A stretch of DNA of 64,000 nt from Bradyrhizobium sp. NDS-1 (lineage in GTDB: Bacteria; Pseudomonadota; Alphaproteobacteria; Rhizobiales; Xanthobacteraceae). Both the position numbers and the translations under genes were made by a program. The first letter of the stretch is position 1; every line of letters begins with the position of its first letter. Where the stretch lies: the NCBI RefSeq assembly GCF_032918005.1, contig NZ_CP136628.1, forward strand, positions 7,363,501 through 7,427,500, written 5' to 3'. This document shows, in pieces, positions 1-64,000 of the stretch. The notes beneath the pieces are model-generated. The model was given only the letters and a program-made list of their open reading frames with translations, did not search any database and had not been told where the DNA came from.

Positions 1-220
1 GGAACAGGTTCGACATGTGCCACAGCTTCGTCGCCTGCTCCTGCAGCGCCTTGGTTAGATGCGGGTGGCAATGGCCGAGCGCATTCACGGCGACGCCCGA
101 GGTGAAATCGAGATAGCGCTCGCCATTGGTCGCGATCAGCCAGCAGCCTTCGCCGCGTTCGAAACCGAGGTCGGCCCTGGCGAAAACGGGGAGCAAATGC
201 GGCGCTGCGCTGTTAGTCAT
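1..220 (-). CDS. argD: Acetylornithine aminotransferase, N-terminal part (runs off window)
   Basis: This is the first ~73 residues of a PLP-dependent class III aminotransferase. The readable start [15 protein letters not shown] is followed by [23 protein letters not shown] and [14 protein letters not shown]. That is the typical N-terminus of ArgD, which converts N-acetylornithine and 2-oxoglutarate to N-acetylglutamate semialdehyde and glutamate in arginine synthesis. The PLP lysine lies outside the window. The gene is transcribed away from gcrA. A GC hairpin lies about 80 bp upstream of the start. Other class III aminotransferases look similar at the N-terminus, so the exact name is likely, not certain. 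Confidence 0.8.
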
Positions 221-296
221 GACGGCCACTTGAATGTTGCGGACGGTGTGACGCGCGCATTGGGCAACGCACCATCGACCGGCCCGGAAAACGAAA

Positions 297-321
297 CGTG
301 CCGCCTTTTAAGGGCGGCACG
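297..321 (-). terminator. GC-rich hairpin with T-run, reading toward argD
   Basis: There is a perfect 9-bp inverted repeat, CGTGCCGCC and GGCGGCACG, with a 7-nt loop. On the minus strand the stem is followed by TTTCGTTTT, so it resembles an intrinsic terminator about 80 bp upstream of the argD start codon. It could be an attenuator in the argD leader or the end of a small RNA transcribed from the gcrA side. No leader peptide was identified. Confidence 0.45.
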
Positions 322-384
322 CGCGACTATCTTATGCCTGGCAAGACGGGTGTCAATGCCGCTGGGAAAGCCTCGGGAAACGCT

Positions 385-597
385 GAATCCGTAGTCTTGC
401 GGTGCCGATTTCGCGGGTTTTCACCACGGAACATGTGGAAGCGAGTCGGCGGACTCTTGCGCGGGAGTCACGCCATATTGTAGCGTTTGGATTGTCAGAT
501 ACGACATCTCGTGCAGCGGTTCTGATCCCAAGAGTCCTCATGTACCGGCGTAAACGTTCGGGCGTCAGTGGCGCGCCCGGCGAGCCTTAAGGGATTC
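385..597. promoter_or_regulatory. Cluster of six GANTC (CcrM) sites upstream of gcrA
   Basis: GANTC pentamers start at 385 (GAATC), 443 (GAGTC), 452 (GACTC), 465 (GAGTC), 532 (GAGTC) and 593 (GATTC). GANTC is the methylation target of the cell-cycle methyltransferase CcrM in alphaproteobacteria, and GcrA is known to act at methylated GANTC promoters. The whole 221-677 gap between argD and gcrA holds no convincing gene. Besides these sites it contains the hairpin at 297-321. Confidence 0.5.
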
Positions 598-677
598 TGA
601 CGACACGGGTTTTTGAAGGCTTAGGCATTCGCTGCAAGGCCCCAGGATGGTTGGCCGGCAGCGAGGGAAAGGGTGCA

Positions 678-1190
678 ATGACGGTTTTGACCTGGTCCGA
701 TGATCGCGTCGAGCAGCTGAAAAAGTTCTGGGAGGCCGGACTTTCGGCCAGCCAGATCGCAGCAGAGCTCGGCAATGTGACCCGCAATGCCGTGATCGGC
801 AAAGTGCACAGGCTCGGTCTGTCCGGCCGTGCCAAAAGCCCTTCATCGGCAGCACCCCGGCCGCGCAAGGCGCGTCCCGCGCAGCACATGATGCGGGTGA
901 CCCGCCCCATTGCGCGCGGCAACACCGCGCTGGCGCAGGCCTTCGAGGTCGAAGTGGAGGCCGAACCGGTCACCTACGACAACGTGGTGCCGATGAGCCA
1001 GCGGCTGTCGCTGCTGGAGCTGAACGAGGCGACCTGCCACTGGCCGGTCGGCGATCCCTCGAGCCCGGATTTCTTCTTCTGCGGCGGCAAGGCGCTCTCC
1101 GGCCTGCCCTATTGCGCCCAGCACTCGCGCGTGGCGTATCAGCCCGCAGCGGACCGCCGTCGTGCACCGGCCAAGCCGAGCACGCGGTAA
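678..1190 (+). CDS. gcrA: GcrA family cell-cycle regulator
   Basis: This 170-residue protein starts MTVLTWSDDRVEQLKKFWEA. The N-terminal helix-turn-helix continues with GLSASQIAAELG and NAVIGKVHRLGLSGR, diagnostic of GcrA, a sigma-70 cofactor that works with CcrM methylation to time transcription in alphaproteobacteria. The C-terminus contains the conserved ATCHWPVGDP, FFFCG and LPYCAQHSRVAYQP, which is the RNA-polymerase sigma-2-binding region. An Ala/Pro/Arg-rich linker joins the two ends. I chose ATG 678 over an in-frame codon at 651 because the family begins at this methionine and a GAGGGAAAGG purine tract lies just upstream. Confidence 0.95.
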   Translation: MTVLTWSDDRVEQLKKFWEAGLSASQIAAELGNVTRNAVIGKVHRLGLSGRAKSPSSAAPRPRKARPAQHMMRVTRPIARGNTALAQAFEVEVEAEPVTYDNVVPMSQRLSLLELNEATCHWPVGDPSSPDFFFCGGKALSGLPYCAQHSRVAYQPAADRRRAPAKPSTR

Positions 1191-1253
1191 GTTAGCTGAT
1201 TTGCTGACTGCAACGACGGCTGCCGTAGCGCGACGGCGCCTCAACCAACTCGG

Positions 1254-1388
1254 TGTCGTCCCCGCGAACGCGGGGAGCCATAACCACAGGGCGCAGATGT
1301 TGCGCTAGACGGTCACTCCGAGTCTTCGCCAAACCACGCCCTGTGGTTATGGGTCCCGGATCAGCGCTTCGCTTGTCCGGGACGACAC
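1254..1388. repeat. Dispersed palindromic repeat, family D, copy 1
   Basis: This is an imperfect ~135-bp palindrome with outer arms TGTCGTCCC and GGGACGACA and inner arms CATAACCACAGGG and CCCTGTGGTTATG. The core TCTTCGCCAAAC and the GGTTATGGGTCCC segment recur at 12668-12796. It lies between the convergent ends of gcrA and phoB, where it may also act as a bidirectional terminator. Confidence 0.75.
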
Positions 1389-1419
1389 TGAGTGTGTCGC
1401 CAGAATTTCCCAGAACCCC

Positions 1420-2127
1420 TTACGTCTGCTCCGCCTTCGCGAAGCGATCATCGAGCGCATAGCCCGCGCCGCGGACGGTGCGGATCGGGTCCTGCTCGCG
1501 GCCGAGATTGAGCAGCTTGCGCAGGCGGCCGATATGGACGTCGACGGTGCGCTCGTCGATGTAGATGTCGCGGCCCCAGACGCTGTCGAGCAGCTGCTCG
1601 CGCGAGAACACGCGGCCGGGATGCTCCAGGAAGAACTCCAGCAGCCGGTATTCGGTCGGTCCGAGATCGATCGGCCGGCCCGAGCGCGCCACGCGGCGCT
1701 TGTCGCGGTCGAGCTCGATGTCGCCATAGGCGAGCACGGTGGCTAGCCGCTCGGGACTGGCGCGCCGCAGGAGGCCCTTCACGCGCGCCAGGAGCTCCGG
1801 CACGGAGAACGGCTTCACGATGTAGTCGTCGGCGCCGGTCGCAAGGCCACGTACGCGCTCGCTCTCCTCGCCGCGCGCGGTGAGCATGATGATCGGCAGT
1901 TGCTTGGTCTCGGGACGGGTGCGCAGGCGGCGGCACAGCTCGATGCCTGACAGGCCGGGCAGCATCCAGTCGAGCACGATCAGGTCGGGAATGTGCTCCT
2001 TGAGGCGGGTGTCGGCGTCGTCGCCGCGCATGACCGTCTCGACGTCATAGCCGTCGCCTTCGAGGTTGTAGCGAAGAAGCTCGGTGAGAGCTTCCTCGTC
2101 CTCAACCACCATAATGCGTGCGCCCAT
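1420..2127 (-). CDS. phoB: Phosphate regulon response regulator PhoB
   Basis: This is a 235-residue OmpR/PhoB-type response regulator. The receiver domain (about 1-120) has the acidic pair in MVVEDEE, the phospho-acceptor Asp53 in LIVLDWMLPG, Thr83 and Lys105 in KPFS. The winged-helix DNA-binding domain (about 130-228) contains LGPTEYRLLEFFLEHPGRVF and the recognition segment RTVDVHIGRLRKLL. When phosphorylated by PhoR it binds Pho boxes such as 6801-6818. It is the last gene of the pst-pho run, 23 bp after phoU. PhoB and not another paralogue is supported by this context. Confidence 0.96.
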   Translation of the reverse strand: MGARIMVVEDEEALTELLRYNLEGDGYDVETVMRGDDADTRLKEHIPDLIVLDWMLPGLSGIELCRRLRTRPETKQLPIIMLTARGEESERVRGLATGADDYIVKPFSVPELLARVKGLLRRASPERLATVLAYGDIELDRDKRRVARSGRPIDLGPTEYRLLEFFLEHPGRVFSREQLLDSVWGRDIYIDERTVDVHIGRLRKLLNLGREQDPIRTVRGAGYALDDRFAKAEQT

Positions 2128-2150
2128 GGTGTCGTCGCTCCTTGAGGTCT

Positions 2151-2867
2151 TCAGCTATTCGGGATCGTCGTGGCGAAGTTGGTCATGTCCCCCTTCGGCC
2201 GCTTGTCGGTGATCGCCTGGCCCTCGATCATGTAGAACACGGTCTCGGCGATGTTGGTGGCGTGGTCGCCGATCCGCTCGATGTTCTTGGCGCAGAACAT
2301 CAGATGGATGCAGAACGAGATGTTGCGCGGATCCTCCATCATGTAGGTGAGGAGCTCGCGGAACAGCGAGGTGCAGATCGCGTCGACTTCCTCGTCGCCC
2401 TTCCACACCGCCATCGCCGCCGGCAGATCGTGCGCGGCGTAGGCGTCCAGCACCGACTTGACCTGCTGCTGCACGAGGTCGGTCATGTGCTCCAGGCCAC
2501 GGAACAGTTTCAGCGGATGGAAATCCGTCTCCAGCGCGGCGACGCGCTTGCCCATGTTCTTGGCGAGGTCGCCGATGCGCTCGAGGTCGGTCGCAACGCG
2601 CATGGCGCCGACGATCTCGCGCAGATCGACCGCCATCGGCTGACGGCGGGCGATGGTGAGCACGGCGCGCTCCTCGATCTTCTTCTGCAGCGCGTCGAGT
2701 TCGGTGTCGATGGTGACGACGCGCTGGCCGAGCGCGACGTCGCGGCGGATCAGCGCGTCGACGGATTCGACGATCATGCGCTCGGCGATGCCGCCCATCT
2801 CGGCGACCAGTCGGGTGAGCTCCTGGAGGTCGGTGTCGAAAGCCTTTGCGGTATGTTCAGTACCCAT
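2151..2867 (-). CDS. phoU: Phosphate transport system regulator PhoU
   Basis: This 238-residue protein starts MGTEHTAKAFDTDLQELTRL. It shows the two repeated three-helix PhoU bundles with the metal-binding E/D-rich segments: DLREIVGAMRVATDLERIGDLAKN in repeat 1 and FCAKNIERIGDHATNIAE in repeat 2. PhoU links the PstSCAB transporter to PhoR and keeps the regulon off when phosphate is plentiful. I set the start at the Met preceded by GAGACGGGAC, because the frame upstream overlaps pstB and reads as nonsense. It begins 11 bp after pstB. Confidence 0.95.
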   Translation of the reverse strand: MGTEHTAKAFDTDLQELTRLVAEMGGIAERMIVESVDALIRRDVALGQRVVTIDTELDALQKKIEERAVLTIARRQPMAVDLREIVGAMRVATDLERIGDLAKNMGKRVAALETDFHPLKLFRGLEHMTDLVQQQVKSVLDAYAAHDLPAAMAVWKGDEEVDAICTSLFRELLTYMMEDPRNISFCIHLMFCAKNIERIGDHATNIAETVFYMIEGQAITDKRPKGDMTNFATTIPNS

Positions 2868-2878
2868 GTCCCGTCTCC

Positions 2879-3700
2879 TCAGCCGAACCGGCCGGTGATG
2901 TAATCCTGCGTGCGCCGGTCGGTCGGCGACGTGAAGATCTTGCTGGTGTCGTCGAACTCGATCAGCTCGCCGAGATACATGAAGGCGGTCTTGTCGGAGA
3001 CGCGCGCCGCCTGCTGCATGTTGTGGGTGACGATTGCGATCGTGTAGTTCTCGGACAGTTCCTGGATCAGTTCCTCGACCTTGGCGGTCGAGATCGGGTC
3101 GAGCGCCGAGCAGGGCTCGTCGAACAGGATCACTTCGGGCCGCACCGCGACGGTGCGGGCAATGCACAGGCGCTGCTGCTGGCCGCCGGAGAGCGACAGG
3201 CCGGAGGCGTTGAGCTTGTCCTTGACCTCGTTCCACAGCGCGCCGCCGCGCAGCGCCTTCTCGACGCGGCCGTCCATCTCGGACTTCGAGATCTTCTCGT
3301 AGAGACGGATGCCGAACGCGATGTTCTCGTAGATCGTCATCGGGAACGGCGTCGGCTTCTGGAACACCATGCCGACCCGGGCGCGCAGAAGATTGAGGTC
3401 GAGCCTGGGGTCGAGGATGTTGGTCTGGTCGAGCATCAGCTGGCCGGTAGCGCGCTGGCCCGGATAGAGATCATACATCCGGTTGAAGATGCGCAGCAGG
3501 GTCGACTTGCCGCAACCGGACGGGCCGATGAAGGCCGTGACGCGGTTGGTGCCGAGCGCCAGATTGATGTTCTTCAGCGCATGGTGCTCGCCGTAGTAGA
3601 AGTTGAGGTTGCGCGCGGTGACCTTGGCGGGTGCCTCGGGCAGCGGCTGCGAGCCGGGATGAACGGTCGGCGCGCTCACGGAAACAGACATTTCACTCAT
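2879..3700 (-). CDS. pstB: Phosphate ABC transporter ATP-binding protein PstB
   Basis: This 273-residue ABC ATPase energises high-affinity phosphate import. Visible motifs are Walker [13 protein letters not shown], the Q-loop in [16 protein letters not shown], the signature [16 protein letters not shown], Walker [15 protein letters not shown] and the switch His in [15 protein letters not shown]. The phosphate-specific FPMTIYEN and LYPGQRATG segments mark it as PstB. The start [13 protein letters not shown] overlaps the pstA stop as ATGA, indicating translational coupling. Confidence 0.97.
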
Positions 3701-4548
3701 TTTGCAGTCCTCTCGGCGCCGATGATGCGCGCGCCAATGTTCAGGGCAAGCACGGTCAGGGTGATCAGCAGCGCGCCGCTCCAGGCGAGCTGCTTCCAAT
3801 AGGCGTAGGGGCTCTGGACGAAATTGTTGATGGTGACCGGCAGGTTGGCCATCGTCTTGTCCAGGCCGAGGCTGAAGAACTGGTTCGACAGCGCGGTGAA
3901 CAGCAGCGGCGCGGTCTCGCCGGCGACGCGGGCGGTGGCGAGCAGCACGCCTGTGATGAGGCCCGCGCGTGCCGCGCGATAGGCGATGCGCTTGATCACC
4001 AGCGAACGCGGGAGACCCAATGCGCTGGCGGCTTCGCGCAACGGATTCGGCACCAGCAGCAGCATGTCCTCCGTGGTGCGCACCACGACCGGGATGACGA
4101 TGACCGCGAGTGCCAGCGCTCCCGCGAGCGCCGAGAAGCCGCGCATCGGCACCACCACCGCGCCATAGATGAACAGGCCGATGATGATCGAGGGCGCCGA
4201 CAAGAGGATGTCGTTGATGAAGCGGATCACCGAAGTCAGCCTGTCGTTGCGGCCGTACTCGGCAAGATAGGTGCCGGCGAACAGGCCGAGCGGCGCGCCG
4301 ATGCCGACGCCGAGCACGGTCATGATGATCGAGCCGACGATGGCGTTGCGCAGGCCGCCTTCGGTCGAGCCGGGCGGCGGCGTGTCGGCGGTGAAGACCT
4401 GGAGGTTCAGGCCAGCCAGGCCGTTGTAGAGCAGCGTGATCAGGATCAGCGCGAGCCAGGTGACGCCGAAGGCGGCCGCGGCGATGCAGAGCCCGCGGAT
4501 GACGATGTCCTTGCGGCGGCGGCGCGAATAGATCGGATTGAGGGCCAT
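3697..4548 (-). CDS. pstA: Phosphate ABC transporter permease PstA
   Basis: This is a 283-residue membrane protein with about six predicted transmembrane segments, the first near residues 20-45. The binding-protein-dependent permease coupling region includes [20 protein letters not shown], which contacts PstB. The C-terminal [20 protein letters not shown] is typical of PstA. It starts 4 bp after pstC and overlaps the start of pstB. Confidence 0.95.
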
Positions 4549-4552
4549 GACG

Positions 4553-5551
4553 TCAGTTCCCCGCTTTCTTGTCCAGCCGCATCAGCATCAGCCGCGCTGC
4601 GGCCAGCACGAAGAACGTCAACACGAACAGCAACAGGCCGAGCAGGATCAGGCCGGACTGGTGCAGGCCGTCGCTCTCGGCGAACTCGGAGGCGATCGCC
4701 GCCGAGATCGTGGTGCCGGGCGCGAAGATCGACGAGGAGATGCGGAACGAATTGCCGATGATGAACGTCACGGCCATGGTCTCGCCGAGCGCGCGGCCCA
4801 GCGCCAGCATGACGCCGCCGATGATGCCGACCCGGGTGTAGGGGATCACCACGCTGCGGACGACTTCCCAGGTGGTGCAGCCGACGCCGTAGGCGGCTTC
4901 CTTCAGCACCGGCGGCACCGTCTTGAACACGTCGACCGAGATCGAGGTGATGAAGGGCAGCACCATGATGGCGAGGATCAGCGCGGCGTTGAACGTGCTG
5001 AGATAGGACGGGGGACCTGCGAAGATCGCCCCGAGGACGGGAACGCCGTCGAAGACGCTGATCATGAAGGGCTGGAAGCTGTTGGCCAGGAACGGGCCCA
5101 GCACGAAGAAACCCCACATGCCGTAGATGATCGAGGGAATTCCGGCGAGCAGCTCGACCGCCATGCCGATCGGCCGGCGCAGCCATTGCGGACAGAGCTC
5201 GGTGAGAAAGATCGCAATGCCGAGACCGACCGGAATGGCGATCAGCATCGCGATGAAGGAGGTGACGAGCGTGCCGTACATCGGCCCGAGCGCGCCGAGC
5301 ACGGGCGGATCGGCCGACGGCGCCCAGCGCTGCGTCCACAGGAACGACACGCCGTATTCCTTCATCGCCGGGAACGCCCCGACGACCAGCGAAATGATGA
5401 TGCCGCCGAGGATCAACAGCACCGAGATCGCGCTCAGCCGCGTGATCCAGTAGAAAGTGACGTCGCCGAGCTTGAACGCGCTCAAGGCCTTGGCGCGGTC
5501 ATACGGTCCGGCATCGTCGATTACATCGCTCTGAACGGCCATCTCTGCCAC
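4553..5551 (-). CDS. pstC: Phosphate ABC transporter permease PstC
   Basis: This is a 332-residue inner-membrane permease that pairs with PstA. A ~40-residue soluble N-terminus precedes TM1 ([17 protein letters not shown]). Conserved PstC segments include [40 protein letters not shown] and the EAA-loop [21 protein letters not shown]. The gap to pstS is 135 bp and holds strong hairpins, so it may be translated at a lower level than pstS. Confidence 0.95.
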
Positions 5552-5607
5552 GCCGATCCCCTGTGCCCGTTTTATATACGCTTGCTGTCGGTCTTGTTGC
5601 TGGTCTT

Positions 5608-5677
5608 GCGCTCCGGATGCGACGCGATGCCGATCCGGAGCGCAGGTCTCTCGAGGTCCCGGGCGGTGCCCCGGGAC
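5608..5677 (-). other. Tandem hairpins between pstS and pstC
   Basis: Two perfect inverted repeats lie just after the pstS stop. GTCCCGGG/CCCGGGAC (5656-5677, 6-nt loop) comes first in transcription order, then GCGCTCCGGAT/ATCCGGAGCGC (5608-5643, 14-nt loop). A third weak stem, AAGAGC/GCTCTT, spans the pstS stop itself. Neither is followed by a T-run, so mRNA 3'-end protection or partial attenuation of the downstream transporter genes is more likely than full termination. Confidence 0.55.
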
Positions 5678-5686
5678 AAGAGCGCG

Positions 5687-6712
5687 TTAGCTCTTGATCT
5701 CGGCAGCCCAGGTCTTCTCGATCTGCTTCACGACCGTGTCGGGCATCGGGATGTAGTCCAGCTCTTCGGCCATCTTGTCGCCCTTCTCGAAGGCCCACTT
5801 GAAGAACTTGATGGCCTCCTGGGACGCCGCCTTGTCGGTCGCATCCTTGTGCATCAGGATGAAGGTCGCGCCGGTAATCGGCCACGATGCTTCGCCCGGC
5901 TGGTCGGTCAGGATCACATAGTAATTCTTGGATCCAGCCCAGTCAGCGTTGGCTGCCGCAGCCTGGAAGGCCCCGACGGTCGGCTGCACGGTCTTGCCAG
6001 CCTTGTTGATCATTGCGCCGTAGGTCAGCTTGTTTTGCTTGGCATAGGCATACTCGACGTAACCGATCGAGTTCTTGGTCTGGCTGACATTGCCTGCGAC
6101 GCCTTCATTGCCTTTGGCACCAACGCCCGTCGGCCACTCGACCGCAGTACCGGCACCGGCCTTCGTCTTCCACTCGGCATTGGATTTCGAAAGAAAATCG
6201 GTCCAGATGAACGTCGTGCCGGAGCCGTCCGACCGGCGCACGACGGTGATGGCATCCGAGGGGAGCTTCACATTGGGATTGAGCTTGGCGATCGCCGGGT
6301 CATTCCATGTCTTGACCTTGCCCAGGTAGATGTCGCCCAGCAACTCGCCGGAGAAGACCAGCTCGCCCGGCTTGATTCCCTCGAGATTCAGGACGGGCAC
6401 CAACGCACCCATCGCCTGCGGCCATTGAATCATTCCGTCCTTCTCGAGTTGCTCAGGCTTGAGGGGCATATCGCTGGCGCCGAAGGTCACGGTCTTGGCC
6501 TGGATCTGCTTGATGCCGCCGCCTGAGCCAATCGACTGGTAGTTCAGACCATTGCCGGTCTCTTTCTTGTAGGCGTCAGCCCATTTGGAATAGAGCGGGA
6601 ACGGGAACGTCGCACCTGCACCGGTGATGTCGGCGGCAAAGGCCGCCGTCGCCGACGCGGCGACCAAGCCGGCGGCAACGATCGTTTTGAGGAAATTCAT
6701 GCTGGTCTCCAT
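5687..6712 (-). CDS. pstS: Periplasmic phosphate-binding protein PstS
   Basis: This 341-residue precursor starts METSMNFLKTIVAAGLVAAS with a Sec signal ending at AFAAD. The mature protein begins DITGAGATFPFPLYSKW, the hallmark of PstS. Phosphate-binding segments are visible as GATFPFP, SIGSGGGIKQI and RRSDGSGTTFIWTDFLS. Translation may start at the second methionine (MNFLK, 6700) rather than 6712, with no change to the mature protein. It is the first gene of pstSCAB-phoU-phoB and follows the Pho box by about 90 bp. Confidence 0.97.
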   Translation of the reverse strand: METSMNFLKTIVAAGLVAASATAAFAADITGAGATFPFPLYSKWADAYKKETGNGLNYQSIGSGGGIKQIQAKTVTFGASDMPLKPEQLEKDGMIQWPQAMGALVPVLNLEGIKPGELVFSGELLGDIYLGKVKTWNDPAIAKLNPNVKLPSDAITVVRRSDGSGTTFIWTDFLSKSNAEWKTKAGAGTAVEWPTGVGAKGNEGVAGNVSQTKNSIGYVEYAYAKQNKLTYGAMINKAGKTVQPTVGAFQAAAANADWAGSKNYYVILTDQPGEASWPITGATFILMHKDATDKAASQEAIKFFKWAFEKGDKMAEELDYIPMPDTVVKQIEKTWAAEIKS

Positions 6713-6800
6713 ACAGGGGAGCGAAGCGCCATCCGCGCCCGATCGCGCTCCCCACGCCGCCCCCTTTAGGTGCGGTCGGCTGTGCTTTTACGAAGGTTTC

Positions 6801-6818
6801 GTGACAGTCGGATGACAG
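6801..6818 (-). promoter_or_regulatory. Pho box (PhoB binding site) upstream of pstS
   Basis: On the minus strand the sequence reads CTGTCAT, a 4-nt spacer CCGA, then CTGTCAC. That is two 7-mers with an 11-bp repeat, matching the classical PhoB consensus (CTGTCAT-N4-CTGTCAT) at 13 of 14 defined bases. It sits in the 133-bp gap between phoR and pstS, about 90 bp upstream of the pstS start codon. Confidence 0.9.
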
Positions 6819-6845
6819 GATCAAGCAGTTGATATCGCTTGATTT

Positions 6846-8144
6846 TCAGACCTGCGCCGGAGGCTTCGGTTGGGGAAAACAGGCACTGAAAGTGGCGCCC
6901 TGCCGGGGCACGCTCTCGATCAAAAGCCGGCCGCGGTGACGGTTAAGAATATGTTTCACCAGCGATAATCCGAGCCCGGTCCCGCCTTGCGAGCGACTGT
7001 CGCCGACATCGACCCGGTAGAACCGCTCGGTCAGCCGCGGCAGGTGCTCGGGCGCGATGCCGGGGCCGAAATCCCGAACCAGGATCCGGATTTCCTGAGT
7101 TCCGTCAGCGGCCGCGCCCGAGGTCAGCGACACGATGACGCGTCCGCCGGAGGCGCCGTATTTGAGGGCGTTCTCGATCAAATTCTCGAACAGGCGGAGC
7201 AGCTCCTCGCGGTCACCCGCGATCATCACCGGGCTATCGGGCAAATGGATCTCGACCTCGACCTGCCGCTCGCGCGCCAGCGGCTCGAGCCCGTCGGCGA
7301 CCTGGCGGATGATCGGCAGCAGGTCGACCAGGGTGTCGGGCCGGACGTGAGCCGACAGCTCGACCCGCGACAGCGACAATAGATCGTCGATCAGGCGGGC
7401 CATCCGGGTGGCCTGGTTGTGCATGATGCCGAGGAAGCGCTCGCGCGCCTTGGGATCGTCCTTGGCCTGGCCCTGGAGCGTGTCGATGAAGCCCGACAGC
7501 GCGGCGAGCGGCGTGCGCAGCTCGTGGCTGGCATTGGCGACGAAGTCGGCGCGCATCTCCTCGACCCGGCGCAGCGGCGTCTGGTCGTGAAAGGTCATCA
7601 GCATGCATTTGTCGGCGCCGCCGAAGCTGGTCGGCACCGGCACCGGCGTGATCATGAGCTCCATCCAGCGATCCACCGGGACGTGATCGAGATAGGTCGC
7701 GCGCCGCGGCTCGGTGGTCGCGATCGCTTCGCGCAGCGCGGTGATGATCTCCGGCGAGCGCAGCGCGAACTGGGCGAGTTCGTTCCGGCGCAGCGCCGGC
7801 GCGAGCTGGGCGGCCGCGGCATTGAGGTGGATGACGCGGCCGGCGCGGTCGAGCAGGACCGCCGGATCCGGCATGCCGGCGACGACCGCAGCCACCGCCG
7901 CGCTCTCGACCGGGTTGGTGCGCCTGACGTCGTCGCGGGAAGCTGCAGGATCATGCAGACGCCACGGGATCAGTGCAGCGGCGGCGATGCAGAGGAACAC
8001 GATCGCGGCGTGCAGCGCCGTCAATTCGCCGAGGGAGACGACGACGGACAGCGCCAGCGCCGCAGCGATCAGGATGATGGTCGAGTGCCGGAGCCGGTCG
8101 GACCAGGGCCGGGCGGAGGGAGAAGATGGGGCGTCGATCGCCAT
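6846..8144 (-). CDS. phoR: Phosphate regulon sensor histidine kinase PhoR
   Basis: This is a 432-residue membrane histidine kinase. Two transmembrane helices lie at about 22-60, followed by a PAS-like region with VAGMPDPAVLLDRAGRVIHLN and the HisKA dimerisation domain with the phosphorylated His in FVANASHELRTPLAALSGF. The ATPase domain carries the N-box ENLIENALKYG, G1 DFGPGIA and G2 GGTGLGLSLVKHIL. It lacks a large periplasmic sensor, as usual for PhoR. It is separated from pstS by the Pho-box promoter, so phoR may have its own promoter. Confidence 0.95.
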   Translation of the reverse strand: MAIDAPSSPSARPWSDRLRHSTIILIAAALALSVVVSLGELTALHAAIVFLCIAAAALIPWRLHDPAASRDDVRRTNPVESAAVAAVVAGMPDPAVLLDRAGRVIHLNAAAAQLAPALRRNELAQFALRSPEIITALREAIATTEPRRATYLDHVPVDRWMELMITPVPVPTSFGGADKCMLMTFHDQTPLRRVEEMRADFVANASHELRTPLAALSGFIDTLQGQAKDDPKARERFLGIMHNQATRMARLIDDLLSLSRVELSAHVRPDTLVDLLPIIRQVADGLEPLARERQVEVEIHLPDSPVMIAGDREELLRLFENLIENALKYGASGGRVIVSLTSGAAADGTQEIRILVRDFGPGIAPEHLPRLTERFYRVDVGDSRSQGGTGLGLSLVKHILNRHRGRLLIESVPRQGATFSACFPQPKPPAQV

Positions 8145-8188
8145 CGGGGCGGACTTCTCCTGGAGGCTGGTCCCAAAGCTTGGCGCCG

Positions 8189-9244
8189 TCAGGCACCGCC
8201 GTCGCTGCGCTCTCTCACATAGGCGGCTTCACGCGCCGGACCGGGGTCGAGCTTGAGCGCCGCCTGCTGCAGGCGCTTCGATCGTGCGCCGATCATAACT
8301 TCGCGAAACGTCAGCAAGATTACAGATAGGATGAAGGGGGCCAGATAATAGAGGACGCGGAACAGCAGCATGCCGCCCAGAAGCTCCTCGCGGTCCATCT
8401 GCCAGAGGCCGACCAGCATGGCGGCGTCGAACACCCCGAGCCCGCCGGGCGAATGGCTGGCGAACCCGAGCAGCGTCGCCGAGACGAAGATCACCGCGAC
8501 CACGACGAAGCCGAGATTGGGCTCGTCCGGGACCAGGACATACATCGCGAGCGCGCAGAAGCCGAGATCGATGATGCCGATCGCGATCTGGAGCAGCGTC
8601 AGGGGGCCGCCCGGCAGCACCACGGTCCAGGGCCCGCGGCCGACCACGCGCGGCCGGGTCCAGACCCAGACCACATAGCCGATCAGCCCCACGATGATCG
8701 TCAGCGCCAGCGTCCGGTTCAGCCACGGCGGAAGCTGGTCGATCGAGGCCGCGGCCTCTGGATGATAGGCGATGCCGAGGCCGAGCACGGCGGCGTTGCC
8801 GAGCCAGAAGGTCAGGCCGGCGAGGAAGCAGATCTTTGCGACGTCGATCGCATTCAGCCCGTAGGCCGAATAGATGCGGTAGCGCACCGCCCCGCCGGTG
8901 AAGACCGATGCACCGACATTGTGGCCGATCGAATAGCTGGTGAAGGCCGCGAGCGCGTTGATGCGGTAGGGCACATGGGCGTGGCCGATCGCGCGCGTGG
9001 CGAACAGGTCGTAGAAGGTCAGGGTGAAATAGCCCGCGGCGACGAACAGCGCCGCCATCGCGATCTGGCTCGGCTCGGTGCTCTTGATCGCTTCGAGGAC
9101 CTCGTTGAAATCGATGCCTCGCAGCATGTGGTACAGCACATAGCAAGCGATGCCGATGACCGCGACGCTGATCACAACTCCAAGCTTATGCAGGATTTGC
9201 TTCTGGCGCAGAAACGTCGTCGCCCTGCGTATGGCTTCCAGCAT
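8189..9244 (-). CDS. YbhN/UPF0104 (lysylphosphatidylglycerol-synthase-like) integral membrane protein
   Basis: This is a 351-residue protein with about eight hydrophobic segments. It has the family features FTSYSIGHNVGASVFTGGAVRYR near residue 105 and SHSPGGLGVFDAAMLVG near 265, typical of the flippase-like YbhN/AglD transmembrane domain. No soluble synthase domain is attached, so it is probably not a full MprF. Substrate and role are unknown. It ends 44 bp upstream of phoR on the same strand, and may be cotranscribed with it. Confidence 0.85.
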   Translation of the reverse strand: MLEAIRRATTFLRQKQILHKLGVVISVAVIGIACYVLYHMLRGIDFNEVLEAIKSTEPSQIAMAALFVAAGYFTLTFYDLFATRAIGHAHVPYRINALAAFTSYSIGHNVGASVFTGGAVRYRIYSAYGLNAIDVAKICFLAGLTFWLGNAAVLGLGIAYHPEAAASIDQLPPWLNRTLALTIIVGLIGYVVWVWTRPRVVGRGPWTVVLPGGPLTLLQIAIGIIDLGFCALAMYVLVPDEPNLGFVVVAVIFVSATLLGFASHSPGGLGVFDAAMLVGLWQMDREELLGGMLLFRVLYYLAPFILSVILLTFREVMIGARSKRLQQAALKLDPGPAREAAYVRERSDGGA

Positions 9245-9733
9245 CTAGACCTCGAACAACGCTTCAGCGACCAGGGTGGCCGGCGAACGGGCGGACGACG
9301 CACGGGCACTCAACGAACCTTCGCCGCCGGCTCCGGCATCGCGCATGCCCCCTGCCCCTCCACTAGCGCGTTTTCGGGCCGAGTGGAATTCGCCAATTCG
9401 AACAAAAACACGTGCATTCAATATTTTAGGCAGGGTTGCGGGCTCCTGATGCACGGTTTGGCGCCTTCGACGGCAGGACTTAAGTCGAATCTCCATGGCA
9501 ATCCTGCGCAAGCGCCATGAAGGTTTGATGATTTCCGCCTTACAATGTTCCGTCACGCCTTAAGCCGACGTCAATCTATGGACGGCGTCTGCCTGTTGAA
9601 AGAGGGTGGCGACCCAGGCCTTGTTCACGGATATTCCGATGCGCCCGAAGGTCGCGGGGCGCTGAACAGCAGGGCAGCAGCGGCCAGACCGCCGCACCGG
9701 CCTCCACCGGCCCGATCCCCGCGGGCTCAAGAC
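9245..9733. other. Intergenic stretch without a convincing gene
   Basis: This 489-bp region lies between the YbhN-type gene and the small membrane protein gene, which share a strand. An open frame of about 103 codons on the minus strand (9245-9556) has an Arg/Ala-rich translation with no recognisable motif and I do not support it. The middle (about 9390-9560) is visibly lower in GC than its surroundings and probably holds the promoter for 8189-9244. No tRNA or repeat was seen. Confidence 0.5.
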
Positions 9734-10030
9734 TCAGGCCACGGGCATGCTGCGCGACACCACCCGGTCCCGCAGCCAGGCGCCGATGGTGCAGCCGACC
9801 AGATAGCAGGCGAACATGATCAGGCCGAGGTCGAGCCAGTAGCCGAAGCGGCCAGGGACGACACGGGCGAACGAGGCCGCGACCAGGGCGGCGGCAAGCG
9901 CGGCGAGCCAGCGCGCCGTCACCTTCGAGGTGCCGTTGCCGCGCTGGACCACGGAGATCCAGCCCATGCAAAAGCCCAGCAACAGCGAGCCGATCAGCCA
10001 GCCCAGATGAAACGAGACGAGATAGGGCAT
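9734..10030 (-). CDS. Small hypothetical membrane protein
   Basis: This 98-residue protein starts MPYLVSFHLGWLIGSLLLGF. It has three likely transmembrane segments (about 6-25, 40-58 and 62-85) and a short polar tail ending SRSMPVA. I do not recognise a named family. It begins 3 bp after the stop of the OmpA/BON gene on the same strand, so the two form an operon. A role in the cell envelope alongside that partner is an inference from position only. Confidence 0.8.
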   Translation of the reverse strand: MPYLVSFHLGWLIGSLLLGFCMGWISVVQRGNGTSKVTARWLAALAAALVAASFARVVPGRFGYWLDLGLIMFACYLVGCTIGAWLRDRVVSRSMPVA

Positions 10031-10032
10031 CG

Positions 10033-11427
10033 TCACCTCACCAGAAATTCGATGCGGCGGTTCTTCGCCTTGCCGTCGTCGGTGTCGTTGCCGGCGACGG
10101 GCTGCGTGCTGCCATGGCCGACCGCGGTGAAGCGGCCGGGGGGCAGGCCGGCCTTGACCAGATAGTCGATCACCGCCTGCGCGCGCTTCTCTGAAAGAGC
10201 CTGGTTGAAGACGTCCTCGCCGTCGGCGTCGGTATGCCCGGCAACCTCGATATTGGTGGTGGGGCAGCGCAGCGCCGTCTCGATCAGATGATCGAGGATG
10301 GCGGCGGAGTCCGGATCGATTTCGGCGCGCTTGGCGGCGAAGCGGATCTTGCCCTTGGCCAGGAGGTCCGTGAACAATTGCTGGCACACGGTGCCGTCGA
10401 CCGGCCCTGCGGCGGGCTTCACGGTGATCTCCGGCTTGTACTGCCAGTTCTTCGGGAAGTCCTTGCCGAGGCCTGCGCGGATGTCGTTGGCGGCCCCCTC
10501 GTAGAGCGCATCGCCCGACAGCTTCACTTCGCGGTCGGAGACGACGAGCGTGCCGGTCGACAGCCGCGACAGCGCGCCGAGCGCTGCGACCACGGCCGTG
10601 TTGAAGGAGCCGGGCGCGCCGATGCTGGCCTTGAGATTGTCGACGACCTTTTCGGTGAAGAATTTTCGCGAGGCGCTGGTTGCGATCGCCGCATGCACGT
10701 TGTTGTCCGGAACGTAGCCGGTCAGCGTCACCGTCGCGGCAACCGGATCCTTGTACGCCTGGAAGATATAGGGCGGCGCCTTGACGTCGTTGGCGGCGAC
10801 CGAAAAGCCCTCGGGCAGGTTCTTCAGCGCGGCAGCGATCGCTTCGCGGCCGCCGAGCTCGCGTGCCATGCCCGACAGATTGACCTGGGTGTCCGTAATC
10901 GTGATCTTGCCGTCCTTCAGCTTGCCGATCTGGTCCAGCAACAGCGTGGCGGCGGCTTCGAACCGCGGCGGCGCACCGCGCGCCAGCCCCATCTGGTCTG
11001 CCACCTCGGCGCCGCCAACCTCCTTGCGGGCCGCCTCGGTCAGCCGGCCCTTCATCGAGGGCAAAGGCGCGGAGCCGGACAGCGTCACCCGCACCACGTC
11101 GCGCTCGGCGCTCCAGACGAAGGGTTTGGCCTCGGGAACAAGGCGGGTCCGGTCGTCGACCAGGCGCACGCCGGGCACGGTCTCGACCGCCGTCACGGCG
11201 TCGCGGCGCCCCTCCTCCGAGAAGGCTTCCGCGGCCAGGCCGACGTCCCGGCCGTCGACCGCGATCCGGGTCTTGTCCAGGACGGTCCCCTTGAGCGCGG
11301 CCGTGCTGCGGGCCGAAAGGTCGGCTTCGACCGGTAAAGTGTTATTCCAGCCCGCAAATCCCCACATGATGGCCAGGGGAATCAGCCCTGGCCACCATTT
11401 GCTGGCCCACCTGAAAAGCTTCTGCAT
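10033..11427 (-). CDS. OmpA-family protein with BON-type repeats
   Basis: This is a 464-residue envelope protein. An N-terminal anchor follows MQKLFRWASKWWPGLIPLAI. Several BON-like repeats come next, for example the stretches with KITITDTQVNLSGMARELG and LVVSDREVKLSGDALYE. The C-terminal OmpA domain (about 345-464) has VAGHTDADGEDVFNQALSEKRA and VGHGSTQPVAGNDTDDGKAKNRRIEF, the peptidoglycan-binding Asp/Arg pair. It probably sits in the inner membrane facing the periplasm or bridges to the cell wall. I chose the start at 11427 over an upstream in-frame codon because the hydrophobic anchor follows directly. Confidence 0.88.
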   Translation of the reverse strand: MQKLFRWASKWWPGLIPLAIMWGFAGWNNTLPVEADLSARSTAALKGTVLDKTRIAVDGRDVGLAAEAFSEEGRRDAVTAVETVPGVRLVDDRTRLVPEAKPFVWSAERDVVRVTLSGSAPLPSMKGRLTEAARKEVGGAEVADQMGLARGAPPRFEAAATLLLDQIGKLKDGKITITDTQVNLSGMARELGGREAIAAALKNLPEGFSVAANDVKAPPYIFQAYKDPVAATVTLTGYVPDNNVHAAIATSASRKFFTEKVVDNLKASIGAPGSFNTAVVAALGALSRLSTGTLVVSDREVKLSGDALYEGAANDIRAGLGKDFPKNWQYKPEITVKPAAGPVDGTVCQQLFTDLLAKGKIRFAAKRAEIDPDSAAILDHLIETALRCPTTNIEVAGHTDADGEDVFNQALSEKRAQAVIDYLVKAGLPPGRFTAVGHGSTQPVAGNDTDDGKAKNRRIEFLVR

Positions 11428-11591
11428 TCGACGACCCGAACTCTGGAACCGGAGACAAAACAAACCCTTGGCAGGCTGTCAAACCGGAAATGGCGCCCTT
11501 CCGAAGGCGCCGCCTGGACAATCGGAATAACTTTTTCTTCAAGGGTTCTTCCGTAAGTTGAAAGCGGAATGCGAGAGTCCGCCAGCCGGTC

Positions 11592-12650
11592 ATGAAACAA
11601 CTGCGTAACAACGTCATCCGCGCCGGGCTGGAAGCACTCTATTTCAGCGGCGCACACCATCTGCTGCGCCCGCTCTTGTCGGGCGTCGGCGCCATTTTCA
11701 TGCTGCACCACGTTCGGCCGGCCCGCGAGGCCGCGTTCCAGCCGAACCGGCATCTCGAAGTCACCCCCGAATTCCTGCGCGAGACGCTGTGCCATTTGCG
11801 CTCGCGCGACATCGACATCGTCAGCATGGACGAGCTGCATGAGCGGCTGGTGCAGGGCCGGTTCGACCGCCGCTTCGCGGCCTTCACCTTCGACGACGGC
11901 TATCGCGACAATCTGGATCATGCCCTGCCCGTGCTGCGCGAATTCGACGCGCCCCTCGCTGTCTATGTCGCGAGCGACTTTGCGGAGGGTACCGGACGAC
12001 TGTGGTGGGCGGCGCTGGAGGCTGTGATCGCCAAGGCCGAGCAGGTCGACGTCAGAATCGGTCATTCCGCGTTGCGGCTCGATGCGACGACGCCTGCGGC
12101 CAAGCAGGCAACATTCGACCGCCTGCACGACTGGCTGCGCGCGCTGCCGGGCGAGCACGACCTCAAGCGGGAGATCGAGGCGCTCTGCACGACGCACGAC
12201 GTCGACATGGCCGCGCTGTGCCGTAGCCTCTGCCTGTCCTGGAACGAGGTGAAGACATTCGCCGCCGATCCGCTGGTCACGATCGGCGCCCACAGCGTCA
12301 GCCATTGCAACCTCGCCAAGGCGGCGGAAGACATCGCCGCGCAGGAATTGGCCACGAGCCGCGCGCGGATCGAGCAGGCGCTGGAGCGCCCCGTGTTGCA
12401 TCTCGCCTATCCCTATGGCGACCGCGAGGCGGCGGGGGCGCGCGAATTCGGCCTTGCTGCAACGGCCGGGTTCAAGACCGCGGTGACCACGCGGCCCGGC
12501 ATGCTGTTCGCCGAGAATGCCGGCCAGATGACGGCGCTGCCGCGCGTCTCGCTCAACGGCAATTACCAGGACGCGCGAATCCTGCCGGTGTTGACCTCGG
12601 GCGCCGCGACCGCGATGTGGAACGGCTTCCGCCGGATCGCGGCGGCATAG
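11592..12650 (+). CDS. Polysaccharide deacetylase (NodB-like) family protein
   Basis: This 352-residue carbohydrate-esterase-family-4-type protein has the metal and catalytic Asp pair in FTFDDGYRDN (about residues 98-107). The metal His motif is HSVSH (about 236-240) and a later motif is LAYPYGDREAAGAREFG. Such enzymes remove N-acetyl groups from sugar polymers. The substrate here is unknown. No signal peptide is evident, so it may act in the cytoplasm on a lipid-linked or nucleotide sugar. It is transcribed divergently from the OmpA/BON gene with 164 bp between. Confidence 0.88.
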   Translation: MKQLRNNVIRAGLEALYFSGAHHLLRPLLSGVGAIFMLHHVRPAREAAFQPNRHLEVTPEFLRETLCHLRSRDIDIVSMDELHERLVQGRFDRRFAAFTFDDGYRDNLDHALPVLREFDAPLAVYVASDFAEGTGRLWWAALEAVIAKAEQVDVRIGHSALRLDATTPAAKQATFDRLHDWLRALPGEHDLKREIEALCTTHDVDMAALCRSLCLSWNEVKTFAADPLVTIGAHSVSHCNLAKAAEDIAAQELATSRARIEQALERPVLHLAYPYGDREAAGAREFGLAATAGFKTAVTTRPGMLFAENAGQMTALPRVSLNGNYQDARILPVLTSGAATAMWNGFRRIAAA

Positions 12651-12667
12651 GCGCGCTCCAATCCCGC

Positions 12668-12796
12668 TGTCGTCCCTGCGAAAGCAGGGACCCGTACCGC
12701 GGAATTTATCGATCTCGGTTGGTAGCAGTCCCGATCGACGAATCTTCGCCAAACTACTCCCTGGGGTTATGGGTCCCCGCGTGCGCGGGGACGACA
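12668..12796. repeat. Dispersed palindromic repeat, family D, copy 2
   Basis: This ~129-bp element has outer arms TGTCGTCCC and GGGGACGACA. Its internal TCTTCGCCAAACTACTCCC and GGGTTATGGGTCCCCGC blocks match the element at 1254-1388. It lies between the deacetylase gene and the SDR gene. Confidence 0.75.
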
Positions 12797-12899
12797 TCGA
12801 GTGAGTCGAAGCGCCGTCGCGCCACGTTCCCCATCCCCTGCCCCTTCCTTGACTCCCCTCGCCTCCCCGCCCAAAACAGCGCCAACCAAGGGAGGCCCC

Positions 12900-13700
12900 A
12901 TGTTCAACGACCTGTTTTCGCTCAAAGGCCGCGTCGCGCTGGTGACCGGCGGCTCGCGCGGCATCGGCAAGATGATTGCGGCGGGATTTCTCAGCGCCGG
13001 CGCCGCAAAGGTCTACATCACCGCGCGCAAGGCCGGACCGTGCGAGGCGACCGCCAAGGAGCTCAGCGCGCAATATGACGGCGAATGCATCGCGCTGCCG
13101 ATCGACATCTCCACCGTCGAAGGTTGCGACAGGCTCGCCTCCGAAATCATCAAGCTGGAGCCGAAGCTCGACATCCTCGTCAACAATGCCGGAGCTGCCT
13201 GGGGCGCGGAGTTCGACGAGTTCCCCGAAAGCGGCTGGGACAAGGTGATGGACCTCAACGTCAAGTCGCTGTTCTTCCTGACCAAGGCCCTGGCGAAGCC
13301 GCTGCGCGCGGCCGCAAGCGCAGAACGTCCGGCGAAGGTGATCAACATCGCCTCGGTCGACGGCATCTTCGTCAATCCGGGCGAGACCTATTCCTACGCC
13401 GCCAGCAAGGCCGCCGTGATCCATCTGACGCGGCGCATGGCGACCAAGCTGATCAAGGACAACATCAACGTCACCGCGATCGCGCCGGGCGCGTTCAAGT
13501 CCGACATGAACCGGGCCGCGCGCGACCATTCGGACGAGGTCGCAAAGCGTATCCCGTCGCGGCGGATCGGAAGCGACGAGGACATGGCAGGGGTGGCGAT
13601 CTATCTCGCCTCGCGTGCGGGCGATTACGTGGTCGGCAACACCATCGCCGTCGACGGCGGCGTGGTGTACGCGAATGCGGGGCTGGAGATCGCGGGGTAG
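12900..13700 (+). CDS. SDR family oxidoreductase, RhlG/3-oxoacyl-reductase-like
   Basis: This 266-residue classical short-chain dehydrogenase has the cofactor motif TGGSRGIGK (about residues 17-25), NNAG near 94, catalytic Ser in NIASVDG and the YSYAASK Tyr-Lys pair. The segments LFSLKGRVALVTGG and NINVTAIAPGAFKSDMNR resemble the NADPH-dependent beta-ketoacyl reductase RhlG group. The substrate is unknown. The start at 12900 is set by a GGAGG ribosome-binding site 4 bp upstream. It is convergent with boxB and could take part in acyl-CoA chemistry, but that is inference. Confidence 0.85.
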   Translation: MFNDLFSLKGRVALVTGGSRGIGKMIAAGFLSAGAAKVYITARKAGPCEATAKELSAQYDGECIALPIDISTVEGCDRLASEIIKLEPKLDILVNNAGAAWGAEFDEFPESGWDKVMDLNVKSLFFLTKALAKPLRAAASAERPAKVINIASVDGIFVNPGETYSYAASKAAVIHLTRRMATKLIKDNINVTAIAPGAFKSDMNRAARDHSDEVAKRIPSRRIGSDEDMAGVAIYLASRAGDYVVGNTIAVDGGVVYANAGLEIAG

Positions 13701-13737
13701 GCCGAGAGGTATCGCCTCGCCCTCACCGCATACTCGG

Positions 13738-13840
13738 TGTCATGCCCCGGCTTGACCGGGGCATCCAGTACGCTGCGGCTTCTAGAGTTATCTCTGCTGT
13801 CTCTGGAATACTGGATCACCCGCTTTCGCGGGTGATGACA
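13738..13840. repeat. Dispersed palindromic repeat, family E
   Basis: This ~103-bp palindrome has outer arms TGTCATGCCC and GGTGATGACA. Internal stems are CCCCGG...CCGGGG and ATCACCCGC...GCGGGTGAT. It lies between the convergent ends of the SDR gene and boxB and could serve as a terminator for both. Confidence 0.65.
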
Positions 13841-13879
13841 GTCTTCGTGTGGTGCGAGCGTCGCGTCTCGTGAAAATCG

Positions 13880-15331
<1,452 letters not shown>

Positions 15332-15350
15332 GGCCGTGCTCCTTGTTTCT

Positions 15351-15466
15351 TGTCCCGGACGCAGCGCAGCGCGAAGCGGTGCGCTGCTGAGCCGGGACCT
15401 ATTGTCTCGTCTCTCTGGGTCCCGGTTCTGCGCAGCGGCATTGCATGCCGCAGCGCGCCCGGGACA
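15351..15466. repeat. Imperfect palindrome between boxC and boxB
   Basis: This ~116-bp element has outer arms TGTCCCGG and CCGGGACA, with inner CAGCGCGAAGCGGTGCGCTGC and CATTGCATGC stems. It looks like another of the intergenic palindromes scattered through this window. It would form a large hairpin in a boxC-boxB transcript. Confidence 0.55.
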
Positions 15467-15475
15467 CGAGCGTTG

Positions 15476-17164
15476 TTACACCCGCGTCATATCGAATTTC
15501 GGCTTCTGGCCGCTGCCGTAGCGGCGCAGCGCGCCTTCCTCGCCGACCGCGTTGGGACGCTGGAAGATCCAGTTCTGCCAGGCGGTGAGGCGCGCGAAGA
15601 TCTTTGATTCCATCGTCTCGGGGCCGACGAAGCGCAGGCTCGCCTCCATGCCGGTGAGACTGTCGGGCGAGAAGCTGGCGCGCTCCTCGAGAAACACACG
15701 GACCTCGTCGTCCCAGTCGATGTCGTCGAGCGCGAAGGTGACGAGGCCGAGCTCTTCGGCCTGTTCGGCATCGAGCGAGGTCCCGAGCGTGGCTTCCGCC
15801 CGCTCGATGTCGGCCGGATCGGCCTGGAAGCGCGATTGCAGCCGCGTCAGGCCATGGCTCATCGGGTAGGGGCCGAAGTTCATGGCGGAGAGCTCGATCG
15901 ACGGCGGCGGACGGTTGTCGCCCTGGCGCGTGCCGATCAGCATGTAGGAGCGGTCGGCGGCGAAGACGAGCTCGGCGAGCGTGCCGGCAAAGCAGGAGCC
16001 GGGCTCGACCAGCGTCACCAGCGTGCGCGAGGTGACGTCGATGCGCTTGAGCACGCGCTTCCAGTAGTGGCGGATCTCATTGACCAGCCAGTGCGCCTTG
16101 TTGGCTTCGAGGAAGGCATCGCAGGCCAGCACATGAGCGCGATCGCCATGACTCTTGAACACCAGCATGGCAATCTCGAGCTCGTTGATGCGCAAGTGCA
16201 GGATGGCGTCGTCGATCTCGCGCGCGACCTGGAGCGGCCAGAACGAAGCCCCCTGCGCCATCATGCCGTCGATGTCGGCGGGCGGCGCGGTCTCCGGCGC
16301 CTTGATCGAGATCGTGGCGATGCGGGCCGTGCGATCGATGTCGACGGTGACGAAGCCGTAGCGGATGCTGGTCTGGTCGATCAGGCGCTTGAGCGGCGTC
16401 AGCGCGATGCCCTTGCCGCTGCCCTTGCGCTGCGATTGATCCGCGAATTCCCTGGCGCGCTCGGCGATCCTGGCCTCGAGCTTCGAGTTCGGCGCGATCT
16501 CGTCGACAAGGCGCCATTGCACGGCGCGCTTGCCCTTCACGCCCTCCTCGATGGTGCAGAAGAAATCGGCGTGGTCGCGGCGCACCTTGCGCTTGTCGAC
16601 GACGCGCGTGAGTCCACCGGTGCCCGGCAGCACCGCGAGCAGCGGCACCTCGGGCAGCGCGACGGCGGAGGAGCCGTCGTCGGCGAGAATGATATGGTCG
16701 GTCGCAAGCGCCAGCTCGTAGCCCCCGCCAGCGGCGGAGCCGTTTACGACGGTGATGAAGCGCTGGCCGGAATTCTCCGAGGAGTCTTCCATGCCGTTGC
16801 GGGTCTCGTTGGTGAATTTGCAGAAATTGACCTTGTGGGCGTGCGTTGAGCCCGCGAGCATGCGGATGTTGGCGCCGGCGCAGAACACGCGGTTCTTGGC
16901 CGAGCGCATCACCACGACCTTCACCTCGGGATGCTCGAAGCGCAGGCGCTGGACCGCGTCGGCAAGCTCGATGTCGACGCCGAGATCATAGGAATTGAGC
17001 TTGAGCAGATAACCTTCGAACAGGCCGCCGTTCTCGTCGACGTCCATGGTCAGCGTCGCGACGTCGCCCTCGACCGCCAGCTTCCAGTGCTTGTAGCGGG
17101 ACGGTTCGGTCTGGAAATCGATGAATGTCGCGCCGCCTGCGAGGCGCCGATCTTCCCCGGCCAT
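15476..17164 (-). CDS. boxC: 2,3-epoxybenzoyl-CoA dihydrolase BoxC
   Basis: This 562-residue double crotonase-fold enzyme opens the epoxide ring of 2,3-epoxybenzoyl-CoA to 3,4-dehydroadipyl-CoA semialdehyde and formate. The first crotonase half shows KVVVMRSAKNRVFCAGANIRML, the oxyanion region GSAAGGGYELALATDHI and PEVPLLAVLPGTGGLTRV. The second half contains FAGTLAELVFAADRSYM. The C-terminal FARLTAWQNWIFQRPNAVGEEG is conserved in BoxC. It is probably the first gene of a boxC-boxB unit, with a candidate BoxR site 46-59 bp upstream. Confidence 0.95.
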   Translation of the reverse strand: MAGEDRRLAGGATFIDFQTEPSRYKHWKLAVEGDVATLTMDVDENGGLFEGYLLKLNSYDLGVDIELADAVQRLRFEHPEVKVVVMRSAKNRVFCAGANIRMLAGSTHAHKVNFCKFTNETRNGMEDSSENSGQRFITVVNGSAAGGGYELALATDHIILADDGSSAVALPEVPLLAVLPGTGGLTRVVDKRKVRRDHADFFCTIEEGVKGKRAVQWRLVDEIAPNSKLEARIAERAREFADQSQRKGSGKGIALTPLKRLIDQTSIRYGFVTVDIDRTARIATISIKAPETAPPADIDGMMAQGASFWPLQVAREIDDAILHLRINELEIAMLVFKSHGDRAHVLACDAFLEANKAHWLVNEIRHYWKRVLKRIDVTSRTLVTLVEPGSCFAGTLAELVFAADRSYMLIGTRQGDNRPPPSIELSAMNFGPYPMSHGLTRLQSRFQADPADIERAEATLGTSLDAEQAEELGLVTFALDDIDWDDEVRVFLEERASFSPDSLTGMEASLRFVGPETMESKIFARLTAWQNWIFQRPNAVGEEGALRRYGSGQKPKFDMTRV

Positions 17165-17209
17165 GGGTCATCCCTGAGCTTGATTATTGCATTTCGCCGT
17201 AGCGTTAGA

Positions 17210-17223
17210 TGCACAATAGTGCA
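17210..17223. promoter_or_regulatory. Candidate BoxR operator upstream of boxC (TGCA-N6-TGCA)
   Basis: The palindrome GATGCAC-AATA-GTGCATC (17208-17225) contains TGCA-CAATAG-TGCA. BoxR and its anaerobic counterpart BzdR are known from Azoarcus/Aromatoleum to bind spaced TGCA repeats inside palindromes. The site lies in the 117-bp gap between the DUF309 gene and boxC, 46 bp upstream of the boxC start codon. An almost identical arrangement precedes livH at 35237-35250. Confidence 0.65.
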
Positions 17224-17260
17224 TCTTTTCGAGCGCGTCCAGCCCTTAACCAGACTCACA

Positions 17261-17274
17261 TGCATTTTGCTTCA
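17261..17274. promoter_or_regulatory. Second, degenerate TGCA-type site upstream of boxC
   Basis: The sequence TGCA-TTTTGC-TTCA (flanked A...T) has the same spacing as the boxC operator with one base changed in the second half. It begins 51 bp from the first site, about five helical turns, so two regulator molecules could bind on the same face. It may also be chance. Confidence 0.35.
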
Positions 17275-17281
17275 TGGCGCC

Positions 17282-17806
17282 TCAGGACCGCACGATCGCC
17301 CCGAGTGCGATCCAGTCTGCCTTGGAGAGCTGGGGACGGCCGAGCTTGGCTTGCAACAGCGCGACCAGGGCCGGGACAGGGAAGGTCTCCACGAAGCCGT
17401 CGCCGGCCGCAGCCGCCTTGCGGGAATTCAGAGCCCGCAACTCTCCGAACGCGTCCCCGAACAGCCGCGCGGCCGAGCGCGCGCGCTGCATCCGCAGCCG
17501 CAAATTGGCGTTGGTGATGTAGATGCAAGCGCGCAGCAGAACGCGCTCGCGGCCGCCTTGGGGCGCGGCGGCCCATACCGCCTCCAGCACTTCCTGTGCT
17601 TCCCAGAAATAGCCGCGGTCGTTGAGCGCAAGCCCGTAGCGCAGCGCCGGATGGCGCGCCGGCACGTAGCCGCGGAAGGCCGATGGCACCATCGCCTTGG
17701 CCAGACCAAGCGTCTCGAAATCGGCATCCACCGCACCGGTCTCGCCCGGGACATAGGCCCATTGCGGCCACGGCAACGGGCGGGTCGCATGTGAAGGCAC
17801 ATTCAT
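17282..17806 (-). CDS. DUF309-like protein in the benzoate cluster
   Basis: This 174-residue soluble protein contains NDRGYFWEAQEVLEAVWAA near residue 60. It matches the DUF309 signature of Tyr/His-rich helices with a WEAHE-type motif, here with Gln in place of the usual His. The C-terminal half is Ala/Arg-rich and helical. No enzymatic role is known to me. It starts 18 bp after the alpha/beta hydrolase gene and precedes boxC, so it probably belongs to the ligase-hydrolase transcript. Confidence 0.7.
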   Translation of the reverse strand: MNVPSHATRPLPWPQWAYVPGETGAVDADFETLGLAKAMVPSAFRGYVPARHPALRYGLALNDRGYFWEAQEVLEAVWAAAPQGGRERVLLRACIYITNANLRLRMQRARSAARLFGDAFGELRALNSRKAAAAGDGFVETFPVPALVALLQAKLGRPQLSKADWIALGAIVRS

Positions 17807-17824
17807 CGATGTGCCTCCGCATGG

Positions 17825-18643
17825 TCATGCGGCGCGTCCCTGGAGTCCCTGATCGTCGCGCAGGGCCGCTTTTGCAAATTGCTCAATCGCGTCAAGCGTC
17901 GCCCCCGGCGCTTCACGATGCGGGGAATGTCCCGCGTCTGAAATGACTTTAATATCTACCGGACAGTAACACTCTTCCTGCGCGATTTCGACCTGGCGCA
18001 GTGTCCCATATTGATCATTCTCGCCTTGCAGGATCAGGACGGGAACGCGGATATAGGCAAGGTATTCCGAGATGTCCCAATCGCGGAATTCCGGATCGAG
18101 CCAGGCGCCGTTCCAGCCATAGAAGGCGTTGTCGACGTCCTTGTGCCAGCGCGCGAGCTTGGCCTTGAGGTCCGTGGTCTCGTAAGCAGTCTTGATCGCG
18201 GCGATGGACGCGACCGAGATGTCCTCGACGATGAAATGCGGCGCAATCAGCACGAGGCCGCTCAGGCGATGATCCTGGTGCGCGCCGGCATAGATCGTCG
18301 CGATCGAGGCGCCGTCGGAATGGCCGAGCAGCAGGCCGCACCTGAAGCCGATCGCATCGAGCAGCTTCGGCAGCACGTCCAGCGCCTCGCGCTGCATGTA
18401 ATCCAGCGGTCGCGGCAACGTCACCTTGCTCGATTGGCCGTAGCCCGCACGCGAATAAGCGAAGATGCCGGCACCGGTGGCTTGCTGGAGCTTTTCCGGA
18501 AAGTCGCCCCACTGTCCGACCGAGCCGAGGCCTTCGTGGAGCATGACGATGGTGGGGGCGTCCGCAGAGGCCGGCGCCAGCCATTTGTATTCGAGGCTGG
18601 CGTTGCCGATGCTGAGGAAGCCGGTGGGGGTGAGGTTGGTCAT
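17825..18643 (-). CDS. Alpha/beta hydrolase of the benzoate cluster
   Basis: This is a 272-residue alpha/beta-fold hydrolase. The oxyanion segment is MLHEGLGSVGQW, the nucleophile elbow is LLGHSDGASIA (Ser about residue 104), the acid is in LILQGENDQYGT, and the catalytic His is in ISDAGHSPHREAPG. It lies between the benzoate-CoA ligase and DUF309 genes. A thioesterase or ring-fission-product hydrolase acting on box intermediates is an inference. I took the start MTNLTPTGFLSIGN at 18643 because the 17 extra upstream codons are basic and unlike the family. Confidence 0.85.
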   Translation of the reverse strand: MTNLTPTGFLSIGNASLEYKWLAPASADAPTIVMLHEGLGSVGQWGDFPEKLQQATGAGIFAYSRAGYGQSSKVTLPRPLDYMQREALDVLPKLLDAIGFRCGLLLGHSDGASIATIYAGAHQDHRLSGLVLIAPHFIVEDISVASIAAIKTAYETTDLKAKLARWHKDVDNAFYGWNGAWLDPEFRDWDISEYLAYIRVPVLILQGENDQYGTLRQVEIAQEECYCPVDIKVISDAGHSPHREAPGATLDAIEQFAKAALRDDQGLQGRAA

Positions 18644-18708
18644 GGTGTCACTCTTCTTCCGTCGTATCCAACGTGGGACGCAGTCACGCGCCACTCGCTC
18701 AGTGGTTC

Positions 18709-18730
18709 CCCTCCCCCTTGCGGGGGAGGG
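18709..18730. terminator. C/G hairpin between ligase and hydrolase genes
   Basis: The sequence CCCTCCCCC-TTG-CGGGGGAGGG is a near-perfect stem with a 3-nt loop. It sits in the 135-bp gap downstream of the benzoate-CoA ligase stop. No T-run follows on either strand. It also resembles the arms of the family B repeats at 37541 and 50311, so it may be a remnant of one. Confidence 0.45.
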
Positions 18731-18778
18731 AGCGCAACGGAGTTTGCGGTGACCGCTCTCGGCACAGCATGTGCAATC

Positions 18779-20320
18779 TCAATTCGCGCCCTCACGCAAT
18801 TTGAACCGCTGGATCTTCCCCGTCGCCGTTTTCGGCAGCGAGTCCACCACGTCGATCCAGCGCGGATATTTCCATGGGCCGATCTTCTGCTTGACGTGCT
18901 CCTTGAGCATGTCCTGCAGATCCTTCGTCGTCGCGCCAGGACGCAGCACGACGAAGGCCTTCGGCTTCAGCAATCCTTCCGGATCGGCCTCGGGCACGAC
19001 GGCGGCTTCCAGCACGGCGGGATGGGTGATCAGCGCGCTTTCGACTTCGAACGGCGAGACCCAGATGCCGGAGACCTTGAACATGTCATCGGCGCGGCCG
19101 CAGAAGGTGTAGCGGCCCTCGCCGTCGCGGACATATTTGTCGCCGGTGCGGGTCCACGGCCCCTCGAAGGTGCGGCGGCTTTTATGGCGCTGGTTCCAGT
19201 AGCCCTCGCCGGCCGAGGGCGCATCGACCAGCAGCTCGCCGACCTCGCCGTCGGCGACGTCCTGGCCGGCCTCGTTGACGAGCCGCACCGCATAGCCGGG
19301 CACCGGCTTGCCCGATGAGCCGTATTTGATGTCCCCCGGCGCGTTCGACAGGAAGATGTGCAACAACTCGGTGGAGCCGACGCCGTCGAGAATGTCGACG
19401 CCGAAGCGCGCCTTCCAGCTGTTGCCGACGGATTCCGGCAGTGCCTCGCCGGCCGAGGTGCAGATGCGCAAGGCCTTGCCGCCGCGCTCGGCCTTCATCG
19501 TTTCGTCGTTGAGCATCGCGGCGAACAGCGTCGGCACGCCATAGAAGATCGAGGGGTTGTAGCGGTTCATCAGGTCGAACATGCGCGCCGGCGTCGGCCG
19601 CTCGCTGTTGAGGATCACGCTGGCGCCGACCGACATCGGGAAGGTCAGCGCGTTGCCGAGACCATAGGCGAAGAACAGCTTTGCGGCGGACAGACACACA
19701 TCGCTCTCGCGGATGCCCAGCACCTGCTTGGCGTAGGTGTCCGCAGTCGCCTGCAAATTGGAATGGATATGGCGCACGCCCTTGGGCATGCCTGTCGACC
19801 CCGACGAGTAGAGCCAGAACGCGGGCTCGTCCGGATGCGTCACGGCGGTGGTGAATTGGTCGCTCTCGCCGGAGATCTCCTCAGCGAGCTGCTTGTGGCC
19901 GTTCTGCTTGGCGCCGGAGACCACGACATGCTCGAGATCGGGCATGCGGCCGACCACGTCCTTGATGACGGGATAGAGCGCTTCGGAGACGAACAGCACG
20001 CGCGCGCGGCAATCGGCGAGGATGTAGGCGTATTGATCCGCGGTCAGCAGCGTGTTGAGCGGCACCGGCACGATGCCGGCGCGGATCGCGCCCAGGAACA
20101 CGATCGGGAAATCGACCGTATCGAGCATGATCATCGCCACGCGCTCCTCGCGGCGAACGCCGAGCCGGCGCAGCATGTTCGCCGCGCGGCGGGTCTGGCG
20201 CTGAAGCTCGCCATAGGTGAGCTGCGAAACGGTGTCGTCGAAGGCCAGCTTGTTGCCACGGCCCTCCTCGACGTTACGGTCGAGCAGCCAGGTCACCGCG
20301 TTATAGGATCCCTCGCTCAC
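18779..20320 (-). CDS. Benzoate-CoA ligase
   Basis: This 513-residue acyl-adenylate-forming enzyme activates benzoate with ATP and CoA, the entry step of the box pathway. Core motifs are the P-loop LYSSGSTGMPKGVRHIH (about residues 170-186), ICTSAGEALPESV and LDGVGSTELLHIFLSNAPG. The hinge region is TGDKYVRDGEGRYTFCGRADDMFKVSG and the C-terminal lysine is in LPKTATGKIQRFKLRE. The length and the GSTELLHIFLSN segment fit benzoate/4-hydroxybenzoate-CoA ligases (BadA/BclA type). The 138-bp gap to the divergent boxR gene contains the shared promoter. Confidence 0.9.
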   Translation of the reverse strand: MSEGSYNAVTWLLDRNVEEGRGNKLAFDDTVSQLTYGELQRQTRRAANMLRRLGVRREERVAMIMLDTVDFPIVFLGAIRAGIVPVPLNTLLTADQYAYILADCRARVLFVSEALYPVIKDVVGRMPDLEHVVVSGAKQNGHKQLAEEISGESDQFTTAVTHPDEPAFWLYSSGSTGMPKGVRHIHSNLQATADTYAKQVLGIRESDVCLSAAKLFFAYGLGNALTFPMSVGASVILNSERPTPARMFDLMNRYNPSIFYGVPTLFAAMLNDETMKAERGGKALRICTSAGEALPESVGNSWKARFGVDILDGVGSTELLHIFLSNAPGDIKYGSSGKPVPGYAVRLVNEAGQDVADGEVGELLVDAPSAGEGYWNQRHKSRRTFEGPWTRTGDKYVRDGEGRYTFCGRADDMFKVSGIWVSPFEVESALITHPAVLEAAVVPEADPEGLLKPKAFVVLRPGATTKDLQDMLKEHVKQKIGPWKYPRWIDVVDSLPKTATGKIQRFKLREGAN

Positions 20321-20340
20321 GGACGTCCCCCTCGAATTTA

Positions 20341-20352
20341 GAATTATAATTC
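20341..20352. promoter_or_regulatory. AT-rich palindrome in the ligase promoter
   Basis: GAATTATAATTC is a perfect 12-bp palindrome, centred about 26 bp upstream of the ligase start codon in otherwise GC-rich DNA. On the minus strand a perfect TTGACA (-35-like) lies at 20378-20383. The spacing to the TATAAT inside the palindrome is too long for a classic sigma-70 promoter, so the palindrome may be an operator overlapping the transcription start. Confidence 0.4.
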
Positions 20353-20391
20353 ATAGAAAGACACTGCGGCGGCTTGCTGTCAATGCCAGCA

Positions 20392-20405
20392 GGCATTATG
20401 TTTCA
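20392..20405. promoter_or_regulatory. Degenerate BoxR-type site between ligase and boxR
   Basis: The sequence GGCA-TTATGT-TTCA followed by T has the N6 spacing of the TGCA sites at 17210 and 17261, but only 6 of 8 bases match. It lies just upstream of the TTGACA at 20378-20383 that would serve the ligase gene. The assignment is tentative. Confidence 0.3.
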
Positions 20406-20458
20406 TTAAAACGCGCCGCAGGACCTCCTTCAAGAAGACATCCCCTCAAAGAAGGCTC

Positions 20459-21367
20459 ATGACCGACAGTCCCGACGCCGAATCCCGATTCCTCGAACAG
20501 CTCGGCCAACGCGTGCGCACCATGCGCGCGTTGCGCGGCATGTCGCGCAAGGTGCTCGCCAAGGTATCAGGAATCTCGGAGCGCTACATCGCGCAGCTCG
20601 AGAGCGGCAAGGGCAATGTCTCGATCGTGCTGCTCCGCCGCGTCTCCGACGCCATGGGCGCTCATCTCGAAGACTTGCTTCCCTCCGCCGAACCGACACC
20701 GGACTGGCAGATGTTTCGCGATCTGTTGCGCAAGGCAACGCCGGCGCAGATCGCGCAAGCAAAAGATCTGCTCGCGGGCGGCAGTGCAACCGCGCCGCGG
20801 CGCGCGCCGTTCTGCGGCATCGCGCTGATCGGCCTGCGCGGCGCCGGCAAATCGACGCTTGGCCGAATGCTGGCGAAGAAGATCGGCTGGAGCTTCGTCG
20901 AGCTCAACAAGGAGGTCGAGCAGCAGAACGGGCTCTCCGTCGCCGAGATCATCGCGCTCTACGGCCAGGAAGGCTTTCGCCGCATGGAGCAGGCGGCGCT
21001 GCAGCAGCTGCTCGCGCGCAACGAGCTGATGGTGCTGGCGACCGGCGGCGGCATCGTCTCGGAGCCCCTGACCTTCGACCAGATCCTGACCTCGTTCTAC
21101 ACGATCTGGCTGAAGGCCGAGCCTGAAGAGCACATGGCCCGCGTCCGCCGCCAGGGCGATTTGCGGCCGATGGCCGACGACCGCTCCGCAATGGCCGAGC
21201 TGCGCAACATCCTGCTCAGCCGCGAGCCGCTCTATTCGCGCGCGACGGCGGTGGTGGATACCGCGGGGCTCAGCGTCGATGCGGCCGCCGCGCGGTTGAT
21301 CGATGCAGTGCGGCCGGTGCTGCAGAACGAAGCCCGCAGCTTCGGCCTGCGGAGCGTGGCGCTGTAG
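20459..21367 (+). CDS. boxR: Benzoyl-CoA-responsive transcriptional regulator BoxR
   Basis: This 302-residue two-domain regulator has an XRE-type helix-turn-helix at about 14-68 (RVRTMRALRGMSRKVLAKVSGISERYIAQLESGKG, given in part). A shikimate-kinase-like C-terminal domain carries the Walker A-type GLRGAGKST at about 125-133. This architecture is specific to BzdR/BoxR, in which the kinase-like domain binds benzoyl-CoA and relieves repression. It is divergent from the ligase gene and the truncated haemoglobin starts 2 bp after its stop. Its likely sites here are TGCA-N6-TGCA motifs. Confidence 0.93.
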   Translation: MTDSPDAESRFLEQLGQRVRTMRALRGMSRKVLAKVSGISERYIAQLESGKGNVSIVLLRRVSDAMGAHLEDLLPSAEPTPDWQMFRDLLRKATPAQIAQAKDLLAGGSATAPRRAPFCGIALIGLRGAGKSTLGRMLAKKIGWSFVELNKEVEQQNGLSVAEIIALYGQEGFRRMEQAALQQLLARNELMVLATGGGIVSEPLTFDQILTSFYTIWLKAEPEEHMARVRRQGDLRPMADDRSAMAELRNILLSREPLYSRATAVVDTAGLSVDAAAARLIDAVRPVLQNEARSFGLRSVAL

Positions 21368-21369
21368 CG

Positions 21370-21765
21370 ATGACCTCCACCGACGTCACCACCTCCATGT
21401 TCGAGCGGATCGGCGGGAGCAGCACGATCGACGCCCTCGTGGATCGCTTCTACGACCGCATGGATACGCTGCCGGAGGCGAAGCTCATCCGCGCCATGCA
21501 TGCAGACGACCTCGGCCTGATCCGAGACGTGCTGAAGCGCTATCTCACCGAGTGGACCGGCGGCCCGCGGCTGTATACGCCCGAGAAAGGTCATCCGCGG
21601 CTGCGCCAGCGGCACATCGGCTTCGCCATCGGCGATGCCGAGCGCGATGCGTGGATGCTCTGCATGCGCGGCGCGATGGAGGAGACGGTGACAGATGCCG
21701 CCGCGCGGCGGGAGCTCGACAAGGCGTTGTCAGGCCTCGCCGACTGGATGCGCAACCGGCAGTGA
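21370..21765 (+). CDS. Group II truncated haemoglobin
   Basis: This 131-residue 2/2 globin begins with MFERIGGSSTIDALVDRFYDRM. It has LTEWTGGPRLYTPEKGHPRLRQRH, with the proximal His in the F region (GHPRLRQRH), and ends AMEETVTDAAARRELDKALS. The conserved GGP-Y block marks group II (TrHbO). These globins bind O2 or NO or carry oxygen. It starts 2 bp after boxR, so it is surely cotranscribed. Supplying or buffering O2 for the BoxB oxygenase is an attractive inference. Confidence 0.88.
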   Translation: MTSTDVTTSMFERIGGSSTIDALVDRFYDRMDTLPEAKLIRAMHADDLGLIRDVLKRYLTEWTGGPRLYTPEKGHPRLRQRHIGFAIGDAERDAWMLCMRGAMEETVTDAAARRELDKALSGLADWMRNRQ

Positions 21766-21829
21766 GATGGCCGCAGCGCCCCGCATCCGTCATTTGAGTT
21801 CCGCGGCGATCGCCTGCTAAGCTCTGGAT

Positions 21830-22510
21830 ATGACCGACATCCTTCCCGACACGATCCGCCGCCTCTACACCGATCCCGGCGAGTACATCGACAGCGATCA
21901 TCCGGCCGTGCAGCAATTCGCCAACGCCTCCGTTGGTGCGGATGCGAGCCCACGCGAAAAGGCGAGCGTGCTCTACAAGGCGGTGCGCGACGGCATCCGC
22001 TATAATCCTTACGTCAGCATGCGCGTCGCGGAAACGTTTCGCGCCTCGAGCGTGCTCGCCGCAGGACAAGGCTATTGCGTCGGCAAGGCCGCGCTCTATG
22101 CCGCCGCCTGCCGCGTCCATGGCATCCCCGCCCGGGTCGGCTTTGCCGACGTGAAGAACCATCTCACCACCGAGAAGCTGCGCGCGAGCATGGGCACCGA
22201 TATCTTCACCTGGCACGGCTTTACGGAGGTGCACGTGGATGGTGCCTGGCGCAAGGCGACTCCGACCTTCAACGACACGCTCTGCGCCAAGGTCGGCGTG
22301 GCCCCGCTCGATTTCGACGGCCACACCGACGCGCTGCTGCATCCGTTCGACGGCGAGGGCCGCGCCTATATGCAATATGTCAACGACCGCGGCACCTATC
22401 ATGACGTGCCGGCGAAATTCCTGATGCGCGAGATGGCGCGGGATTACGTCAACATGCAGGGCGAGGACCTGTCGGGCCGCGACATGGAGCGCGAGGCTGC
22501 GGAGCGATAG
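21830..22510 (+). CDS. Transglutaminase-like cysteine protease family protein
   Basis: This 226-residue protein has the papain-like core of bacterial transglutaminase-fold proteins. The nucleophile Cys is in GQGYCVGKAALYAAACRVHGIPARVGF (given in part; about residue 82) and the His is in WHGFTEVHVDGAWRKATPTFN. The usual third residue Asp in the DPT motif is replaced, giving TPT. A protease or peptide-processing role is possible but the substrate is unknown. An in-frame downstream AraC gene begins only 6 bp after its stop. Confidence 0.82.
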   Translation: MTDILPDTIRRLYTDPGEYIDSDHPAVQQFANASVGADASPREKASVLYKAVRDGIRYNPYVSMRVAETFRASSVLAAGQGYCVGKAALYAAACRVHGIPARVGFADVKNHLTTEKLRASMGTDIFTWHGFTEVHVDGAWRKATPTFNDTLCAKVGVAPLDFDGHTDALLHPFDGEGRAYMQYVNDRGTYHDVPAKFLMREMARDYVNMQGEDLSGRDMEREAAER

Positions 22511-22516
22511 AGCACG

Positions 22517-23344
22517 ATGGGCGCGCCTCCCGATGCAGTCCGTCGACCGGCCTCGCCGCTCCTCGCGCAGCTGGTGTCCAGCATCTCGTTCTATCGCGAG
22601 CGTGGCCTCGGCCTCGTCGCCTTCCGGCACGCCGCGCCGCTGGCACTGCCTCTCCTGGTGAATTTGGGAACGCCGTTCCGCATTGCGCTCGGTCACCACC
22701 CCGACAGCGCCGACGCGCGGCCGAGTTTCGCGGCAGGCCTGTTTCCCGGCCCCGTCATGATCGAATCCGATGGGCGCGCCGAATGCGTTCAGGTCGATTT
22801 CACGCCGCTCGGGGCTTACCGCTTCTTCGGAGGAGCCGTCCCCGATCTGACCGCGCGCATGGTCGGCCTTGACGATATCCTTGGACAGGACGGTGAGAAT
22901 CTCCGCGCCAGGGTGGCTGAAGCGGCGGGCTGGCAGCGACGCTTCGAGATCGTTGAAGACTTCGTGCTTCGGCGCGCCGTGCACGAGCCTTCGCCTGCGG
23001 TCGCGTTTGCCCTGGAGACGCTCTGGCGCGGCGCAGGTGCCGTCAGGATCGCCGACATCGCCGCCGATATCGGCTGGAGCCGCAAGCATCTCACGCGCCG
23101 CTTCCACAACGAGATCGGCGTTCCGCCAAAGACGCTGGCCCAGATGCTGCGCTTTCATCGCGCTTGCGTTCTGGCCCGGAGGGACGGCACAGGCGGCTGG
23201 GCGGCAATTGCCGCGGAGGCCGGCTATGCCGACCAGGCACATCTTGCCCGCGATTTCCGGGTATTGAGCGGCGAGACGCCGACCGGATGGGCCGCGCGGC
23301 TCGACGTCGTCGATCCACGTCTGATGCGAGACGGCGGGGGCTAG
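22517..23344 (+). CDS. AraC family transcriptional regulator
   Basis: This 275-residue protein has an N-terminal effector domain and a C-terminal double helix-turn-helix. The first HTH is RIADIAADIGWSRKHLTRRFHNEIG and the second is WAAIAAEAGYADQAHLARDFRVLSGETPTGW, both given in part. It is followed 109 bp later by a VOC-family gene, a common AraC/VOC pairing in proteobacteria. The regulated target is probably that neighbour. Confidence 0.88.
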   Translation: MGAPPDAVRRPASPLLAQLVSSISFYRERGLGLVAFRHAAPLALPLLVNLGTPFRIALGHHPDSADARPSFAAGLFPGPVMIESDGRAECVQVDFTPLGAYRFFGGAVPDLTARMVGLDDILGQDGENLRARVAEAAGWQRRFEIVEDFVLRRAVHEPSPAVAFALETLWRGAGAVRIADIAADIGWSRKHLTRRFHNEIGVPPKTLAQMLRFHRACVLARRDGTGGWAAIAAEAGYADQAHLARDFRVLSGETPTGWAARLDVVDPRLMRDGGG

Positions 23345-23453
23345 CGCCAGGGCGGCGCGCGACAGGGCCAGGTCCCATTTGTTCAAGCCGGCCACCATGA
23401 TCGGAACTAGGATCGGCTTCGCAACGGGGCTTGCACCGAATCTGGAGAGTGTC

Positions 23454-23888
23454 ATGAACCAGCCGAACGGCTACGAAGCGCCGCGCCTCTACCACACCAT
23501 GCGCTGCAAGGACGCGGAGGCGATGATCGCCTGGCTGACGAACGTTCTCGGCTTCACTGAACGCGTGGTGTATCGCAAGGACGACATGGTCGTTCACGCC
23601 GAGCTGGCATTCGGATCGTCGATCCTCATGCTGGGCGCGCATCGCGACGACGCCTACGCCAAGCAGGTCGGCGACATCGGCGGACGGCGGACGGATGCCG
23701 TCTATCTCGCCGTCGATGATCCCGACGCGCTCTATACGAAGGTGAAGGCCGCCGGTGCGCAGATCGAGATGGAACCCTACACGACCGATTATGGCAGCCG
23801 GGATTTTGCCGCACGCGATCCGGAGGGCGGCCTCTGGAGCTTCGGCACCTATTGGCCCAAGGCCGACGAGCAGCCGCTGCCGGGTTAG
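23454..23888 (+). CDS. VOC (glyoxalase/bleomycin-resistance-like) family protein
   Basis: This 144-residue protein has the beta-alpha-beta-beta-beta VOC fold. Readable segments are YHTMRCKDAEAMIAWLTNVLGF, MVVHAELAFGSSILMLG, VYLAVDDPDALYTKVKAAGA and the C-terminal SRDFAARDPEGGLWSFGTYWP. Family members include glyoxalases, dioxygenases and antibiotic-binding proteins, and the exact function cannot be read. The start MNQPNGYEAPR follows GGAGAG at 8 bp, which I prefer to an in-frame ATG 75 bp upstream. Confidence 0.82.
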   Translation: MNQPNGYEAPRLYHTMRCKDAEAMIAWLTNVLGFTERVVYRKDDMVVHAELAFGSSILMLGAHRDDAYAKQVGDIGGRRTDAVYLAVDDPDALYTKVKAAGAQIEMEPYTTDYGSRDFAARDPEGGLWSFGTYWPKADEQPLPG

Positions 23889-23899
23889 CGGGAATGCGG

Positions 23900-24697
23900 C
23901 TACAGAAGTTGTGACCGCAACGACGCCGCCCCTTCTTGCAGCAGCGGCAGGAAACGATCGATCAATTCCTGTTCCGGCACGCGGTCGACGTGGGCGCCCA
24001 TGTTGATCGCGGCGATGATGACGCCGTCATAGCGGCGGACGGGAACGGAGATCGAGCGGAAATGCGGCTCGGCTTCGCGGTCGACCAGCGAATAGCCCTG
24101 CACGCGGTCGGCCGTGATGCGCGCGAGCAGTGCCTTCGGGTCCGTCACCGTCTGCGGCGTGAGCTGCTCGCGCTTCATGGCCTTCAGGCGTGCGGCAAGC
24201 TCGGCATCGTCGAGCTGACCGAGCATGGCGCGGCCGACCGAAGTGCAGAAGGCCGGCAGGCGATAGCCGATTTCGAGGCCGCCTGAGAACATCCGCGCCG
24301 GACTGCTGCGTGCGACGAACACGACGTCGTCGCCGTCGAGCACGGCGAGCGAAGAGATTTCGTTGGCCGCCGTCGCGACGCGATCAAGCACCGGCTGAAG
24401 CACCGCGACGAGCTGATTGGAGCGCAGATAGGACGCTGCCAGCGTCAATACATGCGGCGTCAGCGAGAACAGCTTTCCATCACCGGAGACGTAGCCGCCG
24501 CGCTGCAGCGTGAACAGCATGCGCCGGGCCGTCGCGCGCGGCAGATCGGCGGCACGAGCGAGATCGCTCAGCGTCATCGGGCCTGCCGTGGTGCCGAAGC
24601 ATTGCAGCAGGCGCAGGCCACGATCGAGGCTCTCGACGAAATCCGTCGCGCGCTCCTCGCTCTCGTTCCGCTTCAGCTTGGGCATAGGGAGGGACAA
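23900..24697 (-). CDS. IclR family transcriptional regulator (PcaR/PobR-like)
   Basis: This 265-residue regulator has an N-terminal winged helix (about 20-85; FVESLDRGLRLLQCFG, TLSDLARAADLPRATARRML). The effector domain contains LPAFCTSVGRAMLGQL and ADRVQGYSLVDREAEPHFRSI. The ending LIDRFLPLLQEGAASLRSQL is close to PcaR/PcaU/PobR regulators of protocatechuate and related aromatic pathways. It is divergent from the Rieske oxygenase gene, which it likely controls through the site at 24752-24766. Translation may start at MPKLKRNESEE (24685) rather than 24697. Confidence 0.9.
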   Translation of the reverse strand: MSLPMPKLKRNESEERATDFVESLDRGLRLLQCFGTTAGPMTLSDLARAADLPRATARRMLFTLQRGGYVSGDGKLFSLTPHVLTLAASYLRSNQLVAVLQPVLDRVATAANEISSLAVLDGDDVVFVARSSPARMFSGGLEIGYRLPAFCTSVGRAMLGQLDDAELAARLKAMKREQLTPQTVTDPKALLARITADRVQGYSLVDREAEPHFRSISVPVRRYDGVIIAAINMGAHVDRVPEQELIDRFLPLLQEGAASLRSQLL

Positions 24698-24751
24698 TCC
24701 TGCAAAATAGTGCTTGCTGGCGGTTCAAGTCATGTCATAATTCGCCCATTC

Positions 24752-24766
24752 GTTCAATAGGCGAAC
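24752..24766. promoter_or_regulatory. Candidate IclR-type operator
   Basis: GTTCAATAGGCGAAC is a 15-bp partial palindrome with arms GTTC and GAAC, overlapping a larger inverted repeat TTCGCC (24741-24746) and GGCGAA (24760-24765). It resembles the GTTCGATNATCGNAC half-sites described for PcaU/PobR. It lies in the 99-bp gap between the divergent IclR and Rieske genes, 30 bp upstream of the Rieske start. Confidence 0.5.
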
Positions 24767-24796
24767 AATCGCCACTCCATAAGGGATGCTACTGCC

Positions 24797-26155
24797 ATGA
24801 TGAGCCAGGAGCAGAACGACCTGATCACCCGCACCGGACCGAAGGACCCTTGCGGCAAGCTGATGCGGAGCTACTGGCAGCCGGCGGCGCTGGTGGATGA
24901 GCTGGAGGGCGCGCGGCCGATCCGTCCCGTCAAACTGCTCGGCGAGAATTTGGTGCTGTTCCGCGACGAGACCGGTCGCTACGGCCTGATCGACCGCCAC
25001 TGCGCGCATCGCGGCGCCGACCTTGCCTTCGGACGGTTGGAGCATGGCGGATTGCGCTGCGCCTTTCATGGCTGGCTGTTCGACGCGACCGGCCAGTGCA
25101 TCGAGACGCCGGCCGAGCCGAAGGATTCGAAGCTCTGCCAGAACATCCGCCAGCGCTCCTATCCCGTGGTCGAGAAGAGCGGCATCCTCTGGGCTTATCT
25201 TGGCGAGGGCGCCCCGCCTGCATTCCCGGAGATCGACTGTTTCGTCGCCCCTGATACTCACACCTTCGCGTTCAAGGGCCACATGGCCTGCAACTGGCTG
25301 CAGGCTCTCGAAGTCGGTATCGATCCCGCGCACGCCTCCTATCTGCACCGCTTCTTCGAGGACGAGGACACCTCCACCGCCTACGGCAAGCAGTTTCGCG
25401 GCGCCTCAGCCGGCTCCGATCTGCCGATGACGAAAATCCTGCGCGAATACGACCGCCCGATCATCAATGTCGAGCACACCGAATATGGCCTGCGGCTGAT
25501 TGCGCTGCGCGAGATCGACGAAGAGCGCACCCATGTGCGCGTCACCAACCAGCTCTTCCCCCACGGCTTCGTCATTCCCATGAGCACGGAGATGACGATC
25601 ACGCAGTGGCACGTGCCTCTCGACGACGAGAACTGCTATTGGTACGCGATTTTCACCAGCTATTCGAACCCGGTCGACAAGAAGAAGATGCGCGACCAGC
25701 GGCTCGAGCTCTATGAGCTGCCCGACTACAAGTCGCGCAAGAACCGGGCTAACGATTACGGCTTCGATCCGCACGAGCAGCAGACCGCGACCTATACCGG
25801 CATGGGCACCGACATCAACGTCCACGATCAATGGGCGGTGGAATCGATGGGTGCGATCCAGGACCGCACCAAGGAGCATCTCGGCTCGAGCGACAAGGCG
25901 ATCGTGCAGTACCGCCGATTGTTGCGGCAGGAGATCGAGAGGGTCTCGGGCGGCGAGAAGCCAATGCTCCATCTCGACGAGAGCAACGCTCGTTCGATCC
26001 AGGGACCGGCGACCATGGACGGCATCGGCCCGACGCGGGGCTGGGAAACCTACTGGATGGAGGTCGACGTCAAGCGCCGCCGCGGCGCGCCCTGGACCGC
26101 GCCGGTGCCGAAGGAGATCGCCGACAACGTGCACAAGCTGACGGCGGCGGAATAA
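24797..26155 (+). CDS. Rieske non-haem iron aromatic oxygenase (phthalate-dioxygenase-like)
   Basis: This is a 452-residue single-component-type oxygenase alpha subunit. The Rieske [2Fe-2S] ligands are Cys69-His71 in DRHCAHRGADL and Cys88-His91 in LRCAFHGWLFD. The mononuclear iron triad follows as D176-x2-H179-x4-H184 in GIDPAHASYLHRF. The overall style (SYWQPAALVDEL, LGENLVLFRDETGRYGLIDR) matches the phthalate 4,5-dioxygenase/vanillate demethylase group. No reductase or small subunit is nearby, so the electron donor is encoded elsewhere. The next gene is a glutamine-synthetase-like enzyme. The substrate is unknown. Confidence 0.9.
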   Translation: MMSQEQNDLITRTGPKDPCGKLMRSYWQPAALVDELEGARPIRPVKLLGENLVLFRDETGRYGLIDRHCAHRGADLAFGRLEHGGLRCAFHGWLFDATGQCIETPAEPKDSKLCQNIRQRSYPVVEKSGILWAYLGEGAPPAFPEIDCFVAPDTHTFAFKGHMACNWLQALEVGIDPAHASYLHRFFEDEDTSTAYGKQFRGASAGSDLPMTKILREYDRPIINVEHTEYGLRLIALREIDEERTHVRVTNQLFPHGFVIPMSTEMTITQWHVPLDDENCYWYAIFTSYSNPVDKKKMRDQRLELYELPDYKSRKNRANDYGFDPHEQQTATYTGMGTDINVHDQWAVESMGAIQDRTKEHLGSSDKAIVQYRRLLRQEIERVSGGEKPMLHLDESNARSIQGPATMDGIGPTRGWETYWMEVDVKRRRGAPWTAPVPKEIADNVHKLTAAE

Positions 26156-26172
26156 GAGTGACGGCCCATCCT

Positions 26173-26253
26173 CGTCATTGCGAGCGCAGCGAAGCAATCC
26201 AGTCTTTCACCGCGTATGCATTTCTGGATTGCTTCGCTGCGCTCGCAATGACG
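26173..26253. repeat. Dispersed palindromic repeat, family A, perfect 30-bp arms
   Basis: Two perfect 30-bp inverted arms (26173-26202 and 26224-26253) begin CGTCATTGCGAGCG and end CGCTCGCAATGACG, with a 21-nt loop. The element is between the Rieske and glutamine-synthetase-like genes and would form a very stable hairpin in a joint transcript. A diverged copy is at 47288-47373. Confidence 0.9.
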
Positions 26254-26308
26254 GAGAATGTGGCAGGCGTCTTGCACATCGAGCATCGGTGACTGAGGAG
26301 CAACAAAA

Positions 26309-27745
26309 GTGACTTTCGTCGTGCGTCATGCGCTGTGGTCGGATGAGCAGAAGGACGCGGCGGCGCGCATGCGACGCATCGTCGAGGAGAAAAACCTCGA
26401 GGTCCTCCGCCTCGCCTTCCCCGACCAGCACGGCATCTTGCGCGGCAAGACCATCATCGCCTCGGAGGCAATCGCCGCGCTGGAGAGCGGCTGCTCCATC
26501 ACCACCACCATGCTCGCCAAGGACACCTCGCACCGCACGGTTTTTCCGGTGTTCACGTCAGGCGGCGGCTTCGGCATGAAGGAGATGGAGGGCGCGGCCG
26601 ACGTGCTGATGGTCGCCGATCCCACCACGTTTCGCGTCTTGCCCTGGGCGCCGACCACGGGCTGGGTGCTGTGCGATCTCTATTTCAGTGACGGCCGTCC
26701 GGTGCCGTTCGCTACGCGCTCGCTCTATCGCAAGGTGCTCGACGAGCTCGCCGGCCGCGGCCACGACTTCATCGCCGGCCTCGAGGTCGAGTTCCACATC
26801 TTTAGGCTCGACGACCCGCATATGCGGCCTGAGGATGCCGGCCAGCCCGGCACGCCGCCGTCGGTGAGCCTGCTCAGCCACGGCTATCAATATCTGACCG
26901 AGCAGCGCTTCGATCAGATGGAGCCGGTGCTGGAGATCTTGCGCCGTGACATCGTCGCGCTCGGCCTGCCCTTGCGCTCGGTCGAGGTCGAGTTCGGACC
27001 GAGCCAGTGCGAATTCACCTTCGCACCAAGGAAGGGCCTGGAGCCCGCCGACAACATGGTGCTGTTCCGCTCCGCCGTGAAGCAGATCGCGCGCCGCCAC
27101 GGCTATCACGCCACCTTCATGTGCCGGCCGAAGCTACCGAATGTGTTCGCGAGCGGCTGGCACCTGCATCAGTCCATCGTATCTCGTGCTACGGCTGAGA
27201 ATCAGTTCATGGCGAAGGACGGCGGCGAGCCGCTCAGCGCGTTCGGCCGCGCATATCTCGCCGGCCTGCTCGACCACGCCCGCGCCTCCACCGTGTTCAC
27301 GACGCCGACCATCAACGGCTACAAGCGCTACCGCTCCTATTCGCTGGCACCGGACCGCGCGATCTGGGGCCGCGATAATCGCGGCGTGATGATCCGCGTG
27401 CTCGGATCTGCCGGCGATGCCGCCACGCGCCTGGAAAATCGCATCGGCGAGCCCGCCGCCAATCCCTATCTCTACATGGCCTCGCAGATCCTCTCGGGCC
27501 TCGACGGCGTCGACCGCAAGCTCGATCCCGGCCCATCCGCCGACACGCCCTACGAGACCAAGGCGGCGCTGCTGCCGAAGAGCTTGCGCGATGCGGTCAG
27601 CGCGCTGAAGGACGACCCGTTCTTCCGCGAGAAGTTCGGACCTGAATTCGTCGACTACTACACCCACATCAAGAACGCCGAGATCGACCGCTTCCTGTCC
27701 GAGGTGACCGACTGGGAGCACCGCGAATATTTCGAGGTGTTTTGA
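26309..27745 (+). CDS. Glutamine synthetase family protein
   Basis: This 478-residue GS-fold enzyme starts at a GTG preceded by GAGGAG. The beta-grasp N-domain has LRLAFPDQHGILRGKTI. Catalytic segments are present: metal Glu in GLEVEFHIF and SVEVEFGPSQCEFTF, the ammonia/ATP region FASGWHLHQSI, Arg in RSYSLAPDRAIWG, and RLENRIGEPAANPYLYMA. It is a divergent type, not housekeeping GlnA, and resembles gamma-glutamyl-amine/amide synthetases. Its pairing with an aromatic oxygenase recalls aniline degradation, where a GS-like enzyme makes gamma-glutamylanilide before dioxygenation. That role is inference. Confidence 0.85.
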   Translation: MTFVVRHALWSDEQKDAAARMRRIVEEKNLEVLRLAFPDQHGILRGKTIIASEAIAALESGCSITTTMLAKDTSHRTVFPVFTSGGGFGMKEMEGAADVLMVADPTTFRVLPWAPTTGWVLCDLYFSDGRPVPFATRSLYRKVLDELAGRGHDFIAGLEVEFHIFRLDDPHMRPEDAGQPGTPPSVSLLSHGYQYLTEQRFDQMEPVLEILRRDIVALGLPLRSVEVEFGPSQCEFTFAPRKGLEPADNMVLFRSAVKQIARRHGYHATFMCRPKLPNVFASGWHLHQSIVSRATAENQFMAKDGGEPLSAFGRAYLAGLLDHARASTVFTTPTINGYKRYRSYSLAPDRAIWGRDNRGVMIRVLGSAGDAATRLENRIGEPAANPYLYMASQILSGLDGVDRKLDPGPSADTPYETKAALLPKSLRDAVSALKDDPFFREKFGPEFVDYYTHIKNAEIDRFLSEVTDWEHREYFEVF

Positions 27746-27902
27746 GGGGTAAACCTCTCACGCGGGCGTGAGGTGACTTCGTCCGGCCTGTTCCGACGAC
27801 ATCACTCCGCTTGTCAACGAAGCCGTTTTCCCTGCGCCTCGAAAACCGCTTGAAAGATACGTGGTCTAATTTGGCCCCCATGATCAACAGTGGAGTTCGA
27901 TC

Positions 27903-27989
27903 ATGTTGGGTCAATTGTTCAGTCTGATCTATCGCCTGTCCTGCCGGGCCACCCTCATCGAAATCGGCACACATCGGCTGGCGCGCTAG
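27903..27989 (+). CDS. Possible 28-residue small protein
   Basis: A short frame begins MLGQLFSLIYRLSCRATL and ends HRLAR, with GTGGAG 8 bp upstream of the ATG. The first half could form a short membrane helix. It lies in the 286-bp gap after the glutamine-synthetase-like gene, and no other signal is seen there. Coding status is uncertain because chance frames of this size are common. Confidence 0.3.
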   Translation: MLGQLFSLIYRLSCRATLIEIGTHRLAR

Positions 27990-28031
27990 CGGCCAAGCGA
28001 GCGGATTTAGGTCAGAGGGATTGACCGGATA

Positions 28032-28325
28032 ATGGGGATGGCCATGTGCAAGCTCATCCTGATTGCCGTTATGTCGCTGCTCGCAAGCCAGGCCTGTGCC
28101 GGTGGCTCGCGCAGCCTGAGCCTTGCGGCGAGCCCGCCGAATCAGCAGGCGACCGAGCAACCGGCAGCTGCGCAGCCGGCGACCACGCAAACGGCAACGA
28201 CGACGCCAGCTGCAACCGCGTCAGCCGCATCGAGCCCGGCCGCGACCAAGCCGAAGCGCCGTCAGCCGTCCACCGAAGCCCGCGTGATCCGCGAACTGCA
28301 CCACCGCCACGGAATCTATTGGTGA
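28032..28325 (+). CDS. Small secreted Ala/Thr/Pro-rich protein
   Basis: This 97-residue protein has a clear N-terminal signal sequence (MCKLILIAVMSLLASQACAGG), possibly starting at the internal Met. It continues with a low-complexity Gln/Ala/Thr/Pro tract (residues ~40-75) and a conserved-looking basic end, RRQPSTEARVIRELHHRHGIYW. The tail suggests a specific interaction and the middle a flexible linker. It is convergent with the siderophore receptor gene, with only 4 bp between stops. I do not recognise a family. Confidence 0.65.
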   Translation: MGMAMCKLILIAVMSLLASQACAGGSRSLSLAASPPNQQATEQPAAAQPATTQTATTTPAATASAASSPAATKPKRRQPSTEARVIRELHHRHGIYW

Positions 28326-28329
28326 TCGC

Positions 28330-30639
28330 TCACCAGCGATAGCCGAGCGTGGCGATGACGGTCAGCGGTGCGCCTCGGTAGCAATAGCCGACTTGGCACG
28401 TCGTGTAGTGCAGATTGAACAGGTTCTTGGCGTTGACCTGGAACGAGAGCCCCTTCAGCTCCCTCGCCGCCTGACCGAAATCATATTTCAACGCCGCATC
28501 GACCAGGGTCACCGAGCTGTTCTTGAACGTGTTCAGATCGTCGCCGTAGCTCCAGGACATGTGACGCGCGCCGCCACCGATGCTCAACCCAGCAAACGGG
28601 CCTGCCAGCGGCAGGGCATAGTTCGCCCACAGCGTCGCGGTATGGGGCGGATTGCCCGACGGAAACTTGCCGACCAGCGAGCTGTCGCCGGCCTGCCTGG
28701 TGACCATGTCGAGATAGGTGTACGACGAGGTGATGTCGAAACCGCCGCCGAGGCTCGCGAGCCCCTGCAATTCGAAGCCGCGGCTCTGGATCTCGCCGCG
28801 CTGGACCGTCACGCCCGTTCCCGTCGTCACCAGGCCGCCGTCCTGGGTCAGGTCGAACACCGCAGCGGTGATGAAGCTCCTCGTCCCCGGCGGCTGATAT
28901 TTGACGCCGATTTCGGTCTGCTTGCCGGTGGTCGGCTTGAAGAACGCGCCCGAGGGATCGACGCCGAGATTGGGAAAGAACGAGGTCGAATAGGCGACGT
29001 AGGGTGCGATTCCGGAATCGAACACGTAGGTCAGCCCGGCCCGGCCGCTATAGGCCTGTTCGGACTGCTGCTGCCGGGTCAACGCGAACAGATTCTCACC
29101 GGAGGTGCTGACCCAGTCGCTGCGGCCACTCAGAGTCAGGATCCAGCGATCGAGCCTGGCCTGGTCCTGGATGTAAACTCCGGACTGGGTTTGCCGCTGC
29201 CGCGTCGAGGACGAGATCGCGGGATCGGGAATCGATTCCGGCACGTAGGCCGGCGCGGCCAGATTGAGATCGGAGACGCCGAAGCCGAATCCCTGCTTGT
29301 CGGTGAACTTCGAGGAGGTGTAGTCGGTGCCGACCAGGAGCGTGTGCTGCACGGGCCCGGTTGCCAGCCTGGCCTCCATCTGGTTGTCCATGATGGCCGA
29401 TTGCAGCGTGTCGTGGACGTAGCCGGTATAGCGCGAGACGACATTGCCGACGGGCGCGCCGAGAAAGCCGACATAGCGGGTGACCGCGTCGACATCGACG
29501 TAGCGGAATTTCTGGCGAACGGTCACCGCGTTGTTGAAGGCATGCTCGAACAAATAGCCGATGCGTCCCTGTTCCTGATCGAGCGAATTGTAGGACGGGC
29601 TGCCGGTGAAGATGTCGGTGGTCGTGCCGGTTCCCGTAGAGTAGGTGAACATGGATCCCGGCGTCTTCGATTTCTGATAGGCGCCGAGAATCGTGAGGGT
29701 CGTCGACTGATCCGGTTTCCAGGTGACGGCGGGCGCGACGTAGACGCGATTGTCCTTGCCGCCGGGCACGAACACATCGGCATCGCGCACGACGCCGGTC
29801 AGCCGGTAGGAAAACTGACCGTTGGGATCGACCGGCCCTGACAGATCGAAATTGCCCTGCACGCGATCGCGGTCGCCAAACAGCGTCTGCACCTCGTGGA
29901 ACGGCTGGCTGGTCGGCAGCTTGCTCTGCAGGTCGATCAATCCGCCGGGCGAGCCGAGGCCGTAGAGCGCCGAACTCGGGCCGCGCACCACCGTGATGCT
30001 GTCGGCGCCATAAGGCTCGGTCTTGAACACGCCGAGACCGGCGCCGACCAGACGTAAGCCATCGAGATAGACGCCGTTATAGGTGATGTCGAAGCCGCGG
30101 ATCGCAATGGCGTCGAAGCGCGGATCGTAGCCGGAGGCATCGATGCGGACGCCCGGTTGGTAGCCGACGGCCTCCGTCAGCGTCTGCACGGCGCGATCGT
30201 TGAGCTCCTTGCGCGTCACGACCGAAATCGACTGCGGCGTCTCCAGCAACGGCGTATTCGTCTTCGTGCCCGCCGAGCTTCCGCTTGCAACATAGCTGTT
30301 CTCGCCCGACGCATTGGCAGGGCCGCCACCTGCCTCGCGCGTATCGGGGTTTCTGGCTTGGCCTGCTGCGGCATTGCGCGGCGGCGTGGCGCGGCCACGC
30401 TGCGATTGCGCGGCGCGCTGGGCAGATTGAGGCCGCGGACGCGCCTGGTTCGGCGCCTCGACCGTGACGGGAGGCAATGTCGCCGCGCTCGATCCCGAAT
30501 TGGTCCCGGAAACCTGTGCGAGCGACGGCGTCGCATGCAGCATCACGCCCAAACCGGCCGCCCCCAGGCCGGCCATGCCCCGGCCAGCCTTCAGCATTCG
30601 TTCCCAGCCGGGCATTTGCCCGTCGTTGCGCCTCATCAT
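28330..30639 (-). CDS. TonB-dependent siderophore receptor
   Basis: This 769-residue outer-membrane receptor has a signal region ending around LAQVSG. A long Ala/Arg/Pro-rich spacer follows, then a TonB-box/plug region with ETPQSISVVTRKELNDRAVQTL, AIAIRGFDITYNGVYLDG and VVRGPSSALYGLGSPGG. A 22-strand barrel follows and ends in the aromatic residue of VIATLGYRW. The sequence style is that of ferric hydroxamate/pyoverdine-type receptors (FhuA/FpvA family), so it probably imports a ferric siderophore made by other organisms. An AraC regulator gene lies 106 bp upstream on the same strand. Confidence 0.92.
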   Translation of the reverse strand: MMRRNDGQMPGWERMLKAGRGMAGLGAAGLGVMLHATPSLAQVSGTNSGSSAATLPPVTVEAPNQARPRPQSAQRAAQSQRGRATPPRNAAAGQARNPDTREAGGGPANASGENSYVASGSSAGTKTNTPLLETPQSISVVTRKELNDRAVQTLTEAVGYQPGVRIDASGYDPRFDAIAIRGFDITYNGVYLDGLRLVGAGLGVFKTEPYGADSITVVRGPSSALYGLGSPGGLIDLQSKLPTSQPFHEVQTLFGDRDRVQGNFDLSGPVDPNGQFSYRLTGVVRDADVFVPGGKDNRVYVAPAVTWKPDQSTTLTILGAYQKSKTPGSMFTYSTGTGTTTDIFTGSPSYNSLDQEQGRIGYLFEHAFNNAVTVRQKFRYVDVDAVTRYVGFLGAPVGNVVSRYTGYVHDTLQSAIMDNQMEARLATGPVQHTLLVGTDYTSSKFTDKQGFGFGVSDLNLAAPAYVPESIPDPAISSSTRQRQTQSGVYIQDQARLDRWILTLSGRSDWVSTSGENLFALTRQQQSEQAYSGRAGLTYVFDSGIAPYVAYSTSFFPNLGVDPSGAFFKPTTGKQTEIGVKYQPPGTRSFITAAVFDLTQDGGLVTTGTGVTVQRGEIQSRGFELQGLASLGGGFDITSSYTYLDMVTRQAGDSSLVGKFPSGNPPHTATLWANYALPLAGPFAGLSIGGGARHMSWSYGDDLNTFKNSSVTLVDAALKYDFGQAARELKGLSFQVNAKNLFNLHYTTCQVGYCYRGAPLTVIATLGYRW

Positions 30640-30745
30640 CTTCCCCGAGTTCCGTAGTTTGATACCCGGGAGTAATCAGATCGAGACGCTCACCGCCTTT
30701 GCGCACGCGCAAATCACCTTTGATCGCGCGTGGAGGCTTTCGAGT

Positions 30746-31630
30746 TTACTGACAGCTCTTCGGCGAATGGCCGAAACGCCTGCGGAAGGCCGTCGCGAAA
30801 TTGGCGGGATGGGCATAGCCGACCCGATAGGCCGCTTCGGTCACGGACAAGCGCTGATGAATCAAAAGGGCACGTGCAGCATCGAGCCGCTGCGCCCGCA
30901 AATAGTCGATCGCGCTTGCGCCATACGCGATCTGGAATTTCTGGTTGAAGGACCTGCGGCTCAATCCTGCGCTCCGCGCCAGCTCGTCGATGCTCCAGGG
31001 ATAGGCGAGATCGGCATCCATCCGCTCCTTGACCGATTGCAACCGCATCCGTTGGAGGTCGGCAGCCGGGTCGAGCGCGATCCGACCGCGCTCACTGAAC
31101 AAGGCGTGGACGATGATCTCGGCGGCGTGCGCCGACAGCAACAATTGGCCGGCGTTTCCCGCGACCGGCGGCGAGAACATTTCTGCCGCGACGGCCTCGA
31201 TGCGCGGCGATGCCGTCGAAGGGACGACGGCCGTGCCTGCCCCGTCGTTTTTGAACAGCGCCTCAAACTCGTCGCCGAGTCCAAGCTCAAAGATGGAGGC
31301 CCGGGGAACAGCAAGACCGATGGCAGAACGATCGCCAGGGCATACCGCGCGCCTGACGGTGCAGTCTTCGCGCACGGCAATTGCCGTCATTTGCCTTTCA
31401 CCGCTGACTGCGCGCGCCAGAATGCCACGGCCGGCGCTGTCGTCGAATGCCACGGAGATGAACAGGCCCGAAGCTGCGATCGCACGGCCGCCCGCGTCGG
31501 CGCGAAACTCGCCCCTGACAAAGACGCAGCCCGGAAAATCCAGCCATTGGCCCGCTGTCGAAGCGTCGGGCTGTGCGGAACCCATGTCGTCCTGAGGCCG
31601 TCCGACAATTTGCTCGTAGAAGTCCCGCAT
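30746..31630 (-). CDS. AraC family regulator of the siderophore receptor (PchR-like)
   Basis: This 294-residue protein has a variable N-terminal domain and a C-terminal double helix-turn-helix. Readable segments are WSIDELARSAGLSRRSFNQKF and VTEAAYRVGYAHPANFATAFRRRFGHSPK. The NFATAFRRRFG pattern and location directly upstream of a TonB receptor match PchR-type activators that respond to ferric siderophores. I took the start at MRDFYEQIVGR (31630), since 16 upstream in-frame codons are strongly basic. Confidence 0.87.
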   Translation of the reverse strand: MRDFYEQIVGRPQDDMGSAQPDASTAGQWLDFPGCVFVRGEFRADAGGRAIAASGLFISVAFDDSAGRGILARAVSGERQMTAIAVREDCTVRRAVCPGDRSAIGLAVPRASIFELGLGDEFEALFKNDGAGTAVVPSTASPRIEAVAAEMFSPPVAGNAGQLLLSAHAAEIIVHALFSERGRIALDPAADLQRMRLQSVKERMDADLAYPWSIDELARSAGLSRRSFNQKFQIAYGASAIDYLRAQRLDAARALLIHQRLSVTEAAYRVGYAHPANFATAFRRRFGHSPKSCQ

Positions 31631-31768
31631 CGAATTCCGCTTGCGCAGCGGCCTCTTTGACGGCTGACGTCGCCGCACTCAAGAGTGAAGCGCGCAGTTT
31701 GGAGGATTTCGAAACTGGATTTGCTCGAAGAGGCTGTGCGGCTTGCGCGCGATGGAGCGGCGAACGCG

Positions 31769-32482
31769 TCAGATGCCCAGATATTTGTGCTGGAGATCCG
31801 GTTCCGCCATCAGCTCGTCGGAGGTGCCGCTCCACACCGTCCTGCCGCGCTCGATGATGGTGTGGCGATCGCAGATGCGCGCGAGGTGGTCGACGTTCTT
31901 GTCGACGACCAGGATCGACTGGCCCCGGCTCTTGAGCAGCGACAGGCAGTTCCAGATTTCTTCGCGGATCAGCGGCGCGAGGCCCTCGGTCGCTTCGTCC
32001 AGAATCAGGAGCTTCGGGTTGGTCATCAGGGCGCGTCCGATCGCGAGCATCTGCTGCTCGCCGCCGGAGAGCTGGTTGCCCATGTTGGCCGCGCGCTCGG
32101 CGAGGCGCGGGAACAGCACATAGATCGCGGCCAGCGTCCAGGGATTGGGGCTGCCGAAACGATCGGCCGCGGCCGCGACCAGATTTTCGCGCACGGTGAG
32201 GTTCGGGAAGATCTGACGTCCCTCGGGGACCAGGCCGACGCCGAGTTTTGCAATTCTGTAGGACGGAAGCTGCCTGACCTCGGCACCCGCGAAACGGATG
32301 CTGCCGGCGCGCGCCGGCGTCAAGCCCATGATGGAGCGGATGGTCGTGGTCTTGCCCATGCCGTTGCGGCCCATCAGCGAGACCATCTCGCCCGGCCTGA
32401 TCGACAGCGACAGGCCGAACAGCACCTGGGACACGCCGTAGCAGGTTTCGATGCCTTCGACGTCGAGCAGCGTGTCAGCCAT
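31769..32482 (-). CDS. HAAT ABC transporter ATP-binding protein LivF type
   Basis: This 237-residue ABC ATPase has Walker A LMGRNGMGKTTT, signature QLSGGEQQMLAIGRAL, Walker B LLILDEATEGLAP and switch region VVDKNVDHLARICDRHTI. It is the last gene of the reverse livHMGF operon and overlaps the LivG-type gene by 8 bp. The predicted substrate is an aromatic acid (probably benzoate) rather than an amino acid, judged from the BoxR-like site upstream of the operon. Confidence 0.92.
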   Translation of the reverse strand: MADTLLDVEGIETCYGVSQVLFGLSLSIRPGEMVSLMGRNGMGKTTTIRSIMGLTPARAGSIRFAGAEVRQLPSYRIAKLGVGLVPEGRQIFPNLTVRENLVAAAADRFGSPNPWTLAAIYVLFPRLAERAANMGNQLSGGEQQMLAIGRALMTNPKLLILDEATEGLAPLIREEIWNCLSLLKSRGQSILVVDKNVDHLARICDRHTIIERGRTVWSGTSDELMAEPDLQHKYLGI

Positions 32483-33242
32483 GATGCGTCACCACGTGCT
32501 GATCGCCGAGATAGGCGCGCTTGACGTCCTCGTTCTGGCGGATCGCGGCGGGATCGCCCGAGGCGATGACGCGGCCATAGACCAGCACCGAGATGCGGTC
32601 GGCCAGCGCGAACACCGCCGCCATGTCGTGCTCGACAAGCACGATCGACACTTCCTTCCGCAGCTCCTGGAGCAGCTTCACCATGCGCTGGGATTCGGTA
32701 ACACCCAAGCCGGCCATCGGCTCATCCAGCAGCAGCAGTTTCGGCTTGCTCGCGAGCGCGACCGCGAGCTCGAGTTCGCGACGCTCGCCATGGCTGAGCC
32801 TGGACACCACGACATCCGCGCGATGCAACAGGCCGACGCGATCGAGCGCGGCATGCGCGGCGTCGCGCAAACCTTTCTCCTTGCGCGCATTGGCGAAGAA
32901 GCGGAACGAGGTGCCGGCATGCGCCTGGGCTGCGAGCGCGACGTTGTCCGCGGCGGTGAAGTCGAGCAGCAACGAGGTGATCTGGAACGAACGCGCAAGG
33001 CCCAGCGCGCAGCGGCGATAGGCCGGCAGGTAGGTGATGTCGCGCCCGGCCAGCGAGACGCTGCCGGAATGCGGCTCGAGGTGCCCGGTGAGCTGGCTGA
33101 TCAGCGTGGTCTTGCCGGCCCCGTTCGGGCCGATGATGGCGTGCAGCTCGCCGCTGGCGACGTCGAGCGAGACGTTGTCGGTTGCGATGATGCCGCCGAA
33201 GCGGCGCACCAGCTTTTCGACGCGGAGCAGGGGTTCAGCCAC
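32475..33242 (-). CDS. HAAT ABC transporter ATP-binding protein LivG type
   Basis: This 255-residue ABC ATPase has Walker A IGPNGAGKTTLIS, signature RLSHGERRELELAVAL (atypical His-Gly in place of Gly-Gly), Walker B LLLLDEPMAGLG and the switch His in VLVEHDMAAVFALAD. The LARSFQITSLLLDFTAADNVAL stretch is typical of LivG. It overlaps livM by 8 bp and the LivF-type gene by 8 bp, so it belongs to one operon. Confidence 0.92.
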   Translation of the reverse strand: MAEPLLRVEKLVRRFGGIIATDNVSLDVASGELHAIIGPNGAGKTTLISQLTGHLEPHSGSVSLAGRDITYLPAYRRCALGLARSFQITSLLLDFTAADNVALAAQAHAGTSFRFFANARKEKGLRDAAHAALDRVGLLHRADVVVSRLSHGERRELELAVALASKPKLLLLDEPMAGLGVTESQRMVKLLQELRKEVSIVLVEHDMAAVFALADRISVLVYGRVIASGDPAAIRQNEDVKRAYLGDQHVVTHHG

Positions 33243-34179
33243 GGCCGGCCCTCCCGAGCATGCCCATGATGCCGCCGCGACCGAAAAGCACGATCAGCAG
33301 CAGCAGCGGGCCCATGATCAGCGCCCAATATTCGGTGATCTGCGACAGGAACTCTTCCAGCAGCAGGAACACGACCGAGCCCATGACCGGGCCGAACAGC
33401 GTGCCCATGCCGCCCAGGATCACCATGACCATGAGATCACCGGAGCGGGTCCAGTACATCACGGCCGGGCTGACGAAATCGGTGTTGTTGGCGAGCAGCG
33501 CGCCGGCGAGCCCGCACATGGTGCCCGAGATCACGAAGCAGACGAGCTGGTAGCGCTTGGCGGGGAAGCCGATCGCCTGCATGCGCTGCTCGTTGGAGCG
33601 CAGGCCCTGCACGACGAGGCCGAAGCGCGAATTGACGATGCGCCAGATCAGGAAGATGACGGCGAGCAGGCAGGCGAGGCAGAGATAATAGAACTGCGTG
33701 CGGTTGCCGAGATCGATCAGCCCGGAGAAGTCGCTGCGCTTGTAGACGGTGAGACCATCGTCGCCGCCGTAACGCGCGAGGCCCGAGGCGACGTAATAGG
33801 CCATCTGGGCGAAGGCCAATGTGATCATGATGAAATAGACGCCGCGGGTGCGAAGGGAGAGCGCACCGATCACGAGCGCGTAGATCGCGGAAGCCGCGAG
33901 CGCGACCGGGAACTGGATGAAGCCGCTCCCTACGCCTTCCTGCGCGAGCATGCCGACCGCATAACCGCCGATGCCGAGATAGGCGGCGTGGCCAAAGCTC
34001 ATCATGCCGCCGAAGCCCATGATGAGATTGAGGCTCGCGGCCGCCAGGGCCAGGATGATGATGCGGGTGAACAGCGTCAGGATGAAGATGTTGCCCGACA
34101 TTTGCGAATAGAGCGGCAGCAGCACGAGGCCCGCCAGCACCAGGACCGTGACGGCCTTGCTCACCGTGAAAGCCTTCAT
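33235..34179 (-). CDS. HAAT ABC transporter permease LivM type
   Basis: This 314-residue permease has about nine hydrophobic segments. It starts MKAFTVSKAVTVLVLAGLVL. The LivM core is ASLNLIMGFGGMMSFGHAAYLGIGGY, followed by TLAFAQMAYYVASGLARYGGDDGL and VILGGMGTLFGPVMGSVVFLLLEE. The start is fixed by an ATGA overlap with the end of livH. It works with the LivH-type permease to move substrate across the inner membrane. Confidence 0.92.
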   Translation of the reverse strand: MKAFTVSKAVTVLVLAGLVLLPLYSQMSGNIFILTLFTRIIILALAAASLNLIMGFGGMMSFGHAAYLGIGGYAVGMLAQEGVGSGFIQFPVALAASAIYALVIGALSLRTRGVYFIMITLAFAQMAYYVASGLARYGGDDGLTVYKRSDFSGLIDLGNRTQFYYLCLACLLAVIFLIWRIVNSRFGLVVQGLRSNEQRMQAIGFPAKRYQLVCFVISGTMCGLAGALLANNTDFVSPAVMYWTRSGDLMVMVILGGMGTLFGPVMGSVVFLLLEEFLSQITEYWALIMGPLLLLIVLFGRGGIMGMLGRAGRG

Positions 34180-35096
34180 CGACGGTTGGCCGGAAACAGC
34201 CCCTCCGGCCGAACCACCAGCACGATCGCCATGAGGAGATAGATCAGCATGGACGACAGCGCGGGCGCGGCGGTGGAGGCAGCGGCGCCGCTCAGCACCT
34301 GCCGCAGCAGATTGGGCAGGAAGGCGCGGCCGAGCGTGTCGATCATGCCGACGAAGATCGCGGCGAGGAAGGCGCCACGGATCGAGCCGATGCCGCCGAT
34401 CACGATGATGACGAAGGCGAGGATCAGGATGTTCTCGCCCATGCCGATCTGCACGGTGAGGATCGGCGCCTGCATCAGCCCGGCAAGGCCGGCGAGCGCG
34501 GCGCCAAGCCCGAACACCAGCGTGTAGAGCAGCTTGATGTTGATGCCGAGCGCGCCGATCATCTCGCGGTTGGAGGCGCCGGCCCGGATCAACATGCCGA
34601 TGCGGGTGCGCATCACGCCGAGATAGAGCAGCAGCGCGACCAGCAGCGCGACGACGATGATGGCAAGGCGATAGGCGGGATAATGGATGCCGGGCAGGAT
34701 CGGCACCGGCACGGTGAGCCAGGCCGGCAGCGGCAGCGCCAGGCCCGCCGGGCCCCAGATCAACCGCACGGCCTCGTTGAAGAACAGGATCAGGCCGAAG
34801 GTCGCGAGCACGTGGTCGAGATGGTCGCGGCCGTAGAGATGCCGCAGTGCCGACACTTCGAGCACGATGCCGAGCACGAGCGTGGCCCCTAGCGCCATCA
34901 GCGCACCGAGCAGGAAGCTGCCGGTCCACGCCGCGAAGGTCGCGGCGAAATAGGCGCCCATCATGTAGAGCGAGCCGTGCGCGAGGTTGACGAGATCCAT
35001 GATCCCGAACACCAGCGTCAAGCCGGCTGCGAGCAGGAACAGCAGCAGGCCGAACTGCAATCCGTTCAGGAACTGTTCGACGACGAGCAGCATCAA
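34176..35096 (-). CDS. HAAT ABC transporter permease LivH type
   Basis: This 306-residue permease is the first gene of the operon. The N-terminal FLNGLQFGLLLFLLAAGLTLVFGIMDLVNLAHGSLYM and the EAA-like VFGLGAALAGLAGLMQAPI (given in part) are typical of LivH. The C-terminus VYLLMAIVLVVRPEGLFP-type ending is present. No periplasmic binding protein gene is adjacent. The upstream region holds a TGCA-N6-TGCA palindrome 140 bp before the start. Confidence 0.92.
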   Translation of the reverse strand: MMLLVVEQFLNGLQFGLLLFLLAAGLTLVFGIMDLVNLAHGSLYMMGAYFAATFAAWTGSFLLGALMALGATLVLGIVLEVSALRHLYGRDHLDHVLATFGLILFFNEAVRLIWGPAGLALPLPAWLTVPVPILPGIHYPAYRLAIIVVALLVALLLYLGVMRTRIGMLIRAGASNREMIGALGINIKLLYTLVFGLGAALAGLAGLMQAPILTVQIGMGENILILAFVIIVIGGIGSIRGAFLAAIFVGMIDTLGRAFLPNLLRQVLSGAAASTAAPALSSMLIYLLMAIVLVVRPEGLFPANRR

Positions 35097-35236
35097 GACT
35101 CTTTCAGGCGCACGCGGTGTCGCGCCGATGTTCGAGCACGGTCGCCATCAGTGAAAGAGCTCCCCCTGCCTGTTCAAGGCGGAAAAATGGGTAATGGCAG
35201 TATCGTTCCGAGGCAAGAGCGATTCGACATTCAACA

Positions 35237-35250
35237 TGCACTTTGTTGCA
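35237..35250. promoter_or_regulatory. TGCA-N6-TGCA site upstream of livHMGF
   Basis: ATGCA-CTTTGT-TGCAT is a palindrome with exactly the spacing of the boxC site at 17210-17223. It sits in the 293-bp gap between livH and the small gene at 35390, about 140 bp upstream of the livH start. It suggests BoxR control of this transporter. The remaining gap contains a second TGCAATGCA at about 35279 and the hairpin at 35335-35365. Confidence 0.55.
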
Positions 35251-35334
35251 TCCCGGCGCAGGCGAGCCGAAACCTGCCCTGCAATGCAAAAAGGTTGCCG
35301 CGCGACATGGGTCAAGCTGCCGCACCCAAACGAT

Positions 35335-35365
35335 CACCCTCCCCCGGGCGGGCCGAGGGAGGGTG
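35335..35365 (-). terminator. Hairpin after the luxRI operon
   Basis: The inverted repeat CACCCTCCC and GGGAGGGTG has a 13-nt loop. It lies 24 bp beyond the stop of the small gene that ends the luxR-luxI transcript and is a plausible terminator for it. No T-run is visible. It shares arm sequence with the intergenic repeats of family B. Confidence 0.4.
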
Positions 35366-35389
35366 CGACGTTCGTTGGAATGTGAGCGT

Positions 35390-35608
35390 CTAGTGCGACG
35401 TCATCCGCTGGGGAAGGTCATCCGGTTCGGCGAGCACGCTATTGGCCGTCGAGGCCTCCAGCGCCGCCATCCGGAACAGATAGGCGAGCGTCGCCAGTCC
35501 GGTGTCTTCCGCCATCTGCGCCAGCTCGATCGCCATGTCGGACATGTAGCCGAGATTCTCGTCCTTGATCTGCGCCATGATCTGGCTGTCCCGCATCATG
35601 TTCGACAT
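35390..35608 (-). CDS. Small hypothetical protein downstream of luxI
   Basis: This 72-residue acidic, helical protein starts MSNMMRDSQIMAQIKDENLG and continues with YMSDMAIELAQMAEDTGLATLAYLFRMAALEAS. It has no membrane segment or signal. The ATG lies 1 bp beyond the luxI stop, so it is translationally linked to the AHL synthase. I do not recognise a family. A role in or downstream of quorum sensing is suggested only by position. Confidence 0.75.
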   Translation of the reverse strand: MSNMMRDSQIMAQIKDENLGYMSDMAIELAQMAEDTGLATLAYLFRMAALEASTANSVLAEPDDLPQRMTSH

Positions 35609-35609
35609 C

Positions 35610-36269
35610 TCAGGCGCTCTTTCGTTGCGCGGCAGCAGCGCCGCAGAGGTTGGCACGGGCAATGCAGTCGATCCGCGGACCGTCCTGCTGGACGACGCTC
35701 GTCATCCCGATACGGTCACGCACGACATCGAGCGACTCCTGACGGATCTCGATCGTTGCCGCCATGGTCCAGGAATTCTCCACCAGCGCGGGCAATCCCA
35801 GCGGCACCACGACGAATCCGATGTCGTGGAAGCGCGGCAGCCACCAGGTCTCCATCACGAGGCAAAGCCGCTCGATGCCCTGGTCGAGACAGAACTCCTG
35901 CGCAGCCGCCATCAATTGCAGATTGAATGCGCCGTCGCGGCGCTCGCGCGAGACGAAGAAGCGCGACCACTCCCAGACCAGCGGATGCGAGGGGCAACCG
36001 CGCACCGTGGCGAGATGCGGGAAGACCTCGCTCATCATCGTCGGCCTGGTGGTCGGATAAAGGCGCGAGCCGCCGAGGACCCGGCGGTTCTCGAGAGCCA
36101 GCAGGTAGACCGCGTCCTCATTGTCGTAGGTATCGATCTCGCGGCCATCGGGCTTGCGCAACGCCTCCCATTTCCGCTCCTCGACGAAAATCTCGTGACG
36201 AACCCGAAAATGCTGTTCGAGGACGTCCTCGTACAGGTGCCGGTTGACGGCTGAAATCACATGAATCAT
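35610..36269 (-). CDS. bjaI: Acyl-homoserine-lactone synthase, BjaI/RpaI type
   Basis: This 219-residue LuxI-family synthase has all the invariant residues: Arg24, Phe28 and Trp34 in FRVRHEIFVEERKW, Asp46 and Asp49 in EIDTYDNEDAVYL, Arg69 in LGGSRLYP, and Glu100 and Arg103 in WEWSRFFV. The family includes CoA-using members (BjaI isovaleryl-HSL, RpaI p-coumaroyl-HSL, BraI cinnamoyl-HSL) from this bacterial group, so a branched or aryl acyl-CoA substrate is plausible. The start MIHVISAVNRH follows a GGGGGAG ribosome-binding site. A lux-box palindrome lies 55 bp upstream. Confidence 0.88.
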   Translation of the reverse strand: MIHVISAVNRHLYEDVLEQHFRVRHEIFVEERKWEALRKPDGREIDTYDNEDAVYLLALENRRVLGGSRLYPTTRPTMMSEVFPHLATVRGCPSHPLVWEWSRFFVSRERRDGAFNLQLMAAAQEFCLDQGIERLCLVMETWWLPRFHDIGFVVVPLGLPALVENSWTMAATIEIRQESLDVVRDRIGMTSVVQQDGPRIDCIARANLCGAAAAQRKSA

Positions 36270-36323
36270 GAACTCCCCCATGGCTTGAAATGAGGGGAGC
36301 CTCGGCGAAAAAGGCAAAACCGA

Positions 36324-36345
36324 CTATTGGGAAATTTCCCAGTAG
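36324..36345. promoter_or_regulatory. lux-box-like palindrome upstream of luxI
   Basis: The 22-bp sequence CTATTGGGAAATTTCCCAGTAG is palindromic except for one base pair, with a perfect 14-bp core (TGGGAAATTTCCCA). It lies between the luxR stop (36355) and the luxI start (36269), about 55 bp upstream of the latter. Position and symmetry fit a LuxR/BjaR-type operator giving autoinduction. Confidence 0.8.
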
Positions 36346-36354
36346 GCGAGGATT

Positions 36355-37092
36355 TCAGGGATTGATGATTCTGTGGCGGATCGCGATCGCGACCGCATGC
36401 GTCCGGTTGACGGCGCCGAGCTTGCGCGCGGCGGTTGAAAGATGCTCTTCCGCCGTGCGCTGCGTGATGTGCAGGATCTCGCCGATCTCCCACGCCGACT
36501 TGCCCTGCGAGGCCCAGGCGATCACCTCGCGCTCGCGGGGGGTGAGGCGCATCGATGGATGCGGCGCCGGATCGAGCAGACGGCGAATGTGGTCGAAGCC
36601 GTACATCCCGATCAGGTGCAGCGCCGGCTTGCTGCGCGCATTGAGATCGAGGTGGACGCCACTGAGCGAGACGCCGGCCTCGTAGCCGGTCAGGCCGTGG
36701 ATCGGCACGACGAAGCCACGCGACATGCGGAAATCGGCGGCGCGCCGCATCACCTCCACCGCACCCGGCTCCAGCTCCGCATCGTACGGCGCTTCAGACC
36801 ATTCGAACGGGTTCACCGTCTGCCGGCATTTGCGGATCACGGGATCGACACGGTCGTAGCTCTTTTGGGTGTAGAGGCTGAACCATTCCGCCGGCCACTT
36901 CTTGGCGAGCACCATCTGGGAAAAGCGTTGCTCGGGATTGGGCAGGCCCGTCACGATGATATGTTCGAAACCGTAGCGGCCGAACGCGGCTGCAAGCGCG
37001 TCCATGGCGTCCGGAACCTTGGTGTAGGCTCCGAGCCCTTCGATGAAGTCGAGCGCCTCCCGGCCATAATCAACGGCGTCTGCGGCGGACAT
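36355..37092 (-). CDS. bjaR: LuxR family quorum-sensing regulator, BjaR type
   Basis: This is a 245-residue LuxR-type regulator. The autoinducer-binding domain (about 20-165) keeps the conserved Trp, Tyr and Asp in AEWFSLYTQKSYDRVDPVI. The C-terminal HTH (about 175-240) reads LTPREREVIAWASQGKSAWEIGEILHITQRTAEEHLSTAARKLG, given in part. The start MSAADAVDYGREALDF is chosen over an upstream extension with no homology character. It lies upstream of luxI on the same strand. Confidence 0.9.
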   Translation of the reverse strand: MSAADAVDYGREALDFIEGLGAYTKVPDAMDALAAAFGRYGFEHIIVTGLPNPEQRFSQMVLAKKWPAEWFSLYTQKSYDRVDPVIRKCRQTVNPFEWSEAPYDAELEPGAVEVMRRAADFRMSRGFVVPIHGLTGYEAGVSLSGVHLDLNARSKPALHLIGMYGFDHIRRLLDPAPHPSMRLTPREREVIAWASQGKSAWEIGEILHITQRTAEEHLSTAARKLGAVNRTHAVAIAIRHRIINP

Positions 37093-37258
37093 CGGTGCGT
37101 TTCCTGACCCTCGCCCCTCCGTATAGCACGTATTCGGGAGCGGCCTCAAATGCGCTGCGGCCGTAGTTTCCCGGTGCTCATCTGCTCGGAAGATTTCAGC
37201 TACTTGTGGCAGAATAGGCATCAAGTTACACCTGAGCGGTCCGCAGCGGGAAAAACAG

Positions 37259-37435
37259 ATGGAAGACGAGGACATTGCCCTCAACAGCGTGCTCGGCCTC
37301 GAATTGAACCGCGTGTTTTTCGCCGTCCACGAAACGGCGAACAAGCAGAAGATCATCGAGTTCGCGCGCGAGGTGCTGCAAGGCGAGCGCGAGGCGCTGG
37401 CCGACAGCGTCTCGCCGGAAGAGCCGGCGAGCTGA
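37259..37435 (+). CDS. Small hypothetical protein divergent from luxR
   Basis: This 58-residue acidic protein starts MEDEDIALNSVLGLELNRVF and contains NKQKIIEFAREVLQGEREAL, predicted helical. It ends in an acidic tail with stop TGA at 37433. It has coding-like composition and a sensible position 166 bp from the divergent luxR. No family was recognised. Confidence 0.5.
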   Translation: MEDEDIALNSVLGLELNRVFFAVHETANKQKIIEFAREVLQGEREALADSVSPEEPAS

Positions 37436-37540
37436 AGCGCGGTTGCGGCGAACGATACCGACGCAACAGATCGCGCGACGCCGCCCTCCATTCGAAACGC
37501 GTTGGTTTTAGTCGAAACAATCTGAACGAGAAGTTGCCTT

Positions 37541-37690
37541 TCCTTCTCCCCTTGTGGGAGAAGGTGGCGAAGCGCCGGATGAGGGGTTGTCTCCGCGCAC
37601 TCATCGCGGCAGGATCATTCGCGGAAACAACCCCTCATCCGTCTCGCCGCTGAGCGGCGAGCCACCCTCTCCCACAAGGGGAGTGGGAAG
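37541..37690. repeat. Dispersed palindromic repeat, family B, copy 1
   Basis: This ~150-bp palindrome has outer arms CCTTCTCCCCTTGTGGGAGAAGGTGGC and GCCACCCTCTCCCACAAGGGG, each itself a hairpin (sequences given only in part). Inner blocks are GGATGAGGGGTTGT and AACAACCCCTCATCC. A copy is at 50311-50450. It lies just before the LysR gene. Confidence 0.85.
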
Positions 37691-37726
37691 GCAGCGCCGC
37701 CATGATGGTGTCGGGATGCCCTCTTC

Positions 37727-38665
37727 ATGATGACGCTGCGCCAGGTTGAAGTGATCCGGGCCGTGATGGTGACGGGCACCATCGGCGGTGCGGCGAAGCT
37801 GCTCAACGTCTCGGCGCCGGGCATCAGCCGCCTCGTCAAATACACCGAGCGCTCACTCGGCATCCGCTTCTTCCAGCGCCAGAACGGGCGTTACTTCCCG
37901 ACGCCGGAAGCCGAAAATATCTTCGAGCAGATCAACGGCGTCTACAAGAAGGTCGACGATCTCTCGGAGATCATCTCCAAGATCGGCCGCGGCGGGTTGT
38001 CCGAACTGCGGATCGGCTCGGTACCCAGCATCTCGCAGGTGATGGTGCCGCGCGCGATCGAGCGTGTCCGCCGCCGCTATCCCGACCTCGGTATCGACAT
38101 CAACATCCTCAAGCTTGAGGAGGCCATCGACTATCTCATGCTCGGGCGCGGCGAGTGCGTGGCGATGAGCTACCGGCTGGAGCATTCCGCGCTCGACTTC
38201 ATGCCGCTCGCCTCGGGCGAGCTGTACTGCATCGTGCCACCGGGACACGAGCTCGCCGGCCGCAAGCAGGTCTCGGCCGCCGAGATCACCCGCTACCCGC
38301 TGATCGGCATCGATCCCAACGATCCCTACGGCCGGATCATGGCCGAAATCTTCGCGCGCAACCGGCTTGACTACGACATCACCATCCGCGCGCGCTTCGG
38401 TACCACGGTCTGCGCGCTGGTGAAGGCCGGACTCGGCATCGCCATCATCGACCAGTTCACGGTGGCCCATGGCGGCTATCCCGGAATCGAGCTCTTGAAG
38501 ATCGCCGAGCCGACGCGGTTCGACACCTACATCGCGGTCAAGCGCGGCGCGCCGCTGTCACTCCATGCCGAGTATTTCATCGAGGCGCTGCGCGCCGAGA
38601 TGCGCGCGGTCGAGCCGTCCCGCGGCAATGGAAAGGCGGCGCCGGGGCGTGCGCGAAAGAGATAA
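37727..38665 (+). CDS. LysR family transcriptional regulator
   Basis: This 312-residue LTTR has an N-terminal winged helix with TLRQVEVIRAVMVTGTIGGAAKLLNVSAPGISRLVKYTERSLG (given in part). The effector domain has LRIGSVPSISQVMVPRAIERVRRRYP and LVKAGLGIAIIDQFTV. The basic tail GKAAPGRARKR is not needed for binding. It precedes and is codirectional with the shikimate dehydrogenase gene and likely activates the quinate/shikimate operon. The motif region at 38671-38707 is a candidate site. Confidence 0.88.
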   Translation: MMTLRQVEVIRAVMVTGTIGGAAKLLNVSAPGISRLVKYTERSLGIRFFQRQNGRYFPTPEAENIFEQINGVYKKVDDLSEIISKIGRGGLSELRIGSVPSISQVMVPRAIERVRRRYPDLGIDINILKLEEAIDYLMLGRGECVAMSYRLEHSALDFMPLASGELYCIVPPGHELAGRKQVSAAEITRYPLIGIDPNDPYGRIMAEIFARNRLDYDITIRARFGTTVCALVKAGLGIAIIDQFTVAHGGYPGIELLKIAEPTRFDTYIAVKRGAPLSLHAEYFIEALRAEMRAVEPSRGNGKAAPGRARKR

Positions 38666-38670
38666 CATGA

Positions 38671-38707
38671 TGTTAGGTTTACCGGATAAAAGGGTAATTG
38701 TGTTAGG
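38671..38707. promoter_or_regulatory. Candidate LysR-type binding region before aroE-like gene
   Basis: Direct repeats TGTTAGG start at 38671 and 38701, exactly 30 bp apart (about three helical turns). Between them lies the inverted repeat TTACC-N9-GGTAA (38679-38697), compatible with the T-N11-A LysR pattern. The 144-bp gap between the LysR and shikimate dehydrogenase genes has no other clear feature. Confidence 0.4.
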
Positions 38708-38809
38708 CAACGGACAGGCTATCGTCGCAGCTGGAAGCTCCCTTGGAGTTGCGCGGATTTTCCCGCTAATGACCGGGACCGAACGCTCCCTTTGAGACGA
38801 TAGCGAACC

Positions 38810-39688
38810 ATGTCGAAGCGCGGATACGCCGCCAGCCAGAAGCTCCTCACCGGCCTGATCGGCGCGCCGATCGCGCATTCCGCGTCCCCTGCCATGCACG
38901 AGCGCGCCGCCGAGGCGCTCGGCCTGCGCGGCCACTACCAGCTCATCGAGGTCGCCGGCGCCGACGCGGCCGGGCTGCGCATGATGCTCGAAGGCGTGCG
39001 GCGGCTCGGCTTTGCCGGCGTCAACATCACCTATCCCTACAAGGAAGCGGTGGTCCCGCTGCTCGACGCGCTGGCGCCGGGCGCTGCCGCCATGGGCGCG
39101 GTCAACACCGTCGTCGTCAGAGACGGCCGCCTGACCGGCCACAACACCGACACCACCGGCTTTGCGCGCGCGGTGGCGCCGCTGCTGGCCGCGTCCGCCA
39201 ACGCCGTGGCGGTGATCGGCGCCGGCGGCGTCGGCAAGGCGATCGCGTTTGCACTGGCGAGCCTCGGCGTGACCGACATCCGCATCTTCGACAGCGAGCC
39301 GGCGCGTGCCGAAAAGCTGGTTTCCCTGCTCGCCCCGCGCGGCGGCGCTCGCGCTGCCGCCAGCGTCGAGGATGCACTCGATGGCGCAACCGGCCTCGTC
39401 AACGGCACGCCGGTCGGCATGCTGCCGAACCGGGACACGCCAGTGCCGGCGGCACTGCTCAGGGCGGACCTGTGGGTCGCCGACGCCGTCTATTCGCCGC
39501 TGGTCACGCCGCTGCTGGCCGCAGCGCGAGAGAAGGGTGCCCGGACCATGACCGGCCGCGAGCTCGCGATCTACCAGGCGGCGGATGCCTTCGAACTGTT
39601 CACCGGCCTTGCCCCATCGACGGAAGTCATGGGAGAGGCTTTCGATGCCGTGATGGCTGCGCGCAGCGCCGCCTATCAGGCAGCTTGA
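38810..39688 (+). CDS. Shikimate dehydrogenase family protein (quinate/shikimate catabolism)
   Basis: This 292-residue AroE-type protein has the substrate motif LLTGLIGAPIAHSASPAMHE and catalytic Lys in VNITYPYKEAVVPLLD. Also visible are the Asp in GHNTDTTGF and the dinucleotide motif VAVIGAGGVGKAIAFALAS. The C-terminal AIYQAADAFELFTGLAP is typical. It is located before a Liv-type transporter and a 3-dehydroshikimate dehydratase, so it probably oxidises shikimate (or quinate) to 3-dehydroshikimate rather than serving biosynthesis. The cofactor (NAD or NADP) cannot be read with confidence. Confidence 0.88.
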   Translation: MSKRGYAASQKLLTGLIGAPIAHSASPAMHERAAEALGLRGHYQLIEVAGADAAGLRMMLEGVRRLGFAGVNITYPYKEAVVPLLDALAPGAAAMGAVNTVVVRDGRLTGHNTDTTGFARAVAPLLAASANAVAVIGAGGVGKAIAFALASLGVTDIRIFDSEPARAEKLVSLLAPRGGARAAASVEDALDGATGLVNGTPVGMLPNRDTPVPAALLRADLWVADAVYSPLVTPLLAAAREKGARTMTGRELAIYQAADAFELFTGLAPSTEVMGEAFDAVMAARSAAYQAA

Positions 39689-39744
39689 GACGAGGCGGCC
39701 GGATACAAGGCCGCTTGCAAAATTTGAAACGTGAGGAGACGACG

Positions 39745-40875
39745 ATGAAATCAACGCTACTGGTGGGCGCGCTGCTCACCGCCATGACCGCAACCAGCGC
39801 CTTTGCCCAGGCGATCAAGCTCGCCGACGTCGCCGAGCTCTCGGGTGGCGGCGCCACGGTCGGCACCAATTGGAAGAACGGCATCGATCTCGCGATCGAA
39901 GAGATCAACGCCAAGGGCGGCGTGCTCGGCCGCAAGCTGGAGGTCACCCACGCCGACTCGCAATCCAATCCGGGCGTGGCGCGTGCCCAGGTCCAGAAGG
40001 CGCTCGACGCCGAGCCCTACGTGCTGCTCGGGCCCGGCTATTCCGGCTCGGTGAAGGTCACAGCCCCGCTCGCGGCCGAAGCCGGCATCGCGCAGATCAT
40101 GGGCGGCGAAGCGGCCGAGCTGACGCAGGGCGGCAACAAGTTCCTGTTCCGCACCTCGTTCGGCCAGCAATCCTCGATGCCGAAGGTTGCGAAGTACATC
40201 CACGACGAGATGAAGGCGAAGACGGTCGCAGTGGTCTGGGTCAACAACGACTTTGGCCGCGGCGGGCGCGATGTCGTCATCAAGGAGCTGGACCGGCTCG
40301 GCTCGAAGGTGGTCGCCGACCTCTCCACCGAAGCGGGTCAGGCCGATTTCGCCGCTGACGTCGGCAAGATCAAGGCTGCCAATCCCGGCGCCGTCTTCGT
40401 CTATCTCAACGAGGAAGAGAGCGCGCGCATCCTGAAAGAGCTGAAGCGCCAGGGCGTCAGCGCACCCCTGATGGGCGAGACCACGCTGATCGGCCAGAAG
40501 GTGATCGAGCTTGCGGGCGATGCCGCCAACGGGGCACGCGGCCATGTCGGCCTCACCACCGATGCGCCGGTCGACCTGATCAAGCAATTCCGCGAGAAGT
40601 TCTCGAAGAAGTACAATTACGTCCCCGACCACAACGGCCTGAAGGGCTATCTCGCGGTCTACATGGTGAAGGCCACCACCGAGAAGATGGGCAAGGTCGA
40701 CCCGAAGAAATTCGCCGACACGCTGCACGGCCTCACCATCAAGGCCGCGGACGAGCCGGGCATCCTGATGGACGTCACCTTCAGCGAGACCGGCGACATC
40801 GACCGCCAGAGCTTTCTGGTGGAGGTGGTCGAGGGCAAGCAGGTCGTGAAGCAGGTGCTGCCTAAGGTGAAGTGA
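39745..40875 (+). CDS. HAAT ABC transporter substrate-binding protein
   Basis: This 376-residue periplasmic-binding precursor has signal MKSTLLVGALLTAMTATSAFAQ. The mature fold is LivJ/K-like with LADVAELSGGGATVGTNWKNG, DSQSNPGVARAQVQKALD and VWVNNDFGRGGRDVV. It is the first of a five-gene transporter and is preceded by GTGAGGAGACGACG (GGAG ribosome-binding site). The neighbours point to a shikimate- or quinate-like ligand. A hairpin lies 12-44 bp after its stop. Confidence 0.9.
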   Translation: MKSTLLVGALLTAMTATSAFAQAIKLADVAELSGGGATVGTNWKNGIDLAIEEINAKGGVLGRKLEVTHADSQSNPGVARAQVQKALDAEPYVLLGPGYSGSVKVTAPLAAEAGIAQIMGGEAAELTQGGNKFLFRTSFGQQSSMPKVAKYIHDEMKAKTVAVVWVNNDFGRGGRDVVIKELDRLGSKVVADLSTEAGQADFAADVGKIKAANPGAVFVYLNEEESARILKELKRQGVSAPLMGETTLIGQKVIELAGDAANGARGHVGLTTDAPVDLIKQFREKFSKKYNYVPDHNGLKGYLAVYMVKATTEKMGKVDPKKFADTLHGLTIKAADEPGILMDVTFSETGDIDRQSFLVEVVEGKQVVKQVLPKVK

Positions 40876-40886
40876 GGACTCCCCTT

Positions 40887-40919
40887 CTCCCTCGCCCCGC
40901 CCTTCGCGGGGAGAGGGAG
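40887..40919. terminator. Hairpin between binding protein and permease genes
   Basis: The arms CTCCCTCGCCCCGC and GCGGGGAGAGGGAG pair over about 12 of 14 positions with a small CCTTC loop. It probably caps the abundant binding-protein message, partly separating it from livH. Such hairpins are common between binding protein and permease genes. Confidence 0.5.
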
Positions 40920-40975
40920 TGATAGGCCTGAATTCGCGTGGCGTTCACTCGGGCTCTAACGATCAAAGAGAACCC

Positions 40976-41851
40976 ATGTCCAATCTGTTCGATCTTCTGG
41001 TCGCAGGACTTGCCACCGGCGCGATCTATGCGCTGGTCGCGGTCGGCTTCACGCTGCTGTGGCAGACCTCGCAGACCATCAATTTCGCGCAAGGCGAGTT
41101 CGTGATGCTGCCGGCCTTCCTGATGTTGGCGGCGATGCATGTCGGCGCGCCGTTCTGGCTCGCGATCATCCTCGGCATCCTCTTGTCGATGATCCTGCTC
41201 GGCCTCGCCTTCAAGCTGCTGCTGGTGGACTCCATGATGCGCCACGGCGTGCTGCCGCTCGCGATCGCAACCATGGCGTTGGCGATCGGCATCAAGGAAT
41301 CCGTCAAGCAGTTCTTCAGCGCCGAAGCCCAGCCCTTTCCATCCATCGTGCCGACCGGTGACGTCTCAATTTTCGGCTATGCGGTGTCGCTGCAGAGCAT
41401 CGGCGTGCTCGTCGTCGCCATCCTCGCCGTGGTCGGCCTGACCACGCTGCTCAACCGCACCTCGCTCGGCCACCAGATGCAGGCGGCTGCCCAGAACCCG
41501 ACGGTGGCCCGCATCATCGGCGTGCCGGTCGAGCGCATGATCCTGCTGACCTTCCTGATCAATGCCTTCCTGGTGGCGCTGGCTTCGTTGCTGATCACGC
41601 CGATCTATCTCGCCAAATTCTCATCCGGCGAGGTGCTGGGCCAAGCCGCCTTCATCGCCGCGATCGTCGGCGGCTTCAACCAGGTGCGCGGGGCGATCGC
41701 GGGCGGCCTGCTGATCGGCGTGCTCGACAATCTCGCAGCCGCCTATGTCTCGACGCAGTACCGCGCCGCCGTGCCGATGCTCTTCCTGATCGCCGTCATC
41801 CTGTTCCGGCCGCAGGGCTTGCTCGGCCGCGCCGAGGAGCGCACGGTATGA
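40976..41851 (+). CDS. HAAT ABC transporter permease LivH type (shikimate operon)
   Basis: This 291-residue membrane protein starts MSNLFDLLVAGLATGAIYALV. LivH hallmarks are TLLWQTSQTINFAQGEFVMLP and a region with GGFNQVRGAIAGGLLIGVLDNLAA. I chose this start over an in-frame codon 57 bp upstream because the ATG is followed directly by the first helix. It overlaps livM by the ATGA arrangement at 41848. Confidence 0.9.
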   Translation: MSNLFDLLVAGLATGAIYALVAVGFTLLWQTSQTINFAQGEFVMLPAFLMLAAMHVGAPFWLAIILGILLSMILLGLAFKLLLVDSMMRHGVLPLAIATMALAIGIKESVKQFFSAEAQPFPSIVPTGDVSIFGYAVSLQSIGVLVVAILAVVGLTTLLNRTSLGHQMQAAAQNPTVARIIGVPVERMILLTFLINAFLVALASLLITPIYLAKFSSGEVLGQAAFIAAIVGGFNQVRGAIAGGLLIGVLDNLAAAYVSTQYRAAVPMLFLIAVILFRPQGLLGRAEERTV

Positions 41852-42846
41852 CCGGCTTTGCCAAACCCCTGAAGATCGCGCTCGGCCTTGCCGTGATCGC
41901 CGCGCTGATCATCGTGCCCATGAACTTCAACCGCTACGGCCTGTTCATCCTGAGCCAATGGGCCGTGATGAGCATCGCCGCGATGGGGCTCAATCTCACG
42001 CTCGGCTATGCCGGCCAGGTCTCGCTGGCGCAGGGCGCCTTCGTCGGCATCGGCGCCTACGCGTCCGCCATCATGACCACGCATGGCTGGCCGTTGCCGG
42101 CGGCTATTCTGGTCGCGATCGCCTTGAGCTTCGCCGTCGGCTGGGTGCTCGGCTATCCCGCGCTGCGCGTGCAGCATCACTATCTCGCCTTCGTCACGCT
42201 CGCCTTTTCCACCCTCGCCTTCCTGGTGTTCCGCAACGAGAGCTGGCTCACCGGCGGCATCTACGGCATCTCCAATATTCCCCGCCCGAACATCTTCGGA
42301 TTCGCGACCAACAAGCCGCTGCCGTTCTATTATGTCTGCCTCGGCGCGCTCGCGATCGTGTCGCTGGCGGTGTGGTGGCTGATCCGTTCGCCCTGGGGCC
42401 GCGCCTTCATGGCGCTGCGCGAGAACCCGCTGCGCGCGCAATCGCTCGGCATCGACACGCGCCGCTACACGCTGATGGCGTTCGCGATCGGCTCGGCACT
42501 CGGCGGCGTCGCCGGCGCGCTCTATGCGCCGCTGACGCAATATATCGATCCGGTGCCGTTCAACCTCTCGCTCTCGCTCGACCTGCTGATGATGGTGATC
42601 GTCGGCGGCGCCGGTTTCTATTTCGGCCCGTTCCTCGGGGCGATGATCGCGGTGCTGCTGCCGGAATGGCTGCGCTTCACCGAAGGCTATTATCTGATGC
42701 TCTATGCCGTGGCGGTGATGCTGCTGCTGATCTGGTCGCCGACCGGCATTCTCGGGATCCTCGACCGTTATCTTGCCGAACGCCGCACCAAGGCAGCGTC
42801 CGCGCTGCGCGCCGTCGCAAAATCCCGACTGGAGGCAGCGCAATGA
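41848..42846 (+). CDS. HAAT ABC transporter permease LivM type (shikimate operon)
   Basis: This 332-residue permease contains AAMGLNLTLGYAGQVSLAQGAFVGIGAYASA (given in part), LAFSTLAFLVFRNESWLTGG and IVGGAGFYFGPFLGAMIAVLLPEWL, as in LivM. The stop overlaps the start of the downstream ATPase gene. Its partner LivH is directly upstream. Confidence 0.92.
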   Translation: MTGFAKPLKIALGLAVIAALIIVPMNFNRYGLFILSQWAVMSIAAMGLNLTLGYAGQVSLAQGAFVGIGAYASAIMTTHGWPLPAAILVAIALSFAVGWVLGYPALRVQHHYLAFVTLAFSTLAFLVFRNESWLTGGIYGISNIPRPNIFGFATNKPLPFYYVCLGALAIVSLAVWWLIRSPWGRAFMALRENPLRAQSLGIDTRRYTLMAFAIGSALGGVAGALYAPLTQYIDPVPFNLSLSLDLLMMVIVGGAGFYFGPFLGAMIAVLLPEWLRFTEGYYLMLYAVAVMLLLIWSPTGILGILDRYLAERRTKAASALRAVAKSRLEAAQ

Positions 42847-43586
42847 GTGCGGTCCTCGAAGTCACCGACATCAGGAAGAACTTTGGTGGCATCAGCGCCG
42901 TCGATGGCGTTTCCTTCGACGTGCGCGAGGGCGAGATCCTCGGCCTGATCGGACCGAACGGCTGCGGCAAGTCGACCCTGTTCAACTGCATCCTCGGCCA
43001 GCTCACTCCAAGCGGTGGCGAGGTCAAGCTCGACGGCAAGCTGGTCACCGGCCTGCGTCCTGCCGAGCTCAACAAGCTCGGCGTCAGCCGCACCTTCCAG
43101 CTCCTTCAGGTGTTCCCAAAACTCTCGGTCCGCGAGAACCTGATCCTCGCAGGGCAAGAGCATCAGGGCAACATGGCCTCGCGCCTCGTCGGCCGCTCCG
43201 ATGCCGGGCTCACCGAGACCGCCAACCAGATGATCGGCTTCTTCAAGCTCGACCATCTCGCAGACGAGCCCGCCGGCGGCCTCTCCTATGGCCAGCAAAA
43301 GCTGCTCGACGCCGCCATGGCCTTCATGGGCGGCCCGCGCCTCGTGCTGCTCGACGAGCCCGCCGGCGGCGTCAACCCGTCGATGCTGGCGGATCTGAAG
43401 GACCGCCTCGTCGCGATCAACCGCCAGAAGAACGCCACCTTCGTCGTGATCGAGCACAACATGGAGTTCGTGATGTCGCTGTGCTCGCGCGTGATGGTGA
43501 TGGCGGAAGGCAAGGTGCTGGCGATGGGACGGCCCGACGAAGTGCGCAAGAACCCCGCCGTGATCGAAGCCTATCTCGGACATTAG
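42843..43586 (+). CDS. HAAT ABC transporter ATP-binding protein LivG type (shikimate operon)
   Basis: This 247-residue ATPase starts MSAVLEVTDIRKNFGGISAV. Walker A is GLIGPNGCGKSTLF, signature GLSYGQQKLLDAAMA, Walker B LVLLDEPAGGVNP, switch His VVIEHNMEFVMSL. The start is fixed by an ATGA overlap with livM. It ends 9 bp before the LivF-type gene. Confidence 0.92.
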   Translation: MSAVLEVTDIRKNFGGISAVDGVSFDVREGEILGLIGPNGCGKSTLFNCILGQLTPSGGEVKLDGKLVTGLRPAELNKLGVSRTFQLLQVFPKLSVRENLILAGQEHQGNMASRLVGRSDAGLTETANQMIGFFKLDHLADEPAGGLSYGQQKLLDAAMAFMGGPRLVLLDEPAGGVNPSMLADLKDRLVAINRQKNATFVVIEHNMEFVMSLCSRVMVMAEGKVLAMGRPDEVRKNPAVIEAYLGH

Positions 43587-43595
43587 GAAGCCAAC

Positions 43596-44333
43596 ATGAG
43601 CGACCCGATCCTCTCGGTTCACAATCTCGTCGGCGGCTACGGCAAGATGACGATCCTGAACGGCACCACGTTCTCGGTGCCGCCGGCGACCATCACCACC
43701 ATCATCGGCCCGAACGGCGCCGGCAAGTCCACCGTGTTCAAGGCGATCTTCGGCCTGCTCAGGCTGCGCGAGGGCAAGATCAGCTTTGCCGGCCGCGACG
43801 TCACCAACTTAAGCCAGCGCGCGCTGCTCAATGCCGGCATCTGCTACGTGCCGCAGGGCCGCAACATCTTTCCCGAACTGTCGGTGCGTCACAACATCGA
43901 GCTCGGCGGCGTCGCCGCCGGAAAGGGACTCGACATGCCCCGGCGGATCGAGGCGGCGCTCGACCTGTTCCCGGCGCTGCGGCGGAAGTCGACGCAACAG
44001 GCCTCGACGCTCTCGGGCGGCGAGCAGAAGCAACTCGAGATCGCGCGCTCGCTGTTGCTCGAGCCGAAGCTGGTGTTGGTCGACGAGCCTTCGATCGGGC
44101 TATCGCCCCTGATGGTGCAGCAGACCTTCGATATCCTCAGAAGCCTGCGCGACCGCGGCGTCACCATCCTGATGATCGAGCAGAACGCGCGCTCGGCGCT
44201 GGAAATCTCGGACATCGGCATCGTGCTCGAGCTGGGCCAGACCCGCATGGTCGACGACGCCAAGCGCATTCTGAACGATCCGCGGATCGGCCAGTTGTTC
44301 CTCGGCGGCGCGATGGAGGAGAGTGCGGCATGA
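43596..44333 (+). CDS. HAAT ABC transporter ATP-binding protein LivF type (shikimate operon)
   Basis: This 245-residue ATPase has Walker A IGPNGAGKSTVFK, signature TLSGGEQKQLEIARSLL, Walker B LVLVDEPSIGLSP and the switch residues in LMIEQNARSALEISD. It starts 9 bp after livG and its stop overlaps the following dehydrogenase start as ATGA. Confidence 0.92.
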   Translation: MSDPILSVHNLVGGYGKMTILNGTTFSVPPATITTIIGPNGAGKSTVFKAIFGLLRLREGKISFAGRDVTNLSQRALLNAGICYVPQGRNIFPELSVRHNIELGGVAAGKGLDMPRRIEAALDLFPALRRKSTQQASTLSGGEQKQLEIARSLLLEPKLVLVDEPSIGLSPLMVQQTFDILRSLRDRGVTILMIEQNARSALEISDIGIVLELGQTRMVDDAKRILNDPRIGQLFLGGAMEESAA

Positions 44334-45388
44334 GCGCGGCAATGCGCATCGCCGTCGCCGGAGCCGGCCTGATCGGCCGCCGCCATATCGAGCTGATCAC
44401 GGCATTGGAGGACTGCGAGCTCGCCGGCATCGCCGATCCCTCGCCCGCCGCGAAGGATTATGCACTGGCGCACAACGTGCCCTGCTATCCAGATCATCGC
44501 GCGCTGCTGGCACAGGAGAAGCCGGACGGTCTCGTCATCGCCTCGCCCAACACGCTGCATTTGCCGATGGCCCTTGATTGCGCCGCGGCGGGCGTTCCCG
44601 CGCTGATCGAGAAGCCGGTGACCGAGACGGTTGCCACCGCACAGCGCCTCTGTGCCACGGTGAGGCGCACCGGCGTGCCGATGCTGGTCGGTCACCACCG
44701 GCGGCACAATCCCATCATCAAGTCGGCCCGTGGAACAGTGGCAAGCGGCAAGCTCGGCCAGCTCACCGCAGTGGCCGGACTGTGGCTGCTGAAGAAACCG
44801 GACGATTATTTCGATGTCGCCTGGCGGCGTGAGGCGGGCGGCGGTCCGCTGCTGATCAATTTGATTCATGACATCGACAATCTCCGCTTCATCTGCGGCG
44901 AGATCGTCGAGGTGCAGGCGCTGACATCGAACAAGGTGCGCGGCCTCGCCGTCGAGGACACCGCGGCGCTCTTGCTGCGCTTCGCCAACGGCGCCCTCGG
45001 CACGGTGACCGTGTCGGATGCGACGCCGGCGCCATGGAGCTGGGAACTCACATCGGGCGAGAACGCGGTCTATCCCAGACAGGACCAGCCCTGTTACGTC
45101 TTCGCCGGAACTAAAGGCTCCCTCTCGGTGCCCACCATGGAGCTGTGGTCGTATCGACAAGATCCCGGCTGGCACGCGCCGCTGGTTCGCGAGCCCGTCG
45201 CACTCTCGGCTTACGATCCGCTCGCCGAGCAGCTTCGGCATTTCCTGGCCGTGATCGCCGGCCGCGAGCAGCCTCTGATTTCGGTCGAGGATGCAATGGG
45301 CACGCTCGCCGTCGTCGAGGCCGTCAGCGAAGCGGCGCGCACGGGACAAAAGATCTCGCCGGGGCAGATCATGGAGCAGGCCGCATGA
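44330..45388 (+). CDS. Gfo/Idh/MocA family NAD(P)-dependent oxidoreductase
   Basis: This 352-residue dehydrogenase starts MSAAMRIAVAGAGLIGRRHIELI with a Rossmann GAGLIGRRH. The catalytic Lys is in ALIEKPVTETV, and the active-site GHHRRHNPIIKS and GGGPLLINLIHDIDNLRFI follow. Its place between an ABC transporter and QuiC suggests an alcohol dehydrogenase acting on quinate, shikimate or a related cyclitol. It overlaps livF and quiC at both ends. Inositol or glucose substrates would be the usual family alternatives. Confidence 0.87.
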   Translation: MSAAMRIAVAGAGLIGRRHIELITALEDCELAGIADPSPAAKDYALAHNVPCYPDHRALLAQEKPDGLVIASPNTLHLPMALDCAAAGVPALIEKPVTETVATAQRLCATVRRTGVPMLVGHHRRHNPIIKSARGTVASGKLGQLTAVAGLWLLKKPDDYFDVAWRREAGGGPLLINLIHDIDNLRFICGEIVEVQALTSNKVRGLAVEDTAALLLRFANGALGTVTVSDATPAPWSWELTSGENAVYPRQDQPCYVFAGTKGSLSVPTMELWSYRQDPGWHAPLVREPVALSAYDPLAEQLRHFLAVIAGREQPLISVEDAMGTLAVVEAVSEAARTGQKISPGQIMEQAA

Positions 45389-47256
45389 ACAAGCGCTCGA
45401 TCGCCACCGTCTCGCTCTCGGGCTCCCTCGACGAAAAGCTTCGCGCCATTGCAGCGGCCGGCTTCGACGCGGTCGAGATCTTCGAGAACGATCTGCTGTC
45501 TTTCGGCTCAGGCCCGCGCGAGATCGCTATGCTCTGCAAGGAACTCAATCTCGAGATCTGCGCGTTCCAGCCGTTCCGCGATTTCGAAGGCATGCCCGAG
45601 CCGCAGCGCGCCCGCAACTTTGCCCGCGCGGAGCGAAAGTTCGATCTGATGCAGGAGCTTGGCACCGACCTGCTGCTGATCTGCTCCAACGTCTCGCCCG
45701 TCTCGCTCGGCGGCATCGACCGCGCCGCCGATGATTTTCGCGAGCTGGGCGAACGCGCGGCCAAGCGCTCCGTGCGCGTCGGCTACGAGGCATTGGCCTG
45801 GGGACGCCATGTCAACGACTACCGCGACGCCTGGGAGATCGTACGGCGCGCCGATCATCCCGCGATCGGGATCATCCTCGACAGCTTTCACACGCTCGCA
45901 CCGGGCTTTCCAACCCGCGCGATGGCCTCGATCCCCGGCGACAAGATCTTTCTGGTGCAACTCGCGGACGCGCCGAAGCTCGAGCTCGATATCCTGTCCT
46001 GGAGCCGGCACTTCCGGTCCTTTCCCGGCCAGGGCGATCTGCCGGTCGGCGAGTTCATGGCGGCGATCGCAGCAACCGGCTATGCCGGACCGCTGTCGCT
46101 GGAGATCTTCAACGACCAGTTCCGCGCCGGCTCGGCTGCGCAGACCGCGGTGGACGGCCTGCGCTCACTGATCCTGCTGGAGGACCAGCTTGCACCGGAT
46201 TGGCCGAAATTCGCCGCCGAGCCGCTGGCGCCGAAGGCGAAGAGCCGCGGTACCGGGTTCATCGAATTTGCCGTCAACGAGACCAAGGCCGGCGAGCTCG
46301 CCCGTCTGTTTTCGCAACTCGGCTTCCGCAAGACGGGCGCGCATCGCAGCAAGGCGGTGGAGCGCTGGTCGCAGGGCAAGGTGGAGCTCGTCATCAACAG
46401 CGAGACCGACGGGTTTGCCCATTCCCACTACGTCACGCACGGCCCCGGCGTCTGCGCGATCGCGCTCGACGTCGACAATGCCGGCCTTGCCATGCAGCGT
46501 GCCGAGACGCTGAAGGCGCGCACCTTCTACCAGCCGGTCGGGCCGGGCGAGCTGGAAATCCCCGCGATCCACGGTGTCGGCGGCAGCCTGCTCTATTTCC
46601 TCGACCAGGCCGGCAAGAACTGGGACACGGATTTCGAGCCTGTTGCGAGCGATGCGGGGGCGGATGCGCTGCTCGCCGTCGATCACATCGCGCAGTCGAT
46701 GCCCTATGACGAGATGCTGTCCTGGCTGCTGTTCTACACCGGCATCCTCGACCTGACGCGGCTGCCGCAGATGGAGATCGCCGACCCCAGAGGTCTGGTG
46801 CAGAGCCAGGCCATCATCAACGCCGACCAGAGCCTGCGCTTCGTGCTCAACGGCTCTTCCGCCAACCGCACGCTGCCGGCGCGCTTCATCTCGGAGTTCT
46901 TCGGATCAGGCGTGCAGCACGTCGCATTCGCGTGCCCGGACATTTTTGCGGCGGTCGCGGAGATGCGCAAGCGCGGCGCGGATTTCCTGGACATCCCCGA
47001 TAATTACTACGACGACATCGAAGCCAAATACGACCTCGCGCCCGAGCTGATGGCGCAGTTGCGCGTCAACCACATCCTCTACGATCGCGAGGGCGACGGC
47101 GAGTTCTTCCAGGTCTACACCCACATCTTCGACGAGCGCTTCTTCTTCGAGATCGTGGAGCGGCGGGACTACCGGGGCTTTGGCGCGGCCAATGCCGGAA
47201 TCAGGCTCGCAGCGCAAGCCCGCGAGGTGCGGCCGGCGAGCATGCCGAGGGTATAG
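45385..47256 (+). CDS. quiC: 3-dehydroshikimate dehydratase (QuiC type, TIM barrel + HPPD-like)
   Basis: This is a 623-residue fusion protein. The N-terminal sugar-phosphate-isomerase-like TIM barrel (about 1-275) starts MNKRSIATVSLSGSLDEKL and has metal-site stretches EIFENDLLSF, VGYEALAWGRHVNDY, IILDSFHTLAPG and PLSLEIFNDQF. The C-terminal half (about 290-600) is HPPD/VOC-like with DHIAQSMPYDEMLSWLLFYTGIL and GSGVQHVAFACPDI. This arrangement and length match bacterial QuiC/QuiC1, which turn 3-dehydroshikimate into protocatechuate. The start overlaps the dehydrogenase stop. Sequence upstream of the ATG is not part of the gene. Confidence 0.9.
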   Translation: MNKRSIATVSLSGSLDEKLRAIAAAGFDAVEIFENDLLSFGSGPREIAMLCKELNLEICAFQPFRDFEGMPEPQRARNFARAERKFDLMQELGTDLLLICSNVSPVSLGGIDRAADDFRELGERAAKRSVRVGYEALAWGRHVNDYRDAWEIVRRADHPAIGIILDSFHTLAPGFPTRAMASIPGDKIFLVQLADAPKLELDILSWSRHFRSFPGQGDLPVGEFMAAIAATGYAGPLSLEIFNDQFRAGSAAQTAVDGLRSLILLEDQLAPDWPKFAAEPLAPKAKSRGTGFIEFAVNETKAGELARLFSQLGFRKTGAHRSKAVERWSQGKVELVINSETDGFAHSHYVTHGPGVCAIALDVDNAGLAMQRAETLKARTFYQPVGPGELEIPAIHGVGGSLLYFLDQAGKNWDTDFEPVASDAGADALLAVDHIAQSMPYDEMLSWLLFYTGILDLTRLPQMEIADPRGLVQSQAIINADQSLRFVLNGSSANRTLPARFISEFFGSGVQHVAFACPDIFAAVAEMRKRGADFLDIPDNYYDDIEAKYDLAPELMAQLRVNHILYDREGDGEFFQVYTHIFDERFFFEIVERRDYRGFGAANAGIRLAAQAREVRPASMPRV

Positions 47257-47287
47257 GTGTCTCTTTCTCGCACGTCGTTCTCCTCAT

Positions 47288-47373
47288 CGTCATTGCGAGG
47301 AGCCCTTGCGACGAAGCAATCCAGACTGCCTCCGCGGAGGGATTCTGGATTGCTTCGCTGCGCTCGCAATGAC
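47288..47373. repeat. Dispersed palindromic repeat, family A, copy 2
   Basis: This diverged copy of 26173-26253 shares CGTCATTGCGAG, GAAGCAATCCAGA, the loop-side TCTGGATTGCTTCGCTGC and GCTCGCAATGAC. The left arm has an insertion (GAGCCCTTGCGAC) so pairing is interrupted. It lies between quiC and the convergent binding-protein gene. Confidence 0.8.
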
Positions 47374-47396
47374 TGTGCGGAGGCTATCGAGGAACA

Positions 47397-47486
47397 TAGG
47401 GTGGGCAAAGGCGCGCTTGCGCCGTGCCCACCACCTCGCCGATTATGCGGTGCGAATGGTGGGCACGCTTCGCTTTGCCCACCCTA
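47397..47486. repeat. Dispersed palindromic repeat, family C, copy 1
   Basis: Outer arms TAGGGTGGGCAAAG and CTTTGCCCACCCTA enclose inner GCGCGCTTGCGCCGTGCCCACCA and TGGTGGGCACGC segments (given in part). A related copy is at 58361-58443. It follows directly after the family A copy. Confidence 0.8.
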
Positions 47487-47542
47487 CGATACTTACAATT
47501 GAAGGGGCAGAAGAGCCCCCTCATTCGGCGGCTACGCCGACC

Positions 47543-48715
47543 TCACTTCATCTTGCACTTCTCGTGGAAGCGATCCTGGTCGTTCTCGACGATGGTCGCG
47601 ACCGTCTTGAGCGCGAGCTGGCCTTCGGCGTCCTTGACCACGTCCTGCAGGTAGAAGTTCTGAATCGGGATGTGGTTGTTGCCGAACTTGAACGCGCCGC
47701 GCACCGACTTGAAGTTGGCCTTCTCCATTTCGGCCTTCATTGCGTCCTTCTTGCTGGTGTCGCCCTTCACGGCGACGACGGCGCTGTTGATCAGGTTCGC
47801 AGCGTCGTAGGACTGCGCGCCATAGAAGGTCGGACGCAGGCCGGGATACTTCTTGCGGTAGTCGGCGACGAAGCGCTTGTTCTGTTCGTTGGGGAGGTCG
47901 TTGACCCATTGCTGCGCGCCGGGCACCCCGAGCGCGTTCTCCTTCTGGAGCGGCAGCGACAGCTCGTCGATGGTGAAGGCGGTGTAGAGCGGCATCGTGC
48001 TCTTCAGCCCGGCCTGAGCATATTGGTTCAGGAATTGTACGCCCGCAGCACCTGGATAGAACACGAAGATCGACTCGGCGCCGGAGGCACGCGCCTTGGA
48101 GAGCTCGGCCGAGAAGTCGAGCTGGCTCGGCCACACCGTGTATTCCTCACCCACGACCTGCCCTTTGAAGGTACTCTTGACACCAGCCAGCATGTCCTTG
48201 CCGGCGGCGTAGTTCGGGCCGATCAGGAACACCGACTTGACGCCCTTCTGGTTCATATAGGTGCCGACCGCCTGCGGTGTCTGGTCGTTCTGCCAGGAAG
48301 TCGAGAACACGTAAGGCGAGCACAGATCGCCCGCGAGCTGCGAAGGGCCGGCATTGGCCGAGATCAGGAAGGTCTGCGAATCCACCGCGGTCTTGAGCGA
48401 GGCCAGCAGCACGTTCGACCAGATGTAGCCGACGATGAAATCGACCTTGTCGGACTGTACCAGCTTCTCGGTCTTCTGCTTGCCGACGTCGGGCTTCTGC
48501 CCGTCGTCCTCGTAGATCACCTCGACCGGCTTGCCGTCCATCTTGCGGCCGAGATGATCGAGCGCGAGCTCGAAGGAGTTGCGCATGTCGTTGCCGATCA
48601 CGGCGGTCGGGCCGCTGAAGGTCGAAACGAAGCCGATCTTGATGGTGTCGCCGGCGGATGCCTGATTTGCCAGCACGAGCGCCGCTGCGCCCGCCAGCCA
48701 GAATGCCGTCCTCAT
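47543..48715 (-). CDS. Orphan HAAT-type substrate-binding protein (1)
   Basis: This 390-residue periplasmic binding protein precursor has signal MRTAFWLAGAAALVLANQASAG. The LivJ/K-like fold shows IKIGFVSTFSGPTAVIGNDMR, VIYEDDGQKPDVGKQKTEKLV and LIGPNYAAGKDMLAGVKSTF. No permease or ATPase is adjacent. The ATG at 48715 lies 9 bp after AAGGAGGG, whereas a GTG at 48721 would be only 3 bp away, so the ATG is preferred. An aromatic-acid ligand is likely from context. Confidence 0.9.
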   Translation of the reverse strand: MRTAFWLAGAAALVLANQASAGDTIKIGFVSTFSGPTAVIGNDMRNSFELALDHLGRKMDGKPVEVIYEDDGQKPDVGKQKTEKLVQSDKVDFIVGYIWSNVLLASLKTAVDSQTFLISANAGPSQLAGDLCSPYVFSTSWQNDQTPQAVGTYMNQKGVKSVFLIGPNYAAGKDMLAGVKSTFKGQVVGEEYTVWPSQLDFSAELSKARASGAESIFVFYPGAAGVQFLNQYAQAGLKSTMPLYTAFTIDELSLPLQKENALGVPGAQQWVNDLPNEQNKRFVADYRKKYPGLRPTFYGAQSYDAANLINSAVVAVKGDTSKKDAMKAEMEKANFKSVRGAFKFGNNHIPIQNFYLQDVVKDAEGQLALKTVATIVENDQDRFHEKCKMK

Positions 48716-49044
48716 AACCACTCCCCTCCTTAATTATTGAGCCCGCAAGCGGGGTGATCGCCGCCCGGGTCGTCTCTATTGAACGCAAAATCCATCGAGC
48801 CGCCAATGGCTCAGCGCCTGCCCTGCACCATATTTCGCGCCCGTCGCGGATGGCAAGAAATATAATTCTACTTACTTCGGCCCAAGGTCCAAGGTTGGCC
48901 CAAGCCCGGTCCGGGGGCTGCGGCGCTTTTTCCGCGCCGGACCGATACGTCCGGCCTATCCGACCATTGATGACGGCTATTGGACCGCGACACCCAATTC
49001 GCACTTAAATGAGCAGGAAGAGCAGCGAGATTCGAGGGCACATC
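48716..49044. other. Divergent intergenic region, binding protein / NDH-2
   Basis: This 329-bp gap carries both divergent promoters. An AT-richer tract is at 48850-48875 (AGAAATATAATTCTACTTAC). A GCGGCGC/GCGCCG-type hairpin with a TTTTT loop sits near 48920-48945. I see no gene, no repeat of the families found elsewhere, and no clear regulator site. Confidence 0.5.
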
Positions 49045-50307
49045 ATGACCACGACACCGCACCGCGTCGTCATCGTCGGGGCCGGCTTCGGCGGGCTGGA
49101 GACGACCTACCGGCTCGCTGGCGCCCCGGTCGAGATCACGCTGATCGATCGCCGCAACCATCATCTGTTCCAGCCGCTGCTCTACCAGGTTGCGACCGCC
49201 TCGCTCGCGACCAGCGAGATCGCCTGGCCGATCCGCCATCTCATGCGCGACCGGCGCGAGGTGACGACGCTGTTTGCGACTGTCAGCGGCGTCGATGCGG
49301 CAAGGCGCTGCGTCCTGATCGACGACGGCAGCGAGGTGCCCTACGACACGCTGGTGCTGGCGACCGGTGCGCGTCACGCCTATTTCGGCCATGACGAGTG
49401 GGAGCAATGGGCGCCGGGCCTGAAGACGCTGGAGGATGGCACCACCTTGCGCCGTCATATCCTGGTGGCGTTCGAGCGCGCCGAGCGCGAGACCGATCCG
49501 GCGAAGCGCGCGGCGCGGCTGACCTTCGTCATCGTCGGTGCCGGCCCGACCGGCGTCGAGCTCGCCGGCACGATCGCCGAGATGGCGCATCACACTCTGC
49601 CCGGCGATTTCCGCAACATCGACACCACCAAGGCGCGCGTGGTGCTGATCGAGGCGGGGCCGCGCGTGCTCGCGGGCTTTGCCGACGATCTCTCGGCCTA
49701 TGCGCAGGCCTCGCTGGAGAAGATCGGCGTCGAGGTCGTGCTCGGGCAGGCCGTGACCGAGATCAACCGCGAGGGTGTGGTGTTCGGCGGCAGGCTGCTC
49801 GAGGCAAAAACACGTATCTGGGCCGCCGGTGTGCGCGCCTCGCCCGCCGCCGAATGGCTGGACGCACCCAGCGATCGCGCCGGACGCGTGCAGGTCGAGG
49901 CCGACCTGACCATTCCCGGTCATCCCGAGATCTTCGCGATCGGCGACACCGTCAGCATCAACGCCTGGGACGGCAAGCCGGTGCCGGGCATCGCGCCGGC
50001 TGCCAAGCAGCAGGGAAAGCACGTCGCCGAGACCATCAAGGCCCGGCTGCGCGGTGCTGCGACCGGCCCATTCCGTTACAAGCACGCCGGCAGCCTCGCC
50101 CAGATCGGCAAGCGGCTCGCCGTCATCGATTTCGGCCGCTTCAAGCTGCGCGGCACCATCGCATGGTGGATCTGGGGCATCGCCCACATCTACTTCCTGA
50201 TCGGCCTCCGCCACCGCCTCAGCGTCGCCTTGAGCTGGCTCTGGATCTACGCGCGCGATCAGCGCGCGGCGCGGTTGATCACACAGGGAAGCAGCAAGGT
50301 GGTGTAG
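49045..50307 (+). CDS. ndh: Type II NADH dehydrogenase
   Basis: This 420-residue FAD-dependent, non-proton-pumping NADH:quinone oxidoreductase has an N-terminal dinucleotide fold with RVVIVGAGFGGLETTYRL, then RRNHHLFQPLLYQVATASL. The second (NADH) fold is TFVIVGAGPTGVELAGTIAEM and the FAD site is IFAIGDTVS. The C-terminal end FLIGLRHRLSVALSWLWIY likely anchors it to the membrane. I used MTTTPHRVVIVG (49045) because the fold begins there, although an ATG 36 bp upstream is in frame. Confidence 0.93.
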   Translation: MTTTPHRVVIVGAGFGGLETTYRLAGAPVEITLIDRRNHHLFQPLLYQVATASLATSEIAWPIRHLMRDRREVTTLFATVSGVDAARRCVLIDDGSEVPYDTLVLATGARHAYFGHDEWEQWAPGLKTLEDGTTLRRHILVAFERAERETDPAKRAARLTFVIVGAGPTGVELAGTIAEMAHHTLPGDFRNIDTTKARVVLIEAGPRVLAGFADDLSAYAQASLEKIGVEVVLGQAVTEINREGVVFGGRLLEAKTRIWAAGVRASPAAEWLDAPSDRAGRVQVEADLTIPGHPEIFAIGDTVSINAWDGKPVPGIAPAAKQQGKHVAETIKARLRGAATGPFRYKHAGSLAQIGKRLAVIDFGRFKLRGTIAWWIWGIAHIYFLIGLRHRLSVALSWLWIYARDQRAARLITQGSSKVV

Positions 50308-50310
50308 TGC

Positions 50311-50450
50311 TCTTCCTTCTCCCCTTGCGGGAGAAGGTGGCGCGAAGCGCCGGATGAGGGGTATGTCTCCACTCGCGAGATCGTCCGTGAGGAGAGAACC
50401 CTCACCCGGCTTCGCTTCGCGAAGCCACCCTCTCCCGCAAGGGGAGAGGG
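50311..50450. repeat. Dispersed palindromic repeat, family B, copy 2
   Basis: This element matches 37541-37690: CTTCCTTCTCCCCTTGCGGG, GAAGGTGGC...GCCGGATGAGGGG on the left, and CCCTCACCCGGC, GCCACCCTCTCCCGCAAGGG on the right. It lies between the convergent ndh and binding-protein genes. Confidence 0.85.
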
Positions 50451-50479
50451 CGCAGCGACGCTTGCCGCAACAGCGGCAG

Positions 50480-51691
50480 CTACTTCACCAGCTCGCACCC
50501 GCCCTCCGCCAGCGGCCTGAACGCCTGCTCCGCGGGGATCGTCGAGACCAGCTTGTAATAATCATACGGATATTTCGACTCCTCCGGCTTCTTCACCTCG
50601 AACAGGTACATCGGGTGCACGACGCGGCCGTCCTGGCGGATGGCGGTGTCGCCGAAGAGCTTGTCCTTGCCCTTGAATTTCTTCATCTCGGGCACGACGT
50701 TCTTGGCGTTGTCACTGCCGGTGGCGGCGACCGCGTTCAGATAAGCGAGCGTGGAGGCGTAGACGCCCGCCTGGTTGCCGCTCGGCATCTTGCCGTTCAT
50801 GCCGGGCCGGGCGGCGAACCGCTTGGCGAACGCGCGGGTGTCGTCGTTCATGTCCCAGTAGAAGGCTTCCATGAGCTGGAGCCCCTGCGCGACCTTGATG
50901 CCCATGCCGTGGACGTCGTTGATGAAGAGCAGGAAGGCGACGAGCTTCTGCCCGCTCTGCTGGATCCCGAACTCGGCGGCCTGCTTCACGGCGTTGATGG
51001 TGTCGCCGCCGGCGTTGGCGAGTCCGATCACCTGCGCTTTCGAGCTCTGCGCCTGCAACAGGAAGGAGGCGAAGTCGGAAGTGCCGAGCGGATGCTTCGA
51101 TGAGCCCAGCACCCTGCCGCCGTGCCCTTCGATGTACTTCTGCGCCTCCGCCTCGATGCCCTTGCCCAGCGCGTAATCGACCGTGAGGAAATACCAATCC
51201 TTGCCGCCGCGCGACATCATCGCGGCTGCGGTGGTGTTGCCGGTTGCCCAGGCGTCGTTGACCCACTGGATGGTGTTGGGCGAGCAAGCCTTGCCGGTGA
51301 GATCCGAGCTCGCGGTCGAGGAGGCCAGAAAGGTCATGCGGCCGTCGCGCAGCAGCGCGTTGATGGACAGGCCGACCGCCGAATTCGGCACGTCGACGAT
51401 GGCGTCGACGCCCTCGACGTCGAGCCATTTGCGCGCGATGGCGTTGCCGACATCGGCCTTGTTCTGGTGATCGGCATAGACGATCTCGACCTTGATACCT
51501 TTGCCGCCGCCATTGAAGTCCTCCGCCGCCATGCGCGCGGCTTCCACCGAGCCCATGCCGTTGGTGTCCTGGAAGATGCCGGAGATGTCGTTGAGCACGC
51601 CGACGCGCACGACATTGTCGGATATCTCGGCGCTTGCCGCGCCGCTCGCCAGGCTCGCCGCCAGTGCGAACGCCCATTTCAGATGCTTCAT
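50480..51691 (-). CDS. Orphan HAAT-type substrate-binding protein (2)
   Basis: This 403-residue precursor starts MKHLKWAFALAASLASGAAS with signal cleavage near SAEIS. It has ISGIFQDTNGMGSVEAARMA, IVYADHQNKADVGNAIARKW and YLFEVKKPEESKYPYDYYKLV. Such sequences belong to the aromatic-acid-binding branch of HAAT proteins. It is adjacent to and codirectional with the P450 gene (44-bp gap), so both may respond to the same aromatic substrate. Confidence 0.9.
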   Translation of the reverse strand: MKHLKWAFALAASLASGAASAEISDNVVRVGVLNDISGIFQDTNGMGSVEAARMAAEDFNGGGKGIKVEIVYADHQNKADVGNAIARKWLDVEGVDAIVDVPNSAVGLSINALLRDGRMTFLASSTASSDLTGKACSPNTIQWVNDAWATGNTTAAAMMSRGGKDWYFLTVDYALGKGIEAEAQKYIEGHGGRVLGSSKHPLGTSDFASFLLQAQSSKAQVIGLANAGGDTINAVKQAAEFGIQQSGQKLVAFLLFINDVHGMGIKVAQGLQLMEAFYWDMNDDTRAFAKRFAARPGMNGKMPSGNQAGVYASTLAYLNAVAATGSDNAKNVVPEMKKFKGKDKLFGDTAIRQDGRVVHPMYLFEVKKPEESKYPYDYYKLVSTIPAEQAFRPLAEGGCELVK

Positions 51692-51735
51692 CGTTCCCTC
51701 CCGTGTTGTATGTGTTGTTTGCGTCGCCGGCGGCG

Positions 51736-52956
51736 TCAGGCCGGCGTGATGGTCACCGGCAGGCTGTCGAGCCCGCGCAGCGTGTTGTTGAAGCGGCGCC
51801 TCGGCTCGCCGGCGAGCTCGATGCTGGCAACACGGCGGGCCAGCGCCGAGAGCATCGTCTCCCCTTCGAGCCGCGCCACGAGCTGGCCCACGCACATGTG
51901 GATGCCGGAGCCGTAGCCGACATGGCCGGAGGTGCGGCGGCCGATGTCGTAGCTGTCGGGCTCGTCCCAGCGCCGCGGATCGCGATTGGCGGCGGCAAGG
52001 AACATGAGCACCTTCTCGCCCTCGCCGATGGTCGCACCGGAGAGCTCGACTTCGCGGGTGGTGGTGCGGAAAAACGTCTGCACCGGGCTCTCGAAGCGCA
52101 CCGCCTCCTCGAAGGCATTGCGCGCAAGGGTGAGATCGCCGCGCAGGCGCTGCCACTGGTCGGGAAAACGCGCCAGGCAATAAACGGCGGCGCCGATGCC
52201 GTTGACGGTGGTATCGAGGCCGGCGGAGAGCAGCGAGCGGACCAGAAGCGGCGCTTCGGTCGCGGTGATCGCGCCCTCGTCGACATGGGCGTGAATGCAG
52301 GCGCCGATGCCGCCGGGCGTGAGATTTTCTCGCTGACACTGCGCGGTGACGTAAGCCTGATGGGGCGCCGAGCGCTCGATCGATTCCTGGCGCAATTCGT
52401 TGGGCGGCCCGAACGCGTTGAAGACGACGCTCGCGTAGGGGATCAGATGTTCGCGGCCCTCCGGCTTCAGCCCGAGCGCGTCCGGAAAGATCGAGAGCGG
52501 ATAGGCTTCCGCCAGATCAGCGATCGCGTCGAAGCTGCGTTTGTCCAGCAATTCGTCGACCCGCTGCTCGGCCGCCGCGGCGAAGCGGTCACGAAGCCCC
52601 TTCATCACCGTGGGCGATAGCACCTTCGACAGCACGGCGCGGGTGCGGGTGTGCGCAGGCGGATCGGCTTCGAGGATCAGGCTCGGCGGTCGCCACGGCG
52701 TCTCCTTCTTGAAGTCGGACAGGCCGACGCCGCGGCTGGAGCAGAAGGTCGCGGGATCGTTCAGCACCGCATGGACCTCGGCATAGCGTGCCACGCCATA
52801 GACGTTCCACTTGTCGAGATAGACCACTGGCCCGGCCTCACGCAGCCGCTGATGCGTGGGGTAGGGGTCGGCAAAAAATTTCATGTCGAAGGGATCAACG
52901 TCGAGATGCGGAACGGCCGCAGAGCCAGTCGATACCGGGGAGCCGGATGCGGTCAT
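51736..52956 (-). CDS. Cytochrome P450, CYP199A-like
   Basis: This 406-residue class I P450 has the I-helix oxygen motif AGLDTT (245-250), the E-x-x-R in EEAVRF (284-287) and the haem Cys355 in GYGSGIHMCVGQ. Tyr replaces the usual Phe at the start of the haem loop. The segments DKWNVYGVARYAEVHAVLND and RRRFNNTLRGLDSLPV closely recall CYP199A enzymes of Rhodopseudomonas, which demethylate or hydroxylate para-substituted benzoates. No ferredoxin gene is adjacent. It is divergent from a MarR gene. Confidence 0.9.
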   Translation of the reverse strand: MTASGSPVSTGSAAVPHLDVDPFDMKFFADPYPTHQRLREAGPVVYLDKWNVYGVARYAEVHAVLNDPATFCSSRGVGLSDFKKETPWRPPSLILEADPPAHTRTRAVLSKVLSPTVMKGLRDRFAAAAEQRVDELLDKRSFDAIADLAEAYPLSIFPDALGLKPEGREHLIPYASVVFNAFGPPNELRQESIERSAPHQAYVTAQCQRENLTPGGIGACIHAHVDEGAITATEAPLLVRSLLSAGLDTTVNGIGAAVYCLARFPDQWQRLRGDLTLARNAFEEAVRFESPVQTFFRTTTREVELSGATIGEGEKVLMFLAAANRDPRRWDEPDSYDIGRRTSGHVGYGSGIHMCVGQLVARLEGETMLSALARRVASIELAGEPRRRFNNTLRGLDSLPVTITPA

Positions 52957-53039
52957 GGTAGACCTCCCTCATTTTGATCTTGTGAAAGAGCGGCGCATGC
53001 CCTTAGGTCAACCGGCCCGCCGCGAGATAGAATCCCGAT

Positions 53040-53546
53040 ATGCCCGCGCCATCGACCAGAATCCGCCAAAAGCCTGCGCTTCACGAGGCGGGACCGACGC
53101 TCGACCTCGACCGTTACGTTCCGGCGTTCGTCACCTTCATCGCCAACAAGCTCTCGAACAGCGCGACCGCGTTCTATCAGCGGCAGTTCGGCGTCAACGT
53201 CACGGAATGGCGGATCATGTCGCTGCTGGCGATCGAGCCCGGCATTCCGGCCTCGCGCATCTGCCACGTCATCGGCTTTGACAAGGGACCGGTGAGCCGG
53301 ACGCTGGCGGGGCTCGAGAAGCGCGGGCTGGTGTCGATCCGCACCGATCCGAACGACGGCCGCACCCATTCGATTTCGCTGACGGCGAAGGGCCGCGCGA
53401 CCCATGACAAGGTCATCGTCGCGGCGCTCGAGCGCGAGCGGCGGCTGTTGTCCTGCCTCAGCAAGGACGAGCGTGAGGTGTTGATCGATCTCTTGCGCCG
53501 GCTCCACGAAAACCTTGGCGCGGTCACCGGCGGCGCTGAGCCCTGA
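53040..53546 (+). CDS. MarR family regulator divergent from P450
   Basis: This 168-residue winged-helix regulator has the MarR core VNVTEWRIMSLLAIEPGIPASRI, GFDKGPVSRTLAGLEKRGLV and wing RTDPNDGRTHSISLTAKGRA. The start MPAPSTRIRQKP is 83 bp from the divergent P450 start. MarR proteins in this group often sense aromatic acids or CoA thioesters. I could not identify a clear operator in the short gap. Confidence 0.88.
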   Translation: MPAPSTRIRQKPALHEAGPTLDLDRYVPAFVTFIANKLSNSATAFYQRQFGVNVTEWRIMSLLAIEPGIPASRICHVIGFDKGPVSRTLAGLEKRGLVSIRTDPNDGRTHSISLTAKGRATHDKVIVAALERERRLLSCLSKDEREVLIDLLRRLHENLGAVTGGAEP

Positions 53547-53696
53547 CGAGCCGCGCGCCGGGCGCCACCTTCCATCACATCCAGGCATGCGCCGGCGTTT
53601 GCCGGCGGCACCGTGCGGGCCGAGCATCGTTTCCTCCAGAGAAGTCGCGGCGGTTCGCCCGCCGTCATCCTTGTCCGGAACGGTTCGCACAAATTA

Positions 53697-53710
53697 GTTG
53701 CTTAAGCAAC
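53697..53710. promoter_or_regulatory. Perfect 14-bp palindrome GTTGCTTAAGCAAC
   Basis: GTTGCTTAAGCAAC is fully self-complementary and is flanked by AT-richer DNA (AAATTA before, AAAAGAA after). It lies in the 272-bp gap between the convergent MarR gene and the ligase gene, where no gene is supported. It may be a MarR-type operator or a short terminator stem. Confidence 0.4.
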
Positions 53711-53818
53711 AAAAGAATCGGCAAGATAATGCGGCAGGGCTGTTGGCCTACTTCGAACATTGCGGCGTCATGAAAGCGAGATGAGCTACGCGCCCTCTTT
53801 TGCGGCGGCTTCGTCAGC

Positions 53819-55675
53819 TCAGGCGCTGCAACCGATCCATTCGCCCGACGCGTCGTCGTTCAGCCGCGCCACCGCGTCCGCTCGCCGCGTCAGCACGGCG
53901 CGCTGGTTGATGTAGCCCTTGTCGGTGATCTCGCCGCCGTCGACCGAGGGCGGCTCGGCGAGGAGCAGCGCGCGCGTGGCGTGACCGGAGGAGTGGGGGC
54001 CCTGCTGCTTGAGTTTCGCCAGGCCCTGCGCGATTGCGGTCCTGACCTTGTCATGCGCCAGCACCTCGTTCACGCCTGCCGTCTCGGACAGACCGGCGTG
54101 GACACGGCAGGCGACAACATTGGGAAACACCAGAAAGCGCACCTCGTCACCGCCATGACCCGACACGACGATGTCCTGCGCCAGCGGCGAGAGCGCGGCA
54201 ATGCCGGCAACGCGCAGCGTGCCGACGTTGACCCAGGTGCCGGAATTGAGCTTGAAGTCCTCCGCGACGCGGCCGTCGAAGAACAGGCCGCGCTCCGGCC
54301 TGCCGTTATCGGCCAGCTTGACCGCGTCACCGATCAGATAAAAGCCCTCCTCGTCGAAAGCCTGCTTCGTCAGCTCCGGCGCTTTCCAATAGCCGGGCGT
54401 GACGTTCGGCCCGCGGACGCGCACCTCCAGCTTGTCGCCGGTCGCGACGAGCTTCAATTCGGTGCCGGGGATCGGCACGCCGATATTGCCGGAACGCTCG
54501 GCGAGAAAATGGCAATCGGTCGCGAGCGGCGACGTCTCGGTCGAGCCCCAGGCCGAAACCATCGGCAGCGTACGGCCGACGGTTTTGATCGAGAGCTCCT
54601 CGAGCGCGTCCCACAGATTCTGCGGCAGCGCGGCGCCGGCATAGAAGGCGAATTTCACCTCGTTGAAGAAGCGGCGGCACAGCTCCTCGTCCCCGCGCAG
54701 CGCCGCGATCAGCATGTCGAAGCCGCGCGGCACGTTGAAATAGACCGTCGGCATCACGCTTTTCAGATTGGCCAGCGACGTCGCGAAGAGACCGGGCGCG
54801 GGCTTGCCGCCGTCGATATAGAGCGAGCCGCCATTGCGCAGCACGAGATTGAAATTGTGGTTGGCCCCGAAGGTGTGGCTCCAGGGCAGCCAGTCGAGAA
54901 TGACCAGATCGTCGCGCTCCTGCTCGAGAAATATCCAGGTCTGGGCCTTGGCCTGCTGGCTCGAGGTCAGCATGCGCTGGGTGTTGATGACGGCCTTCGG
55001 CGTGCCGGTCGACCCTGACGTGAACAGGAATTTCGCGATCGTGTCCGGCGTCACCGCGGCGAAGGCAGTTGCGACGCCGGGACTCTCGGGCGTTCCCGCT
55101 ACAGCACGGAAGGCGAGCGCACCGGCGTCGTCCTCGTTGCCGCTGATGATGCGCGCCCGGTGCAGCGGCGCGATCGCCTCCAGCGCCGCCGCAAAGGGTT
55201 TTGTCGCAGCGACGTAGATCGCGCCCGGATCGAGCAGCGTGATCATGCTCTTGAGCTTCTCGAAATCCCGGGACATCAGCGAATAGGCCGGCGAGATCGC
55301 GGCAGAGGGCACGCCGACATGCTGAGCGGCAAGCGCCAGCAGCGCGTGATCGATGCTGTTGTCGGACAGGATCGCGAGCGGGCGCTCTGCGCTGAGGCCC
55401 TGCGCCAAAATCCAGGACGCCGCCGCACGCACCTGGCGCAGCGCCTGCGCATAGGTGGCGGTGGTCCAGGGCGCATCGACATTGCCGCGCTCGGCAAGGA
55501 AGATCGCATCCGGGGTTTGCCGCGCCCATTGCTCCAGCCAGTCGCCGACGCAACGCGCGCCTTCACGCAACGGATCGGGCGAGCGCAGCACGATGCTGCC
55601 GTCGGCGCGATGCTCTGCGACGGTCCGCGGGCTTGCGAACAGGCCTGCAACGTCACTGCGTGGAGCGACTGTCAT
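53819..55675 (-). CDS. Feruloyl-CoA-synthetase-like acyl-CoA ligase
   Basis: This 618-residue adenylate-forming enzyme starts MTVAPRSDVAGLFASPRTVA with GGAGGGAGGAAACAC upstream. Core motifs are FLFTSGSTGTPKAVINTQRM, WLPWSHTFGANHNFNLVLRNGG, AWGSTETSPLATDCHF and GLFFDGRVAEDFKLNSGTWVNVGTLR. The WSHTFGANHNFN segment and length fit feruloyl/p-coumaroyl-CoA synthetases. It activates hydroxycinnamates for side-chain shortening. No enoyl-CoA hydratase/lyase is next to it. The MarR gene at 55828 is divergent. Confidence 0.87.
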   Translation of the reverse strand: MTVAPRSDVAGLFASPRTVAEHRADGSIVLRSPDPLREGARCVGDWLEQWARQTPDAIFLAERGNVDAPWTTATYAQALRQVRAAASWILAQGLSAERPLAILSDNSIDHALLALAAQHVGVPSAAISPAYSLMSRDFEKLKSMITLLDPGAIYVAATKPFAAALEAIAPLHRARIISGNEDDAGALAFRAVAGTPESPGVATAFAAVTPDTIAKFLFTSGSTGTPKAVINTQRMLTSSQQAKAQTWIFLEQERDDLVILDWLPWSHTFGANHNFNLVLRNGGSLYIDGGKPAPGLFATSLANLKSVMPTVYFNVPRGFDMLIAALRGDEELCRRFFNEVKFAFYAGAALPQNLWDALEELSIKTVGRTLPMVSAWGSTETSPLATDCHFLAERSGNIGVPIPGTELKLVATGDKLEVRVRGPNVTPGYWKAPELTKQAFDEEGFYLIGDAVKLADNGRPERGLFFDGRVAEDFKLNSGTWVNVGTLRVAGIAALSPLAQDIVVSGHGGDEVRFLVFPNVVACRVHAGLSETAGVNEVLAHDKVRTAIAQGLAKLKQQGPHSSGHATRALLLAEPPSVDGGEITDKGYINQRAVLTRRADAVARLNDDASGEWIGCSA

Positions 55676-55756
55676 GTGTTTCCTCCCTCCGCCCGGATAC
55701 CGGATCGGCCGCAGCTTCGTTCCAGGCTGCCTTGGCCATAATGTTGGGCATGACAA

Positions 55757-55772
55757 TTGTTGTCGTCAACAA
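55757..55772. promoter_or_regulatory. Candidate MarR operator in ligase/MarR gap
   Basis: The inverted repeat TTGTTG-TCGT-CAACAA lies between the divergent ligase (start 55675) and MarR (start 55828) genes. It is the only clear dyad in this gap and its position suits repression of the ligase gene and autoregulation. Confidence 0.5.
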
Positions 55773-55827
55773 CAAACTTTCGCTCAGGCCGCCGAGACGC
55801 TAAGGTTGCGCGGCAGGAGACCTTGAC

Positions 55828-56334
55828 GTGACAGCCAGTGCAGCCCGGGCCGATACCCGCCCCTCCCCACGCAAGCGCGCCGGCAATGGCGCGGCGCCCC
55901 GCGATATTGCCGATGATGTCGGCCTCGACGCCCTGGTCGGGCACGCCGGCTATGCGGTGCGACGCTTCCAGATCTGGATCTTTCAGGATTTCATCAGGAC
56001 GCTCGGCGATGTCGACATCCGGCCGACGCAATATTCGGTGCTGACGGTGATCGGGGCCAATCCGGGCCTGTCGCAAATGGCCGTGGCCAAGCGCCTGGGC
56101 ATCGAGCGCGCCAGGCTGGTGCATCTGCTCGACAGTCTCGAACAGCGCAGGCTGGTCAAGCGGGTCAAGTCGAAGGCGGACCGGCGCTCGCATGCGCTGC
56201 ATCTCACCGCGCAGGGCGAGACGGCGCTGGCGAAGTTCAAGCGGCTCGCGGCCGAGCACGAGCGGAACGTCGAGGCGAAGATCGGCAAGGAGAACCGGGC
56301 CCACCTGCTCCGGATCCTCGCTGGCTTCACCTGA
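55828..56334 (+). CDS. MarR family regulator divergent from feruloyl-CoA-type ligase
   Basis: This 168-residue regulator starts at GTG after AGGAGA. The core is DVDIRPTQYSVLTVIGANPG, SQMAVAKRLGIERARLVHLL and DSLEQRRLVKRVKSKADRRSHALHLTAQGE. It has the usual MarR length plus a ~35-residue basic N-terminal tail. It probably controls the ligase gene in response to a hydroxycinnamoyl-CoA, as FerR/CouR-type proteins do. Confidence 0.87.
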   Translation: MTASAARADTRPSPRKRAGNGAAPRDIADDVGLDALVGHAGYAVRRFQIWIFQDFIRTLGDVDIRPTQYSVLTVIGANPGLSQMAVAKRLGIERARLVHLLDSLEQRRLVKRVKSKADRRSHALHLTAQGETALAKFKRLAAEHERNVEAKIGKENRAHLLRILAGFT

Positions 56335-56528
56335 CCTCGACTGCCCATGATTTGGGCAAATGCTCGCCACAGGGCGCCGCTGCGGCCGCCCATCTGCCGG
56401 TCGAAATATCTCCCAAGCCACTGATCACGCGATAATATCCGGAGCAATGGTGCTGCCCGGATATTGTACACAATGGCACATCGCTTGCTTCACTCCGGGC
56501 GAAGTCGAATTGCCGGAGTTTTGTCGCC

Positions 56529-58349
56529 ATGAGGGCTGAAATGGGGGCCGAGCAGCCTGAAACGATCGCCGCGATTGTAGCCGCGCATCGCGCGGGGACG
56601 CTGACGCCGGCGCAGACGATCGCGCGGACCTATCAGCGCATCCGCGACCGCAACGATCCTGCCATCTTCATCAGCCTGCGCGAGGAGACGGACGCGATCG
56701 CGGAAGCCGAGCGGCTTGCCGCGCGGAAGGAGGCCGCCGACCTGCCGCTTTATGGCGTGCCGGTCGCGGTGAAGGACAATATCGACGCGCTGGGTTTTCC
56801 GACCACCGCCGCCTGCCCGGCCTTCTCCACCACGCCGGCGCACGACTCGACCGCGGTAGCGCGCCTGCGTGCCGCCGGCGCCATCATCATCGGCAAGACC
56901 AATCTCGATCAGTTCGCAACCGGCCTCGTCGGCGTGCGCTCGCCCTACGGCATTCCCAAGAACGCAATTCGCGACGATCTCATTCCCGGCGGGTCGAGTT
57001 CGGGCTCCGCGGTCGCCGTCGGCGCCGGCCTCGTGCCGCTGTCGCTGGGCACCGATACCGCAGGCAGCGGCCGCGTGCCGGCCATGCTCAACAACATCGT
57101 CGGCCTGAAACCGAGCCTCGGCATGATCTCGAATGCGGGTCTCGTGCCGGCCTGTCGCACGCTCGACTGCATCTCGGTGTTTGCGCTGACGGTGGATGAT
57201 GCTGCGCTCGCTTTGTCGGTGATGGCGGGGCCGGACCAGGCCGACCCGTTCTCGCGCGACCGGCCGCTTCAGCCGCTCACGCCGTTCCCGGCAGGCTTGC
57301 GCCTCGGCGTGCCGCGCAACGGACAGCTGATCTTCTTCGGCGACAAGACATCGGAAGCCGCCTACGCCGATGCGCTGAAGCGCTGGACCGCGCTTGGCGC
57401 CGAGTTGATCGAGTTCGACCTCGAGCCGTTCTACGAGACGGCGCGGCTGCTCTATGAGGGCCCGTGGGTCGCGGAACGCTATCTCGTGATCAAGGATCTG
57501 CTGGCCTCCGCGCCTGATGCGATCCATCCCGTGACGCGCGAGATCACCGCGGCGGGCGCGCGGCTGACGGCGGCAGACACGTTCTCGGCGCTCTACCGCC
57601 TGCAGGGCCTGCGAAAGATCGCCGAGCGCACCTTTACCAATATCGACGCGTTAGTGCTGCCGACGGCGCCGACGGCCTATACGACGGCGCAGGTGCTCGC
57701 CAACCCGATCGAGCTCAACAGCCGGCTCGGCACCTACACCAATTTCGTCAACCTGCTCGACCTCTGCGGCCTTGCCGTTCCGGCCTCGATGCGCGCCGAC
57801 GGCATTCCGTTCGGCGTCACGCTGCTCGCGCCGGCAGGCCGCGACGGGCTGCTCGCCAGCATCGGCCGCGTCTTCCATGCCGATACGAAGCTGAGTCTCG
57901 GCGCAAAGAGCGTAGCGCAAGCACCGCTCGCACCCTTGCCGGCGAGCAGCGCCGACGAGATCCCGATCGCCGTGGTCGGCGCGCATCTGTCCGGCATGGT
58001 GCTGAACGGCGAGTTGAAAGCGCTGAACGGCCGCCTGATCGAGGCAACCAGAACGGCGCCGGACTACAAGCTCTACGCGCTCAAGACCACGCCGCCAAAG
58101 CCGGGCATGCTTCGCGTCGAGGCCGGCAAGGGCGCCGCGATCGAACTGGAGATCTGGTCGTTGTCGTCGTCCGCCTTCGGCAAGTTCGTCGACGCAATCC
58201 CCGCGCCGATGGCGATCGGAACGGTGCGGCTGGCCGACGGCCGCAGGGTGAAGGGGTTTCTGGTCGAGCCGGAGGTGCTAAGCGATGCGCGGGATATCAC
58301 CGCGTATGGCGGCTGGCGGAAGTATATGGCGGAAGCCACAACAAAATAG
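56529..58349 (+). CDS. atzF: Allophanate hydrolase (AtzF type)
   Basis: This 606-residue amidase-signature enzyme has the catalytic Lys in VPVAVKDNIDALGF (about residue 81), the cis-Ser/Ser region PGGSSSGSAVAVGAGLVPLSLGTDTAGSGRVPA (given in part), and a separate C-terminal domain (about 475-600) with IAVVGAHLSGMVLNGEL and WRKYM. The C-domain processes the product N-carboxycarbamate. It hydrolyses allophanate to ammonia and CO2. It is convergent with the GntR gene of the neighbouring AtzE-type operon. It differs from fused urea carboxylase by lacking biotin domains. Confidence 0.92.
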   Translation: MRAEMGAEQPETIAAIVAAHRAGTLTPAQTIARTYQRIRDRNDPAIFISLREETDAIAEAERLAARKEAADLPLYGVPVAVKDNIDALGFPTTAACPAFSTTPAHDSTAVARLRAAGAIIIGKTNLDQFATGLVGVRSPYGIPKNAIRDDLIPGGSSSGSAVAVGAGLVPLSLGTDTAGSGRVPAMLNNIVGLKPSLGMISNAGLVPACRTLDCISVFALTVDDAALALSVMAGPDQADPFSRDRPLQPLTPFPAGLRLGVPRNGQLIFFGDKTSEAAYADALKRWTALGAELIEFDLEPFYETARLLYEGPWVAERYLVIKDLLASAPDAIHPVTREITAAGARLTAADTFSALYRLQGLRKIAERTFTNIDALVLPTAPTAYTTAQVLANPIELNSRLGTYTNFVNLLDLCGLAVPASMRADGIPFGVTLLAPAGRDGLLASIGRVFHADTKLSLGAKSVAQAPLAPLPASSADEIPIAVVGAHLSGMVLNGELKALNGRLIEATRTAPDYKLYALKTTPPKPGMLRVEAGKGAAIELEIWSLSSSAFGKFVDAIPAPMAIGTVRLADGRRVKGFLVEPEVLSDARDITAYGGWRKYMAEATTK

Positions 58350-58360
58350 GCCTCCTAGAA

Positions 58361-58443
58361 CGGGCAAAGCGAAGCGTGCCCACGATCTCGTGCTTCATGA
58401 GAAGATCGTGGGCACGGTGCTTTGCGCCCTTGCCCGCCCTACG
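58361..58443. repeat. Dispersed palindromic repeat, family C, copy 2
   Basis: CGGGCAAAGCGAAGCGTGCCCACGATCT and AGATCGTGGGCACGGTGCTTTGCGCCC (given in part) form a palindrome related to 47397-47486. It lies in the gap between the convergent atzF and GntR genes. Confidence 0.75.
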
Positions 58444-58446
58444 ACA

Positions 58447-59169
58447 CTACAGCGACACTGCGTAAATCTCGTACTCGCCGCGCACCAGCTCGATATGCGC
58501 GCGCATCGCGGCGGCCGCGCCCTGCTTGTCGCCGCGCATGATGGCGACGACGACGCGGTCGTGCTCGGCTTGGGATTTGGCGAGACGTCCGAGGTTGCGG
58601 AACTGGGCGCGGCGGAACGGCTGAACGCGCACGCGCGTCGCCAGCGTGATCTCGGCGATATAGCCGTTCTGCGATCCCGCATAGATCGCGTTGTGGAAGC
58701 GCTCGTTGACCTCGTGAAAGCGGTCGGGATTGCCGGCGTAGCTCAGCAGCCGCAGCTCCTCGTGGACAGCCTCGAGGCCATGGCGCTCGGCCGCGGACAT
58801 GCGCTCGGCGGCGAGCCCTGCGCACAGCGCCTCGAGCTCGGCCATCGCCTCGAACATGCCCGTCAGCCGCTCGATCGAGGGCTGCGCCACCACCGCGCCG
58901 CGATGGGCGCGCGCTTCGACGAGGCCGCTTGCCACGAGCTGGCGCAGCGCCTCACGTACCGGCGTCCGCGAGACGTTGAAGCGGCGCGCGATGTCGGTCT
59001 CGTCCAGCGGCGCGCCGGGGGCCAGGGCGCCGCGCACGATCTCGTCCGCGAGTTGCAGGCGCAGCTCCTCTGCGCGGGTGACCTTCTGCACCGATGCCGA
59101 GGGACGATCGACGCGCGGCACGACCGGTTCAGCCGGCGGTGTCCCTCGCGGAAACTCGTCGAGCGTCAT
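58447..59169 (-). CDS. GntR/FadR-subfamily (FCD) transcriptional regulator
   Basis: This 240-residue regulator has an N-terminal winged helix ([39 protein letters not shown]) and an all-helical FCD effector domain with metal-binding positions in [13 protein letters not shown] and [14 protein letters not shown]. It is the last gene of the reverse amidase operon and its start overlaps the stop of the AtzH-like gene (ATGA). It likely represses or activates the transporter-amidase operon. Confidence 0.9.
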
Positions 59170-59573
59170 GCGGTCTCTTTCGGCTCGTCGATGATGCTGA
59201 CATGGGCGGCGACGACGCGCCAGCCCTCGGGAAAGCGAATCCAGGTCTGCATCTGCCGGCCGACCTTGCCGGGCGCGGTGTCGCGATAGAACAGCGTGGA
59301 AGCAACGGCCGTGTCGCGGCCATAGCTCGAGATGACCGTCTTTGTGGTGCGGCGGTTCAGGCCGACCGGCGATCGGCCGGCGCGGAATCCGCTTATCGCC
59401 TCGTAGCCGTAGAGGTTCTCGCCGATGCCGTAGCGCAGCGTGCGGGGATCGTTGCGGAACAGCTCGCCCAGCACCGCGACGTCGTTGCTGACGAGGGCCT
59501 GCTCATAACGCTCGAACGCGGCTTTGACTTCCGCGATCACCTCGGGGAGATCGATCTCCATCTCAAATTCCAC
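59166..59573 (-). CDS. AtzH/HpxZ-like protein
   Basis: This 135-residue SnoaL-like (NTF2-fold) protein contains [40 protein letters not shown], and a C-terminal [23 protein letters not shown]. It matches the AtzH family linked to 1-carboxybiuret hydrolase, and HpxZ of oxalurate breakdown. It directly follows the amidase gene and overlaps the GntR gene. The start [12 protein letters not shown] is 1 bp before the amidase stop. Confidence 0.82.
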
Positions 59574-60965
59574 TTAAAGTCCCCTTGGAGCAGGCGCGGA
59601 TGCCACACCCATCTTTTCCAATGCGTGCGCGACACGAAGCGCGATGTCCTCGCGCCAGGGCGCGGCGATGATCTGCACGCCGATCGGCAGCGGCTCGAGC
59701 GGCACCGGCACCGCGACCACCGGCAACCCGATGAAGGAGATCGGCTGGGTGTGAACGCCGATATTGGCGCGGACCGGAAGCTCGACGCCGTCGAGATTGA
59801 AATTCACCTGGCCGAGTTTCGGCGCGGTGCAGGGCGTCGCGGGCGCCAGCAGCACGTCGACGGACTTGAAGATCTCGGCAAGCTGCGCGCGGTACCAACG
59901 GCGGAATTTTTGCGCGCGGTCGACCATGGGCGCAGGTACCATCGCGCCTGCAATCAGCCGGTCGCGCACGGCCGGATCGAAATCGTTCGGGCGCTTGCGC
60001 AGGCGATCGAGGTGGAGCGAAGCGCCTTCGGTGGTGGTGATGACGTAGGCCGCCGCGCGGGCGCGCGCGGCTTCGGGAATATCCACGACTTGCGTTGCGC
60101 CGAGCGCCTTGGCGACGCGGCCGACGGCCTCGACGGCTTCCGGGAACACGTTCTTCTGGAAATATCCGCCCGCGATCGCGATCCGCAGGTCCGAGACCGG
60201 ATTGGCGATCAGCGGCAGCGTCGGCTCCAGCCCGCGCGTCGTGCAGGCGCTGTCCTCCGCATCCGGGCCCTGCATCACATCATAGGCGAGCGCGAGATCG
60301 GTGACCGAACGCGCGAACGGGCCGAGATGATCGAGGCTCGCGACGAACGGAAAGGAACGCGCCCGAGTGAGCCGGCCATAGGTCGGCTTCAAACCGAAGA
60401 TGCCGCAGAAGGAGGACGGCACGCGGATCGAACCGTTGGTGTCCGAGCCCAGCGCGATCGGCACCAGCGCGCCGCCGACGGCGCTGCCCGAACCACCGGA
60501 GGAACCGCCGGTCATCCGCGTCGTATCATGCGGATTGCGCGAGGGACCGTCATGGACGTTCTCGCCGGTGAAGTCGTAGGCGTATTCGCCCATGTTGAGC
60601 GCGCCGACCAGAACGGCGCCGGCGGCTTCCATCCGCTCGATCAGCGTGGCGTCACGTTTGGCCGGCGCGAGGTCGCGGTTGATCTTCGAGCCCGCACGTG
60701 TGGGCAGGCCCGCGACATCGAACAGGTTCTTCACCGCGAAAGGTACGCCGGCGAGCGGGCCGATTTCCTTTCCGGCTGCGATGTCGGCGTCGATCGCGCG
60801 CGCCTTGGCGCGGGCGCGATCGGCGGTGACGTCAGTGAAGGAATTGAGAATGGTGTCGTGCTGCTTGATGCGCGAAAGCGCGGCTTCGGTGGCATCGAGC
60901 GCGGACATTTTGCGGGCCGCGACCGCGCTTGCGATTCCCGAGGCCGTTTCTGGCTTGGTGGTCAT
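59574..60965 (-). CDS. atzE: Amidase, AtzE (1-carboxybiuret hydrolase) type
   Basis: This 463-residue amidase-signature enzyme has the catalytic Lys in VPFAVKNLFDVAGLP, the Ser region MTGGSSGGSGSAVGGALVPIALGSDTNGSIRVPS (given in part) and FVASLDHLGPFARSVTDLALAY. AtzE with the small AtzG subunit deaminates 1-carboxybiuret to 1,3-dicarboxyurea. The related HpxY pairs with HpxX. The start MTTKPETASGIAS (60965) is used because the upstream extension is arginine-rich nonsense. Confidence 0.88.
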   Translation of the reverse strand: MTTKPETASGIASAVAARKMSALDATEAALSRIKQHDTILNSFTDVTADRARAKARAIDADIAAGKEIGPLAGVPFAVKNLFDVAGLPTRAGSKINRDLAPAKRDATLIERMEAAGAVLVGALNMGEYAYDFTGENVHDGPSRNPHDTTRMTGGSSGGSGSAVGGALVPIALGSDTNGSIRVPSSFCGIFGLKPTYGRLTRARSFPFVASLDHLGPFARSVTDLALAYDVMQGPDAEDSACTTRGLEPTLPLIANPVSDLRIAIAGGYFQKNVFPEAVEAVGRVAKALGATQVVDIPEAARARAAAYVITTTEGASLHLDRLRKRPNDFDPAVRDRLIAGAMVPAPMVDRAQKFRRWYRAQLAEIFKSVDVLLAPATPCTAPKLGQVNFNLDGVELPVRANIGVHTQPISFIGLPVVAVPVPLEPLPIGVQIIAAPWREDIALRVAHALEKMGVASAPAPRGL

Positions 60966-60972
60966 GGCAGCA

Positions 60973-61152
60973 TCAGACCGTGAAGATCGGCGCCGGCTCG
61001 GTCTCGTCCGGCAGCGCGAATTCGTCGACGAGGCGGGAAAGGCGCAGCGACACGTCGAGATTCGCACGCACCGCGGGCCTCCAGGCCTCCTCGACCGGCA
61101 GCGCCAGCGCTTTGGATACGGCGTCGATATAGTCGTCCAGGGGTTCGGCCAT
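60973..61152 (-). CDS. atzG: AtzG-like small subunit (DUF4089)
   Basis: This 59-residue protein reads MAEPLDDYIDAVSKALALPV, then EEAWRPAVRANLDVSLRLS and RLVDEFALPDETEPAPIFTV. The LPDETEPAPIF ending is characteristic of AtzG/HpxX proteins, related to GatC, which chaperone AtzE amidases. It lies 7 bp upstream of atzE. The ATG at 61152 is preferred to the preceding GTG at 61155. Confidence 0.88.
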   Translation of the reverse strand: MAEPLDDYIDAVSKALALPVEEAWRPAVRANLDVSLRLSRLVDEFALPDETEPAPIFTV

Positions 61153-61170
61153 CACTCTCTCAAGCTGATC

Positions 61171-62913
61171 TCAGTGCACCGGCAACGGCGGATGCGGGAT
61201 CGCCGTCAGCAGTTCCTTGGTGTAGTCGTCCTGGGGATCGCCGAGCACCTGCTCGGAAGAGCCCTCCTCGACGATCCGTCCCGTCCGCATCACAATGACA
61301 CGATCGCACAACAAGCGCACCACATTCAAATCATGCGAGACGAACAGATAGCTCATACCCAGCCGCTGCTTCAGATCCTGAAGCAGATTGAGCACCACGG
61401 CCTGCACCGAGACGTCCAGCGCCGCCGTCGGCTCGTCCAGGATGACGAGCTTCGGATGCAGCGCGATGGCGCGGGCGATGCCGACGCGGGCCTTCTGGCC
61501 GCCTGAGAGCTGATGCGGGAAGCGGTCGAGCAGGTTGTGCGGCAGGCCGACCATGGTCGCCAGTTCCTCGCAGCGGGCTCGGAGTGCGTCGCGTCCCCTG
61601 ACATCACCCAGCTGCATGATGGGGTCGGCGATGGCGCGCGCGGCCGTGAAGCGCGGGTTGAGGCTGTCGGTCGGGTCCTGGAACACCATCTGGATGCGGC
61701 TGCGCTGCGGCATCCGGGCGAAGGCGGCAGGCGCGATGCCGCCGATGTCCTCGCCGTCGAACTGGATCAGGCCGGAGGTCTGGTCCAGGAGGCGCATCAC
61801 CATCATCGACGTCGTCGATTTGCCGCAGCCGGATTCGCCGACGAGACCGACGCTCTCGCCATGGCTGATCGAGAAGCTGATGCCGTCGACGGCGCGGAAC
61901 ACGTCCGGCTCCACCGGCGGCTTGCGGCCGAACAGTTTTCCGAGCACGGCGGTGGCGCCCTGGCGGGGGTATTCCTTGACGAGCTTGTCGACGAGGAGAA
62001 GGGGCTGCGCGCTCTTCTCATCGCTTTGCGCGACGCGCCGGTCGGGCGAACCGACGACGGATGCGGATGAGGATGAGGTTGCTCCCTCCTCCTCCGGCAG
62101 CAGATCCCGCAAGCTCACGCCAAGCCGCGGCGTGGCGCGCATCAGCTTCTTGGTGTAGGGGTGCTGCGGGTTCGCGAAGATGTCGGCGGCCTTGGCGGTC
62201 TCGACCACGCGGCCCTTCTCCATCACCACGACGCGGTCGCAATAGGCCGCGGCAAGGCCGAGATCGTGGGTGATCAGGATGGTCGACATCGCGCGGCGCT
62301 TGGTCAGCTCGACGATCAGATCCATCACCGCCTTCTGCGTGGTGACGTCGAGGCCGGTGGTCGGCTCGTCCGCGATCAGCAGCTGTGGATTGCAGGCGAG
62401 CGCGAGCGCAATGACGACGCGCTGGCACATGCCGCCCGAGAGCTCGAACGGATAGGCGTGGTAGCGCTCGCGCGGGCGGGCGATCTTGACCTGCTCCAGC
62501 GCCTCGATCGCCTTCTCGCCGCCATCTGTGACCTGGGCCTGTTGCACATGGGTGCGCAGCACGTCCTCGATCTGGTCGCCGACTTTGCGGATCGGGTTCA
62601 GCGCGGCGCGCGGGTTCTGGAAGATCATCGAGACCTCCCGCCCGCGCAGGTCTCGCATCTGGTCCTCGGTCGCGGCCTTGACGTCGATGCCGGAGAACAT
62701 CACCGAGCCCTCGGCGATCCGCCCGGCGCGGTCGAGGATGCGCATCACCGCGTAGGAGGTCACCGACTTGCCGGAACCGGACTCGCCGACGATGGCGAGC
62801 GTCTCGCCCTTGGCGACGGAGATGTTGACGTGCTGCACCGCCTTGACGATGCCGCGGCGGGTGGTGAATTCGACGGTGAGGTCCTGAACGTCGAGCAGGG
62901 GCTGGGCGGTCAT
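61171..62913 (-). CDS. Dipeptide/nickel-type ABC transporter, two fused ATPase domains
   Basis: This 580-residue protein carries two complete nucleotide-binding domains: the first with Walker A IVGESGSGKSVTSY and signature LSGGMCQRVVIALALA, the second with GLVGESGCGKSTTSM and LSGGQKARVGIARAIA. Walker B motifs are LLIADEPTTGLD and LVILDEPTAALD. The linker (about 275-330) contains a Ser-rich stretch. This is the fused DppD/DppF arrangement, serving the permeases encoded downstream of 63005. It precedes atzG by 18 bp. Confidence 0.92.
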   Translation of the reverse strand: MTAQPLLDVQDLTVEFTTRRGIVKAVQHVNISVAKGETLAIVGESGSGKSVTSYAVMRILDRAGRIAEGSVMFSGIDVKAATEDQMRDLRGREVSMIFQNPRAALNPIRKVGDQIEDVLRTHVQQAQVTDGGEKAIEALEQVKIARPRERYHAYPFELSGGMCQRVVIALALACNPQLLIADEPTTGLDVTTQKAVMDLIVELTKRRAMSTILITHDLGLAAAYCDRVVVMEKGRVVETAKAADIFANPQHPYTKKLMRATPRLGVSLRDLLPEEEGATSSSSASVVGSPDRRVAQSDEKSAQPLLLVDKLVKEYPRQGATAVLGKLFGRKPPVEPDVFRAVDGISFSISHGESVGLVGESGCGKSTTSMMVMRLLDQTSGLIQFDGEDIGGIAPAAFARMPQRSRIQMVFQDPTDSLNPRFTAARAIADPIMQLGDVRGRDALRARCEELATMVGLPHNLLDRFPHQLSGGQKARVGIARAIALHPKLVILDEPTAALDVSVQAVVLNLLQDLKQRLGMSYLFVSHDLNVVRLLCDRVIVMRTGRIVEEGSSEQVLGDPQDDYTKELLTAIPHPPLPVH

Positions 62914-63005
62914 GTGGGCCTACGAAGCAAAAAACGCGAAAACAACCCCATGCACAGTAGAATGGCATTGGAATCGTTGGAGAATTTTTGACGAAAAACT
63001 GCCAT
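62910..63005 (-). CDS. Possible 31-residue ORF linking permease and ATPase genes
   Basis: The frame reads MAVFRQKFSNDSNAILLCMG, then LFSRFLLRRPT. Its ATG overlaps the dppC-type stop as TGATG and its stop overlaps the ATPase start as ATGA. It exactly fills the 91-bp gap. It has a short hydrophobic core and a basic end. It could be a real small protein or a translation-coupling device. The frame alone is weak evidence. Confidence 0.4.
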   Translation of the reverse strand: MAVFRQKFSNDSNAILLCMGLFSRFLLRRPT

Positions 63006-63904
63006 CACGTCCTCCGCTGGGGGTCCACGATGTCGCGCAGGCCGTCGCCGAGGAGATTGAAGCAGAACACGGCGATCATCAGGGCAAGGCCGGGGAAGAG
63101 CGCGATCCACCATTCGCCCGACACCATGAAGCCGGCGCCCTCGGCGACCATGATGCCCCATTCGGCGGTGGGCGGGCGGACGCCGAGGCCGATGAAGGAC
63201 AGGCCCGCGGCATTGAGGATGGCGTAGCCCATGGTCAGCGACATCTGCACGATCATGATCGGCATGATGTTGGGCAGGATGTGCACCAGCAGGATGCGGA
63301 ACTCGCCGTTGCCCGACAGACGCGCGGCCTGCACGAAGCCGGCATTGCGGCGGACATTGGCCTCGGCGCGAGCGACGCGGGCATAGAGCGGGAAGTTCAC
63401 GATGGCGGTGGCGAGGATAATGTTCTGCACGGTGTTGCCGAGCGCGGCGACGATGCCCATGGCCAGCACGAACAGCGGAAAGGCCATGATGGTGTCGGCG
63501 ATGCGGCCGACGATGCGGTCGGTCCAGCCGCCGAAATAACCCGCGGCAATGCCGGCCAGCCCGCCCATCAGGAACACCAGCGCGACCGAGGCGATCGCGA
63601 TGAAGACGTCGAGCCGGGTCGCGACGATGACGCGGCTGAAGATGTCGCGCCCGAGCTGGTCGGTGCCGAACCAGTGCGCCGCCGAGGGCGGCTTCAGCGC
63701 CGCAGCGGTGTCGGAAGCCAGCGGATCATACGGCACCACATAGGGGCCGAAGATCGCGGCGACGAGGATCAGGATCAGCAGCGCGAAGGCAAAGCCCGTG
63801 ACCTTGTTCTCGCCGAGCACGTAGCGGGTTTGTTCGAGGACGGCAGCGAGTCCCGACGTGCGGGCGGGACCGACGGGTTCAACAGCAGGCGCAACGGAGC
63901 TCAT
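63005..63904 (-). CDS. Dipeptide-type ABC transporter permease (DppC family)
   Basis: This 299-residue membrane protein has a cytoplasmic N-terminus, then TM1 near VTGFAFALLILILVAAIFGPY. DppC-family markers are HWFGTDQLGRDIFSRVIVATR, RNAGFVQAARLSGNGEFRILLVHILPN (given in part) and AGLSFIGLGVRPPTAEWGIMV. It pairs with the permease whose C-terminus begins at the window edge. Substrate unknown; adjacent amidases suggest a nitrogen-rich amide or ureide. Confidence 0.92.
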   Translation of the reverse strand: MSSVAPAVEPVGPARTSGLAAVLEQTRYVLGENKVTGFAFALLILILVAAIFGPYVVPYDPLASDTAAALKPPSAAHWFGTDQLGRDIFSRVIVATRLDVFIAIASVALVFLMGGLAGIAAGYFGGWTDRIVGRIADTIMAFPLFVLAMGIVAALGNTVQNIILATAIVNFPLYARVARAEANVRRNAGFVQAARLSGNGEFRILLVHILPNIMPIMIVQMSLTMGYAILNAAGLSFIGLGVRPPTAEWGIMVAEGAGFMVSGEWWIALFPGLALMIAVFCFNLLGDGLRDIVDPQRRT

Positions 63905-63907
63905 AGT

Positions 63908-64000
63908 CTAGCCCTCCAACCTGACGCGGGGATCGATCACGCCGTACAAAATGTCGATGATCAGATTGAGCAGCACGTACATGACCGCCATGGTCAGCAC
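63908..64000 (-). CDS. C-terminus of DppB-type permease (runs off window)
   Basis: Only the last 30 codons are present: VLTMAVMYVLLNLIIDILYG, then VIDPRVRLEG and a TAG stop. The NLIIDILYGVIDPRVRL ending is standard for the first permease (DppB) of dipeptide/nickel transporters. It lies 3 bp from the DppC-type start. Confidence 0.85.
   Translation of the reverse strand: MLTMAVMYVLLNLIIDILYGVIDPRVRLEG

Follow-up and report, generated by a model that had tools for sequence, protein, structure and literature searches.

A conserved Rieske oxygenase and glutamine synthetase-like gene pair in Bradyrhizobium as a candidate module for anilines bearing an acidic group

A single-alpha Rieske oxygenase encoded together with a glutamine synthetase (GS)-like partner is a kind of gene pair already known from a sulfanilic-acid degrader, as sadA and sadB of the sad operon, and the suggestion in the original prediction that the locus could be an undescribed route is not supported. 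In Hydrogenophaga intermedia PBC, sadB is reportedly required, in work attributed to Gan et al. in 2012, and the linked ferredoxin and reductase of the sad system, which improve activity, can be regarded as accessory components. Passages of PMC5632844 describe the Hydrogenophaga operon as acting on the anionic 4-aminobenzenesulfonate and as “fairly conserved” in all Hydrogenophaga genomes then reported, with its authors leaving open the natural compound for which the oxygenase evolved while thinking the original substrate a natural one. Among the aniline-type enzymes, NpaA1 glutamylates 1-naphthylamine, and the glutamyl organic amide synthetase (GoaS) group is marked by a GS fold with amine-site glutamates (E232/E234) and an added N-terminal loop, the 15th motif. 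Sections of PMC11335346 place NpaA1 Phe75 in the tunnel, in contact with the ring, and report that the F75A substitution nearly abolishes aniline activity. On the oxygenase side, the isophthalate dioxygenase 9INA acts on a phthalate-type substrate, according to part of PMC12445078.

The window, a 64,000-nucleotide stretch of the Bradyrhizobium sp. NDS-1 genome, contains the features listed in Table 1. The three genes originally predicted, for an IclR regulator, a Rieske oxygenase and a GS-like enzyme, are all real on the basis of predicted genes and domain matches; the range first given for them, 24697-27745, contains the latter two but touches the IclR gene with its first base only. The regulator, divergent from the oxygenase, falls just inside the NCBIfam PcaR/PcaU/PobR model TIGR02431 (295.9 bits against a cut-off of 284.75).

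Table 1. Position and basis of the features of the module and its surroundings, numbered from the first letter of the window.
Feature	Position	Strand	Basis or remark
IclR-family regulator, PcaR/PcaU/PobR subfamily	23900..24697	-	TIGR02431; divergent from oxygenase
Palindromic operator candidate GTTCAATAGGCGAAC	24752..24766		45 bp before oxygenase start
Single-alpha Rieske oxygenase, phthalate/LigXa type, SadA-like	24797..26155	+	Pfam Rieske and LigXa_C
Inverted repeat, 30 bp, REP-like element	26173..26253		oxygenase/GS gap
GS-like, putative gamma-glutamyl-aryl-amide synthetase, SadB-like	26309..27745	+	478 aa, GTG start, Gln-synt_C
Lys71 codon, aligned with NpaA1 tunnel residue Phe75	26519..26521	+	alignment
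livF, livG, livM, livH (branched-chain-amino-acid-type ABC transporter)	31769..35096	-	conserved neighbour

Conservation was first judged from near loci, the best 80 of at least 571 confirmed matches, which are non-independent and come almost entirely from one genus (78 Bradyrhizobium, one Bradyrhizobiaceae MAG and one titled Frankia sp. RB7, with L025 and L026 sharing a contig). Within these best 80 of at least 571, the oxygenase gene lies directly upstream of the GS-like gene on the same strand, with a gap of 91-282 bp, in 79 loci, the exception being L057, where the contig ends 183 bp upstream of the GS-like gene. Separation of the two genes in most relatives, which would speak against the original prediction, was thus not what we found. 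The IclR gene is present in 75 of the same 80 and the liv genes, for which livF and livH match Pfam ABC_tran and BPD_transp_2, in 78; the transporter may be an uptake system for the module. The TonB receptor and AraC genes that separate the GS-like gene from the liv genes occur in nine of these best 80 of at least 571, and we therefore place them outside the module.

The operator candidate is similarly conserved, the pattern GTTC-N7-G[A/C]AC occurring in the window and in 73 of the 79 near loci scored from the best 80 of at least 571, which makes 74 of 80 regions, compared with 0.5% of shuffled regions. It is retained despite differing flanks in L071, L075 and L087, and is found in six of 36 distant loci, every one with an IclR homologue; other IclR-bearing distant loci, such as L129, L130 and L164, gave no such palindrome. 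The oxygenase/GS gap has a fold z-score of -7.9, and the 13-bp core arm of its REP-like repeat recurs in the 300 bp preceding the GS-like gene at 25 of the 79 near loci scored (best 80 of at least 571), a distribution on which we rejected the repeat as a conserved regulatory element; it probably lies outside the function of the module. A promoter scan gave nothing resembling a promoter and a single terminator-like site, below the numbers obtained from shuffles. A benzoate box cluster adjoins the module and would have no need of the pair, a point against the reading proposed below. A 174-aa gene at 17282-17806, considered as a PnbB-like protein of that cluster at the prompting of excerpts of PMC6449761, proved to be DUF309.

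To look further afield, we sampled 398 and 297 distant genomes, of which 22 and 37 had a match at 1e-80, giving 49 distinct places; 33 of these were aligned in full, leaving out the context of G482 and G497. Together with the window, four of the near loci (best 80 of at least 571) and 24 of 49 plasmid records with a GS-like match, chosen to span the identity range, they form an alignment of 62 rows. In 44 of these the oxygenase family occurs in the same locus, directly upstream on the same strand in 39, within 3 kb in four others and at 6.3 kb in one, and all 44 carry lysine at the position of NpaA1 Phe75. Three further Lys rows lack this oxygenase family in the locus: that of G513 is about 9 kb off, that of G428 sits at the edge of another contig, and G115 has none of the window's family at E≤1e-60. 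The 15 non-Lys rows show no oxygenase of this family in the stretch examined, and the GS-like gene accompanies the oxygenase in each of the 13 plasmid records that match the latter at E≤1e-100. The pairing, persisting across families and classes at 41-60% GS identity, is not due to chance.

The oxygenase scores 66 bits for Pfam Rieske (cut-off 20.3) and 102 bits for LigXa_C (cut-off 27), and an alignment of 20 relatives shows no variation at its residues C69, H71, C88 and H91 or at D176, H179 and H184; we take these to be the Rieske and mononuclear-iron ligands. No beta subunit gene adjoins it, whereas all six aniline-type loci compared encode alpha and beta subunits, five with an annotated amidotransferase and none with the window's oxygenase family, in agreement with the predicted phthalate-type, single-alpha assignment.

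The GS-like protein matches Gln-synt_C at 275 bits and falls well under the NCBIfam GS equivalog cut-offs (229 against 429 and 234 against 470 bits) and that of glutamylputrescine synthetase, NF045547 (238 against 650). Its best solved relative is NpaA1 (8wwu), at 468 bits and 44-45% identity, with the next chain at 190 bits, and it is 51% identical to the GS-like enzymes of aniline-type plasmid clusters. It also has the features of the GoaS group, with an N-terminal loop and with E226/E228 aligning to NpaA1 E232/E234 and glutamate in 62 of 62 rows. The claim that catalytic residues are kept holds for what we assume to be the ATP, glutamate and metal sites, but the GYEAP flap of GS, whose Glu is a functional residue of the canonical enzyme, reads SYSLAP, and the amine-pocket loop differs from those of both GS and the aniline enzymes. 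By model scores and flap the protein departs from a canonical GS, and we rejected a polyamine or ammonia ligase on model scores and pairing.

It is in this loop that the relatives part. As placed by the alignment and the published structure of NpaA1, the Phe75 position holds lysine (Lys71 in the window) in 47 of 62 rows, with F12, L1, H1 and V1 in the remainder; of the 47, 45 carry R or K at position 76. The same split, with the 15 non-Lys rows as one branch (SH-aLRT 98), emerged from a tree that omitted the loop columns as well as the L004 row, whose longest ORF was no GS. Under a GlnA root the Lys rows do not form a single clade, the aniline branch being nested inside them, and support is weak at the root and at many internal branches. 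The lysine and nearby second basic residue suit an acidic arylamine, and since lysine replaces an aromatic tunnel residue, anilines look unlikely as substrates; the originally proposed class, an aromatic amine or amino-aromatic acid, is supported, and an amino-aromatic acid looks likely.

Computation establishes the genes, the conservation of both the pairing and the palindrome, and the Phe-to-Lys split from aniline-type enzymes. On this footing we propose, with a probability of roughly 0.7, a Sad-type module whose substrate is an aniline with an acidic group, most likely 4-aminobenzoate. In this scheme the GS-like enzyme would consume ATP and link glutamate, through its gamma-carboxyl, to the amine of the aromatic compound. 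The Rieske oxygenase would then dihydroxylate the ring at the carbon bearing the nitrogen and its neighbour, resulting in loss of the glutamyl amide and leaving a catechol-type acid (protocatechuate from 4-aminobenzoate, 4-sulfocatechol from sulfanilate). Electrons would come from a ferredoxin and a reductase whose genes lie at other sites of the genome; neither is found beside the pair in the window, and the best ferredoxin of the genome, 46% identical, lies 4.4 Mb off. Protocatechuate could in turn enter the beta-ketoadipate pathway, the genome holding two pcaH genes above cut-off, each next to a second matching gene, and the PcaR-like regulator may control the pair through the palindrome. 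Glutamylation before oxygenation by a functional pair, as originally predicted, is well supported, the activities themselves being those we infer.

Judged from sequence, 4-aminobenzoate is the probable natural substrate and protocatechuate its product. We favour this candidate because the module is widely conserved, has the Lys loop and, in some relatives, lies beside 4-nitrobenzoate or protocatechuate genes. Among the 12 plasmid loci with the oxygenase, eight carry ferredoxin and FAD reductase genes, five a nitroreductase, four a class-I amidotransferase (one checked, as C26) and one pca genes. Four encode a PnbB-like 4-hydroxylaminobenzoate lyase, one Pfam-checked (214 bits) and the others 61-64% identical to it. 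Nitroreductase and PnbB homologues occur in none of the 33 distant-genome loci, and the 64-kb window holds no nitroreductase, PnbB or amidotransferase homologue.

A different acidic arylamine, such as 3-aminobenzoate, 4-aminosalicylate, 4-aminophenylacetate or an aminated compound from the breakdown of lignin or folate, is an unlikely though credible substrate. The Lys/Arg loop argues only for an acidic group, the nitroreductase/PnbB link is confined to plasmid loci, and neighbours elsewhere vary (TRAP, liv or MFS transporters, a CHMI-like protein, hydantoinase genes). However, where PnbB/nitroreductase and protocatechuate neighbours are present, they indicate para-aminobenzoate.

That the same chemistry serves sulfanilate in Bradyrhizobium, yielding 4-sulfocatechol, seems to us rather improbable. 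The sad system is the only characterised relative in the portions of the literature covered, a passage of PMC5632844 cites a Bradyrhizobium sp. 224 that degrades sulfanilic acid, and Novosphingobium resinovorum SA1, itself a sulfanilate degrader, carries a close relative (oxygenase 79%, GS-like 71%) on its plasmid pSA3. Against this, the pSA3 copy is only a candidate for the SA1 sulfanilate enzyme. A maleylacetate reductase gene on that plasmid, a candidate marker of the published 4-sulfocatechol cluster of SA1, has IclR and IS neighbours that differ from the order given in the relevant part of PMC5632844. Conservation across a soil and nodule genus suggests a natural compound, the origin likewise favoured by the authors of that paper in the passages cited above, and the two pcaH regions show no obvious 4-sulfomuconolactone hydrolase, a weak indication drawn from an unannotated ORF list.

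That the locus encodes an Atd/Tdn/Dca-like route for aniline or chloroaniline in which the oxygenase has been exchanged is very unlikely. Such a route would account for the identity to aniline-type plasmid enzymes and for NpaA1 as the best solved relative, but we rejected membership of the aniline type on the subunit make-up, the Lys in place of a tunnel Phe on which the aniline activity of NpaA1 depends, and the tree. Least probable of all is a GS-like enzyme for a polyamine, ethanolamine or other aliphatic amine beside an unrelated aromatic-acid hydroxylase or O-demethylase, for although glutamylputrescine synthetase is the top NCBIfam model and the oxygenase has a LigXa-type domain, the score is far under cut-off, the genes directly succeed one another, the pair persists in widely divergent relatives, and none of the 15 GS-like proteins from other branches has an oxygenase of this family in the stretch examined.

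If 4-aminobenzoate is indeed the substrate, this would explain the means by which common bacteria of soil and nodules could use it, and a one-residue rule would allow enzymes that glutamylate acid amines to be told from those acting on anilines in genome data. More tentatively, and at somewhat less than even odds, the module may represent a widespread proteobacterial route from 4-aminobenzoate via gamma-glutamyl-4-aminobenzoate to protocatechuate, with Phe/Lys and the neighbouring Arg/Lys marking the two kinds of enzyme and the sulfanilate sad system a specialised or accidental offshoot. The titles and abstract openings searched, a scope with most subscription journals outside it, contain no description of 4-aminobenzoate use through glutamylation. 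The 4-aminobenzoate genes of Paraburkholderia terrae KU-15 have reportedly been studied. A folate building block, 4-aminobenzoate is a concrete answer to test for the question on the natural compound of sad raised in part of PMC5632844.

Compared with known systems, the window regulator stands just above the cut-off of the PcaR/PcaU/PobR subfamily but beside another gene pair; we take its palindrome to resemble PcaR/PcaU sites. The nearest solved oxygenase relatives are 9INA of Comamonas testosteroni KF1 (the best, 235 bits) and the phthalate-type chains 7FHR and 7FJL (221 and 204 bits), which presumably act on phthalates without a GS-like partner, unlike the window pair. The aniline, chloroaniline and 1-naphthylamine systems of AtdA1, TdnQ, DcaQ and NpaA1, where we assume the Tdn and Dca names of the plasmid clusters from gene order, share a GoaS-group enzyme working with a Rieske oxygenase. 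They differ in having alpha and beta subunits, usually with an amidotransferase, and a hydrophobic loop (Phe75) where the window has Lys71/Arg76. The sad operon of H. intermedia PBC (SadA, WP_009515254.1, 4-aminobenzenesulfonate 3,4-dioxygenase; SadB, WP_009515256.1, GS-like; ferredoxin) shares the single-alpha oxygenase and GS-like gene, while the window, like many relatives, has no linked ferredoxin or reductase near the pair. The Hydrogenophaga relative L138, with a GntR-type regulator nearby instead of IclR, has an adjacent oxygenase (57%) and GS-like gene (45%), the same Lys/Arg loop and a place on the same side of the tree.

The pairing of a Rieske oxygenase with a glutamine synthetase (GS)-like gene in the window (C1:7363501-7427500 of a 7.65-Mb single-contig genome) is not due to chance, as the oxygenase lies immediately 5' of the GS-like gene in 79 of the 80 near loci (the best 80 of at least 571 confirmed hits), and 44 of 62 aligned GS-like proteins have an oxygenase of the same family at the same locus. 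The intergenic gap is 91-282 bp in those 79 near loci, and in the 80th the sequence stops 183 bp 5' of the GS-like gene. The nearest relatives of the window are Bradyrhizobium; these best 80 loci comprise 78 titled Bradyrhizobium, one Bradyrhizobiaceae MAG and one titled Frankia, with an IclR gene present in 75 and liv genes in 78. The Frankia-titled record (sp. RB7, JAUEPE010000032.1, locus L056) holds the entire neighbourhood in a Bradyrhizobium-like copy (GS-like 91%), and is perhaps a mislabelled or mixed assembly. Loci L025 and L026 lie ~90 kb apart on one contig (NZ_JAFCKS010000003.1, B. japonicum SZCCT0153) and match each other in the spacing and percent identity of the genes flanking the pair, which reflects a duplication or an assembly effect. 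A TonB-dependent receptor and AraC regulator separate the GS-like gene from the liv genes (9 of the best 80 near loci); in the window a LuxI-type synthase and LuxR-type receptor adjoin the liv genes.

Features of the window around the oxygenase/GS-like pair
Feature	Coordinates	Strand	Remarks
Benzoate box cluster	13880-21367		boxB, boxC, benzoate-CoA ligase above their cut-offs
IclR gene	23900-24697	minus	divergent from oxygenase
Palindrome GTTCAATAGGCGAAC	24752-24766		between IclR gene and oxygenase
Rieske oxygenase	24797-26155	plus	Rieske and LigXa_C domains
30-bp inverted repeat	26173-26253		oxygenase/GS-like gap; gap fold z-score -7.9
GS-like gene	26309-27745	plus	directly after oxygenase, same strand
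TonB-dependent receptor, AraC regulator	28330-31678	minus	
LuxI-type autoinducer synthase, LuxR-type receptor	35610-37491	minus	
3-Dehydroshikimate dehydratase QuiC, HPPD-like domain	45145-47256	plus	727 bits, below cut-off 1200
Periplasmic binding protein	50489-51619	minus	55% to Methylobacterium aquaticum protein
Cytochrome P450	51736-52956	minus	CYP199A4 match, 732 bits

The top solved relative of the oxygenase is isophthalate dioxygenase (9INA), and the top match of the GS-like protein is NpaA1, which glutamylates 1-naphthylamine and anilines; the GS-like protein falls below the cut-offs for true GS and for glutamylputrescine synthetase. A search of the own genome found no close second copy of either gene, the second-ranked matches being 29% (GS) and 34% (oxygenase) identical.

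According to PMC11335346, the amine in NpaA1 rests against E232/E234, the substrate ring faces a loop (V68-M81) from the adjacent subunit, and changing the tunnel residue Phe75 to Ala nearly abolishes aniline activity. Both glutamates are conserved as E in all 62 aligned proteins (the window, 4 near loci, 33 distant-genome loci and 24 plasmid loci). The Phe75 place is Lys in 47 and F (12), L, H or V (one each) in the other 15; of the 47 Lys-bearing proteins, 45 carry R or K at the Ser80 place. A positive charge at the tunnel loop would suit an aniline bearing an acidic substituent. The natural substrate is likely to be 4-aminobenzoate, and other acidic arylamines would match the loop equally well.

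This lysine accompanies the oxygenase, being found in 44/44 GS-like proteins with a same-locus oxygenase, which lies directly upstream on the same strand in 39, within 3 kb in 4 more and at 6.3 kb in one. Three further proteins have the lysine and lack the oxygenase at their locus: in G513 it is ~9 kb away; in G428 (assembly contamination 8%) it sits on the edge of a different contig, with the GS gene at a contig start; and in G115 none was found at E<=1e-60. No window-type oxygenase occurs in the stretch examined around any of the 15 proteins without Lys, and all 13 plasmid records with the oxygenase (E<=1e-100) also carry the GS-like gene. In a quick tree computed without the loop columns the 15 non-Lys proteins form a single branch (SH-aLRT 98). 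Rooting on two GlnA rows places this branch inside the Lys rows, so Lys may have come first, but that root sits on very long branches and support is weak at many inner branches. One aniline-type GS-like gene on a Sphingobium plasmid (L182, 7332-9902) adjoins a CehA/McbA-type metallohydrolase, and annotated dioxygenase genes are absent from that stretch.

Among the 12 fetched plasmid loci carrying the oxygenase, a 2Fe-2S ferredoxin and FAD reductase lie nearby in eight, a nitroreductase-family gene in five, a PnbB-like 4-hydroxylaminobenzoate lyase in four, a class-I amidotransferase in four, and pcaB, D, G, H and C in one (Palleronia). The chemistry of the 4-nitrobenzoate route ends in protocatechuate. 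Nitroreductase and PnbB constitute that route (pnb genes are named in PMC9302171), and 4-aminobenzoate is therefore a plausible companion compound. However, no homologue of either was found in the 33 distant-genome loci, which counts against this reading; ferredoxin occurs in six of these (L132, L133, L136, L137, L138 and L143) and a distant pcaH-like gene in L133 alone.

Near the pair in the window, ferredoxin, nitroreductase, amidotransferase and PnbB genes were not found. The genome has two pcaH genes above the cut-off, each adjoined by a second matching gene, and at another site a ferredoxin that shows 46% identity to its Methylobacterium counterpart. The benzoate box cluster adjoins the pair in the window, L147 and L148, and in the window includes a helix-turn-helix/shikimate-kinase fusion of the BoxR kind. 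CYP199A4 is an enzyme of para-substituted benzoates, and the P450 would fit a regional theme of their use; the QuiC-type protein is a possible further source of protocatechuate. The periplasmic binding protein, 23 kb off in the window, may be an uptake partner, the matching gene in M. aquaticum lying immediately 3' of the GS-like gene.

The IclR regulator falls only just within the PcaR/PcaU/PobR subfamily. The motif GTTC-N7-G[A/C]AC is present in the window and in 73 of the 79 oxygenase-bearing near loci (from the best 80 of at least 571), as opposed to 0.5% of shuffled regions, a count that overstates the case because near loci are not independent. In L071, L075 and L087 the flanks are altered and the palindrome retained, and such fixity within changed flanks is telling. 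Six of 36 distant loci carry an altered form, and all six also have an IclR homologue; the palindrome is absent from other IclR-bearing loci such as L129, L130 and L164. Of 79 near loci scored, 25 carry the core arm of the inverted repeat 5' of the GS-like gene, and the repeat seems like a dispersed REP-type element.

The closest comparison is with the sad operon, which acts on 4-aminobenzenesulfonate and is described in PMC5632844 as 'fairly conserved' across all Hydrogenophaga genomes reported by then. The tunnel loop of the Hydrogenophaga locus L138 is the same as in the window GS-like protein, and we infer that this locus is the sad operon. The window pair is most probably of the sad kind, and the original prediction of an undescribed route therefore falls. 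Its other proposal, that an aromatic amine would be glutamylated and then oxygenated, stands on sequence grounds.
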